In this document: piece by piece, positions 1 through 42,094 of the stretch
Position numbering within the stretch: the stretch's first letter is position 1
Layout of the letters: every line of letters starts with the position of its first letter
Source: Nitrospirota bacterium
GTDB lineage: Bacteria; Nitrospirota; Thermodesulfovibrionia; Thermodesulfovibrionales; BMS3Bbin05
Assembly: GCA_020351835.1 (NCBI GenBank)
Contig: CP070669.1
Coordinates: forward strand, 1,033,297-1,075,390
Direction: 5' to 3'
DNA: 42,094 bases
Position numbers and translations under genes: made by a program
Notes under the pieces: generated by a model
The model's database searches: none
What the model saw: only the letters and a program-made list of their open reading frames with translations
Told to the model about the DNA's origin: nothing

Positions 1-2
1 GC

Positions 3-74
3 GAGATCGAGGTGCGGCCAGATCCGGGAGAGGGGGCCACATTCAAGATCAGATTGCCAAAGGCAGGTGTTTAA
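3..74 (+). CDS. Histidine kinase, C-terminal end only (partial)
   Basis: Frame 3 is open from the window edge to a TAA at 72-74. It encodes 23 residues ending GATFKIRLPKAGV. A Gly-Ala-Thr-Phe stretch followed by a short strand ending in Leu-Pro is typical of the end of the HATPase_c domain of sensor histidine kinases. The rest of the gene lies outside the window, so sensor type and partner are unknown. A nearby sigma-54 promoter at 190-205 makes an NtrB-type kinase possible, but nothing in these residues proves it. Confidence 0.6.
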   Translation, partial: EIEVRPDPGEGATFKIRLPKAGV

Positions 75-120
75 GTCCTTCCGGAGACTTCGGGTAATGT
101 CGGGCATAATGCCCTGACAA

Positions 121-137
121 TGCGACAATATTCCGCA
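121..137. promoter_or_regulatory. Candidate activator-binding inverted repeat
   Basis: TGCG and CGCA arms flank a 9-base AT-rich centre. The element lies about 50 bases upstream of the sigma-54 promoter at 190-205, where an enhancer-binding protein could bind. The arms are only 4 bp, so it could be chance. Confidence 0.25.
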
Positions 138-189
138 CTTTTTAAAGATAGACCACCTTCTTTTTCTTATATTTCAATAGATTAACTTC

Positions 190-205
190 TGGCATCTATA
201 TTGCT
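190..205 (+). promoter_or_regulatory. Sigma-54 (-24/-12) promoter
   Basis: TGGCATCTATATTGCT matches the RpoN consensus TGGCACG-N4-TTGCW closely, with GG and GC at the required 10-base separation. It lies about 145 bases upstream of the beta-barrel gene at 350, so transcription would begin near 217. The 75-349 intergenic stretch also holds a TATAAT at 253-258, but no matching -35 is seen there. I infer that the 350 and 1165 genes are transcribed from this site. Confidence 0.65.
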
Positions 206-349
206 TAATTACCATCGCATTGCATAGTAATCGTAAGTTTAAAATCTGCTCATATAATGAAAGGAGGCATCACGATCCGGGAGTAATAATGGCAGCTTAG
301 GAGGGGGCGAAGCAAATATCAAATAATTAATTTAGAGGAGGAGTAAGGA

Positions 350-1138
350 ATGAAGAAAGTTCTGATCGTAGTTGTGATGATGTTCTTAGCATTACCATGT
401 ATTGCCTTTGCGGACCATCCACTGGTAACGGATGAAGCCGAGACACTTGAGAAGGGGGCTTATGAGTTCGAGCTAAACTCGGAGTACGCGTATAACGAAG
501 AGGATGAGGGCGGTATCACCATTAAGGAGACAGAGATAGAAATAGAGGCGGAGTTTGCCTATGGCATCATAGAGAACCTGGAGGGATTTATTGAGGTGCC
601 TTACGCAACTGTTAAAGAGGAGAGCACTCTGGGTGACGAAAGCGAGAGCGGCCTCGCCGACATAGAGCTCGGTGTCAGGTGGAAGTTCCTTGAGAATGAA
701 CAGATAAGCTTGGCAATTAAGCCTTTCTTTATACTGCCGACCGGAGACGAGGAAAAGGGGCTTGGTACGGGGGAGTTATCATATGGGGCAACACTGATAG
801 CAACTAAGGAAATTGGTGAGTTGGAGCTTCATGCAAACCTTGGATTGACACATTATGAATATAAGGACGATCTTGTAGCAGATGAGAGCAGGAGTGACAT
901 CTTCCATATATCGCTTGCAGTCGCATCCGAAATATCCGAGCAGTTAACCGTAGTGGGAAATATTGGGATGGATACGAACCAGGACAAGAACTCTGATGAG
1001 CATCCCGTGTTCCTCCTCGGTGGAGTCAGCTACAAGCTGACCGAAAATGTGAACCTGAGCGGCGGGCTCAAGATAGGTATTACGGAGCCGGCCGAGGACT
1101 ATGCATTACTGATAGGCCTTTCTTTCGAAAAGGAATAG
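350..1138 (+). CDS. Putative outer-membrane beta-barrel protein
   Basis: This 262-residue protein has a clear Sec signal peptide (MKK, a hydrophobic core, cleavage after AFA near residue 21). The mature part alternates polar and hydrophobic residues in strands, such as SLAIKPFFILPTGD and VNLSGGLKIGIT, and ends in an aromatic/charged strand (LLIGLSFEKE). This resembles the 'MetA-pathway of phenol degradation'-type putative transporter barrels, and no catalytic motif is visible. The start is backed by AGAGGAGGAG at 334-343. It lies downstream of a sigma-54 promoter and 26 bases before another exported protein, probably in one transcript. Substrate unknown; the barrel call is from pattern only. 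Confidence 0.65.
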   Translation: MKKVLIVVVMMFLALPCIAFADHPLVTDEAETLEKGAYEFELNSEYAYNEEDEGGITIKETEIEIEAEFAYGIIENLEGFIEVPYATVKEESTLGDESESGLADIELGVRWKFLENEQISLAIKPFFILPTGDEEKGLGTGELSYGATLIATKEIGELELHANLGLTHYEYKDDLVADESRSDIFHISLAVASEISEQLTVVGNIGMDTNQDKNSDEHPVFLLGGVSYKLTENVNLSGGLKIGITEPAEDYALLIGLSFEKE

Positions 1139-1164
1139 TGTAAGGACAAAAAAGGAGGCTAGTT

Positions 1165-1863
1165 ATGAGAAAAACCGCGTTATTTATTAGTGTCTTAATA
1201 TTAGTTATGATCATGTCGTTATCAGTTAACAACGCCATGGCAACCGACCCCGAAAAGATAGACGAGATCGTAGACGAGTTCAGGGAGGCGCAGGAGGACT
1301 TTACAAAGGCGATTGCAAAGAGCGACTGGAAAGGGGCCGAGAAGGCCGCATCACAGTTTGTTAAGAGCGCAAAAGAGCTGGCGGAGCTTGAAGAGGCAAA
1401 GGGAATGCATAGCATTTACTCCGTTGAGGTCCACTGGCTGACAGCCCAGGCGGAGGAGATCCTGGACCTTGTTAAAGAGAAGAATGCTGCAGAGGCTATA
1501 TGGGATTACGGTACACTTACGACGAGATTCCAGGGCGTAATGTCGGCGATACCTCATTATGCTCTTACGGAGTTCGAGGAAGGGATAGAGGAACTTGAGG
1601 AAGCGATAGAAGAGAAGGATAAGGAGGAGGTAGGCGAGGCAGCGGAACGCGTGGACGAAGGTGCGATGCATCTTATGCTCGCGGCTCATCTCGTCAGGGA
1701 AAAATTCGCCAATACCCGCTGGATGATGGACGTCCATAAATTCATACCGGTAGAGCATAAGGTATTAGAAGCGTCGGAAAAGGGTAACTGGGAAGGTATG
1801 GATGGAATTATTAAAGATGCGAAGGACCTGCATAAGAAGGTGAAATTCTCTTTCAAGAAGTAG
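1165..1863 (+). CDS. Exported helical protein of unknown function
   Basis: The 232-residue product has a signal peptide (residues 1-26, ending NNAMA) and then an almost all-helical, Glu/Lys/Ala-rich chain with heptad-like spacing, including a Glu/Lys-rich stretch near residues 140-165. It resembles periplasmic four-helix proteins of the cytochrome c-prime or imelysin type, but there is no CXXCH heme motif, so I do not assign it there. An AAAGGAGG ribosome binding site precedes the ATG. It follows the beta-barrel gene by 26 bases and probably shares its sigma-54 promoter, suggesting the two work together at the envelope. Function not recognised. Confidence 0.6.
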   Translation: MRKTALFISVLILVMIMSLSVNNAMATDPEKIDEIVDEFREAQEDFTKAIAKSDWKGAEKAASQFVKSAKELAELEEAKGMHSIYSVEVHWLTAQAEEILDLVKEKNAAEAIWDYGTLTTRFQGVMSAIPHYALTEFEEGIEELEEAIEEKDKEEVGEAAERVDEGAMHLMLAAHLVREKFANTRWMMDVHKFIPVEHKVLEASEKGNWEGMDGIIKDAKDLHKKVKFSFKK

Positions 1864-1894
1864 ATGGAACGGGTCCCAAAACAATATTTGTATA

Positions 1895-1916
1895 CTGACC
1901 TTTACGTAGAGGTCAG
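1895..1916 (+). other. Hairpin before the chemotaxis operon
   Basis: CTGACCT and AGGTCAG form a perfect 7-bp stem with an 8-base loop between the 1165 gene and the MCP gene. No U-run follows, so it is not an obvious intrinsic terminator. It could be an operator or a processing site. Confidence 0.35.
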
Positions 1917-1945
1917 ATGGGAGGTCTAATGAAAGGGAGCATGAT

Positions 1946-4345
1946 ATGGGAGTATTGAACGACCTAAAGAGCATATTCAAGGGGAAGCTGGCGTTCAAGC
2001 TGGCGCGGGCATTCCTTCTTGTCGGAGTACTGCCACTTTTGGCGGCTACTATCATTTCGAGCATGACCGCAAGCGGCGGTCTAAAGGAACAGTCGTTCCG
2101 GCAGCTCGAGATGGCGAGGGATATAAAGAAGGTAGAGGTCGAAAAGCTGTTCAAGAACTATAGTTCGGACGTCAAGCTTGTCTCATCCCTTGAGAACGTA
2201 AAGAGCTTCTTTGTAGAGTTCGAGAACATCGTAGCCTCGGAAGGCATCGACAATGATTATTACGATGCCGCTAGGAAAGATTATTCTCCTGTCCTGAAGA
2301 ACTATACGAAAGGGTACAAAGACCTTTACTTTATCACTACCAAGGGAGTTGTGGTATTTACCTTTTCTGATTCCGGTGAACTGGGGACGAGCCTCACGAA
2401 TGGTCCGTACCAGGATTCGGGGATTGCCAGGGCCTTCGAGAAGGCCGTAAAGGGGGATGTATCCATAGAGGATATCTCTTCATATAAGCCCCTTAAGGGC
2501 GAGCCGGCCGGCTTTATAGCAGGGCCTATAAAGAAAGAGAACGGGGATATAATGGGTGTCCTTGCTTTGCGTTTTTCTATTGACGATATTAATTCAATAA
2601 TGACAGAACGGGCAGGTATGGGAACAACAGGCGAGATCTATCTTGTGGGACCGGATAAGCTTATGCGCTCAGATGCGTTCCGTGACCAGACGAACCATTC
2701 TGTAAAGGCATCGTTTGCCGATAGTGCAAAGGGAGGAGTGGACACAGACGCGGTCAGAGAGGCACTTGCGGGCAATACCGGAAATGAAGTGATCAAGAAC
2801 TATCTGGGCAAGTCCGTGCTTTCATCTTACACGCCGGTGAATCTGGGTGATACCTCCTGGGCTTTGATAGCCGAAATTGACAAGTCGGAGGCGTTTGCGC
2901 CTGTTCGTAACATGCAGGGGCTTATGGTCATGATCATTCTCATCGGTATCGTGGCAGTGCTTATCGTAACGGCATTGATGGTAAAGCCTATAACGGAACC
3001 TGTAAGGGAGATGGCGTCTTACATAAATAATGTAGCTGAGGGGGACCTTAGCGATGAGTTCGAGTTCGGGTCGAACGATGAAATAGGCGACATGGGTAAG
3101 GCTCTGGGCAGAATGAGCAAGTACCTTAAAGAAATGGCAGAGACGGCGACTGACATCGCTAGCAAGGACCTGTCGGCCGAGATAGAGGTCAAATCCGAAA
3201 AAGATGTGCTTGGCAATGCTTTTAAGAATATGGTTAAGGGGCTGCGGGATGCCATGGCTGAGATAAGAACGGGATCATCTCAGATAACCATCGCCATATC
3301 CGAGATATCTGATAACGCAGATGAAGCTGCCCGTAACAACGAGACGGCAGCTACCGCCGTTGAAGAAACGACGGCGACTATGCATGAGATGGCAGCAAAC
3401 ATCCAGAATGTTGCCAGAAGCAGTCAGTCCCAGGCCTCATCAGTATCAGAGACCTCAGCCGCGATACAGCAGATGGTCATGTCCATACAAAGAGTTGCGG
3501 AGTCGGCACAGCTTCTTGCCAACCTCTCAAAAACAACAATGAAGGCGGTTGAGGATGGTTTTGAAGCGGTGACAAAATCCACTAACGGGACTATAGAGAT
3601 AAATGAATCGATAATGAGGTCTGCAGATACGATCGCTGCACTGTGTGCCAGAGCCGAGGATATAGGCAAGATCGTGGATGTAATTGATGACATAGCTGAA
3701 CAGACCAACCTCCTTGCGCTTAATGCCGCTATCGAGGCTGCAAGGGCCGGTGAGCAGGGATTGGGATTCGCTGTAGTTGCCGAAGAAGTAAGACAGCTTG
3801 CCGAGAGGTCAGCGAAATCCACTAAAGAGATATCGGACCTTATCACAGGGATACAGAGGGAGGCACAGGATGCGGTAAAGACCATGGAGAAGTCGACGCA
3901 GCTTGTTGAGAAGGGAGTTGAGCTGAGCAGCCAGGTCACAAACGCCCTCAAGAGCATAGGAACCAATGTGGAGGAGTTTGACAGATACGCAAGTGATATA
4001 AGCAGGGCGACCGAAGAACAGGCTCGCGGAAGCGGACAGATAGCAGAAACAACAGAGAATCTGAGCGGGGTCACACACGAGATATCTTCTGCGTCAGACG
4101 AACAATCGGCCGCTGCAGACCAGATAGTAAGCACCATGGAGAAGATGCGGGAGATGATCCATCAGAACGCATCGGGTGCATCCGAGCTGGCATCCTCTGC
4201 CGAGGAGATGAAGGTACAGGTGGAGAAGTTCCAGGACATCGTTAAAATGTTCCAGATCGAAGGGCTCGACCCGAGCAGGGCCATAGCTAATGAAGGAAAA
4301 GAACGACGCAGTATCGAGGAGATAGGACACGGGGAGGGGAGATGA
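1946..4345 (+). CDS. Methyl-accepting chemotaxis protein
   Basis: This 799-residue receptor has a short cytoplasmic N-terminus, TM1 (about 19-41), a periplasmic sensor of about 280 residues with dCache-like features, TM2 (about 326-347), a HAMP domain (about 348-402) with a possible second HAMP-like segment, and the long MA signalling coiled coil. The kinase-contact hairpin tip (EQTNLLALNAAIEAARAGE) sits near residue 583. There is no C-terminal CheR/CheB-tethering pentapeptide; the protein ends GEGR. It is the first gene of the chemotaxis operon and overlaps cheW by 4 bases, so it probably signals through the CheA and CheW encoded next to it. Ligand unknown. Confidence 0.95.
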   Translation: MGVLNDLKSIFKGKLAFKLARAFLLVGVLPLLAATIISSMTASGGLKEQSFRQLEMARDIKKVEVEKLFKNYSSDVKLVSSLENVKSFFVEFENIVASEGIDNDYYDAARKDYSPVLKNYTKGYKDLYFITTKGVVVFTFSDSGELGTSLTNGPYQDSGIARAFEKAVKGDVSIEDISSYKPLKGEPAGFIAGPIKKENGDIMGVLALRFSIDDINSIMTERAGMGTTGEIYLVGPDKLMRSDAFRDQTNHSVKASFADSAKGGVDTDAVREALAGNTGNEVIKNYLGKSVLSSYTPVNLGDTSWALIAEIDKSEAFAPVRNMQGLMVMIILIGIVAVLIVTALMVKPITEPVREMASYINNVAEGDLSDEFEFGSNDEIGDMGKALGRMSKYLKEMAETATDIASKDLSAEIEVKSEKDVLGNAFKNMVKGLRDAMAEIRTGSSQITIAISEISDNADEAARNNETAATAVEETTATMHEMAANIQNVARSSQSQASSVSETSAAIQQMVMSIQRVAESAQLLANLSKTTMKAVEDGFEAVTKSTNGTIEINESIMRSADTIAALCARAEDIGKIVDVIDDIAEQTNLLALNAAIEAARAGEQGLGFAVVAEEVRQLAERSAKSTKEISDLITGIQREAQDAVKTMEKSTQLVEKGVELSSQVTNALKSIGTNVEEFDRYASDISRATEEQARGSGQIAETTENLSGVTHEISSASDEQSAAADQIVSTMEKMREMIHQNASGASELASSAEEMKVQVEKFQDIVKMFQIEGLDPSRAIANEGKERRSIEEIGHGEGR

Positions 4346-4815
4346 CAGAAGGACTCGTAAGAGGGACCCAGCTGGTCGTTTTCAGGATAGGGAAAGAATA
4401 CTATGGCATGGGGATAGATGCCATTAGGGAGATAGTCAGGCTCCCGGAAATAACGGAGGTTCCGGATGCCCCTGACTACCTCGAGGGGATGATAAACCTG
4501 AGAGGTAAGGTAGTCCCCGTCGTTGACCTGAAAAAGAGACTGAGGATAAGTGGTGATGAGCACGGCAAATCAACAAGGGTTCTTATTACAGATAAAACAG
4601 AAACGCTTGCAGGACTTATCGTTGACTCGGTTGAAGAAGTCGCTAATATCGAGCCCGATTCCGTTGAGCCCCCTCCCGAGATGATGTCGGCGATCGGTAT
4701 TGAGTACATAACGGGGGTCGCAAAGACTGCTGACAGGCTTGTTATCCTGCTCGACGTAAAAAAAATAATGAGCAGGTACGATATGAAAGATATAACGGAC
4801 CTGTCCGAAAGTTGA
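4342..4815 (+). CDS. cheW: Chemotaxis coupling protein CheW
   Basis: A 157-residue single CheW domain. It contains the conserved stretches GKEYYGMGIDAIREIVR, PDYLEGMINLRGKVVPVVDLKKRL and ITGVAKTADRLVILLDVKKIM, typical of the two SH3-like beta subdomains. CheW links receptor tips to the P5 domain of CheA in the membrane-associated array. The start codon overlaps the MCP stop (ATGA), so translation is probably coupled. Length is normal for the family. Confidence 0.95.
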   Translation: MTEGLVRGTQLVVFRIGKEYYGMGIDAIREIVRLPEITEVPDAPDYLEGMINLRGKVVPVVDLKKRLRISGDEHGKSTRVLITDKTETLAGLIVDSVEEVANIEPDSVEPPPEMMSAIGIEYITGVAKTADRLVILLDVKKIMSRYDMKDITDLSES

Positions 4816-4861
4816 TGCGAATATCATTATAAACCTGGCAAACAGTAAAGAAAATACAAAG

Positions 4862-5683
4862 ATGACAGACGCTGAGTTCAAACTTTTCAGAGACCTGATA
4901 TATGCTGAGTGCGGAATGTACCTCAGACCCGGCAATAAGGATTTTCTAAATTCGAGGGTAGTAAAGAGAATGGCCGAGATCAATGTGAACACTCCTTACT
5001 GGTATTACAGGCTGATAACCGACGGCAATAAATCAGAGCTTATCAAGCTCCTTGACCTTTTGACCATAAATGAGACCTCTTTTTTCCGTAATAAGCCGCA
5101 GTTCGATCTCTTCAGGAAGAAGATACTTCCTGATGTGATCAAAAAAAGAGAAGAGGCGGGTGAAAGAGTGCTCAGGATTTGGTCTGCCGGATGTTCGACC
5201 GGAGAAGAACCTTATACTATTGCGATGGTTGCAAATGAGGCGGTGCCCAAGGGATGGAAGGTAAGGATATTCGCCTCGGACCTCAGCCTTAGCGCACTTG
5301 AAACGGCCAACAGGGGTATCTATGATGTGAAAAAGACCATGCAGGAAGTAGACGGCTATTATGTGGAAAGGTATTTTGAGAGCGTAGGGAACTCGCTCAG
5401 GATATTGGAAAGCCTTAAGAGAATGATAGTGTTCGATTTCCATAACCTTAAGCTGGAGCATGGACTGTCAGACATCGATATCGTCTTCTGCAGGAACGTA
5501 ATGATCTATTTTGATGAAGAGGAACATAAAAGATTGATAAGGAAGTTCCATAAATGCATCAATGATAACGGTTACCTCCTGATAGGCCACGCGGAGAGCA
5601 TTCAGTGGTGGGACTCGGGTTTCGAGTTCCTGCACGATAAAAAAGGCACTGCATACAAGAAGGTGCGTGCGGAGAAGCCATGA
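4862..5683 (+). CDS. cheR: Chemotaxis protein methyltransferase CheR
   Basis: A 273-residue SAM-dependent glutamate methyltransferase that adapts the MCP. The N-terminal helical CheR domain (residues 1-75, with LLTINETSFFRN) precedes the catalytic domain. SAM motif I is RIWSAGCSTGEEPYT, followed by DLS (acidic loop) and IVFCRNVMIYF, all diagnostic for CheR. It follows cheW after 46 bases without a strong Shine-Dalgarno, and its end overlaps the next receiver gene by 4 bases. The counteracting methylesterase CheB is encoded at 8042. Confidence 0.95.
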   Translation: MTDAEFKLFRDLIYAECGMYLRPGNKDFLNSRVVKRMAEINVNTPYWYYRLITDGNKSELIKLLDLLTINETSFFRNKPQFDLFRKKILPDVIKKREEAGERVLRIWSAGCSTGEEPYTIAMVANEAVPKGWKVRIFASDLSLSALETANRGIYDVKKTMQEVDGYYVERYFESVGNSLRILESLKRMIVFDFHNLKLEHGLSDIDIVFCRNVMIYFDEEEHKRLIRKFHKCINDNGYLLIGHAESIQWWDSGFEFLHDKKGTAYKKVRAEKP

Positions 5684-6054
5684 GGATATTAATAGCAGAA
5701 GATGACAAGAACCTCGGTTACCTTCTCAGGAACGAGCTGGAGGGTAGCAGGTATACCATTGACCTGGCAGTTGACGGTGTCGATGCCGTTCTTCAATTCA
5801 TAAGCAAGAGACATGACTTTATTGTGTTCGACATAAAGATGCCGAAACTCGATGGCATCAATGCGCTCAGGATAATCAAGAAATTGGACCCGGATGTGCC
5901 GGCTATCACGATATCGGGGAATGCCGGCCAGGGGGACATGGCGGAATCTGTCAGGGCGGGGGCGATAAGGTGCCTTACAAAACCCTTTCAGGTATCCGAT
6001 CTTAAGGAACAGATAGAAAAATATTACAGGGATGCAAATGGGAACGATAAATGA
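5680..6054 (+). CDS. Single-domain response regulator in the chemotaxis operon
   Basis: A 124-residue stand-alone receiver domain. The acidic pair is D8/D9, the phosphoacceptor is D51 (in VFDIKMPKLDG), a Ser sits in the Thr/Ser switch position (ITISG) and the conserved Lys is K101 (LTKP). It is sandwiched between cheR and cheA with 4-base overlaps on both sides, so it is likely phosphorylated by this CheA. Whether it contacts the flagellar motor, acts as a phosphate sink or controls another output cannot be told from sequence. Confidence 0.9.
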   Translation: MRILIAEDDKNLGYLLRNELEGSRYTIDLAVDGVDAVLQFISKRHDFIVFDIKMPKLDGINALRIIKKLDPDVPAITISGNAGQGDMAESVRAGAIRCLTKPFQVSDLKEQIEKYYRDANGNDK

Positions 6055-8042
6055 ACGGCGAGTTTGATCACCTGAACGAAGACGAGTTCAATGAACTGAA
6101 GAGGACCTTCTTTTCTCAATCACATGAGATCCTGGAGGAGATACAGGATTCTGCACTGCGACTTGAGATGAAACCGGAAGATGACGGTGAGATCAAGCTG
6201 CTTCAGAGGAGCTTCCATACATTAAAGGGGGATTCGAACTCGATGGCATTGTCGGGAATATCCACGATATGCCACAGGGTAGAGGATGTCCTGACGGATC
6301 TACAGAACAAGACCAGAAAGGCTGACCCAAGAACTATATCCATGATACTCAAGAGTGTGGATATTATCGACAGGCTTCTGCGGGAGGCTGAAGAGACCGG
6401 CAGTGAGGGAGAAATTGAAGAAGCTGTAAGTATGATCGAAAAGTTTGCAGGGACAGAAGATAGTGATGATAAGAGAGAGGCAGGACAGAATGGCTACACT
6501 GAGTACCAGGTCCTTGAGTTCGAGTCGGCGGAGAAATACGGCATGAAGCTATTCGAGGCGGAGGCCGTATTCGACCCCATGTGTAAGGAGAAGAGCGTAG
6601 GCGCCTTCATGATAAATGAAAAGATCAGAAGCCTGGGGCAGATAATCAGGGTGACCCCCGACGATAACAGCGAGGAGATAGAGAAGGTAGACAGGTTCAA
6701 AGTCCTTTTCAGTACTGAAGAAGAGCTCGAAGGACTTGGAGATAGGATAGGAGTTGTTGGTATCACTTCAGAGGTCATTATCAGTATATTCACACCGCCT
6801 AAGGCTGCCGAGGTCACTGTAAGTAAGGTTGCAGGACAGAAAAGTGAACTATTGAGGATAGAAGCATCCAGGGTCGATAACATAATGGACCTTACCGGCG
6901 AACTGATCATCGGCCGTTCGATACTTGAGCAGATAACAAGGGACATTGATGCCGGCAATTTCATGTCTGACCTGAACGAAAGACTGAGCGAGCTTAATAC
7001 ATATTTCGGCAAATCGATATCCGGCCTCCAGAGAGGGATCATGAAGATGCGAATGGTCAGGATAAATGCGATATTCAGAAAGTTCCCGAGGATCGTAAGA
7101 GAGCTCAGTGCCTCAAAAGGCAAACAGATAAAGCTTGAGTTCTATGGGCAGGATACAGAACTGGACAAGGGGATAGTTGATTCGCTCGGAGAGCCGTTGA
7201 TCCACATTATCAGGAACGCGATCGACCATGGGATAGAAAGCGTCGACAGACGAAGGGAGCTCGGGAAGCCCGGGACCGGGACATTGACCTTGAACGCTTA
7301 TCATGAGGCTGCAAAGATAGTAATAGAGATATCCGATGACGGACAGGGCATAGATGGAGAAAAGTTAAAAAGACTGGCCAGAGAAAAAGGATATATATCC
7401 GAAGAGGATTGCGAAAGGATGTCCGATAAAGAAGCTTTTGACCTCATGTTCATGGCGGGATTGAGCTCTGCGGATTCCGTCAGTGAGATCTCCGGGCGCG
7501 GGATAGGTATGGATGCTGTCAGGATCGCCGTCGAGAACATGAAGGGAACGATAGATATCGAATCTGAAAAGAACGTTGGGACTACCTTCAGGCTTAGACT
7601 TCCACTCACTCTGGCCGTGCTCAAGGGATTGCTGGTCGAGGTCAGCGGGAGAAGATACGCGGTCCCCATCCCTGCAGTTATCGAAGTAGGAAGGATCATG
7701 GTTGACGAGCTTGATTCCGTGGAAGGAAGAGAGGTGCTGAGGTTAAGAGACCAGACAATATCAGTCGTGAGGCTTGACGAGCTTTTTGAGCTGGGGCGAA
7801 GCGATAGTAAAAAGAAGTTCATGCTTATACTTGGCATAGGAAGCAAGAGGGCGTGCGTTCTTGTTGACGACCTCATAGGCCAGCAGGAGCTTGTTATTAA
7901 ACCCGTAGACCGTGATTATACCCAGACGGACCTCCTGTCAGGAGCTTCAGTGCTGGGGGACGGATCAGTAGTGTTCATTCTCGATGCTCCGGCTATATTC
8001 AGAAAAGCGATTGCTATGGAGAAGGGGAAGATAAGGAGATAA
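6051..8042 (+). CDS. cheA: Chemotaxis histidine kinase CheA
   Basis: A 663-residue CheA. The P1/Hpt domain (about 10-120) carries phospho-His H56 in SFHTLKGDSNSMAL. Next comes a ferredoxin-like region (about 155-265) in the place of the P2 response-regulator docking domain, the P3 dimerisation helices (about 275-345), the P4 ATPase (N box HIIRNAIDHGIES, G1 DDGQGID, G2 GRGIGMDAV, then GTTFRLRLPLTLAVL) and the P5 CheW-like domain (about 515-655). It phosphorylates the receivers and CheB encoded in the operon. Its stop TAA shares one base with the cheB ATG. Confidence 0.96.
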   Translation: MNGEFDHLNEDEFNELKRTFFSQSHEILEEIQDSALRLEMKPEDDGEIKLLQRSFHTLKGDSNSMALSGISTICHRVEDVLTDLQNKTRKADPRTISMILKSVDIIDRLLREAEETGSEGEIEEAVSMIEKFAGTEDSDDKREAGQNGYTEYQVLEFESAEKYGMKLFEAEAVFDPMCKEKSVGAFMINEKIRSLGQIIRVTPDDNSEEIEKVDRFKVLFSTEEELEGLGDRIGVVGITSEVIISIFTPPKAAEVTVSKVAGQKSELLRIEASRVDNIMDLTGELIIGRSILEQITRDIDAGNFMSDLNERLSELNTYFGKSISGLQRGIMKMRMVRINAIFRKFPRIVRELSASKGKQIKLEFYGQDTELDKGIVDSLGEPLIHIIRNAIDHGIESVDRRRELGKPGTGTLTLNAYHEAAKIVIEISDDGQGIDGEKLKRLAREKGYISEEDCERMSDKEAFDLMFMAGLSSADSVSEISGRGIGMDAVRIAVENMKGTIDIESEKNVGTTFRLRLPLTLAVLKGLLVEVSGRRYAVPIPAVIEVGRIMVDELDSVEGREVLRLRDQTISVVRLDELFELGRSDSKKKFMLILGIGSKRACVLVDDLIGQQELVIKPVDRDYTQTDLLSGASVLGDGSVVFILDAPAIFRKAIAMEKGKIRR

Positions 8043-9124
8043 TGAAAAAGATAAAGGTCATGATAGTGGACGATTCCGCATTTGTTCGACAGATGTTGAG
8101 CAAGATGCTTTCGTCCGATCCTGATATCGATGTTGTAGGAACGGCTATGGATGGGGTCTTTGCTCTTGAAAAGATACAAAAACTCAGACCGGATGTCGTT
8201 ACGCTGGACATAAATATGCCCAGAATGGACGGGATCGAGACACTCGAGCGGATCATGGAAGATTTTGGGACCCAGGTTATCATAGTAAGCTCTCATACAA
8301 GGAAGAACGCTGACCTGAGCATACAGGCACTCGAGATAGGTGCTTTCGATCTGGTTTCAAAGCCTGACAAAGCACTCTCTGATGAAATAATAAACATAGA
8401 CAAAGAGCTTGTAAAGAAGATCAAAGAGGCCTGCAGGAGCCCTCTTGCAAGATCAATAATGAAGGCCCCGGCTGCTCCGGTAATAGAAGAGAAAGGAACG
8501 CTCATCTCTGACCCAGGATCATCTGACAGGGTCCTTGCAATAGGCATATCTACAGGAGGGCCGAACGCACTAAACTATATGCTGCCGCAGCTTCCGAAAG
8601 GTTTCCCTGCCGGTATTCTAATAGTTCAGCATATGCCTGAAGGATTTATCGATATGTTCGCATCCCGGCTTAATAAGATATGCCAGATCGATGTAAAGGT
8701 CGCGAGCCATGATGACCTTATAGTGAATGGAAGGGCTTTGCTCGCACCTGGCGGGAAGCATTTGAAGGTCAGGAAAAGGCGCCTCGGGACAACTGTCTCG
8801 CTGGACAGCTCGCCGCCCGAAAGCGGACACAGACCGTCCGCGGATGTTCTCTTCAGGTCTGTTGCCGAAGGTTATGGCAAGAAAGCTTCTGGCCTGATAA
8901 TGACAGGGATGGGACATGATGGCTCTGACGGGATCGGGGATATTATGCGTAAGGGAGGCTATACCATAGCGCAGGAGGAGCGCAGTTGCGTCGTCTTCGG
9001 AATGCCGAAAGTGGCCATAGAAAAGGGCAATATTTCCACTATAGTTCCCCTTGAAGATATGGCTTCTTTTCTGGTAAAACAATTCGATGGAAAGGGGGTA
9101 GCAAATGACAAGGTCGGAAGCTGA
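8042..9124 (+). CDS. cheB: Chemotaxis-specific methylesterase/deamidase CheB
   Basis: A 360-residue two-domain protein. The N-terminal receiver (D10/D11, phosphoacceptor D56, K107) is joined by a linker to the CheB methylesterase domain from about residue 160. The catalytic triad is visible as S170 (GISTGGPNAL), H197 (QHMPEGF) and D293 (GMGHDGSDG). It demethylates or deamidates MCP glutamates when phosphorylated by CheA. No cheD is present in the operon, so CheB probably also carries out any receptor deamidation. Confidence 0.96.
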   Translation: MKKIKVMIVDDSAFVRQMLSKMLSSDPDIDVVGTAMDGVFALEKIQKLRPDVVTLDINMPRMDGIETLERIMEDFGTQVIIVSSHTRKNADLSIQALEIGAFDLVSKPDKALSDEIINIDKELVKKIKEACRSPLARSIMKAPAAPVIEEKGTLISDPGSSDRVLAIGISTGGPNALNYMLPQLPKGFPAGILIVQHMPEGFIDMFASRLNKICQIDVKVASHDDLIVNGRALLAPGGKHLKVRKRRLGTTVSLDSSPPESGHRPSADVLFRSVAEGYGKKASGLIMTGMGHDGSDGIGDIMRKGGYTIAQEERSCVVFGMPKVAIEKGNISTIVPLEDMASFLVKQFDGKGVANDKVGS

Positions 9125-9512
9125 TCCTGCGAATAAGTCCTTCACCTGTATCGTCATAGATGATTCAGATTTTGCCCGGATGAACCTGGGTAAAATAGTA
9201 ACAAGGATCGGTGGAGAAGTTGTAGGGGAAGCGAAGGACGGGCAAGACGCACTCGGGCTGTATAAAGAACATAGTCCTGACATTGTTCTGCTTGATATAA
9301 CAATGCCGGTAGTTGACGGGTTGGAGGCTCTGGGTAATATAATGGAACATGACAAAGATGCCAGTATCATAATCGTGAGCTCCCTTGGCAATAAGGAAAT
9401 GATAAAAGAGGCATTAAAGAAGGGAGCGAAGCAGTTTATCACGAAACCCTTTCAACCTGACCATGTGGCAATGATAATCAGATCCGTTGCCGGCGTGGGG
9501 GAGGATGGCTAG
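9105..9512 (+). CDS. CheY-like response regulator
   Basis: A 135-residue receiver with about 13 extra N-terminal residues before the first strand (CIVIDDSD). Acidic pair D19/D20, phosphoacceptor D64 (VLLDITMPVVDG), VSS switch and ITKP lysine are all present. It overlaps the cheB end by 20 bases but has its own strong Shine-Dalgarno (AAGGGGG just before the ATG), which supports this start. Its receiver resembles CheB receivers (ARMNLGKIV, IIIVSSLG), so it may be a regulator of the adaptation branch rather than a motor-binding CheY; that is inference. Confidence 0.9.
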   Translation: MTRSEADPANKSFTCIVIDDSDFARMNLGKIVTRIGGEVVGEAKDGQDALGLYKEHSPDIVLLDITMPVVDGLEALGNIMEHDKDASIIIVSSLGNKEMIKEALKKGAKQFITKPFQPDHVAMIIRSVAGVGEDG

Positions 9513-9974
9513 ATGAGGTTCGAATACATAGAACCTTTCGTAAGTTCAACTATCAGGGTGCTTGATCAGGTGATCCAGTCTGATGTGTCGAGGGGTAAAA
9601 TATCACTTGTTAGCAGCGATGAGATATATGGTGATGTTACAATAATTATAAAGGTCGAGGGTGATTCCGGTGGGGATATCATCCTTAACATGGACGAAGA
9701 GACTGCTGTAAGTATAAGCAATATAATGACAGGGGAAGATGCTGTAGAGCTGACCCCCCTTGGTAAGGACGCCATTTCTGAGCTGGCTAACATGCTTGCT
9801 GGTAACGCTACGAGCGCGCTGACCGATCTCGGGTACAAGCTCCAGATCGCGCCGCCGTCAATGGTAGACAGAAATGGTCTTATAAAGCAGATAGGAGGGC
9901 TTGAGATATTTCAGGTGCCTCTCTTCACCGAAATGGGTGAAATAACAATGAATGCAGTGCTGAGGGTGAACTAA
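9513..9974 (+). CDS. cheX: CheX-type CheY-P phosphatase
   Basis: A 153-residue protein of the CheC/CheX/FliY family. The phosphatase signature E-x2-N is E90/N93 (AISELANMLAGNATSAL), with a Pro about 22 residues later (IAPPS), as in the family consensus. A single copy of the motif fits CheX, which works as a dimer, rather than CheC. It would dephosphorylate the CheY-type receivers, replacing CheZ. It abuts the preceding receiver gene and overlaps cheY by one base. Confidence 0.88.
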   Translation: MRFEYIEPFVSSTIRVLDQVIQSDVSRGKISLVSSDEIYGDVTIIIKVEGDSGGDIILNMDEETAVSISNIMTGEDAVELTPLGKDAISELANMLAGNATSALTDLGYKLQIAPPSMVDRNGLIKQIGGLEIFQVPLFTEMGEITMNAVLRVN

Positions 9975-10351
9975 TGACAGATCAAGGTGAAAAGAAGGTT
10001 CTGGTAGTCGATGATTCTGCAACGATGAGGATGCTCATTACTATGACGATCAAGAAGTCCATTTCCGGTGTCTCGGTAATTGAGGCATTGAACGGGGCCG
10101 ACGCTCAAGACAAATTGCAGAGCAACAAGGTAGATTTAGTGCTAACAGATGTGAACATGCCAAAGATGAACGGCTGGGAGCTGGTCAAATGGATACGAAG
10201 TTCTCATAGTAAGGATATCCCGGTGGTCATAATAACCACTGAGGGCGCTGAAGAAGAGATAGAAGAAGGAAAAGCTCTCGGTGCAAACGCTTATATCACG
10301 AAACCGGTAAAGAGCCAGGAGCTAAAGGATACTATACAGGGGCTTCTGTAG
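9974..10351 (+). CDS. cheY: Chemotaxis response regulator CheY
   Basis: A 125-residue receiver. D13/D14 form the acidic pair, D59 is the phosphoacceptor (VLTDVNMPKMNGWELV), T88/T89 the switch Thr and K110 the conserved Lys (ITKPVK). DVNMPxMNG with GAxAYITKP is typical of true CheY proteins, so of the three free receivers here this is the best candidate for motor control. It is the last gene of the operon and is translationally coupled to cheX. No clear terminator follows before the convergent gene. Confidence 0.92.
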   Translation: MTDQGEKKVLVVDDSATMRMLITMTIKKSISGVSVIEALNGADAQDKLQSNKVDLVLTDVNMPKMNGWELVKWIRSSHSKDIPVVIITTEGAEEEIEEGKALGANAYITKPVKSQELKDTIQGLL

Positions 10352-10376
10352 GCCGGACCGCTTATGCCTGGCAATG

Positions 10377-10682
10377 TCACTTGAGGGCCGCCTTTGAAAG
10401 AACACCGGTTGACGGGTCGTAATCGTATTTATCCGCATCAAGAGGCATGCCGGAAAAATCGCTTACCTCATCGATATCTTCGGGAAACCTTCCGTGGGTC
10501 AATCTGAATGTCGTAATAGCCTGTTGCAGGTTCCTTAATGTAATATCCTCTCCAAACTCCTGCGTGCTTATATACTTGTCTACCACCGTTTCTCCATACC
10601 TGTCTGCAGGATTTGAGCTGTCTTTACAGGACATTAAAAGGATTGCAGCAGAGAGCATTATATATACCAGGTGTTGTTTCAT
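10377..10682 (-). CDS. Small lipoprotein with a pseudopilin-like C-terminus
   Basis: A protein of about 101 residues with a lipoprotein signal peptide: a hydrophobic run ending LLMSC, where Cys would be lipidated. The segment LQQAITTFRLTHGRFPEDIDEV resembles the region after the first helix of type II secretion major pseudopilins (GspG), in which an Ala-Ile-Tyr helix leads to a G-x-Y/F-P turn. There is no prepilin N-methylation motif, so it is probably a lipid-anchored pilin-fold domain rather than a pilus subunit. An ATG four codons upstream (10694) is also possible. It is monocistronic and convergent to cheY. Confidence 0.6.
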   Translation of the reverse strand: MKQHLVYIMLSAAILLMSCKDSSNPADRYGETVVDKYISTQEFGEDITLRNLQQAITTFRLTHGRFPEDIDEVSDFSGMPLDADKYDYDPSTGVLSKAALK

Positions 10683-10793
10683 ATCGATTCTCATTAAACC
10701 GGATTATTAAAGGTAAATATAGCATACATTAAGGCGCTATAGGTATCTTTATAGCTCTATTAAAATAATTTAATAATTACGGGAAGTTCTTCC

Positions 10794-10823
10794 TTGACAT
10801 TTACAGAATACGGAAAGTATCAT
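10794..10823 (+). promoter_or_regulatory. Sigma-70-type promoter for atpB-atpE
   Basis: A perfect -35 TTGACA (10794-10799) and a near-perfect -10 TATCAT (10818-10823) are separated by 18 bases. The -10 is 31 bases before the atpB GTG, giving a short leader with the AAGAGGAGG ribosome binding site. Confidence 0.7.
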
Positions 10824-10854
10824 AAGTTCGATTTTTCTTTAAGAGGAGGAAATT

Positions 10855-11511
10855 GTGGAATCTCCTGCGTTGCTACACATACCCGGAGTACCCAGTTATG
10901 TCACGTTCGCCTTTATAGCCTCAATATTATTGATAACGGTAGCTATTATAGTGAGAAGGTCGCTCAGTCTTGTGCCGACCGGGACACAGAACTTCGTTGA
11001 GATGGTTGTGGAGACCATTCTTAACCTCTCTGTGGAGAACATGGGTCATAAGTGGGGGGAAAGATTGTTCCCGCTTATGGGGACACTGTTCATGTTCATA
11101 CTCGTGAGCAACTTCTTCGGACTGATCCCGGGGTTTGATTCACCGACTGCAAATATCAATACAACTGCTGCATGTGCTATCCCGGTGTTCTTTGCCACTC
11201 ACTATTACGGATTAAAAGTACATAAGGCCGGATATATAAAACATTTCCTCGGTCCGATCTGGTGGTTGGCCCCGTTGATGTTCATCATTGAAGGGATCGG
11301 ACATCTCGTAAGGCCTGTGACCCTCTCGGTCAGGCTTTTCGGAAACATGATGGCCAAGCACATCCTTCTCGGGGTACTGGCCCTGCTTGTCCCTGCGGTG
11401 CTGCCCACACTTATACTTGCGCTGGGAACATTAGTCAGTCTTATACAGGCGTTCGTTTTTACGCTTTTGGCCGTTCTTTATTTAGCGGGTGCCGTTGAAG
11501 AGGCACATTAA
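10855..11511 (+). CDS. atpB: ATP synthase F0 subunit a
   Basis: A 218-residue membrane protein starting at GTG, with AAGAGGAGGA four bases upstream. The essential Arg of the a-subunit lies in LSVRLFGNMMAKHILLGVL, and the family stretches NFFGLIPG and LIQAFVFTLLAVLYLAGAVEEAH are present. It forms the ion half-channels against the c-ring. Only atpE follows; atpI, atpF and the F1 genes are absent, so F0 is encoded apart from F1, as in several Desulfobacterota. Confidence 0.96.
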   Translation: MESPALLHIPGVPSYVTFAFIASILLITVAIIVRRSLSLVPTGTQNFVEMVVETILNLSVENMGHKWGERLFPLMGTLFMFILVSNFFGLIPGFDSPTANINTTAACAIPVFFATHYYGLKVHKAGYIKHFLGPIWWLAPLMFIIEGIGHLVRPVTLSVRLFGNMMAKHILLGVLALLVPAVLPTLILALGTLVSLIQAFVFTLLAVLYLAGAVEEAH

Positions 11512-11541
11512 TCTCAGAACCAGTAAAGGAGGAGTTACCTG

Positions 11542-11877
11542 ATGAAGAAAAGCATTTCTATCGTTCTGCTCACGTTGGCACTTGTATGCCTGATCGCTCC
11601 GTTCGCTTTCGCATCAGAAGAAGCAGCAACAGACTCTAGTGTCGGGACCATGGCGGTTCTCGGTACGGCACTTGGAATGGCAATAGCTGCGTTCGGTACC
11701 GGAATCGGACAGGGTCTTGGTCTCGGTAAGGCATGTGAAGGTGTTGCCAGGAACCCAGGTGCATCGGGTAAGATAACGACGACATTGATCATCGGTCTTG
11801 CAATGATCGAGTCGCTTGCTATCTACGCTCTGCTCGTATGTCTCGGTATCCTTATCAACCAGGGCATATTCTTCTAA
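11542..11877 (+). CDS. atpE: ATP synthase F0 subunit c with N-terminal signal sequence
   Basis: At 111 residues it is longer than the usual 75-90. The extra N-terminus is a signal-peptide-like segment (MKKSISIVLL to AFAS, residues 1-25), followed by the two-helix hairpin with the polar loop ARNP. The ion-binding carboxylate is E90. Q57 in helix 1 and S91 and Y95 in helix 2 give the Q / ES-x3-Y set found in Na+-binding c subunits. A strong GGAGGAG site precedes the ATG, and an intrinsic terminator follows at 11903. Confidence 0.95.
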   Translation: MKKSISIVLLTLALVCLIAPFAFASEEAATDSSVGTMAVLGTALGMAIAAFGTGIGQGLGLGKACEGVARNPGASGKITTTLIIGLAMIESLAIYALLVCLGILINQGIFF

Positions 11878-11902
11878 GCAAAGCAATTCAGATTATCAAA
11901 GG

Positions 11903-11936
11903 AACAGGCAGGAGTTGATCCTGCCTGTTTTTTTAT
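11903..11936 (+). terminator. Intrinsic terminator after atpE
   Basis: A perfect 11-bp stem (AACAGGCAGGA with its complement) around a 5-base GTTGA loop is followed by a run of T residues. It ends the atpB-atpE transcript. Confidence 0.9.
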
Positions 11937-11946
11937 TATTAGAGAT

Positions 11947-12687
11947 ATGAAGTATATCGTCCCGTTAATAATTGTCGGACTGATTATCGTTCTGTTAAGC
12001 TATATTGTCCCTGGCGGAGCACCGCCAGGAAAAGATCAGACAGTAAAGAGGTCAAGAATGGGAATGAAGATCAGAAGGATAGCGGTAGGCACACTCGAAG
12101 GGAACTGCTACATAGTCATTGATGAGGGCTCAAGGGAGGCTATGATCATAGATCCCGGTGATGAACCTGACAGGATCATTGATATCATAAAGGAAGAAGG
12201 GGTCAATGTCAGACATATAGTATGTACCCATGCACACTTCGATCATGTCGGGGCCATACCTGAACTTAAAGCTGAGACCGGAGCCAGTATCGTAATGCAT
12301 CAGGATGAAAAGGCTGTGTATGCTGCATCGAAGGACATGGCAGCCGCGTGGGGATTCGATATCGATGATATGCCGGAACCGGACGTATTTGTTAAAGAAG
12401 GCGATCATATCACTGTAGGTGGCCTCAGGTTCGAGGTAATGCACACCCCGGGCCATAGCCCGGGCAGTATCTGTCTCCTTGGTAACAGCGTGCTGTTTTC
12501 GGGGGATACAGTTTTTGCCGGATCGATCGGAAGGACCGACTTTCCGGGAGGCAGTATAGAGCTGATGAAGAGATCGTTCAAAAGGGTCATCGATCTCCAG
12601 GACGATATAGAGATACTTTCGGGGCACGGCCCTGCGACAACGGTAGGAAGAGAGAAACGGGAGAACTTTTTTATTCACGAACTATAG
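11947..12687 (+). CDS. Metallo-beta-lactamase-fold hydrolase (glyoxalase II-like)
   Basis: A 246-residue protein. The MBL core has THAHFDHVG (HxHxDH zinc motif), TPGHSPGS, SGDTVFAGSIGRTDFPGG and a final SGHGPATTVGREKREN, typical of the YcbL-like branch of glyoxalase II-related hydrolases. From the first ATG the protein gains a transmembrane segment (residues 3-23). The 37-codon extension is stop-free and reads as a good helix, but its ribosome binding site is weak. A second ATG at 12058 with AGAGG upstream would give a soluble enzyme of usual length. Substrate unknown. It begins just after the atpE terminator and runs into the FolD-like gene. Confidence 0.85.
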   Translation: MKYIVPLIIVGLIIVLLSYIVPGGAPPGKDQTVKRSRMGMKIRRIAVGTLEGNCYIVIDEGSREAMIIDPGDEPDRIIDIIKEEGVNVRHIVCTHAHFDHVGAIPELKAETGASIVMHQDEKAVYAASKDMAAAWGFDIDDMPEPDVFVKEGDHITVGGLRFEVMHTPGHSPGSICLLGNSVLFSGDTVFAGSIGRTDFPGGSIELMKRSFKRVIDLQDDIEILSGHGPATTVGREKRENFFIHEL

Positions 12688-12696
12688 GGGGTGCCG

Positions 12697-13629
12697 GTGG
12701 CAACGGTAATGGACGGGAAGGCTCTAGCAGCCGAAATAAAGAGCAGCGTAAAGAAAGATGTTGATAAGCTAAGGGCCGAAGGTGTCAATGTGGGCCTTGC
12801 GATAATGCTCGTAGGAGACAATCCGGCGTCGAGATCTTACTATTCAGCGATCCTTAAAGCGGGAGAAAAGGTCGGCATCAGGACATATGAGCATGTCTTT
12901 AGTGAGGACGCTTCAGTAAACGAGGTCCTTAACGCTGTTAATGCTATTAACAATGATGAGAGGGTAAGTGGCCTGCTTGTGCTTTTTCCTTTGCCTTCAA
13001 AGATAAACTCAAGGAGGGTGGTAAATAAGATATCTCCTGATAAGGATATAGACGGGCTCGGCGCAATGTCGGTGGGAAGGCTTGCCGCTGAAGAGTCACT
13101 GTATCAGATATTCTCAAAACAGCCCGGTGTGGACGAGTGCGGCCTGCTGGCCACCGGAAGTTTTATTCCCTGCACACCGTTCGGAGTGATCAGGTTGCTG
13201 GAACATCACAATATTGATATCGAAGGAAAGCATGCTGTTGTGATAGGGAAGAGCCTTGCCGTAGGAAAGCCGCTGTCTATGATGTTATTGGCAAAAGAGG
13301 CTACCGTTACGGTATGTCACAAGGCTACATCTGACCTGGCCTTTCATACAAAGCAGGCAGATATCATTTGTACTGCTACGGGCGTAAAGGGGTTGATCAA
13401 GGGCGATATGATAAAAGAGGGTTCTGTTATAGTCGATATCGGTATCAATGTGGGCAAGGACGGCTCCATATCCGGAGATGTAGATCATGATTCGGTAGCT
13501 GAGAAGGCAGGTTTCATTACTCCTGTGCCGGGAGGTGTGGGGCCGGTTACAATAGCAATGCTCCTTGAGAACACGGTCAGGTCGGCTTACAGCAGTACCA
13601 TATTGAGCAGTCCCTACCAGATAGAGTAG
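12697..13629 (+). CDS. folD: FolD-like methylenetetrahydrofolate dehydrogenase/cyclohydrolase with altered active site
   Basis: About 310 residues in the FolD fold: N-terminal substrate domain, Rossmann segment HAVVIGKSLAVGKPLS, and C-terminal TPVPGGVGPVTIAMLLENT. The GTG at 12697 is preferred because AGGGGG lies 5 bases upstream; the GTG at 12691 overlaps that site. Counted from 12697, the catalytic Tyr (Y48) and the Asp of KDIDG (D119) are present. The catalytic Lys of the Y-x3-K motif is I52 (SYYSAILK), and the Gln of VQLPLP is L96 (VLFPLP). These residues are needed for cyclohydrolase activity in characterised FolD enzymes, so it may be dehydrogenase-only or have another substrate. It follows the MBL gene by 9 bases. 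Confidence 0.88.
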   Translation: MATVMDGKALAAEIKSSVKKDVDKLRAEGVNVGLAIMLVGDNPASRSYYSAILKAGEKVGIRTYEHVFSEDASVNEVLNAVNAINNDERVSGLLVLFPLPSKINSRRVVNKISPDKDIDGLGAMSVGRLAAEESLYQIFSKQPGVDECGLLATGSFIPCTPFGVIRLLEHHNIDIEGKHAVVIGKSLAVGKPLSMMLLAKEATVTVCHKATSDLAFHTKQADIICTATGVKGLIKGDMIKEGSVIVDIGINVGKDGSISGDVDHDSVAEKAGFITPVPGGVGPVTIAMLLENTVRSAYSSTILSSPYQIE

Positions 13630-13653
13630 TCGCTACGGGGATGGTTTGTCTCT

Positions 13654-14013
13654 CTAATGATATGACCTGCTGAAACGCAGGGTGTTGAAAAAATGCTCGT
13701 AAAGCTTAGGTTGCCTGTCGGGATGCAACTCACCATCAAGCGCGATACCCATATAGTAGGAATCATTTCTTTTTATAACGTATGCTACCGTGCCGTCTAC
13801 GATCTCATCGTTATCGCTTCCCTTGATCTTCCTTACTCTGATCGAAACATGCGAGCCCTCGGTTATCGGAACATAGGAAGACAATCCAAGGCCGCTGTAC
13901 GAGATATTATTGACAAGGCTTGACACGCTTACAAGCGCTCCATCTCTTATCATATCGAGCGAGGCTATCGCCATAAAGGGAAAACGATGGCTTTTTCTCT
14001 TATCGGTGTTCAT
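13654..14013 (-). CDS. PilZ-domain c-di-GMP-binding protein
   Basis: A 119-residue single PilZ domain. Both c-di-GMP contact motifs are visible: RxxxR (R6-KSH-R10) and N-x-S-x-x-G (N36-ISYS-G41). With no output domain attached it should act as a diffusible c-di-GMP adaptor, perhaps tied to motility given the chemotaxis operon in the window, though it is not in that operon. It is monocistronic, convergent to the FolD-like gene, and has its own promoter at 14065-14093. Confidence 0.88.
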   Translation of the reverse strand: MNTDKRKSHRFPFMAIASLDMIRDGALVSVSSLVNNISYSGLGLSSYVPITEGSHVSIRVRKIKGSDNDEIVDGTVAYVIKRNDSYYMGIALDGELHPDRQPKLYEHFFNTLRFSRSYH

Positions 14014-14027
14014 GTCCCTACCCCTAT

Positions 14028-14057
14028 AGGACAGAAAATAATTAATTTACCTGTCCT
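14028..14057 (-). other. Inverted repeat in the PilZ gene leader
   Basis: AGGACAG and CTGTCCT form a perfect 7-bp repeat around a 16-base AT-rich spacer, between the PilZ promoter and its start. It could be an operator or a leader hairpin. Confidence 0.35.
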
Positions 14058-14064
14058 TATGTTT

Positions 14065-14093
14065 ATTATTTCATCTGTCGGGGCGTTTGTCAA
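14065..14093 (-). promoter_or_regulatory. Sigma-70-type promoter for the PilZ gene
   Basis: On the minus strand a perfect TTGACA (14093-14088) is followed after 17 bases by AATAAT (14070-14065). This is about 50 bases upstream of the PilZ start codon. Confidence 0.65.
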
Positions 14094-14250
14094 GATGAGT
14101 GGGCAGCCCCCCCCTCTTTGCCGGAGGTATGGCTAAGATTTATGCATATACAACAGGTACTTAGAGTAGCTGTATGAGTATGGGCTGTTCGAAGACATTT
14201 TTATATTGCCAGGTGTTCGACTATAATTCTAAAAACGCCGGGCGAACATA

Positions 14251-14883
14251 ATGACAAAAAAGAGAAAGATAGGTGAGATACTCAAGCGGTTAAGTAAGGC
14301 ATATCGGATGCCCATGACAGCGCTAAAGTTCAGGAACCCGTTCGAGCTGCTGGTGGCAACCATCCTTTCTGCTCAGGCAACTGATGCACACATCAACAAA
14401 GTGACCGATGAACTGTTCAGGAAATATAGAGATATAAATGATTTTGCGGCATGTCCCTTATCTGAACTTCAAAATGACCTTAGCTCGGTAAATTTCTATA
14501 AGAACAAATCGAAAAGCATTCAGGGAGCTGCAAGGGAAATAATCGATAAGTATGGATCAGAGGTGCCCGCATCTATGGAGGAGCTCATAAAGCTTCCAGG
14601 AATAGCAAGAAAGACGGCTAATGTCATATTATCTAATGCCTTTGGCATTAATGAGGGCATAGCGGTTGATACCCATGTGAAGAGGCTTTCTGGAAGACTC
14701 GGGCTGTCCGAACATACTGACCCGGTCAGGATAGAGCAGGACCTTATGAAGGAGACCCCGCAAAAAGAATGGTCGGCGCTATCCCACTTGTTAATATTCC
14801 ACGGCAGGCAGATATGCAAGGCAAGAAACCCGGATCACGAGAACTGCCAGCTTTTTGATATATGTCCGTCCAACTCAGATTAG
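14251..14883 (+). CDS. nth: Endonuclease III (DNA glycosylase/AP lyase) with a Cys-to-His change in the Fe-S loop
   Basis: A 210-residue HhH-GPD glycosylase that removes oxidised pyrimidines and cuts at abasic sites. The helix-hairpin-helix LPGIARKTANVIL carries catalytic K121, and D140 lies in VDTHVKRLSGRLGL. The C-terminal [4Fe-4S] loop normally reads C-x6-C-x2-C-x5-C. Here it is C189-x6-H196-x2-C199-x5-C205, so the second ligand is His with spacing intact. The gene stands alone between the PilZ and DUF1059 genes. A TATAAT at 14222-14227 could be its -10, but no good -35 is seen. Confidence 0.93.
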   Translation: MTKKRKIGEILKRLSKAYRMPMTALKFRNPFELLVATILSAQATDAHINKVTDELFRKYRDINDFAACPLSELQNDLSSVNFYKNKSKSIQGAAREIIDKYGSEVPASMEELIKLPGIARKTANVILSNAFGINEGIAVDTHVKRLSGRLGLSEHTDPVRIEQDLMKETPQKEWSALSHLLIFHGRQICKARNPDHENCQLFDICPSNSD

Positions 14884-14895
14884 GATAATATTGGA

Positions 14896-14924
14896 TTGAG
14901 CCGAATTTTGCGGTATGGTAGAAT
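14896..14924 (+). promoter_or_regulatory. Sigma-70-type promoter for the DUF1059 gene
   Basis: TTGAGC (14896-14901) and TAGAAT (14919-14924) are 17 bases apart, about 48 bases before the ATG at 14972. A short AGGAC...GTCCT hairpin (14930-14946) lies in the leader. Confidence 0.55.
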
Positions 14925-14971
14925 CAAATAGGACCATATAAGTCCTGTATGATTCAACGGGAGGTGTAAAA

Positions 14972-15340
14972 ATGGCTATGGAGATAAGGTGCAGCGATCT
15001 TGGTAACGATGATTGCAGGTGGAGGGCCGTTGCAAATACCGAGGACAGGCTTGTGGACTATATGGCTGTTCACGCGAGGGATCATCATGGTATCGATCAG
15101 TTTACCCAGGAGATGATCGCTCAAGCCAGGAGCAATATCACAGAAGAGTCATCATATCCGGATGCTCCGGAGATGATGGAATACAGCTGCCCCGTCTGCA
15201 GTTGGAGGTACATTGCACAGACCAAGGACCTTATAGTCGATGCAGCTGCTCTTCACGCAAGGGATGAACATGATGTATCTGTCTTCACCGCTGAGATGGC
15301 GGTTGAGGTAAAGGACGGCCTTAAGAAGTGGGGCGGGTAA
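14972..15340 (+). CDS. Tandem DUF1059-like small protein
   Basis: 122 residues made of two similar halves. Residues 5-55 contain RCSDLGNDDCRWRAVANTED then VHARDHHGIDQFTQEM. Residues 70-118 contain SCPVCSWRYIAQTKD then LHARDEHDVSVFTAEM. This pattern (Cys near the start, Trp/Phe-x-A, then a helix with HAR-x-x-H) is that of DUF1059, a small predicted metal-binding domain usually found singly. The first half keeps two Cys that are not CxxC-spaced; the second has CPVC. A strong GGGAGG ribosome binding site and its own promoter support a real gene. Function unknown. Confidence 0.75.
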   Translation: MAMEIRCSDLGNDDCRWRAVANTEDRLVDYMAVHARDHHGIDQFTQEMIAQARSNITEESSYPDAPEMMEYSCPVCSWRYIAQTKDLIVDAAALHARDEHDVSVFTAEMAVEVKDGLKKWGG

Positions 15341-15379
15341 TAGTTGATGTAATGACCACTTGTATCAAATGGCAGTAAC

Positions 15380-15408
15380 TTGACATCAATTTCGCTTATT
15401 TGTTTGAA
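15380..15408 (+). promoter_or_regulatory. Possible promoter of the cobalamin operon
   Basis: A perfect TTGACA (15380-15385) lies about 55 bases upstream of the riboswitch. The -10 candidate at 17-base spacing (TTTGAA) is poor, so the exact promoter is uncertain. Confidence 0.4.
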
Positions 15409-15439
15409 TAAAGCGTCAGCCTGAGGATTTTCCTTATGG

Positions 15440-15613
15440 CGACACAGATGGTTGTGAGGAAGAGGGGTGAAAATCCCCCGCTGCCCCGCAGCCGTGAAGG
15501 GAACGAAAGCCCGATAAGCCACTGTCATGGGTAATGCCATGATGGGAAGGCGGGCAAGTAGGCAGCCCTGAGCCGGAAGACTTCACCATCTGCAAATTTC
15601 CTCGCGGGAGGAG
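15440..15613 (+). ncRNA. Cobalamin (AdoCbl-type) riboswitch controlling btuB
   Basis: The leader holds the conserved core GGTGAAAATCCCCCGCTGCCCCGCAGCC in segments (about 15466-15493), followed by the B12 box GAGCCGGAAGACTTCACC (15570-15587). Outer stem arms CAGATGGT (15445-15452) and ACCATCTG (15585-15592) pair perfectly. Downstream, TTCCTC (15598-15603) can pair with GAGGAG (15608-15613), which is the btuB ribosome binding site. The expression platform therefore looks translational: ligand binding should favour hiding that site. The riboswitch sits directly before the B12 receptor gene, as expected. Confidence 0.93.
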
Positions 15614-15620
15614 TACCGTT

Positions 15621-17645
15621 ATGTATATTTTTATCCCACCATTCGCACCTCTTTTCCTGTCTTTTCTAAAAAGGTTCATATCAATATTGCCGGTCGTATT
15701 GGTACTGCTGGCAGTGGTTCCTGTACTTGCACAGGAGCCTGATAGCAATGATGGAGAGATGGCAGAGATAGTTGTAAGCGCTACAAGATACAAAGAAGAG
15801 ATAAGCAAGGTGGCTGCTAATGTCACTGTCATTAATGAGAGAGATATCGAAAGTTCGACGGCCCAGTCCATTCCGGACCTGCTGATGGAACAAGCAGGTA
15901 TCAAGGTCAGTGATACAATGGGTAATGGAAGAAGCTTTAATGTTGACCTGCGCGGATTCGGAGAGACAGCAAGCTCCAATACTCTTGTGCTTGTCGATGG
16001 CAGGAGAGTAAACTCGGTGGACCTTAGTGCTACGGACTGGTCACAGATACCGCTTGACAGGGTTGAAAGGATAGAGATAGTGAGAGGTGGACGCGGGAGT
16101 GTTCTTTACGGTGATAATGCCTCGGGAGGGGTCATAAATATAATAACCAAGGAGGGAGATGATGCCAGAGTAAGCGTAGAGGTAAGGGCAGGAAGTTATA
16201 GCACTCAAGGTGCGGAGGCGTCCCTAAGCGGCAGAAATGAAAGAATATCATACTCCTTGAACGCGAGCGGTTATGCCTCGGAGGGATACAGGGATAATAG
16301 CGATACGAATGCAACGGATGCCGGAATAAATCTCGGATATTATATAAGTAATGATATGAAGATCGGTCTGAGTGCAGGATATCACTATGACAAGACGGGA
16401 ACCCCCGGTGATATTAAGGAGAGCGAGTTCAACGCAGGCGCTGACAGGACAGATACATTTACACCTGATGATTATTTTGAGGTCACGGATTATTACATAA
16501 AATTTAGCCCTGAGAAATATTTTTTCGCAGACAGTTTCATAAGGCTGGATGCTTCCTACAGAAAGAGGGACTCCAAGTCATTTATGTCAATAGCGGGGAC
16601 CCCATGGGACTGGGATACAGAGCTTGCCACAATAATGGTATCTCCGCAGCTGTTCTTGAAAGGAAGATTTGCAGGAATAATGAACAATGTTACGATCGGG
16701 ATGGATTATCAGAAAGCAGATGAAGATGTGGTCAGTAAGTTCGGTGTGTCGCCGGTCTCAGAGTATGATCTGAACAAAGTTAATTACGGATATTTTATAA
16801 GCAATGATATCGCTCCTACGAGCGCATTGACAGTATCATTGGGCTACCGGAGCGATAAGACGGATTATGAATTTGCCCCCAGCACACCGGACAAAAGGTC
16901 TTTTGATGGAGAGGCTTACAATTTTGGAATAAATTATATGCTGAGTGATCATTCTTCTATATATGCAAGCTATTCGCGCGGGTTCAGATATCCTTTGCTG
17001 GACGAGCTTTTCAATTTTGCTACCATCGAACCGGGGCTGTTGCCTCAGCAGACAGATAACTATGAGGTAGGAATGAGACTATACGTAAAGGAGAGGACAT
17101 TAGTTAAGCTTAATCTCTTTCTGTTAAGAACTGAGGATGAGATCTTTTATAATCCCTTCGGCGGGCCTTTTGGCTTCGGTGCCAATGAGAATCTCGATGG
17201 TAAGACCAACAGGCAGGGAGTGGAAATATCGTTCAATACGAATGTGTCGGATAGAGTGAGACTGAAAGGCAGCTATACTCATATGAGCGCAAAGATAGAA
17301 GGAGGAGTGTTCGATGGAAGCGATATACCTGACGCACCTGCAGATAAAGCGACACTGGGTATAACAGTTCCTTACAGGAAGGCTACGATATCCCTGAACG
17401 GGGTCTATGTAGGAGAAAGGCCTTTCATAAGTGATTTTTCTAACAGCTACAGTGACCAGGATAGCTACTTTGTATTGAACTCGAGACTAAAATACAGGTG
17501 GAGAAAATTAACAGCATTCCTTGATATCAATAATATCACTGACGCGAAATATTCCGAGTTTGGCATCATATCCTGGACAGCAGAAAAAGCATATTACCCA
17601 TCACCGGAGAGGAACTTTCTTTTCGGTGTAAGTGTAGAAATTTAA
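15621..17645 (+). CDS. btuB: TonB-dependent outer-membrane vitamin B12 receptor (BtuB-like)
   Basis: A 674-residue receptor. A long signal sequence (about 1-38, ending VLAQ) is followed by a TonB box (EIVVSATR), the plug domain (SIPDLLMEQAGIKVSD, NTLVLVDGRRVNSVDL, RVERIEIVRGGRGSVLYGDNASGGVINIITK) and a beta barrel ending in an aromatic strand (NFLFGVSVEI). Placement right behind a cobalamin riboswitch and before btuFCD indicates that the substrate is cobalamin or cobinamide. The ATG has GGGAGGAG seven bases upstream, the site the riboswitch can mask. Confidence 0.93.
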   Translation: MYIFIPPFAPLFLSFLKRFISILPVVLVLLAVVPVLAQEPDSNDGEMAEIVVSATRYKEEISKVAANVTVINERDIESSTAQSIPDLLMEQAGIKVSDTMGNGRSFNVDLRGFGETASSNTLVLVDGRRVNSVDLSATDWSQIPLDRVERIEIVRGGRGSVLYGDNASGGVINIITKEGDDARVSVEVRAGSYSTQGAEASLSGRNERISYSLNASGYASEGYRDNSDTNATDAGINLGYYISNDMKIGLSAGYHYDKTGTPGDIKESEFNAGADRTDTFTPDDYFEVTDYYIKFSPEKYFFADSFIRLDASYRKRDSKSFMSIAGTPWDWDTELATIMVSPQLFLKGRFAGIMNNVTIGMDYQKADEDVVSKFGVSPVSEYDLNKVNYGYFISNDIAPTSALTVSLGYRSDKTDYEFAPSTPDKRSFDGEAYNFGINYMLSDHSSIYASYSRGFRYPLLDELFNFATIEPGLLPQQTDNYEVGMRLYVKERTLVKLNLFLLRTEDEIFYNPFGGPFGFGANENLDGKTNRQGVEISFNTNVSDRVRLKGSYTHMSAKIEGGVFDGSDIPDAPADKATLGITVPYRKATISLNGVYVGERPFISDFSNSYSDQDSYFVLNSRLKYRWRKLTAFLDINNITDAKYSEFGIISWTAEKAYYPSPERNFLFGVSVEI

Positions 17646-17658
17646 GGTATAAGCGGTA

Positions 17659-18492
17659 ATGAAAAAAGCTGTAACTATCCTGTTCTTTATCCTTTATCTG
17701 GCGGGGAACTTATATGCTGAAACACCTGAGAGGATAGTATCACTTGCTCCAAGCATAACGGAGATCCTGTACGCCCTCGGGCTCGAAGAGAATCTCGCTG
17801 CCGTGACTAACTTCTGCGATCATCCCCCGGAGGCCGTGAATAAGCCCAGAATAGGCGGGATGTCCAATCCGTCCCTTGAGGCCATCGTCCGGGCGAGGCC
17901 GGATATGGTGGTTATCACTACGGACGGCAATCCCGAGGGGATCGATGAGCGTCTGAACAAGCTGGGTCTGAATGTTTATGTGTTCAGGGCTACGAGGGTA
18001 TCAGATCTTCCGGATGCCATCAGGGAGATGGGAGTAGCTCTCGGTGTTAAAGACAGGGCCGTAGTACTTGCAGATAGTATAGAGAGCTCGATGCGGCAAT
18101 ATAAGGTATCCGGAGGCGCTACTGTCGAGAGAAAAGGCAAGGCAATATTCATAATCTGGCCCGAGCCCCTGGTGGTTGCGGGTAAAAACACGGCTGTTGA
18201 TGACGTTCTTGGCCTGCTGGGCTGGGAGAACATCGCGGCAAAGGCAGGCTCGAGATATCCTAAGTTCTCCATAGAGGAGATAGTACATGAAAGGCCAGAT
18301 GTAATTTTCATCGGAAAGATGCGTGACAATACCCATGAGCTATCAAAGCTTATACTTGATAAGTTAAATATGCTTGAAGCAGTGAAAAAAGGCAGGGTCT
18401 ATTTCACAAGTGATGCGCTATACCGTCTCGGGCCCAGGATCGTGAATGGTCTGGATGAGATCTCCGTATATCTGCAAGAGGCCATAAAATGA
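17659..18492 (+). CDS. btuF: Periplasmic vitamin B12-binding protein BtuF
   Basis: A 277-residue solute-binding protein with a signal peptide (cleaved near LYA-E, residue 20). It has the cluster-A-type fold: PERIVSLAPSITEILYALGLEENLAAVT at the start of lobe 1, the backbone helix in the middle, and lobe 2 (SIEEIVHERPDVIFIG). This N-terminal pattern is shared by BtuF and siderophore-binding proteins; the riboswitch-led operon with btuB and cob genes points to corrinoids. It overlaps btuC by 4 bases. Confidence 0.92.
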   Translation: MKKAVTILFFILYLAGNLYAETPERIVSLAPSITEILYALGLEENLAAVTNFCDHPPEAVNKPRIGGMSNPSLEAIVRARPDMVVITTDGNPEGIDERLNKLGLNVYVFRATRVSDLPDAIREMGVALGVKDRAVVLADSIESSMRQYKVSGGATVERKGKAIFIIWPEPLVVAGKNTAVDDVLGLLGWENIAAKAGSRYPKFSIEEIVHERPDVIFIGKMRDNTHELSKLILDKLNMLEAVKKGRVYFTSDALYRLGPRIVNGLDEISVYLQEAIK

Positions 18493-19454
18493 GGAACATC
18501 ACATTAATAGTTATTGTCTCTGTTGCGGTCATACTGGCATCTGTACTTATAGGGCCTAAGATCATATCTCCTTTTTCAATAGATGACATATCCAAACAGG
18601 TTATCGTAGCTATAAGGCTGCCGCGTGTGATAGTCGCACTTTTGATGGGATGTGCTCTGGGAGCGTCAGGTGCCGTACTGCAGGGGATATTGAGAAACCC
18701 TCTTGCAGACCCTTATATACTGGGCATCTCAAGCGGTGCAGCCCTTGTTGCAGTGATGGGGATACTTTTAGGAAGTACGGCACTGGGCCTGTTAACGGTC
18801 CCCGTTTTTGCATTTGTCGGGGCCATAGTTACAGGTCTTCTTGTCGGGGCAATGGGCTATAAGAAGGGAGGTCTGTTGCCCGAGAGATTACTGCTTGCCG
18901 GTGTAGGGCTAGGCTTTCTTTTCTCTGCAGTTCTTATGATGATACTAAGCGTGTCGACGGACGAAGGGCTCCGACGTGCAGTGCTCTGGGTATATGGCGA
19001 TCTGTCCATGGCAGACTGGTCGCTTATCCCATACGGGCTGTTCTTTATTATTGTGGGGCTCACTATTTCTCTTCTCAGGGCTAAGGGGCTGAATGCACTG
19101 ATGCTCGGTGATGATATTGCATACAGTCTCGGATTTTCACCCGACAGCGAGAGGGCACTGCTATTCGTATCAGTAGGTTTGATGACCGCATCGGCAGTTT
19201 CATTGGGAGGGATAGTCGGCTTCGTAGGTCTGCTTGTGCCTCATATCGTAAGGTTTATAGCAGGTTCTGACGGTAGGGTGCTCATCCCGCTTTCTGCTTT
19301 AATGGGTGGAACACTATTGTGCTTTGCGGATACGGTGGGAAGGACTGTGATGGCACCTATGGAACTTCCATCGGGGATAATAACGGCAATAATAGGTGCT
19401 CCGTACTTTCTCTATCTTCTGAGGAAAAAGGATGTGCTGGGGGAGAGAAAATGA
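18489..19454 (+). CDS. btuC: Vitamin B12 ABC transporter permease BtuC
   Basis: A 321-residue FecCD-family permease with about ten membrane segments. The signatures RLPRVIVALLMGCALGASGAVLQGILRNPLADPYILGISSGAALVAV and GGIVGFVGLLVPHIVRF are present (the latter contacts the ATPase), as is GRTVMAPMELPSGIITAIIGAPYFLYLL near the end. It works as a dimer with BtuD and receives corrinoid from BtuF. It overlaps both neighbours by 4 bases. Confidence 0.94.
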   Translation: MRNITLIVIVSVAVILASVLIGPKIISPFSIDDISKQVIVAIRLPRVIVALLMGCALGASGAVLQGILRNPLADPYILGISSGAALVAVMGILLGSTALGLLTVPVFAFVGAIVTGLLVGAMGYKKGGLLPERLLLAGVGLGFLFSAVLMMILSVSTDEGLRRAVLWVYGDLSMADWSLIPYGLFFIIVGLTISLLRAKGLNALMLGDDIAYSLGFSPDSERALLFVSVGLMTASAVSLGGIVGFVGLLVPHIVRFIAGSDGRVLIPLSALMGGTLLCFADTVGRTVMAPMELPSGIITAIIGAPYFLYLLRKKDVLGERK

Positions 19455-20206
19455 AGGAACCCGGGGGCATACTGAAGGTGTCGGATATATCTTTCTCTTA
19501 CGGGAACGGTAAGGCAGTGAATGATCTTAACATGTCGGTAGAGGGCGGTACTTTTACAGCTGTTATCGGCGCAAACGGATCGGGCAAGTCCACTATATTG
19601 AAACTTGCCGCAGGTATACTTAAGCCGGCATCCGGATCAATAGAACTTTGGGGTCAGCCGCTTGAAAGCTATAAAGGAAGGGACAGAGCAAAACTTATAA
19701 GTTATCTCCCGCAATTGCTGGATATCAATGTGCCGTTCAAGGTCAGAGAGCTGATCAATATGGGCCTGTACCCGTATGACATCAGGCCCGAAATGACAAC
19801 TGAACTGGCGATGTCAATGGTGGGGCTTGATGGTAAGTCTGAATCTGTTATATCTGAGCTGAGCGGGGGAGAGCGTAGGCGTGTGTTCATCGCAATGACG
19901 CTGCTACAGGGTGCCGGTATACTTTTATTAGATGAACCTCTTGCTAACCTTGATATACAGTTCCAGATAGAGTTCATAAAGCTTCTTGAGGAACTAAGGT
20001 CAAAGAGGTCAATATCCGTAGTTATGGCACTGCACGACATTAATATGGCGTTTCACTTCGATAAACTTATTGTAATAAGGAACGGTGAGGTGATCGCTTC
20101 CGGTGATCCAAGGTCTACAATTACATCAGAAATGATACTGGAGGCATTCGGCGTGAAAGTGAAGATCTATCATCAGGATGATGGCACTATATCGTTCGGG
20201 TACTGA
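19451..20206 (+). CDS. btuD: Vitamin B12 ABC transporter ATPase BtuD
   Basis: The ATG at 19451 overlaps the btuC stop (ATGA) and has GGGGGAGAG upstream; the longer open frame from 19319 only shadows btuC. The 251-residue ATPase has Walker A GANGSGKST, Q-loop SYLPQ, ABC signature LSGGERRR, Walker B ILLLDEPLANLD and H-loop LHDIN. It belongs to the FepC/BtuD class that pairs with FecCD permeases, and powers corrinoid import across the inner membrane. Confidence 0.94.
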   Translation: MKEPGGILKVSDISFSYGNGKAVNDLNMSVEGGTFTAVIGANGSGKSTILKLAAGILKPASGSIELWGQPLESYKGRDRAKLISYLPQLLDINVPFKVRELINMGLYPYDIRPEMTTELAMSMVGLDGKSESVISELSGGERRRVFIAMTLLQGAGILLLDEPLANLDIQFQIEFIKLLEELRSKRSISVVMALHDINMAFHFDKLIVIRNGEVIASGDPRSTITSEMILEAFGVKVKIYHQDDGTISFGY

Positions 20207-20921
20207 TTTGGATACTTTGAGCTCAGAGGGCAGAAACAGGCCGATGAGGGCTTATGCAAGCATACTGATATCGGTCTTTATACATGCTATGATCATAGCG
20301 CTGCTTGTTTCGTTCAGCTCGCTCAAGGGAAGTGATGATCTAGGTGCGATCAGCGTGTTCATTTCGGCAGTCCAGGAAAAGGGAGGACTGCGTGCCGGGC
20401 CGACAAAAAATAAACAGGTGCAAAAGCCGGAGCCTTTGAAAGATAAGAAAGTTGATAGAGAGGAAATAAAAGGACCTGCTGTTCAAATTGAAGAGGCAAT
20501 GGGCAGGGAAGAGATAAAAGGGGCCCACTTAATAGATATTGCCGGACCCGATGGTCCCGGAGATACAGGGAGCGATCCCGTTCCTGATAGCGAGCAGTAT
20601 GATAGTGACAAGTACGACGGTGATATATATATTGGTGGATTTGGGATGCAGGATGGCCCGAGATTCGATGTCAGGGTGAGGCCTTCATATCCTTTGTTCG
20701 CGAGGAAGACAGGGAAGGAGGGAAGAGTAGTGCTTAACCTCTATATCGATGAGAGCGGGGAGCTGGTTGATGTCAGGGTGATAGAAGGCGCAGGTAACGG
20801 CTTTGATGACTCAGCGTTAAAAGCGGTGAAGATGTCTACATATCTGCCTGCTCGAAAGAACGGAAGGCCTGTGCGTTCGAGAACAAATCTTCCGATAAGA
20901 TTTGTTCTGACGGAACTCTGA
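20178..20921 (+). CDS. tonB: TonB-family energy transducer
   Basis: Up to 247 residues. One N-terminal membrane helix (ASILISVFIHAMIIALLVSF) precedes a charged, Pro/Lys/Glu-containing periplasmic linker and a C-terminal TonB domain (about 165-247: VRPSYPLFARKTGKEGRVVL, DESGELVDVRVIEGAGNGFDDSALKAVKMSTYLPA). The start is uncertain. The ATG at 20178 overlaps btuD by 29 bases, while a TTG at 20208 just after the btuD stop and an ATG at 20244 are plausible; none has a good ribosome binding site. It probably energises the BtuB encoded in the same operon. No exbB or exbD is nearby, so the motor must be encoded elsewhere. Confidence 0.9.
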   Translation: MMALYRSGTDLDTLSSEGRNRPMRAYASILISVFIHAMIIALLVSFSSLKGSDDLGAISVFISAVQEKGGLRAGPTKNKQVQKPEPLKDKKVDREEIKGPAVQIEEAMGREEIKGAHLIDIAGPDGPGDTGSDPVPDSEQYDSDKYDGDIYIGGFGMQDGPRFDVRVRPSYPLFARKTGKEGRVVLNLYIDESGELVDVRVIEGAGNGFDDSALKAVKMSTYLPARKNGRPVRSRTNLPIRFVLTEL

Positions 20922-20934
20922 ATAAGAGAACATT

Positions 20935-21219
20935 ATGAACGGTGAAAGTGCAGTAAAGAGCATTTCAAAAAGAAAGGGTTCACATCAGTTCTTCGAGAAC
21001 AGGGACTGCGAATACTACCCTTGCCATGATTCAGGTCTTCAGCAGATCAACTGCCTGTTCTGTTTCTGCCCGATGTACTATGCGATATGTCTCGGTGAGC
21101 CTGAATATATGATCGTGGGAGGATCAACTATAAAGGATTGCTCTTCATGTGACTATCCGCACAAGCCGGAGAATTATAAGATGATGCTCGAATATCTGAC
21201 ATTGGTACTGAAGGATTAG
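20935..21219 (+). CDS. Cysteine-rich small domain protein of cobalamin operons
   Basis: A 94-residue protein with eight Cys, including DCEYYPCH, NCLFCFCP, YYAICLG and DCSSCDYPHKPENYK. This arrangement is that of the cysteine-rich small domain (Pfam 04071), a putative metal-binding module found almost only with cobamide synthesis genes. It lies between tonB and cobU, three bases before the latter. Its biochemical role is not established; possibilities include a metal- or corrinoid-handling accessory protein. Confidence 0.8.
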   Translation: MNGESAVKSISKRKGSHQFFENRDCEYYPCHDSGLQQINCLFCFCPMYYAICLGEPEYMIVGGSTIKDCSSCDYPHKPENYKMMLEYLTLVLKD

Positions 21220-21222
21220 AAG

Positions 21223-21753
21223 ATGGCCGATATAATATTTGTTACAGGTGGGGCAAAAAGCGGTAAAAGCTCGTATGCGATAACCGAAGCCGAAACTATA
21301 GGCCGTAAGCCGGTATATATAGCCACAGCCGAGCCTCTTGATGACGAGATGAAGGATAGAATAGACATCCACCGGAAAGAAAGGGGTTCGCACTGGACGA
21401 CGATAGAAGAAGCTATAGACCTGGAAGGTGCATTGTCAGAACTGAATAGCAGATATGATGTGGCAGTGATCGATTGCATAACCCTGTGGCTGTCTAATCT
21501 TTTGTGCAGGAGGAATGACGGTGATAAGGCCGACCTTTATGCGTCTGTTAGTGGTATGCTCGGCAGATTAAAAGATGCAGATATAGACATGACGCTCTAT
21601 ATAGTATCTAATGAAGTAGGCATGGGGATCGTACCTGAAAATGCACTGGCCCGCGAGTTCAGGGACCTGTCCGGCAAGGTAAATCGGATGATAGCAGACA
21701 TTGCGGACCATGTTGTCCTGATCGTAAGCGGCATGCCATTGAAGATAAAATAA
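21223..21753 (+). CDS. cobU: Adenosylcobinamide kinase/adenosylcobinamide-phosphate guanylyltransferase CobU
   Basis: A 176-residue bifunctional enzyme. The P-loop is [12 protein letters not shown], followed by the family block [24 protein letters not shown] (containing the His that accepts GMP), then [15 protein letters not shown] and [23 protein letters not shown]. It phosphorylates AdoCbi and activates it to AdoCbi-GDP, the first step of nucleotide-loop assembly. Length is standard. It is tightly packed with the Cys-rich gene and cobT. Confidence 0.95.
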
Positions 21754-21769
21754 GTTAATAGATGGAGGC

Positions 21770-22831
21770 ATGGAAGTGGAACTTAAAGATATGGTCGGAA
21801 ATATCAAGCCTGTGGATGGTTCATACATCGAAATCGCTCAGCGACGGCTAGATAATCTCACGAAACCGCGGGACAGTCTTGGAAGACTTGAAGAGTTCGC
21901 AAAAAGGCTGGTAGCTATCTATAAGAACGAGATGCCCGACATGCCCAAAAAAGCTGTCTTCACGTTTGCCGGAGATCATGGAGTTGCTGATGAAGGTGTA
22001 AGTGCCTTTCCTGCGGAGGTCACTCCGCAGATGGTTCTTAACTTTGTTAACGGTGGGGCCGGTATCAATGTGCTTGCCGGTCATGCTGGTGCAGATGTTT
22101 TGGTAGTGGATATCGGTGTAAATTATAATTTTGAGGATATGAAAGGGCTCATAAGGAGAAAGGTCGTAAAGGGCACGGGCAATATAGCAAAAGGCCCTGC
22201 TATGACCAGAGGTCAGGCAGAAGATTGCGTAAATGTCGGGATCGGTCTTGCCAGAGAGTATTCGGGAAAAGGATATATGATGTTTGCTACCGGCGAGATG
22301 GGGATAGCTAATACTACCCCTTCATCCGCTATAGTGTCGGTTGTTACAGGGATAGAAGTTGCGGCAGTTACCGGAAGAGGAACAGGTATAGATGATGATG
22401 CTTTCAGGAACAAGGTCCGTGTGATAGAAGAGGCGATCGAGCTAAACAGACCCGATAGAATGGACGGTTTAAACATACTGTCCAAGATAGGAGGCGCGGA
22501 GATAGGAGGTATTGCCGGGCTGTGCCTGGGAGCAGCTGAACAGGGCATACCGGTAGTGGTTGACGGGTTCATATCTACAGCAGGGGCATTAATAGCTTAC
22601 CTGATGGAACCGGCAGTATCAGATTATATGTTCCCCGCTCATAATTCTGTAGAGGTAGGTCATAGGGCGATGCTCGAGCATATGAACTTAAGGCCGATAC
22701 TGGATCTTGACCTGAGGCTTGGGGAGGGGACAGGAGCGGCGCTGGCGATGACAATCCTTGATGCAAGCCTTAAGGTATACAGAGAGATGGCGACTTTCGG
22801 TGAGGCAGGAGTGTCCGAAGAGGGAGCATGA
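21770..22831 (+). CDS. cobT: Nicotinate-nucleotide:dimethylbenzimidazole phosphoribosyltransferase CobT
   Basis: A 353-residue enzyme activating the lower-ligand base. Family blocks seen are [71 protein letters not shown] and [16 protein letters not shown], with the C-terminal block EPLL-like region replaced by [14 protein letters not shown] as usual. The ATG at 21770 is only two bases after GGAGG; a GTG at 21776 has better spacing, so the true start may be there. It overlaps cobS by 4 bases. Confidence 0.95.
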
Positions 22832-23613
22832 AAGGACTTCGCATTGCGTTCAGCTTCCTTACGGTGATACCGGTCCCGGGAGACCATCGGGAGATATCGG
22901 CAAAGGAAGCGGGGCGCAGCTCGGTCTTCTTCCCGGTCGTGGGATGTGTCCAGGGCACCTTGCTTTATCTGGCCTATCTGTTGCTGATGAAGATATTCCC
23001 CCATGACCTGTCGGTCGGTCTGCTAATAGTTTTACATGTGTTCGTAAACGGTGGTTTTCATCTGGACGGGCTGTCAGATACCGCCGATGCTATAGCATCT
23101 CGTGCAGACAGGGAGCGTATGCTTGAGATAATGAAGAACAGCACCAGCGGTCCTGTCGGTATTGTAGTTATAGTTCTTGTCCTTCTCATTAAGTACCTTG
23201 CACTGAAGAACGTTCTGTTGCTGGATATGCAAAAGGCGATCCCTCTGGTCATGTTCCCAGTAATGGGGAAGTGGGCCTCAGTGCTTTCTATGTATCAGGG
23301 GAGGAGCGCATCCGGGGACGGGCTGGGTAAGATGTTCATTGACAACACCGGATTCATAGAGATGGCTTTATCGTCCTTTATTGTGATGATGATCGTTCTT
23401 ACGGTCATGTTGGCGGGGTACGGGCAGACGGCCGATGTTCATCAGGTATCCCTGTTCCTGGTGCCTCTCGGGGTCATATGGTTCTCAAGCATAATATTTG
23501 TACTATATTTCAGGAGGAAGTTCAAAGGTATGACAGGCGACACTATCGGAGCGGTCATAGAGGCCAGTGAGGTTCTGTTCCTATTGGGCATGCTGGCTGT
23601 ATATACTAAATAG
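22828..23613 (+). CDS. cobS: Adenosylcobinamide-GDP ribazoletransferase CobS
   Basis: A 261-residue polytopic membrane enzyme that joins AdoCbi-GDP to alpha-ribazole phosphate. The signature is [37 protein letters not shown], containing the Asp residues for metal binding. The N-terminal block [11 protein letters not shown] and the C-terminal block [23 protein letters not shown] are also typical. Overlaps with cobT (4 bases) and a one-base gap to cobC support one transcript. Confidence 0.95.
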
Positions 23614-23614
23614 A

Positions 23615-24268
23615 ATGGACATGATAACTACCGTATACCTTATACGTCACGGACAGACTGTCGACAGTGAGGAAAAGAAATATAAGGGACATATAGACGT
23701 TCCTCTCTCGAAGGAAGGGCGTGGCCAGGCAGAACGACTGGCCAGGTACATGAGCGTTCTTCTTGCAAATGGCTCAGAGAGGCCCGTGCTTAATGCGGTC
23801 TACAGCTCAGGACTCTCGAGGGCGATAGATACCGCGCGGATCATATCAAGGCCCTTTGATATCGAACCGGAAGAGATCGAAGGATTGAAGGAGCGCAGTT
23901 TCGGTAAGTGGGAGGGCATGACCTTTTCGGAGATACAGCAGGAGTACCCCTCGGAGTTCAGTGCATGGGTGAGCGATCCTTTGAGTTTCAGTCCCGTTAA
24001 TGGAGAAAGCACACAGGATGTTAACAACAGGGTGATGCCGGTATATAGCGATATCTTAGCAAGGCATGAGGGAGATAATATTGCGATTATCGCTCACGGA
24101 GGTGTGAACAGGATAATATTATGCAATATACTTGGGATCCCGCTTGAGCTAATATTCAGGGTGGAACAGGACTTTTCAGGATTGAACGTGATCCGGTATT
24201 ACGAGGGCACTCCGGTTGTCAAGACCTTTAACTCCACCGCCCATCTAAACGGTCCTGGCCCAACATAA
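23615..24268 (+). CDS. cobC: Alpha-ribazole phosphatase CobC (histidine phosphatase family)
   Basis: About 217 residues from the ATG at 23615, one base after the cobS stop; an ATG at 23621 is nearly as good, and the longer frame from 23567 shadows cobS. The phosphohistidine motif LIRHGQT, the acidic Glu block ERSFGKWEGMTFSEI and the second His in IIAHGGVNRIIL define the histidine phosphatase superfamily. In this operon it should remove the 5'-phosphate from alpha-ribazole phosphate or from AdoCbl-phosphate. It is the last gene of the B12 operon. Confidence 0.88.
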   Translation: MDMITTVYLIRHGQTVDSEEKKYKGHIDVPLSKEGRGQAERLARYMSVLLANGSERPVLNAVYSSGLSRAIDTARIISRPFDIEPEEIEGLKERSFGKWEGMTFSEIQQEYPSEFSAWVSDPLSFSPVNGESTQDVNNRVMPVYSDILARHEGDNIAIIAHGGVNRIILCNILGIPLELIFRVEQDFSGLNVIRYYEGTPVVKTFNSTAHLNGPGPT

Positions 24269-24294
24269 GGGATCATGACCTGTCAGCACATTGG

Positions 24295-24323
24295 TTGCCA
24301 GCTCCATGGCAAGATAATATAAT
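24295..24323 (+). promoter_or_regulatory. Sigma-70-type promoter for dut
   Basis: TTGCCA (24295-24300) and a perfect TATAAT (24318-24323) are 17 bases apart, 34 bases before the dUTPase ATG. The -35 is one arm of a TTGCCA/TGGCAA inverted repeat around GCTCCA (24295-24312), which could also be an operator. Confidence 0.7.
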
Positions 24324-24356
24324 TTATATTGATGATCAATAGATACGGGAGGTAGT

Positions 24357-24821
24357 ATGTCCGAGAAAGGCAAGAAGGCAGTAAGAGGCTTTGAGGTAAT
24401 ATCCTCGCATGAAGGGAAGGGTATAAAGCTGCCGGTAAGAAAGACCTCACGGTCTGCCGGCTATGACCTGGAAGCGTCGGAAGATGTGTTGATAGAGGTC
24501 GGGAAGATAGCTGTAGTGTCTACCGGCCTGAAGGCATACATGGCAGGCGATGAATATCTTGGCATACATATTAGAAGCGGGCTTTCCTTCAGGAACTCTT
24601 TATCTCTCATAAATGACGAGGGGATCATAGATGCCGACTATTACAACAATGCCGATAATGAAGGACATATTCAGATCGGTATAATTAACCTTGGTGATAA
24701 GCCGTTCATGGTCAATAAGGGTGAGAGGATAGCTCAGGCGATATTCAAGAAATATCTTAAGGTTGACGATGACGATGCAGAAGGTGAAAGAAAAGGCGGC
24801 ATGGGATCGACGGGGCAGTGA
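24357..24821 (+). CDS. dut: dUTP diphosphatase
   Basis: A 154-residue trimeric dUTPase that hydrolyses dUTP to dUMP. Five motifs are visible: SAGYDLEA (1), IRSGLSFRNSL (2), NDEGIIDADYY with the catalytic Asp (3), KGERIAQAIFKKY (4) and the C-terminal arm ERKGGMGSTGQ (5). The insert after motif 3 (NNADNEGHIQIGIINLG) resembles the form common in Firmicutes and phages rather than the E. coli form. Start backed by CGGGAGGTAGT. Seven bases separate it from the P-type ATPase gene, so they probably share a promoter. Confidence 0.93.
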   Translation: MSEKGKKAVRGFEVISSHEGKGIKLPVRKTSRSAGYDLEASEDVLIEVGKIAVVSTGLKAYMAGDEYLGIHIRSGLSFRNSLSLINDEGIIDADYYNNADNEGHIQIGIINLGDKPFMVNKGERIAQAIFKKYLKVDDDDAEGERKGGMGSTGQ

Positions 24822-24828
24822 CCGGGAT

Positions 24829-27510
24829 ATGAGCGAAACAAAGAAGGAAAGACCGGAACATGCGAGCGGAAAAGAGCTCTGCTGGCACGTTAAAGGTGCT
24901 GAAGAGGTTTGTGTCGATCTTGATACCACCCGCCAGGGGCTTGCTCCCGGAGAAGCAGCAAAAAGGCTTGTAGAATTTGGTCCTAACAGGCTTGAAGAAA
25001 AGAAGAGGCGTTCACCGCTAAAGATGTTCTTCGATCAGTTCAGGGACTTCATGATCATAATCCTGGTAGTAGCAGCTGTTGTGGCAGGTGCGCTTGGAGA
25101 GGTCACCGATACTGTCGCTATAGTGGTGATAGTCATTTTGAACGCGGTGCTCGGATTTTCACAGGAATTCCGCGCGGAGAAGGCGATGGAAGCGCTAAAG
25201 AAGATGGCAGCGCCCTCAGCGCTGGTCATAAGGGGTGGGATAACCGCAAGCATAGATGCCGCAGAGATAGTCCCCGGGGACCTTGTGGTGATAGAGGCCG
25301 GCAATATAATTCCTGCTGACCTCAGACTTATAGAGGCAGTTCGTCTGAAGATCGACGAAGCAGCTCTTACAGGAGAATCGGTACCGGTTGAAAAGTATAC
25401 TGCGAAACTCGACAACGAAGAGCTTGGTATTGCCGACAGGTTGAATATGGCTTATAGAAGCACTGTAGCGACATACGGCAGGGGGATGGGATTGGTCATA
25501 GGGACGGGTATGAACACCGAGATAGGGAAGATAGCTACAATGCTCCAGGAAGAGGAAGAGGTGAAGACTCCTCTTCAAAGAAAACTGGAGGTGTTCGGTA
25601 AAAGGCTGGCCATAGCGATACTGATGATCTGCGGCATTATATTCTCTGTCGGCCTCCTGAGGGGCGAGCCTGCACTTGAGATGCTGCTTACGGCGATCGC
25701 TCTTGCAGTCGCTGCTATCCCGGAAGCACTTCCTGCTGTTGTGACCATAACTCTTGCGATCGGCGCAAGGAAGATGGTCAAGCAGAATGCTCTGATAAGA
25801 AAGCTACCTGCGGTCGAGACACTTGGTTCCGTGACATATATATGTTCTGACAAGACCGGGACACTGACGATGAACAAGATGGCGGTAGAGGATGTTTATG
25901 TTGACGGAAGGGTTATATGCACCAGGGACTGGGGCAAGAAGAATAAAGGCAATGGAGGCCTTCCAGTGGAAGCGGAAGACCTGTTCCTGATCGCACTTGC
26001 CCTTAATAATGATGCCAGCACGATCGAGAACGGCGAGATGATAGGTGATCCTACAGAGACCGCCTTGCTCTCTCTAGCTGAACAGAGAGGCTACATAAAG
26101 AGCGAACTTGAAGCGCGATATCCCAGGGTGCAGGAGATACCTTTCGAGTCGGAAAGAAAGAGGATGACCACACTCCACAAATGGGGAGACGGCTATATTT
26201 CATTTACTAAAGGCGCCGCAGACATGATGGTAGAACATTCAAAGCACATGCTGGAGGAAGGGGAATATACAGGCATAGATATCGATGATATAAATGCAGT
26301 GAATGACGAGATGGCGTCGGACGGACTTAGAGTGCTGGGCGTGGCCATAAGGAAGTGGGAGAGTATGCCAGAACGGTTAGAGCCGGACCATGTTGAGACC
26401 GATATGGTATTTGTGGGACTTGCAGGGATGATGGACCCGCCGAGAGATGAAGCTAAAGACGCCGTGGCCGAATGCAGGTCTGCGGGAATAAGGCCTGTGA
26501 TGATAACTGGCGACCACCAGATAACGGCAAGGGCTATTGCAGAGAGGCTGGACATTATAGAAGAGGGATCAAAGCAGGTCCTAAGAGGAGTAGAACTTGC
26601 GGCAATGCCTATGGATGAGTTTCAGAGCCGTGTTGAAGATATTAAGGTGTATGCCCGAGTGGCTCCCGAGCAGAAGCTTAAGATAGTTAAGGCCCTTCAG
26701 GACAAGTATAACTTCGTGGCAATGACCGGAGACGGAGTTAACGATGCACCCGCCCTGAAGAGGTCGGACATCGGTATAGCCATGGGTATCACGGGAACGG
26801 ATGTTTCCAAGGAAGCATCACACATGATACTGCTTGACGATAATTTTGCAACGATAGTAAAGGCAGTAAAAGAGGGGAGGAGGATCTTTGATAATATCCG
26901 CAAGTTCATAAGATACCTGCTGACGACAAATGCCGGTGAGGTCCTTACTTTGTTCCTTGCTCCTTTCTTCGGGCTTCCGCTCCCTCTTTTGCCTATACAT
27001 ATATTATGGATAAACCTTATGACGGACGGACTTCCCGCGGTAGCTTTATCGGTCGAGCCCGAGGAGGGTGATGTCATGGCGCGCCCACCTAGAGATCCGA
27101 GGGAGGGGATCTTCTCTAATGGATTAGGCTATCAGGTGTTATGGGTGGGCCTGCTTATGGCGGGGATCACTATTGGCCTTCAGTCATGGGCGATTGACAG
27201 TGGGATCGAGCACTGGCAGACCATGGTATTCACAGTTCTATGCTTTCTCCAACTCGGCAACGTCATGGCTTTAAGGTCTGAGAGAAGCTCACTATACAAG
27301 CTCGGATTGTTTTCTAACATACCTCTTTTGCTAAGCGTTATAGCATCCATAATGTTCCAGCTTGCTATCATATACATACCTTTCTTAAACCCTGTCTTCA
27401 GAACACAACCGCTTTCAATAAAGGAACTGGTGCTTGTAGCTCTGCTGTCCCTTATTGTATTCATTGCCGTCGAGACCGAAAAATGGATCCGAAGAGTGAG
27501 GGCAGGGTAG
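24829..27510 (+). CDS. P-type cation ATPase, Ca2+ (SERCA/PMR1-like) class
   Basis: 893 residues from the ATG at 24829, eight bases after the dut stop. Domains: N-terminal cation-ATPase domain (CWHVKGAEEVCVDLDTTRQGL), actuator loop TGES, phosphorylation site DKTGTLT, nucleotide domain, hinge TGDGVNDAPALKRSDIGIAMG and a C-terminal membrane domain. Ca2+-type residues are kept: Glu of M4 (AAIPEALPAVV), Asn and Glu of M5 (TTNAGEVLTLF), and Asn, Thr, Asp of M6 (NLMTDGLPAVA). This supports a type IIA Ca2+ pump exporting Ca2+ from the cytoplasm; Mn2+ cannot be excluded. Confidence 0.92.
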   Translation: MSETKKERPEHASGKELCWHVKGAEEVCVDLDTTRQGLAPGEAAKRLVEFGPNRLEEKKRRSPLKMFFDQFRDFMIIILVVAAVVAGALGEVTDTVAIVVIVILNAVLGFSQEFRAEKAMEALKKMAAPSALVIRGGITASIDAAEIVPGDLVVIEAGNIIPADLRLIEAVRLKIDEAALTGESVPVEKYTAKLDNEELGIADRLNMAYRSTVATYGRGMGLVIGTGMNTEIGKIATMLQEEEEVKTPLQRKLEVFGKRLAIAILMICGIIFSVGLLRGEPALEMLLTAIALAVAAIPEALPAVVTITLAIGARKMVKQNALIRKLPAVETLGSVTYICSDKTGTLTMNKMAVEDVYVDGRVICTRDWGKKNKGNGGLPVEAEDLFLIALALNNDASTIENGEMIGDPTETALLSLAEQRGYIKSELEARYPRVQEIPFESERKRMTTLHKWGDGYISFTKGAADMMVEHSKHMLEEGEYTGIDIDDINAVNDEMASDGLRVLGVAIRKWESMPERLEPDHVETDMVFVGLAGMMDPPRDEAKDAVAECRSAGIRPVMITGDHQITARAIAERLDIIEEGSKQVLRGVELAAMPMDEFQSRVEDIKVYARVAPEQKLKIVKALQDKYNFVAMTGDGVNDAPALKRSDIGIAMGITGTDVSKEASHMILLDDNFATIVKAVKEGRRIFDNIRKFIRYLLTTNAGEVLTLFLAPFFGLPLPLLPIHILWINLMTDGLPAVALSVEPEEGDVMARPPRDPREGIFSNGLGYQVLWVGLLMAGITIGLQSWAIDSGIEHWQTMVFTVLCFLQLGNVMALRSERSSLYKLGLFSNIPLLLSVIASIMFQLAIIYIPFLNPVFRTQPLSIKELVLVALLSLIVFIAVETEKWIRRVRAG

Positions 27511-27512
27511 AT

Positions 27513-27541
27513 ATGACAAGCCGTTCTATTTACTGTAAAAT
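27513..27541 (+). promoter_or_regulatory. Sigma-70-type promoter for the DUF2391 gene
   Basis: ATGACA (27513-27518) and TAAAAT (27536-27541) are 17 bases apart, 30 bases before the next ATG. Confidence 0.5.
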
Positions 27542-27571
27542 ATGACTCAGAAAGTAACGGTTCGTTAGGCC

Positions 27572-28078
27572 ATGGAAGAAAGAGCAGAACATAAAGATGT
27601 TACCGTTAAAAGGGTCGGAGGATATCTGCACAAGGTTATCCCTATCATGGATAGATCAGGGAGGGTCCTCAGCTATGTTTTGAGGCCTTTTATGGTAGAG
27701 TTCAGGCCGAGAGATCTGTTCCAGATAATTGTCGGCGCATCTGTTCTTGCCATCCCTGTAGCGTTTACTGAAGAAGCATGGGAGCTCGGTATGCAACTTC
27801 CCTTAAATAACGTTCTGATACTTGGCGGGCTCTCACTGTTGATCATCGCATGTTTTGTCTATTTTCATACTTATCGTTTCAATTTCAAGGGGCACGAGTT
27901 TAACTATGTTAAAAGGGTCTTTGCAACATACTTTGTGTCTCTTGCGGTGGTTGGCATTCTGCTTACCATAATTGAGAAATGCCCCTGGGGTGTAGACAAC
28001 ATCCTTGCGGTCAAAAGGATCATAATAGTCGCATTCCCTGCGACAATGAGTGCCGCTATAAGTGATACTTTGAAGTGA
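27572..28078 (+). CDS. DUF2391-like integral membrane protein
   Basis: A 168-residue protein with a soluble N-terminus (about 45 residues) and four predicted membrane segments (about 50-68, 79-98, 117-134 and 145-163). The stretch RPRDLFQIIVGASVLAIPVAFTEEAWELG matches my memory of the DUF2391 (TIGR02587-like) family of putative membrane proteins. There is no known function and no catalytic motif. It has its own promoter and no ribosome binding site stands out. It is convergent to the mscS gene with only a three-base gap. Confidence 0.65.
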   Translation: MEERAEHKDVTVKRVGGYLHKVIPIMDRSGRVLSYVLRPFMVEFRPRDLFQIIVGASVLAIPVAFTEEAWELGMQLPLNNVLILGGLSLLIIACFVYFHTYRFNFKGHEFNYVKRVFATYFVSLAVVGILLTIIEKCPWGVDNILAVKRIIIVAFPATMSAAISDTLK

Positions 28079-28081
28079 ACA

Positions 28082-28966
28082 CTACTTGTCGTTGTCCTGT
28101 TTGACCCTTAGCGGTGGTGCGTTCTCATCCTTATCTATGCCCTGGTATAAGGTCAAATGCGGAAACGGTATCTCTATGTCCAGTTCATCGAACTTCTTTT
28201 TCATTCGCCTGTTGAACTCCCTTCCGACCTTCCACTGGTCTCCAGGTTTGGTCTGTATGCGTGCTTTGATTATAACGGCTGAATCGGCAAACTTATCCAC
28301 CCCGAGTATCTCTAAGGGTTCAACAATGCTCGCGCCGAACGCAGGGTCGCCTGCCAGATCAGTGCCGATATCGGAGAGAACCTGTGTTACTTCATCTGTG
28401 TCCTCACGGTATGCGACCCCGACCTCGAAAACATAACGGGAATAACCTTTGGTCATATTTGTCACAATATCAATATTGCCGTTCCTTATGTAATGAACAT
28501 TGCCGGCAAGGTCCCTGAGAATGGTCATCCTGAGCGTGACCTTTTCGACGACACCGCTCTTTCCGGCGATCTCGACCACGTCATTAACCCTTATCTGGTC
28601 CTCAAGGAAAATGAAGAAACCGCTGATGATATCCTCTACCAGGCGTCGGGCACCGAAGCCGATCGCAAGTCCCGCAACCCCCGCTCCGGCAAGGATCGGC
28701 TTAATATCTATGCCCAGTTGCCTTAATACCATCATAGTGGCGATAAGTATGACCGTGATATTTATGGCGTATTTCAATAAGGATTTGAGAGTGCGAGCCT
28801 TTTTCTCATATTCAACATCATTCTTTCTGTTAATAATGACCTGAAAGACCCTTCTGATCATGAAGTTCACGGTCTTTGCGAATATGATCGCTAGAACAAT
28901 GATGATCAGTGCTTTGAGACCATCGGACTTCATCCATTCTAATGCCTGTGCCAGTGTGTTATTCAT
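28082..28966 (-). CDS. MscS-family mechanosensitive channel
   Basis: About 294 residues from the ATG at 28966, which overlaps the end of the upstream LapA-like gene (ATGAATAA); an ATG at 28978 is also possible. Three N-terminal helices lead to the pore helix GAGVAGLAIGFGARRLVEDIISGFFIFLEDQ, which has the Gly/Ala packing of MscS TM3, and the beta domain DVVEIAGKSGVVEKVTLRMTILRDLAGNVHYIRNG. It would open under membrane tension and release solutes in osmotic downshock. Length is close to E. coli MscS (286). Confidence 0.92.
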   Translation of the reverse strand: MNNTLAQALEWMKSDGLKALIIIVLAIIFAKTVNFMIRRVFQVIINRKNDVEYEKKARTLKSLLKYAINITVILIATMMVLRQLGIDIKPILAGAGVAGLAIGFGARRLVEDIISGFFIFLEDQIRVNDVVEIAGKSGVVEKVTLRMTILRDLAGNVHYIRNGNIDIVTNMTKGYSRYVFEVGVAYREDTDEVTQVLSDIGTDLAGDPAFGASIVEPLEILGVDKFADSAVIIKARIQTKPGDQWKVGREFNRRMKKKFDELDIEIPFPHLTLYQGIDKDENAPPLRVKQDNDK

Positions 28967-29231
28967 TTCCACTTTCATTCCTTGGAGTATCGGTCTGTCC
29001 TTTTCTTCTTCCGAATATCTCCCACCCGACAAGTATGCCGATAACACAGCCTACAGATAAGGATCCAAACAGAAGTACAGTTCTTGACATCGTTACCTTC
29101 CAGAACAGAAAACGTATATCGACATCAGCGGAGTTCTGTAACAGAAACAGCAGAAATAAAATGAAGATCACTAATGCAGTGATGGTCTTCCCGCTCACCG
29201 AGCCGCGGTTAGATGACATAGTTCTTTTCAT
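28959..29231 (-). CDS. LapA-domain (DUF1049) inner-membrane protein
   Basis: A 90-residue protein with two membrane helices (about 17-31 and 51-70). The LapA-like core LVIFILFLLFLLQNSADVDIRFLFWKVTMSRTVLLFGSLSVGCVIGILVGW shows a hydrophobic helix, Gln-Asn, an FLFW strand and a second helix. Family members take part in lipopolysaccharide assembly in Enterobacteria; elsewhere the role is unknown. GGAGGA seven bases before the ATG at 29231 decides the start. It overlaps the mscS start, so the two are probably co-translated. A TATAAT on the minus strand (29280-29275) may be the -10. Confidence 0.82.
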   Translation of the reverse strand: MKRTMSSNRGSVSGKTITALVIFILFLLFLLQNSADVDIRFLFWKVTMSRTVLLFGSLSVGCVIGILVGWEIFGRRKGQTDTPRNESGNE

Positions 29232-29379
29232 AAATTTCCTCCATACAACCGTAAATAAAGGGCCTCCAGTGTTAATTATACAGTTTAATATAAAAAAATT
29301 CAGATGGACTCTTAAGATAGCATGTTATGTATCTATAAGACTTATGGTTTGCCCGATATGTTGTTGATAAATGTATCGA

Positions 29380-31329
29380 TCAGTTCATATGAGCCTTTTT
29401 GTGTTCTGTAGATGCTCTGATTACGTTTGAATATGCTATTCTTTGCTCGGATGCTTTCAATATCTCTCTAAGCATCTGTCCATATGAAAGACCTTCCATT
29501 GCTGCCATTTTTGCAAGATGGCCGTCCCAGCACCAGCCCGGGTTAGGGTTGACCTCCAATAATCTGGGTGTATTGTTCCGGTCCATTCTCCAGTCAAATC
29601 TTGCGTAATCCCTGCATTCGAGCCGCTCGAACAATCTTAAACAGCTGGCTATCATAAAATGCTTAGTGTCCTCCGGCAGATCGGCTTGAACGGATCGCAC
29701 CTGCCAGTAAGGAGAAGCAGGCAGCCACTTTGCCTCATAACCGCATATCTTGGGAAGATCCGCCGGTAACATTGAATAATCTTCTTCAATAATAGGCAAT
29801 ACCTTATAAGACCCCGGAGGATTCCCGATTATCCCTAAGGTCATATCTTTACCTGTAAGAAACTGCTCGACGAGGATCGGTTTGTTGTAACCGAACTTGT
29901 CCCTGGCATTGGTTATGGCGTTCTCTAATGCTTCAATATCGTTACATACATTGTCTTTCGTTATGCCGAAGCTCGAGTCACCAAAATTCGGTTTTACGAT
30001 TACAGGGAAATCTATGAGCAGCTCTATAAAAGTTGTATCGTCCGGTTTTATAAGAAATGCCTTTGGAACGGGAATGTCCATTTCTTTAGCAACTCCCCTT
30101 ATCAGCGATTTGTCATAGCAATATGAAAGACACTGAGGTGTTCCTCCCGAGTAGTTGATCTTCAGGACCTCAAGGATTGCGGGTACATGCAGTTCCTTTG
30201 AAGCATCATTAAAAAAACCTTCATCACAGAGATTGAGTGCGAGATCTATCCTGTCCTTTGACCGGCGAAGATCGTCGATCAGATTTTCATGTCTGTCCAT
30301 ATATATAAAGTTATAGCCCTCAATGCGTGAAAGCTCTTTTTTCAGCTCGTTTATGGTGTGATGATCATCATCATCGAAAGAAGCTTCCGGTTTCACGATA
30401 TCCATGCGTCTCGGGTCTCCCATAAGGACTGCAATGGTCTTGATCGTTCCCTTTTGTTTTAATGCTGACCTTTCCTTTTTTGCTATTGCTGATATAACTA
30501 TTCTTTTGGCCATCATACCGAGGTCCTGGTTCCTTTTAGACCTTGTGAATATTTCAGTGTGAGACGTGATATCCGAAAGATCAGCGCGGAAAAGAAGGTT
30601 CCCCAGGGTTTCGAAAGAATAAAGTCTCTCTGCATAGAACTGATCTGATATTATGCCTTTTTTTACATGAGTAATAACCTCTCTGGATATTAAGCGGTCC
30701 TTATGTTTTGAAAGGGACCTTTCCCTGCAAACAAAGTATTTGTTGTCTATCCACTCCCAGCTTCTTGGTTCGAAGTTCTGTTTGAGATAAGGCCCGTCCG
30801 ATACGTCTATCAAGAGTTTGCCCCATGGCATCAGAACACGGCGTATCTCTTTAAGCACTTGGAGGTCATCATGCAGGGACTCAAAGTATCCAAAACTATT
30901 GCCAAGAAGCATTACAAAATCAAAGGTGTCATCTGGGAATGGGAGTTTCCTGGCATCACCTTCTTTGAACATGACCCTGTGACCGTTCTTTTTTGCAGTT
31001 GCCCTTGCCTTTGTTACTAAGTAATGAGAACGGTCGAGGCCTGTAACATTGATGAAGCCTCTTTTGGCCAGCTCCAATGAATGACGACCCTGACCGCAGC
31101 AAAGATCCAGCACAGAGCTGTTCTTTTCTATGCCCATTATGCTGATAAATCTATCCATCTCGTCTTTCGTTATGACCTCGTCCTGTACAACGTCACCATC
31201 CGTCCTGAGGTAATTGGCATTAAATATGTGCTTCCACCAGTCTGCCCTTACATAGCTCTCAAGGTCTTCTACCGGGCCGAGTATTTCATTTATCCCTTTC
31301 TTTTGATCTCGATTCTTTCCTGATATCAA
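29380..31329 (-). CDS. Methyltransferase / D-Ala-D-Ala-ligase-like ATP-grasp fusion
   Basis: About 649 residues. The first ATG (31368) lies inside a hairpin and lacks a ribosome binding site, whereas AAGGAG at 31343-31338 is 8 bases before a TTG at 31329, which I prefer. The N-terminal part (about 30-255) is a class I SAM methyltransferase: motif I VLDLCCGQGRHSLELAKRG, then EGDARKLPFPDDTFDFVMLLG. The C-terminal part (about 290-640) is ATP-grasp: FPVIVKPNFGDSSFGI (ATP lysine and loop), ILVEQFLTGKDMTLGIIGN and metal-binding LLEVNPNPGWCWDGHL. Likely role: ligating an amino acid or peptide and methylating substrate or product. Substrate unknown. Confidence 0.85.
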   Translation of the reverse strand: MISGKNRDQKKGINEILGPVEDLESYVRADWWKHIFNANYLRTDGDVVQDEVITKDEMDRFISIMGIEKNSSVLDLCCGQGRHSLELAKRGFINVTGLDRSHYLVTKARATAKKNGHRVMFKEGDARKLPFPDDTFDFVMLLGNSFGYFESLHDDLQVLKEIRRVLMPWGKLLIDVSDGPYLKQNFEPRSWEWIDNKYFVCRERSLSKHKDRLISREVITHVKKGIISDQFYAERLYSFETLGNLLFRADLSDITSHTEIFTRSKRNQDLGMMAKRIVISAIAKKERSALKQKGTIKTIAVLMGDPRRMDIVKPEASFDDDDHHTINELKKELSRIEGYNFIYMDRHENLIDDLRRSKDRIDLALNLCDEGFFNDASKELHVPAILEVLKINYSGGTPQCLSYCYDKSLIRGVAKEMDIPVPKAFLIKPDDTTFIELLIDFPVIVKPNFGDSSFGITKDNVCNDIEALENAITNARDKFGYNKPILVEQFLTGKDMTLGIIGNPPGSYKVLPIIEEDYSMLPADLPKICGYEAKWLPASPYWQVRSVQADLPEDTKHFMIASCLRLFERLECRDYARFDWRMDRNNTPRLLEVNPNPGWCWDGHLAKMAAMEGLSYGQMLREILKASEQRIAYSNVIRASTEHKKAHMN

Positions 31330-31331
31330 AA

Positions 31332-31382
31332 TGCTTTCTCCTTTTCTTAATAAATTGGGAGAAAGCAAGAGTGCTTTCTCCC
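31332..31382 (-). promoter_or_regulatory. Three-armed RNA switch or attenuator before the ATP-grasp fusion
   Basis: On the minus strand, arm A GGGAGAAAGCA (31382-31372), arm B TGCTTTCTCCC (31367-31357) and arm C GGAGAAAGCA (31341-31332) occur in order. A:B is a perfect 11-bp hairpin with a 4-base CTCT loop, followed by AATTTATT, and could partly terminate the upstream transcript. B:C is a perfect 10-bp alternative that would hide the AAGGAG ribosome binding site of the fusion gene. The two pairings exclude each other. Confidence 0.6.
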
Positions 31383-31409
31383 ATCTCGATCGAGAGGATA
31401 TGATCTGTT

Positions 31410-31688
31410 TTACTGCCTGTCCTGTTCCTGCATTTCTTCTTCGCGCATTTCCTCGCCCTGCGTTTCTTCTTCGCGCATCTCTTCTTCGCGCATTTCTTCG
31501 CCCTGCATTTCCTCTTCGCGCATTTCTTCGCCCTGTGTTTCCTCATCTCGCATTTCTTCTTCCTTGTCATGACTTGAAGCGTAGAGGGTGACGTTAGCTT
31601 CTGATCCACTAGCATATGCTATGGAAAACATTCCGGCTAAAAGAACCGAAACAAGAAGCAATGAGAACATCAGTGTCAATTTTTTCAT
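31410..31688 (-). CDS. Exported acidic Glu/Met repeat protein
   Basis: 92 residues from the ATG at 31688, chosen because AAAGGAGG lies about 10 bases upstream; the ATG at 31715 would place that site inside the gene. A signal peptide (1-26, ending IAYA) is followed by a short linker and then about 45 residues built almost only of Glu, Met, Arg and Gln in units such as GEEMREEEMQ and GEEMREEETQ. The mature protein is strongly acidic and Met-rich, probably helical or disordered. Metal binding or chaperone-like shielding is conceivable but unproven. It lies downstream of the Lys-rich gene and a sigma-54 promoter. Family not recognised. Confidence 0.7.
   Translation of the reverse strand: MKKLTLMFSLLLVSVLLAGMFSIAYASGSEANVTLYASSHDKEEEMRDEETQGEEMREEEMQGEEMREEEMREEETQGEEMREEEMQEQDRQ
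31429..31560 (-). repeat. In-frame tandem repeat in the acidic protein gene
   Basis: Units encoding (G)EEMREEE followed by MQ or TQ recur about four times with a partial unit, with closely similar codons. The DNA repeat is young enough that another frame also stays open over it. Confidence 0.75.
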
Positions 31689-31743
31689 GATGGTATTTCC
31701 TCCTTTGATTTTCATTTACCTCTCAATCATCTAACAACTGCAA

Positions 31744-31872
31744 TCACTTCTTTTTAAACTTACCTTTTCGGTATGATCCATCGATCTTCTTCTTGTCCTC
31801 CTTTTTCTTTTTAAGTTTCTTGACGCGCCTTTCATTCTTAACGGTTCTGTCCGGATGGGCAGTATTTAGCAT
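31744..31872 (-). CDS. 42-residue Lys-rich protein
   Basis: A short gene encoding MLNTAHPDRTVKNERRVKK, then a run of Lys with a few Leu, Glu and Asp, and ending DGSYRKGKFKKK. Nearly half the residues are Lys or Arg. GGAG lies 8 bases before the ATG, and a near-consensus sigma-54 promoter lies about 75 bases upstream, supporting real expression. There is no signal peptide, so it should be cytoplasmic and probably binds RNA, DNA or an acidic partner. It precedes the acidic repeat gene by 55 bases, probably in one transcript. Family not recognised. Confidence 0.6.
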   Translation of the reverse strand: MLNTAHPDRTVKNERRVKKLKKKKEDKKKIDGSYRKGKFKKK

Positions 31873-32179
31873 TTCATCTCCGGTTGTAAATAATCCTTTT
31901 TTTATAATGGTTTATTAATGTTGCTTAAAAACCCAATTGTGTATTTCAAGGATCGTGCCAGACAAATTGGCGCAATAAATATTATTAAATATCAGCATGT
32001 TAGGCCGGTGACAGTATATCCTTTCCCTGCGAACGCAACGTTATAGGCGGCAAAATCTGCCAATATGGCATAATATCTTTAATATTGACAAATAAAGCGC
32101 CAATATGGCATTTTTTTGGTAAAGTGTGGAGCATTATTATGTTGTTTGAATGTCATTTTGACGCATAAGGAAAGATAAT
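31873..32179. promoter_or_regulatory. Divergent regulatory region with paired palindromes
   Basis: This 307-base gene-free stretch separates the minus-strand small genes from the sigma-54 activator gene. It holds the sigma-54 promoter (31945-31960) and two copies of the palindrome (T/C)GCCAATATGGCA, at 32058-32070 and 32098-32110, centred 40 bases apart, close to four helical turns. Such paired same-face sites are typical of enhancer-binding-protein or repressor sites. A TTGACA at 32085-32090 lies between them, but its -10 is poor. AAGGA at 32168-32172 serves the activator gene. Confidence 0.55.
31945..31960 (-). promoter_or_regulatory. Sigma-54 promoter for the minus-strand small genes
   Basis: The minus strand reads TGGCACGATCCTTGAA, matching TGGCACG-N4-TTGCW at all fixed positions except that the -12 GC is GA. 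Start of transcription would be near 31934, about 62 bases before the Lys-rich gene. The adjacent divergent gene encodes a sigma-54 activator. Confidence 0.55.
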
Positions 32180-33550
32180 ATGTCTTTAAATATTCTGGTA
32201 GTCCCTGTAGGAAATAGCGATCATTGGCCTGAAGTAATTAAATACCTTGGCCGCGAAAATGGCATGGAACTGCATGTCATATATAAGGTTAGTGAAGTAT
32301 ATAATGCTCTCGATGAACATTCGATAAACATAGTAATTGCAGAGTACAGCATTCCCAGGATCAATACAAACCAATTTATCAAGAGAGTGAAGAAGCAGAG
32401 ACCGTCAGTCGAGATAATCCTGCTGTCTGATACAGTGCAGCTTTCAAAAGCTATCGAAGCTATGAAGGCGGGGGCATATGATATATATGAGTTTCCGGTA
32501 GATATGAAGCTTCTGCTGACTATAATAGGTAAAGCTGTTGAAAAGCAGTCTCTATATCTTGACAGGGAGAAACTCAAAGAAAAGGTCGAAGGCCAGTTCG
32601 ACCTGAACAATATAGTAGGCAGAAGTAAATCAATACAACACGTTATTAATATTGCCAGGACCGTTGCCAAGAAGAATGCCAGTGTGCTTATAACGGGTGA
32701 AACTGGAACAGGGAAAGAAATGATAGCTGAGTTCATTCATAATAACAGTTTTCGTTCCGGCAAGCCATTTGTTGCGGTCAATTGTGGTGCCTTTAATGAG
32801 GGTGTTCTGGAGTCCGAGTTGTTCGGTCATGAAAAAGGAGCATTTACCGGAGCTATAGCTTCGAGAGTAGGAAGGTTCGAACTTGCGAATGGTGGGACTA
32901 TATTCCTTGATGAAATAGGAGACCTGACCCATAGTACACAGATAAGACTTTTAAGGGTGCTCCAGGAAAGGCGTTTCGAACGTGTAGGAGGCAATAATAA
33001 TATCGTTACAGATGCAAGGATAATCGCTGCCACCAACAGGGATCTCAGGCTTTTAATAGAAGAGGGCAAATTCAGGGAAGACCTTTATTACAGGCTCAAC
33101 GTGGTGCATATAAGTGTGCCTCCATTAAGGGGAAGAAAGGAAGATATTCCTCTGCTGGTAAGCCACTTTATAAATAAGTTCAATGAGCGGGAGGAGTACG
33201 GTATCGAAGGGATCGCTAGCGGAGCGATGCAACTCCTAATGGATTACAGCTGGCCGGGAAATGTACGGGAGCTTGAGAATACTATCGAATCGGCAATGGC
33301 AATGTCTCAAAGCGAAGTGATAGAAGAAAAATACCTGCCTTCGTTTCTGCATATTACCCCGCCCGAGGAGAAGAAGTTCTACCGTATCTCGAGTAGTCTT
33401 ACCATGAAGCAGGTAGAAGATGAGATCATAAGGCTAACGCTTGAAAAAACTTCGGGTAATAAGACAAAGGCGGCCCGTTTGCTTGGTATAGGACTCAGGA
33501 CGATGCAAAGGAAGACAGGTGGTTATAATAAGCCCAAGGATAGCATTTAA
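32180..33550 (+). CDS. Sigma-54-dependent transcriptional activator with degenerate receiver
   Basis: 456 residues in NtrC-like order. The N-terminal receiver (1-120) has lost its acidic pair (P9/V10 in ILVVPVG), has Glu instead of the phosphoacceptor Asp (E55 in IAEYSIP) and Phe at the Lys position (F105). The AAA+ domain (about 142-380) is intact: Walker A GETGTGKE (173-180), the sigma-54 contact loop GAFTGA (220-225), Walker B IFLDEIG with D244/E245, and the R-finger region. A Fis-type HTH closes the protein (NKTKAARLLGIGLRTMQRK). It should therefore be active without phosphorylation or be controlled otherwise. It overlaps the kinase-like gene by one base. Confidence 0.93.
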   Translation: MSLNILVVPVGNSDHWPEVIKYLGRENGMELHVIYKVSEVYNALDEHSINIVIAEYSIPRINTNQFIKRVKKQRPSVEIILLSDTVQLSKAIEAMKAGAYDIYEFPVDMKLLLTIIGKAVEKQSLYLDREKLKEKVEGQFDLNNIVGRSKSIQHVINIARTVAKKNASVLITGETGTGKEMIAEFIHNNSFRSGKPFVAVNCGAFNEGVLESELFGHEKGAFTGAIASRVGRFELANGGTIFLDEIGDLTHSTQIRLLRVLQERRFERVGGNNNIVTDARIIAATNRDLRLLIEEGKFREDLYYRLNVVHISVPPLRGRKEDIPLLVSHFINKFNEREEYGIEGIASGAMQLLMDYSWPGNVRELENTIESAMAMSQSEVIEEKYLPSFLHITPPEEKKFYRISSSLTMKQVEDEIIRLTLEKTSGNKTKAARLLGIGLRTMQRKTGGYNKPKDSI

Positions 33551-34278
33551 TGGAAAGAAATAATGTTCGCATTGAGTCCTTTGACCTTGAGGTAGGAAGG
33601 ACGATAGCCAGGAAGTACAGGGTCGTTTCAAAGCTTGGTTCCGGATGGGAGGGTGAGGTATATAAGATCGAGGAGATCAAGACCGGCATAGAAAGAGCTG
33701 CCAAGCTTTTCTTCCCGCACAGGAACATCGGAGGAAGGACGTCAAAGCTTTATGCAAAGAAGCTGCACAAATTGCGCCATTGTCCGATCCTTATCCACTA
33801 CCATACGGAAGAAACTATAACTTTCAGGCGAAACCCGATAACAGTCCTCATATCCGAGTACGTAGAGGGAAGGATATTGTCCGATTTCATTAACGGCTTA
33901 AAGGGTAAAAGGCTCATGCCATTTGAGGCGACTCATCTTCTATATGTGCTAAGCTCTGGGATGGAAGCGATTCACCTGGCAAATGAATACCATGGGGATC
34001 TGCACCTCGATAATATAATAGTTCGTCGCTATGGACTGGCATTTGATCTCAAGCTGCTTGACCTTTATCATCACGGGGCAACGAGAGCGGAAAACAAACA
34101 GGACGATATTTGCGATGTCATTCGTATTTACTATGATGCGCTCGGGGGGAGCAAGCACTACTCGAAACACCCGGCCGCCGTCAAATACATTTGCAGCGGG
34201 CTTAAGCGCTCTCTTATCCTTTCCAAGTTCAGGACGATGTCAGCTCTCAGGACCCATCTTGAGAAGATGGAGTGGTAG
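33550..34278 (+). CDS. Small protein kinase-like protein
   Basis: A 242-residue compact kinase fold. The Gly-rich loop LGSGWEGEVYKI (29-40), ATP lysine K52 (AAKLF), catalytic loop HGDLHLDNIIV (D150, N155) and metal Asp D171 (LLDLYHHG in place of DFG) are present. The HGDLHxxN form is shared by lipopolysaccharide-kinase-like, ABC1/RIO-like and some Ser/Thr kinases, so the substrate could be protein or small molecule. The C-lobe is short. Translation is coupled to the sigma-54 activator by a TAATG overlap, and the activator's receiver cannot be normally phosphorylated, so kinase control of the activator is possible. Inference only. Confidence 0.8.
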   Translation: MERNNVRIESFDLEVGRTIARKYRVVSKLGSGWEGEVYKIEEIKTGIERAAKLFFPHRNIGGRTSKLYAKKLHKLRHCPILIHYHTEETITFRRNPITVLISEYVEGRILSDFINGLKGKRLMPFEATHLLYVLSSGMEAIHLANEYHGDLHLDNIIVRRYGLAFDLKLLDLYHHGATRAENKQDDICDVIRIYYDALGGSKHYSKHPAAVKYICSGLKRSLILSKFRTMSALRTHLEKMEW

Positions 34279-34369
34279 AGTAGTGAGGGTTGTGATGTGG
34301 GATCACGGTTGTAATAAATCGAGGTTCAAAGTATTATTTTAAATAACTTCGAATGAAAGAGGATGTTCA

Positions 34370-36520
34370 ATGAAGATCGCTGTCGTATATAACAGGGAAA
34401 GTAAGAAGGTCATAAACCTGTTCGGGGTGCCTAACAGAGAGAAGTACGGCCTTAAGTCCATTCAGCGGATAACCGATGCCCTGAAAAAGGGGGGGCATCA
34501 TGTAATTGCCCTTGAAGGCGACAAGGACCTTGTCGATAAACTCGAAGAGTTTATGCCCAGGGTCGTCAAAGGGGAACGGCCCGGAATGGTCTTTAACCTG
34601 TCGTACGGTATACAGGGACAGGCACGTTATACCCATGTCCCGGGGATTCTTGAGATGCTTGGCATCCCCTATGTGGGTTCAGGACCTTTAGCGCATTCGC
34701 TTTCGCTCGATAAGGTGGTCGCAAAGGTAATATTCAAACAGAACGGTCTTCCTACGCCGGACTTCGCTGTTCTGCAGAACAGAGAGTACGAGATCCCGGA
34801 CCTAGAGTTTCCTCTGATAGTTAAACCAAAGAATGAGGCAGTTTCTATGGGTATCAAAGTGGTAAATAATGAAGACGAGCTCCGGGAGGCTGCAGGATCT
34901 ATCTTCGAACTATTTCGCCAGCCCGTACTGGTAGAGCAGTATATTGAGGGCCGTGAAATAAATGTAGGTTTGTTGGGGAACGACCCGCCGGAGGTCTTTG
35001 CCCCGGCAGAGATATTATTTGGCACAAGCGGGCCGAAGATCTATACGGTCGAAGACAAAAAGAGGCAGTCCGGAAGGGAGATAGGTGTGCAGTGCCCTGC
35101 CGATCTTACTCCTGAAGTTACAGTAAGGGCACAGGAGATAGCCCGGCGGTCATTTGAGGTCCTTGAGTGTTTTGATTGTGCGAGAGTTGATATGCGGCTG
35201 GATGAGGATGGTAATTTCTATATACTGGAGATCAACAGTCTTCCAAGTCTCGGGGAACATGGTTCGTATGTTGAGGCTGCCCGCTATATGGGGATGGACT
35301 TTCCGGCCCTGGTTAACCGTCTTGTTGATGTAGCAAGCGCGCGATATTTCGGGACTCATGAACCGGCCTCACTGCAGCCCGAGAAAAAGGACCCCAGGTC
35401 CACCATCTACAACTATCTGGTAGAAAGGAGGGATCACCTTGAGAAAAGGGTTCAGACATGGTCTACTCTATCAAGCAGGACCGAGGACCCTGTTGGTATC
35501 CAGATGGCGGTTAGCAAGCTCCGGGCAGCTATGCAAGATCTGGGATTGAAGGAAGCCGGGGTGATCAGCGATGTTCCTCATGTACACGGATGGGAGACCA
35601 AGGCAGGCCTCGAGAACGGAACACTACTTGTGTTTCACCTGGATGTGCCACTTAATCCTGTTCTGTCTGCTGAGCCTTTCCGTATCGACCCAGAGTGGAT
35701 ATATGGCGAGGGTGTGGGGGTATCACGGGCACCTCTGATATCAATGATCCATGCGCTTCAGGCGCTTCGACATATACGGGTCCTCGGAAAGATACCACTC
35801 GGAGTACTGGCCTATTGTGATGAAGGAACGGATTGCCGCTTCAGTGCTGAAACAATAAAGCACGCAGCATCATTGTCAAAACGGGTTCTTGTCTTGAGGC
35901 CCGGCAATATAGGCGACCGGATAGTAACGCAAAGGAGAGGCCAGAGAAAGTACAGAGTAGTCATTGAGGGCCGGCCAAGAAGGCTCGGTCAGATAACAAA
36001 GAATCCCGAGGTATTAAGCTGGGTTTTAGACCGTCTGAATGAAGTGACAAAGCTTACTTCGAGAAAGAACCGCATTGCCGTATCCCCTGTGGATATAAAG
36101 ACAGACGCTTTCCCATTGCTCCTTCCTCACAGGGTCACAGTTACGATCACTTTATCGTATCTCGATCATAAGCTTGCAGATGAGGCCGAAAGCAAGATGA
36201 AGGAGATATTGAAGAGGAGGGGGCTATCTATTGCTTTTACTCTTATTTCTGACAGGCCCCCGATGAAAGAGAAAAGGACAAACGCTCCTTTAGCCAGAAA
36301 GCTTATTAATCTGGCTGAGAGCTGGGAGATCCCGATGGAGCCTGAATCATCCTTGTGGCCGTCGGTTGCAGGTCTGGTGCCTTATTCGGTCCCTGTGGTA
36401 TGCGGTGTAGGGCCCGTCGCAAAAGACCTTTATACATCTAAAGAAGCCGCAGACAGAATAAGCCTGCTTCAACGAACGATCCTGCTTTCCCAGTTCTTAT
36501 ATAACACTATCGATGAGTGA
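34370..36520 (+). CDS. D-Ala-D-Ala-ligase-like ATP-grasp fused to a degenerate M20 peptidase-like domain
   Basis: 716 residues. Residues 1-325 are a Ddl-like ATP-grasp: FPLIVKPKNEAVSMGI (K152), VLVEQYIEGREINVGLLGN (E189) and ILEINSLPSLGEHGSY (E287, N289). Residues about 345-716 follow the M20 carboxypeptidase order: FHLDVPL, FRID-PEWIYGEGVGVSRAPL, LGVLAYCDEGTD, YRVVIEGRPRRLG and a C-terminal GVGPVAKDLYTSKEAADRI. Of the metal site, H423 and D425 remain, but the bridging Asp is V451, the DEE pair is DEG (G486), and the dimer-domain His is Arg. The second half is therefore probably a substrate-binding or inactive domain. It overlaps the next gene by 8 bases. Confidence 0.85.
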   Translation: MKIAVVYNRESKKVINLFGVPNREKYGLKSIQRITDALKKGGHHVIALEGDKDLVDKLEEFMPRVVKGERPGMVFNLSYGIQGQARYTHVPGILEMLGIPYVGSGPLAHSLSLDKVVAKVIFKQNGLPTPDFAVLQNREYEIPDLEFPLIVKPKNEAVSMGIKVVNNEDELREAAGSIFELFRQPVLVEQYIEGREINVGLLGNDPPEVFAPAEILFGTSGPKIYTVEDKKRQSGREIGVQCPADLTPEVTVRAQEIARRSFEVLECFDCARVDMRLDEDGNFYILEINSLPSLGEHGSYVEAARYMGMDFPALVNRLVDVASARYFGTHEPASLQPEKKDPRSTIYNYLVERRDHLEKRVQTWSTLSSRTEDPVGIQMAVSKLRAAMQDLGLKEAGVISDVPHVHGWETKAGLENGTLLVFHLDVPLNPVLSAEPFRIDPEWIYGEGVGVSRAPLISMIHALQALRHIRVLGKIPLGVLAYCDEGTDCRFSAETIKHAASLSKRVLVLRPGNIGDRIVTQRRGQRKYRVVIEGRPRRLGQITKNPEVLSWVLDRLNEVTKLTSRKNRIAVSPVDIKTDAFPLLLPHRVTVTITLSYLDHKLADEAESKMKEILKRRGLSIAFTLISDRPPMKEKRTNAPLARKLINLAESWEIPMEPESSLWPSVAGLVPYSVPVVCGVGPVAKDLYTSKEAADRISLLQRTILLSQFLYNTIDE

Positions 36521-38132
36521 AAAAAAGAATAAGCTGCCCCGGAACAAAGAGACAGATCAGCTGGATCTGGGCAGCAGAAAGATCGCAAGACCTCAACGCT
36601 TTTCTGTTTCAAGCGATGGCATGGTCTCAACTCAGCATTATCTGGCTACCGACGCCGCGGTAAAAGTACTTCATGCAGGAGGAAATGCAATGGATGCTGC
36701 CGTTTCCGCTGCGTTTGCATTAGGTGTATGCGAACCGGCCGCATCAGGGTTGGGTGGCCAGACGATGATAATGTATTATCATGCCGAGTCAGGCAAGAAG
36801 ATAGCGCTTGACGGTTCATCCAGGGCACCTCACCGGGTAGAGCCAGGAGAACTTACAAAGAAAGGATACCTGAGAGGGCATATTGCGTCCACCGTCCCGA
36901 GCACTCCTGCAGTGCTCGCTTATGCTCTCGAACATTATGGGTCAATGAAACTAAGTGATGTGATGCTGCCCGCCATTATGCTTGCTGAGGAAGGATATCA
37001 GATATCGCAACTTCAGCATGATCTTACAAAGAGAGAAATTAAGAAGTTAAAGAAGAGGAGTGCCGGACAGTTCTTTCTCAGAAATGGTGAACGGCCCTAT
37101 CCGGTAGGTTCAACATTTCGTCAACCGGTGCTTGCCAAAACACTTATGAGGATCGCTGATCAGGGAGTAGAGGAGTTTTACCATGGAGAGATCGCCAGAA
37201 CTATCCATAAGGACATGGTCGATAACGATGGCCTTATCAGAGATGATGACCTGGCGCAGATACCCTGGCCTATCGAAAGGAAACCGCTTTCAACAAGGTT
37301 CATGAACAACAGGGTGCTGACACTGGGCCCTCCGGGGGCCGGTAGAACATTGATCGAGGCCATGAACATTATAGAGGCGATGCCGGAGAAGTTCATCGAC
37401 CTTGATACCCCACGGGGCGCGGTGGCATTTGTTGAGATCGTTCGTCGTGCCAACCTTGACCGGTCGGACAGACCCTTCGAGCCGAACCTGTATCCCCAGC
37501 TTCCGGTCAAGCAGATGCTGAGCCAGGAATATGCCAGGAAGATAGGAAGAAAGGTACGCATGAAGATCAAGCGAGGCGGGGATACTACCCATCTTTCTGT
37601 TATAGACAGGGAGGGCAATATGGTGGCCCTGACGCAATCGATAGAGAGAGTATATGGATCATGCGAGGCCTCTTCAGAACTTGGCTTCCTTTATAACAAT
37701 TATATGAGTGCCTTTGAATACGAGGATATGACCCATCCGTATTATATGAGACCTAATGCTGTCCCCTGGGCAAGTGTAGCCCCTACTTTTGTCTTCCGCG
37801 GGCGCTGGCCCTGGATATCTATAGGTTCGCCGGGCAGCGAACGTATAGTATCGGCCATCATCCAGGTATTGTTAAGAATGAAAAAAGAGTCACCATTCGA
37901 TGCAGTGGACGCACCGAGAATGCATTGCTCTATAGATGGTAAGGTCTCTCTGGAAGCAACACGGATGAGAAGTGACATTCCAAAGACATTGAGCAAATTC
38001 GGGTTTGAGGTGGATAGAAGAGACCCGTATTCTTTCTATCTCGGATGCGTTCAACTCGTCCTTAACGGAAAACGGGGCCGTCTGATCGGAGTGGCCGATC
38101 CACGCAGGGACGGAGCTGCCGGCGGGCCGTAA
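36513..38132 (+). CDS. Gamma-glutamyltranspeptidase-family hydrolase without signal peptide
   Basis: A 539-residue Ntn-hydrolase. The N-terminal block STQHYLATDAAVKVLHAGGNAMDAAVSAAFALGVCEPAASGLGGQ, the Arg of LDGSSRAPH, the autocleavage site GGDTTHLSVID (nucleophile T358) and GSPGSERIVSAIIQVL are all present, so self-processing into two subunits is expected. Unlike most bacterial GGTs it has a charged N-terminus with no signal peptide, so it should act in the cytoplasm. The gene overlaps the ATP-grasp fusion (ATGAGTGA) and the amidohydrolase gene, suggesting it transfers or removes gamma-glutamyl groups in the same pathway. Confidence 0.92.
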   Translation: MSEKKNKLPRNKETDQLDLGSRKIARPQRFSVSSDGMVSTQHYLATDAAVKVLHAGGNAMDAAVSAAFALGVCEPAASGLGGQTMIMYYHAESGKKIALDGSSRAPHRVEPGELTKKGYLRGHIASTVPSTPAVLAYALEHYGSMKLSDVMLPAIMLAEEGYQISQLQHDLTKREIKKLKKRSAGQFFLRNGERPYPVGSTFRQPVLAKTLMRIADQGVEEFYHGEIARTIHKDMVDNDGLIRDDDLAQIPWPIERKPLSTRFMNNRVLTLGPPGAGRTLIEAMNIIEAMPEKFIDLDTPRGAVAFVEIVRRANLDRSDRPFEPNLYPQLPVKQMLSQEYARKIGRKVRMKIKRGGDTTHLSVIDREGNMVALTQSIERVYGSCEASSELGFLYNNYMSAFEYEDMTHPYYMRPNAVPWASVAPTFVFRGRWPWISIGSPGSERIVSAIIQVLLRMKKESPFDAVDAPRMHCSIDGKVSLEATRMRSDIPKTLSKFGFEVDRRDPYSFYLGCVQLVLNGKRGRLIGVADPRRDGAAGGP

Positions 38133-38821
38133 TGTCTAATCTTCCGTTGCTCATCTCTGTTCCCCATGCCGGAACGGTTATCCCTGAAGAGGTCAAGGAC
38201 ATATGCATTCTTAGCGAACAGGATATCACTGCGGATGGTGATGAGGGGGCAAGGGAGATATATGATATAGAGGACCTGGTAGAAGCGTATGTGACGACTG
38301 ATGTCCCAAGGGCAATAGTAGACGTTAATAGAGGCCCGGATGATATGAGAGATGATGGCGTTATAAAGAAGGTCACTATCTGGAATAAACCTGTTTACTC
38401 GATGCAGCCTGATCGTAATCTTATCAGTTCCATGATAGAAAGGTATTATATGCCTTATCATCAGAAGCTGACGGCGCTATCCGGGCGAGATATCATTCTT
38501 GGAATAGACTGTCATACGATGGTTGCGGAAGCACCGCCGATCGATAAAGAGCCTGGTAAAGAGCGTCCGGACATCTGCCTGGGAAGTGGAGACGGCGCCT
38601 GCCCGGAAGAGATACTTCAAATCATAAAAGATGCCTTGGAGGAAGCATTTGGAAGGCAGGTGGCGATAAATGATCCTTTTGGAGGCGGGTATATTATTCG
38701 ATCACATTCATCAGAACTGCCCTGGGTACAGTTAGAGATCGCGCGCAGAGACTTTATGGATTTTGAGAAAAAAAGGGAATGTGTATCGAATGCTTTCATA
38801 GAGATCTGTTCCGTGCTTTAA
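38132..38821 (+). CDS. N-formylglutamate amidohydrolase-family enzyme
   Basis: A 229-residue protein of the FGase family (Zn-dependent, related to carboxypeptidase A folds). LLISVPHAGTVIPEE at the N-terminus, ITADGDEGAREIYD, VDVNRGPDD, DCHTMVAEAPP and DPFGGGYIIRSHSSELPWVQLEIARRDFM are the conserved blocks, including the His/Glu metal ligands. No histidine-degradation genes are nearby, so the substrate is probably not N-formylglutamate from the hut pathway but another acyl-glutamate or amide. It shares one base with the end of the GGT gene and ends the operon. Confidence 0.88.
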   Translation: MSNLPLLISVPHAGTVIPEEVKDICILSEQDITADGDEGAREIYDIEDLVEAYVTTDVPRAIVDVNRGPDDMRDDGVIKKVTIWNKPVYSMQPDRNLISSMIERYYMPYHQKLTALSGRDIILGIDCHTMVAEAPPIDKEPGKERPDICLGSGDGACPEEILQIIKDALEEAFGRQVAINDPFGGGYIIRSHSSELPWVQLEIARRDFMDFEKKRECVSNAFIEICSVL

Positions 38822-38860
38822 TAAGCCGGGAAATATAATAGAGAATTTTATCTTGTAAAG

Positions 38861-38929
38861 TTGCTATTCCATATGAGCATGCTATACTGTTTCCTTTCGA
38901 TTGACTGTCAGTACAGATTGCCTTAAAAT
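38861..38929 (+). promoter_or_regulatory. Tandem sigma-70-type promoters before the ferric-reductase gene
   Basis: P1: TTGCTA (38861-38866), 16 bases, TATACT (38883-38888). P2: TTGACT (38901-38906), 17 bases, TAAAAT (38924-38929). The leader after P2 is about 80 bases and contains a small TAGCT/AGCTA hairpin just before the ribosome binding site. Confidence 0.6.
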
Positions 38930-39015
38930 GTAATAAATCATAAATTTATCACGTCAAGTTATTCTTTGGCATAAATGCCTTGTCAAGGTAGCTAGTCGAG
39001 CTATCGGAGGGAAAA

Positions 39016-40332
39016 GTGAAATATCTGGCATGGGGTGCCTTCTGGATCGCCACATATCTTCTTCTTATTCTTGCTCCTTTATTTGTTCTGCTCGTGGGCC
39101 CTGCTCCCAAAGGTGGCGGGATCTGGTGGGATTTTTCTATTGCGCTGGGATTTTCCGGGACTGCCATGCTTGGGATCATGTTTTTACTTACTGCTAGGTT
39201 TCGTTTTCCTGCTGAACCGTTTGGCATCGATCTAATATATTATTTTCATAAACAAATATCAGTTGTAATGGCCATCATTATAATACTGCACCCATCAATT
39301 CTTCTCATGACCGACACTGGCCTTATTTCACTTCTCAATCCCCTGTCTTCACCATTTCATATTTCCGCAGGTCTTTATTCAGTTATTGCGCTACTTATCG
39401 TTATAGTAAGTTCCTTATATAGAAAACCTCTTCGTATTCATTATGACGGCTGGAGGATACTGCATGCCTTTTTAGCTGTTCTTGCGCTTCTTTTTGCGGT
39501 CATTCATATTGAAGGTATAGGGAATTATGTGAAAACTCCATGGAAAAGGGTGCTTTGGATCATTCTTCCTGCCGCATGGCTCACTATTATCATATATGTG
39601 CGGATATTCAGGCCGCTTCATCTTCTGAGGCAATCATATCTTGTAGATACTGTCAAAGAGGAGCGTGGAGAAGCATGGACATTGGTGCTTAGGCCAGAAG
39701 ACAATTACACGTTCGACTTCAGGCCAGGGCAGTTCGCATGGATAACGATACGTAATTCGCCATTTGCGTTAAGGGAGCATCCTTTTTCAATTTCATCCAG
39801 TGCCGTGTATAAGGAAAAACTTGAATTTACGATCAAGGAACTAGGTGATTTTTCAGGGACGATTAAGCTTCTTAACGGGGGGGAGCGGGTATATGTTGAC
39901 GGTCCATATGGTGCGTTTTCGACTGAAAGACACCCTTCTCCTGGTTATATCTTTATTGCGGGTGGTATCGGGATTGCCCCGATCATGAGTATGCTCAGGA
40001 CCCTGTCAGACAGAAATGATAAGAGGCCACATAAACTGTTTTATGCGTATAAGAATCTTGAAAAACTCACCTTTCGTGAAGACCTTGAAAGGCTGAAGAG
40101 TTCACTTGATCTTACGATAGTTTGTATCCTGAAAGAAGCACGCGAAGACTGGGCCGGGGAAAGAGGGCTCATTTCAAGGGAATTGATCGGCCGCCATTTG
40201 CCTGATGATTATCGCAAACGGGATTACTTCGTTTGCGGTCCTGTTCCCATGATAAGAATTGTGGAAAAAGCGTTGAATGAATTGCATGTACCGTTCTGGC
40301 AGGTACATTCCGAGCTGTTCGATCTTGTCTAG
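39016..40332 (+). CDS. Ferric-reductase-like transmembrane flavoprotein
   Basis: 438 residues starting at GTG, with CGGAGGG seven bases upstream. The N-terminal part (about 1-200) has six membrane segments with His pairs for heme (FHKQ, LHPS, LHAF, IHIEG) as in ferric reductase and NADPH oxidase domains. The C-terminal half is a ferredoxin-NADP reductase module: FAD site REHPFSISSS, NAD(P) site IAGGIGIAPIMSMLRTL and VCGPVPMI. It should move electrons from cytoplasmic NAD(P)H across the membrane to an external acceptor, perhaps Fe3+ or a quinone. The acceptor cannot be read from the sequence. Confidence 0.9.
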   Translation: MKYLAWGAFWIATYLLLILAPLFVLLVGPAPKGGGIWWDFSIALGFSGTAMLGIMFLLTARFRFPAEPFGIDLIYYFHKQISVVMAIIIILHPSILLMTDTGLISLLNPLSSPFHISAGLYSVIALLIVIVSSLYRKPLRIHYDGWRILHAFLAVLALLFAVIHIEGIGNYVKTPWKRVLWIILPAAWLTIIIYVRIFRPLHLLRQSYLVDTVKEERGEAWTLVLRPEDNYTFDFRPGQFAWITIRNSPFALREHPFSISSSAVYKEKLEFTIKELGDFSGTIKLLNGGERVYVDGPYGAFSTERHPSPGYIFIAGGIGIAPIMSMLRTLSDRNDKRPHKLFYAYKNLEKLTFREDLERLKSSLDLTIVCILKEAREDWAGERGLISRELIGRHLPDDYRKRDYFVCGPVPMIRIVEKALNELHVPFWQVHSELFDLV

Positions 40333-40359
40333 TATGGATAGAATGAAAATGGAGGTCCC

Positions 40360-40452
40360 ATGCGTCAGCTGTTTGCTCAAATACTGGCTATTATAACAGG
40401 AGCAATTGTTGTTTTAATTTCCTTTCTTTTTGCATTCATACAGAACATATAA
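40360..40452 (+). CDS. 30-residue single-span membrane peptide
   Basis: ATG at 40360 with GGAGG six bases upstream; the stop is TAA at 40450-40452. The product MRQLFAQILAIITGAIVVLI continues as a hydrophobic helix and ends FIQNI: one transmembrane helix with almost no soluble part. It lies 27 bases after the ferric-reductase gene, so it may be a small accessory subunit of that enzyme, similar in style to small subunits of cytochrome complexes. Family not recognised. Confidence 0.5.
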   Translation: MRQLFAQILAIITGAIVVLISFLFAFIQNI

Positions 40453-40542
40453 CAGTCTATATATTTCATCGTTGAAAAAGTGACTGCTTGGCTCTGTTCG
40501 GTGCAATAGACATTTGCCGGCATATCACTGCAATAATAATGA

Positions 40543-41583
40543 TCAGCCAAGGTAGCCGTAAATGGTCTCTAGCCGGAAAAGGATCCCGGGGATCGCCTCA
40601 TAATCCTTATCATCAGACCACTTGATCTGTGGTGCAACCTCTAAGAACAACCAATCCTTCCAGACGTTCCTTCTGTATCTGATAACAAGGGCTGTCTGGT
40701 GGAGATGGTTGTACGGTTCTGTCTGGAAATTGTTTATCCACTGATATGCAAGCGCACTCTTTTTGTCCAGTGACTGAAATACCGATGCTGCAAGCGTATA
40801 GAAAAAGCCCTCCTCATGCTCGAACCATTCACCTTGAGTGCTTGCGCGAAACAGAAGTATGTCGGTCAAAGGCCTGTCGAAGTCAATGCCTGCCTTGGAA
40901 CTCCATCCATCCGCTGTATCCCACGAGAGCTGTGGGATCATTCGTACCTTCCAGTTGCCGAGGCCTTCCAACTGCTTATATCGGGCAGTCAAAGATAGCT
41001 GAGGGCTATCGTATTTGACAAACACACCCGCACCGAGCGAAAGATTTTGTCTCAGCTTATCAATAAGAAAATAGGAAAGTCCGATGTTCAGGTCCTGCCT
41101 GGTATCCTGGCCTGTCTGGTCAAGATTGTCAACATTTGTTATATCTACCAGGCCGGACTCAATATCCGGATCTCCCGCAACTACGAGGCGCAGCCTTCTA
41201 TTAGTATCAGGAAGAATGAGCCTTAGGCTGGCATTTACATCATATACTGCGTGCTCATTCTTTTCGAAGAATGAATCAAATCGCAATCTCAGGCTTGACC
41301 TGTTCTCTTCCCTCTCAAATCTCTCATCATAAAAGAAAGAGTCGAACCAGCGAGCGGTTCCTACCACTGTGCGGGATATCCTCAAATGGGTCCTATCAAT
41401 GATCCCGGGTTCGGGATCCTGACTTTCTGGATAAGCTTCTTCGGCCCATGCACATTGAATAGCGGCCCAGGGTCCCGGAAACAATACATGAACAGGTAAT
41501 AGCAACAATACAATGTAAATTATTGCACCCGGTAAATGCTTTGGGCTTATATTTGTTTTAAAGTATTTATTTTCTGTGGGCAT
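40543..41583 (-). CDS. Putative outer-membrane beta-barrel protein
   Basis: About 346 residues from the ATG at 41583, which overlaps the rsmA end by 17 bases and has GAGG just upstream; a longer frame to 41640 lies inside rsmA. A long signal sequence (hydrophobic core AIIYIVLLLLPVHVLF, cleavage near AWA-EE) precedes a chain of alternating amphipathic strands with many Arg/Asp/Trp (SLRLRFDSFF, ASLRLILP, LALAYQWINNF, DWLFLEVAPQIKW), ending LETIYGYLG. This fits an outer-membrane barrel, with no assigned family or substrate. It is co-oriented with rsmA. Confidence 0.65.
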   Translation of the reverse strand: MPTENKYFKTNISPKHLPGAIIYIVLLLLPVHVLFPGPWAAIQCAWAEEAYPESQDPEPGIIDRTHLRISRTVVGTARWFDSFFYDERFEREENRSSLRLRFDSFFEKNEHAVYDVNASLRLILPDTNRRLRLVVAGDPDIESGLVDITNVDNLDQTGQDTRQDLNIGLSYFLIDKLRQNLSLGAGVFVKYDSPQLSLTARYKQLEGLGNWKVRMIPQLSWDTADGWSSKAGIDFDRPLTDILLFRASTQGEWFEHEEGFFYTLAASVFQSLDKKSALAYQWINNFQTEPYNHLHQTALVIRYRRNVWKDWLFLEVAPQIKWSDDKDYEAIPGILFRLETIYGYLG

Positions 41584-42094
41584 GATCCTCAGTTTCGCTC
41601 TTTTTTTCGTATAATGTGTTCGATAGCGATGCAAATTCATTCATCGATAATGTCTCCGGGCGCCTTGATGGGTCTATCCCCGCATCTTCTAATATCGTCC
41701 TGATGTCAGGCTGGATATTTCTTAATGAATTCGACAGCATCTTTCTCCTGTTCGCAAAGGAGCTTTTGATTATCGTTCGAAAGAGCTCCGGGTCCGTCAG
41801 TTCAACAGGAGGGACCTCATACCGGTCTATCCTTATCACGGCCGAATCTACCTTCGGCCTTGGTCTGAACGCGCCTGCAGGTATTGTAAATAGCATACTT
41901 ACATCACCGTAATACTGGACCATCAGTGACAGCACCCCATAGCTCTTGCTCCCCGGCCCCGCAACGATCCTTTCAGCCACCTCCTTCTGTATCGTCAGGG
42001 TCATTGAGGTCAGCCTGTTATCGTCTTCGATCAGCTTAAAGATGATGGGTGTGGTTATATAGTATGGAATATTTGCAATGACTTTGAACGGCCC
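41567..42094 (-). CDS. rsmA: 16S rRNA dimethyladenosine transferase RsmA/KsgA (partial, start outside window)
   Basis: The frame stays open to the window edge, so the 5' part is missing; 175 residues are present. Motif IV NIPYYITTPIIFKL is visible near 42060, followed by MTLTIQKEVAERIVAGPGSKSYGVLSLMVQYY, VPAGAF-like IPAGAFRPRPKVDSAVIRI, and the C-terminal helical domain SSFANRRKMLSNSL. The enzyme dimethylates the two adjacent adenosines in helix 45 of 16S rRNA. The stop overlaps the start of the beta-barrel gene. Confidence 0.95.
   Translation of the reverse strand, partial: GPFKVIANIPYYITTPIIFKLIEDDNRLTSMTLTIQKEVAERIVAGPGSKSYGVLSLMVQYYGDVSMLFTIPAGAFRPRPKVDSAVIRIDRYEVPPVELTDPELFRTIIKSSFANRRKMLSNSLRNIQPDIRTILEDAGIDPSRRPETLSMNEFASLSNTLYEKKSETEDHAHRK

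Follow-up and report, generated by a model that had tools for sequence, protein, structure and literature searches.

What does a protein do that joins an ATP-grasp ligase to an M20 peptidase-like domain lacking metal ligands? The window analysed here (the whole stretch of 42,094 nucleotides from a Nitrospirota bacterium) encodes such a protein in an open reading frame with an ATG start and a plausible ribosome-binding site upstream, and the coordinates and length given for it in an earlier note proved correct. The product is probably an ATP-dependent peptide-bond-making enzyme carrying a peptidase domain stripped of its metal-binding residues. The features on which the argument draws, in window coordinates, are:

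28082-29047, minus strand: MscS-type mechanosensitive channel gene
32180-33550, plus strand: sigma-54 response regulator, possible operon start
33550-34278, plus strand: small protein-kinase-fold protein, 242 aa, directly upstream of the fusion
34370-36520, plus strand: ATP-grasp/pseudo-M20 fusion, 716 aa
34370-35350, plus strand: D-Ala-D-Ala-ligase-type ATP-grasp domain, residues 1-327 (Pfam, fold search, alignment)
35402-36517, plus strand: carboxypeptidase-G2-like M20 domain without a metal site, residues 345-716 (profile, fold, alignment)
36513-38132, plus strand: GGT-like Ntn hydrolase, 539 aa, its start overlapping the end of the fusion gene by 8 bases
38132-38821, plus strand: N-formylglutamate-amidohydrolase family (FGase) protein, 229 aa, its start overlapping the GGT stop codon

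The earlier note had described the C-terminal half as an M20 domain of the carboxypeptidase G2 (CPG2) type. For the single sequence the M20 match is weak: it scores 16.3 bits with Pfam, under the cut-off of 24.6, and phmmer aligns it to CPG2 (E = 5e-7) over residues 357-541, half the domain. A profile built from 14 M20 domains reached CPG2 (1cg2) with E = 5.5e-21 and DapE with about 1e-5. The AlphaFold2 model of the isolated domain (pLDDT 90.7, pTM 0.89) is complete, including the lid/dimerisation subdomain, and a Foldseek search with it against the PDB returned CPG2 as best match (E 4.5e-27, TM 0.77/0.74), followed by other M20-type enzymes. With the whole-protein model (pLDDT 84), CPG2 was again the top match (1.2e-25) and D-Ala-D-Ala ligase (Ddl) the second. 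Family profile and fold together rule out a chance likeness, and on the predicted structure the C-terminal fold is M20, as had been proposed. CPG2 (PDB 1cg2/6xj5), best by both profile and fold, shares its fold with the entire 372-residue domain, although in the fusion D141, E176, E200 and the C-terminal His of CPG2 are replaced and the domain sits behind an ATP-grasp ligase.

Relatives were collected by one scan of GTDB contigs, then by searches through the phyla of the first matches. The first full-length fusions came from metagenome-assembled genomes (MAGs) of Nitrospinota (L004), Deltaproteobacteria (L005), Polyangiaceae (L006) and Bacteroidetes (L007), and the phylum searches added L014, L018, L019, L020, L022, L031, L032, L041 and L042 as well as a broken copy, L043. 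The intact full-length copies, 14 from several phyla, are equal in length and mostly have the same partner genes; identity is about 57-60% for the main clade and 32-35% for the other. ATP-grasp and M20 domains show the same deep split, with L014 and the Bacteroidetes sequences on one side and the rest on the other, as expected of a single old fusion; the deepest branch within or beside the main clade is L042. Decay of the fusion gene, with the peptidase tail of a ligase drifting towards a pseudogene, is exceedingly improbable: L043 (L046:7719-13467) would fit this, since both its ends are missing and a transposase-like ORF follows immediately, but the conserved open frames and the intact copies across phyla refute it. 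Beyond the transposase-like ORF of L046, the GGT and FGase frames are still open.

To place the metal positions, residues were mapped onto CPG2 by alignment, with the residue numbers and ligand roles of CPG2, and the 14 full-length fusions were compared. H112, D114 and E175 of CPG2 correspond to H423, D425 and E485 of the fusion, whereas the bridging D141 is V451, E176 is G486 and the dimer-domain H229 is R538. All three replacements (Val for the bridging Asp, DEG for DEE, Arg for the dimer-domain His) had been named in the earlier note; to these we add two more ligands: R510 stands at the position of E200, and Y688 at that of the C-terminal metal His when aligned via the intact M20 of L005 (inspection of L042 finds His here). 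The bridging Asp is present in none of the 14 fusions (V, T, G, S, E, K, M or I instead), and neither is the second-metal Glu, E176 (G, S, F, I or A). The E200 position is Arg in 10 of the fusions and otherwise Ser, Thr or His, and the H229 position is Arg in nine. Retention of His423, Asp425 and Glu485, as noted before, holds for the window protein; among the relatives Asp425 is kept in 13 of 14 and Glu485, the catalytic Glu equivalent, in 10, but His423 in six only. L005 also encodes, downstream, an intact M20 in which every compared site carries the expected residue (Asp at the E200 position).

A full dinuclear metal site was thus found in none of the aligned fusions, and by these residues no copy is predicted to be able to form the standard one. 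A lone mutation of one copy is ruled out, the site being gone in all 14; as read from the alignment, its loss is old and inherited. Together with the M20 fold, this supports the original proposal that the ligase is linked to an inactive peptidase domain; neither of the two outcomes named in the earlier note as refuting it (a fold unlike M20, or homologs with a full dinuclear site) occurred. Could the domain nevertheless be catalytic, using Glu485 and Asp425 with the new Arg residues, for example in metal-free or single-metal acyl transfer? Such a role would account for Glu485 and Asp425 (and, in the six copies, His423) surviving the loss of the metal ligands; we consider it quite improbable, as known M20 chemistry depends on metal, four or more ligand positions have changed and the other clade lacks Glu485.

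The emptied pocket has not drifted freely in the main clade. D425, E485, G486, R510 and R538 are invariant in all eight members tested, and the pocket positions with two neighbours on either side have a conservation of 0.78 against 0.64 expected (P about 0.0004). The same test on all 12 sequences gives P about 0.013, and without neighbours the eight pocket positions give P = 0.02 in the main clade and P = 0.15 in all 12. The pocket conservation test is clear in the main clade only, where the vacated pocket is, judging by these residues, conserved in a new form. The pocket residues of the Bacteroidetes/L014 clade differ again, so that one binding mode is not universal. These observations bear on a less likely alternative, in which the dead M20 domain serves structure or regulation, by dimerising the protein or by tuning the ligase in response to a ligand, and does not hold the ligated substrate. 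A modelled domain complete with its lid/dimerisation subdomain would suit this role, as would the faster divergence of the M20 part (mean conservation 0.51, against 0.71 for the ATP-grasp part) and the unlike pocket chemistry of the two clades, yet pure scaffolding predicts otherwise than what the main clade shows, where the old active site ranks with the better-conserved parts of the domain.

The ligase half has a conserved core. Its ATP-grasp domain matches Pfam Dala_Dala_lig_C at 2.5e-42, and K115, K152, E189, E196, R272, D274, E287 and N289 are invariant in 12 fusions and align with the ATP/Mg residues known for the Ddl family. In fold and in its ATP/Mg catalytic residues the ATP-grasp domain agrees with Ddl (PDB 8evz, 2dln), but the EREVS/EHEVS D-Ala-binding motif is absent from its N-terminal region, where the aligned stretch reads INLFGxPNxEKY, and among the NCBIfam Ddl models listed all fall below cut-off. 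The same genome has a separate ddl (G000:C1:924149-924928) between murB-like and ftsQ/ftsA-like genes, identified by eye from sequence; a cell-wall Ddl role for the fusion is rejected as improbable, since the genome has its own ddl within this mur/fts cluster. The protein is assembled from M20 and Ddl folds and should be classed as neither active enzyme, because the one half lacks the metal site and the other the D-Ala motif.

Eight matches in the Myxococcota phylum (L023-L030) cover the ATP-grasp part only. Two were inspected closely, and neither is an ancestor with an intact M20 domain: L030 has ATP-grasps in tandem, and in L023 the ATP-grasp is fused to a 7TM_transglut domain. L023 is the closest relative of the ATP-grasp domain outside the fusions (36% identical). 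Its 7TM_transglut membrane domain (L023:511-2508) has the usual catalytic positions changed (Arg, Asp and Asn lost), and the gene adjoins one for an S51-family peptidase.

Partner genes may point to the kind of substrate. The order fusion, GGT-like, FGase recurs in every main-clade locus that extends far enough, nine of nine when two outlying members are set aside (the window, L004, L005, L006, L034, L035, L036, L037 and L046); in L044 the contig breaks off after the GGT start. GGT-like genes also occur in the outlying loci L033 and L045, the latter having two, and no FGase was seen there. The window GGT-like protein keeps the nucleophile Thr358, within a motif that reads TTH in 12 cassette copies and TSH in one distant, non-adjacent copy. 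It scores 328 bits, under the TIGR00066 cut-off of 358, and the equivalents of E. coli R114 and D433, positions that in the E. coli enzyme bind the alpha-amino and alpha-carboxylate groups of the gamma-glutamyl moiety, are changed (GSSRAP for FREMAP, NYMSA for NQMDD), as they are in cassette proteins generally. 'GGT-like' is therefore the safe name, and the cassette proteins may not be gamma-glutamyl enzymes. No obvious signal peptide was seen in them by eye. Elsewhere in the genome (G000:C1:427828-431365) an intact M20 peptidase is encoded on the same strand as a second GGT gene, at a distance of about 1.2 kb. Among ORFs of at least 90 aa, no conserved small ORF was seen beside the fusions that could be a graspetide precursor.

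The Bacteroidetes loci differ. A class-I glutamine amidotransferase precedes the fusion in L038 and L040, and downstream of the fusion L040 has GNAT, nitrilase-family, MscS, RimK, Zn_protease and aspartoacylase-like genes; none of these partners adjoins the fusion in L039. L035, in the main clade, has two more Ddl-like ATP-grasps and a GNAT.

Such neighbours recall the synthesis of N-acetylglutaminylglutamine amide (NAGGN), in which a GNAT/ligase and an asparagine-synthase-like amidotransferase are encoded with a glutamyl aminopeptidase in one operon (PMC8070244). As there, genes of non-ribosomal dipeptide synthesis would stand beside those for a peptidase and an enzyme that uses glutamine (PMC8070244), although in the fusion the peptidase domain is fused and dead, and the Ntn enzyme is GGT-like. 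A NAGGN-like osmolyte pathway would combine a ligase with an Ntn hydrolase or amidotransferase that amidates by means of glutamine, and with hydrolases for turnover; it is a proposal about the product and fits either role of the M20 domain. The GNAT genes of L040 and L035 and the amidotransferases of L038 and L040 agree with it, the main-clade GGT-like protein is also an Ntn hydrolase, and MscS-type genes lie near the fusion in four loci (the window, L034, L038 and L040). We regard the pathway as improbable: the window cassette has neither a GNAT fused to its ATP-grasp nor an AsnO-type (asparagine-synthase-like) amidotransferase, nor any GNAT gene, and the GNAT link is confined to two loci. 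More broadly, MscS and the likeness to NAGGN synthesis and to the Rlo system (below) suggest a weak link to osmotic stress, against which stands that MscS genes are common and occur here in four loci only.

The fusion gene begins about 90 bases past the kinase-fold gene, nothing similar to which lies beside the other fusions examined, and a sigma-54-like site at 31945-31960 (minus strand) is at chance level only. Divergent from the cassette, 29380-31368 (minus strand) encodes a methyltransferase fused to another Ddl-like ATP-grasp, which is about 25-30% identical to the lone L035 ATP-grasps and the L030 tandem ATP-grasp. A small, probably secreted protein at 31410-31715 (minus strand) has a Glu-Glu-Met-rich repeat arising from 15/30/45-base tandem repeats, with Lys/Cys-rich repeats in an overlapping frame and a strong terminator-like stem after the gene at 31383-31356. 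The chemotaxis cluster at 1946-9124 (MCP, CheA, CheB) is ordinary, as is the TonB-receptor/FecCD/phosphoribosyltransferase region at 15621-22831, which resembles cobamide uptake and use.

Within its own phylum the fusion occurs in one of 396 genomes and within its own class in one of 231, the window genome both times, and it is absent from a congener of the host. It is found in five of 24 genomes in the phylum of L004 (one copy a contig-end fragment) and in three of 198 in the order of L007. This sporadic distribution suggests horizontal transfer. No relative was found in viral contigs, and viral carriage is unsupported. In the literature searched for ATP-grasp with M20, FGase or GGT, no account of the fusion or its cassette was found; the amidoligase survey that Iyer and others published in 2009 lay outside the search and may mention them.

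How might the parts work together? The substrates of the CPG2 and FGase families are N-acyl-glutamates, the GGT family acts at gamma-glutamyl bonds, and because all three handle glutamyl or acyl-glutamate bonds we infer a glutamate-bearing substrate. The reading we favour, held at slightly less than even confidence, is that of an active peptide ligase whose dead M20 domain binds this substrate and whose partner hydrolases process the product. The ATP-grasp domain, given its invariant catalytic residues, would phosphorylate a carboxylate and couple it to an amine. The M20 exopeptidase, by sequence and predicted fold anciently inactivated, would have had its emptied metal pocket refitted with Arg beside the kept Asp and Glu, the Arg now supplying the charge once provided by the metals. 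The pocket may then grip the substrate at one end and present it to the ligase; the likeliest substrate would be a short peptide or an acyl-amino acid that carries glutamate. The GGT-like and FGase proteins, to judge from gene order, would trim, transfer or recycle the glutamyl or acyl product, which could be a small glutamate-containing peptide for stress or osmotic adaptation. A role for the M20 domain as substrate binder or ligase tuner, as first proposed, is compatible with main-clade pocket conservation above that of the rest of the domain and with the conserved glutamate-related partner genes. The fuller picture is more tentative: possibly, horizontal transfer has scattered a system for peptide biosynthesis whose ligase uses the dead M20 domain as its substrate-holding arm, with Arg replacing metals, and whose GGT-like and FGase proteins process a glutamate-containing product.

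A parallel exists in the Rlo system of Pseudomonas, which comprises the retropepsin RloA, the inactive transglutaminase-7TM protein RloB and the ATP-grasp RloC (PMC12239564). There too an ATP-grasp protein is paired with a dead peptidase-like domain, although that of Rlo is transglutaminase-like and membrane bound, while the domain of the fusion is M20 and apparently soluble. The 7TM_transglut fusion of L023, with its related ATP-grasp, is a further point of likeness to Rlo.

Here an amide-breaking hydrolase fold has lost its metals and has apparently been recruited toward amide making. With its GGT-like/FGase cassette, the fusion points to an uncharacterised small-peptide pathway, whose function we propose from the genes. 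The cassette is compact, conserved across large distances and missing from nearly all sampled relatives of the host, so that its product could be sought by expressing the three genes. A soluble pseudo-exopeptidase would join the dead transglutaminase of Rlo among ATP-grasp systems, which hints at a general design.
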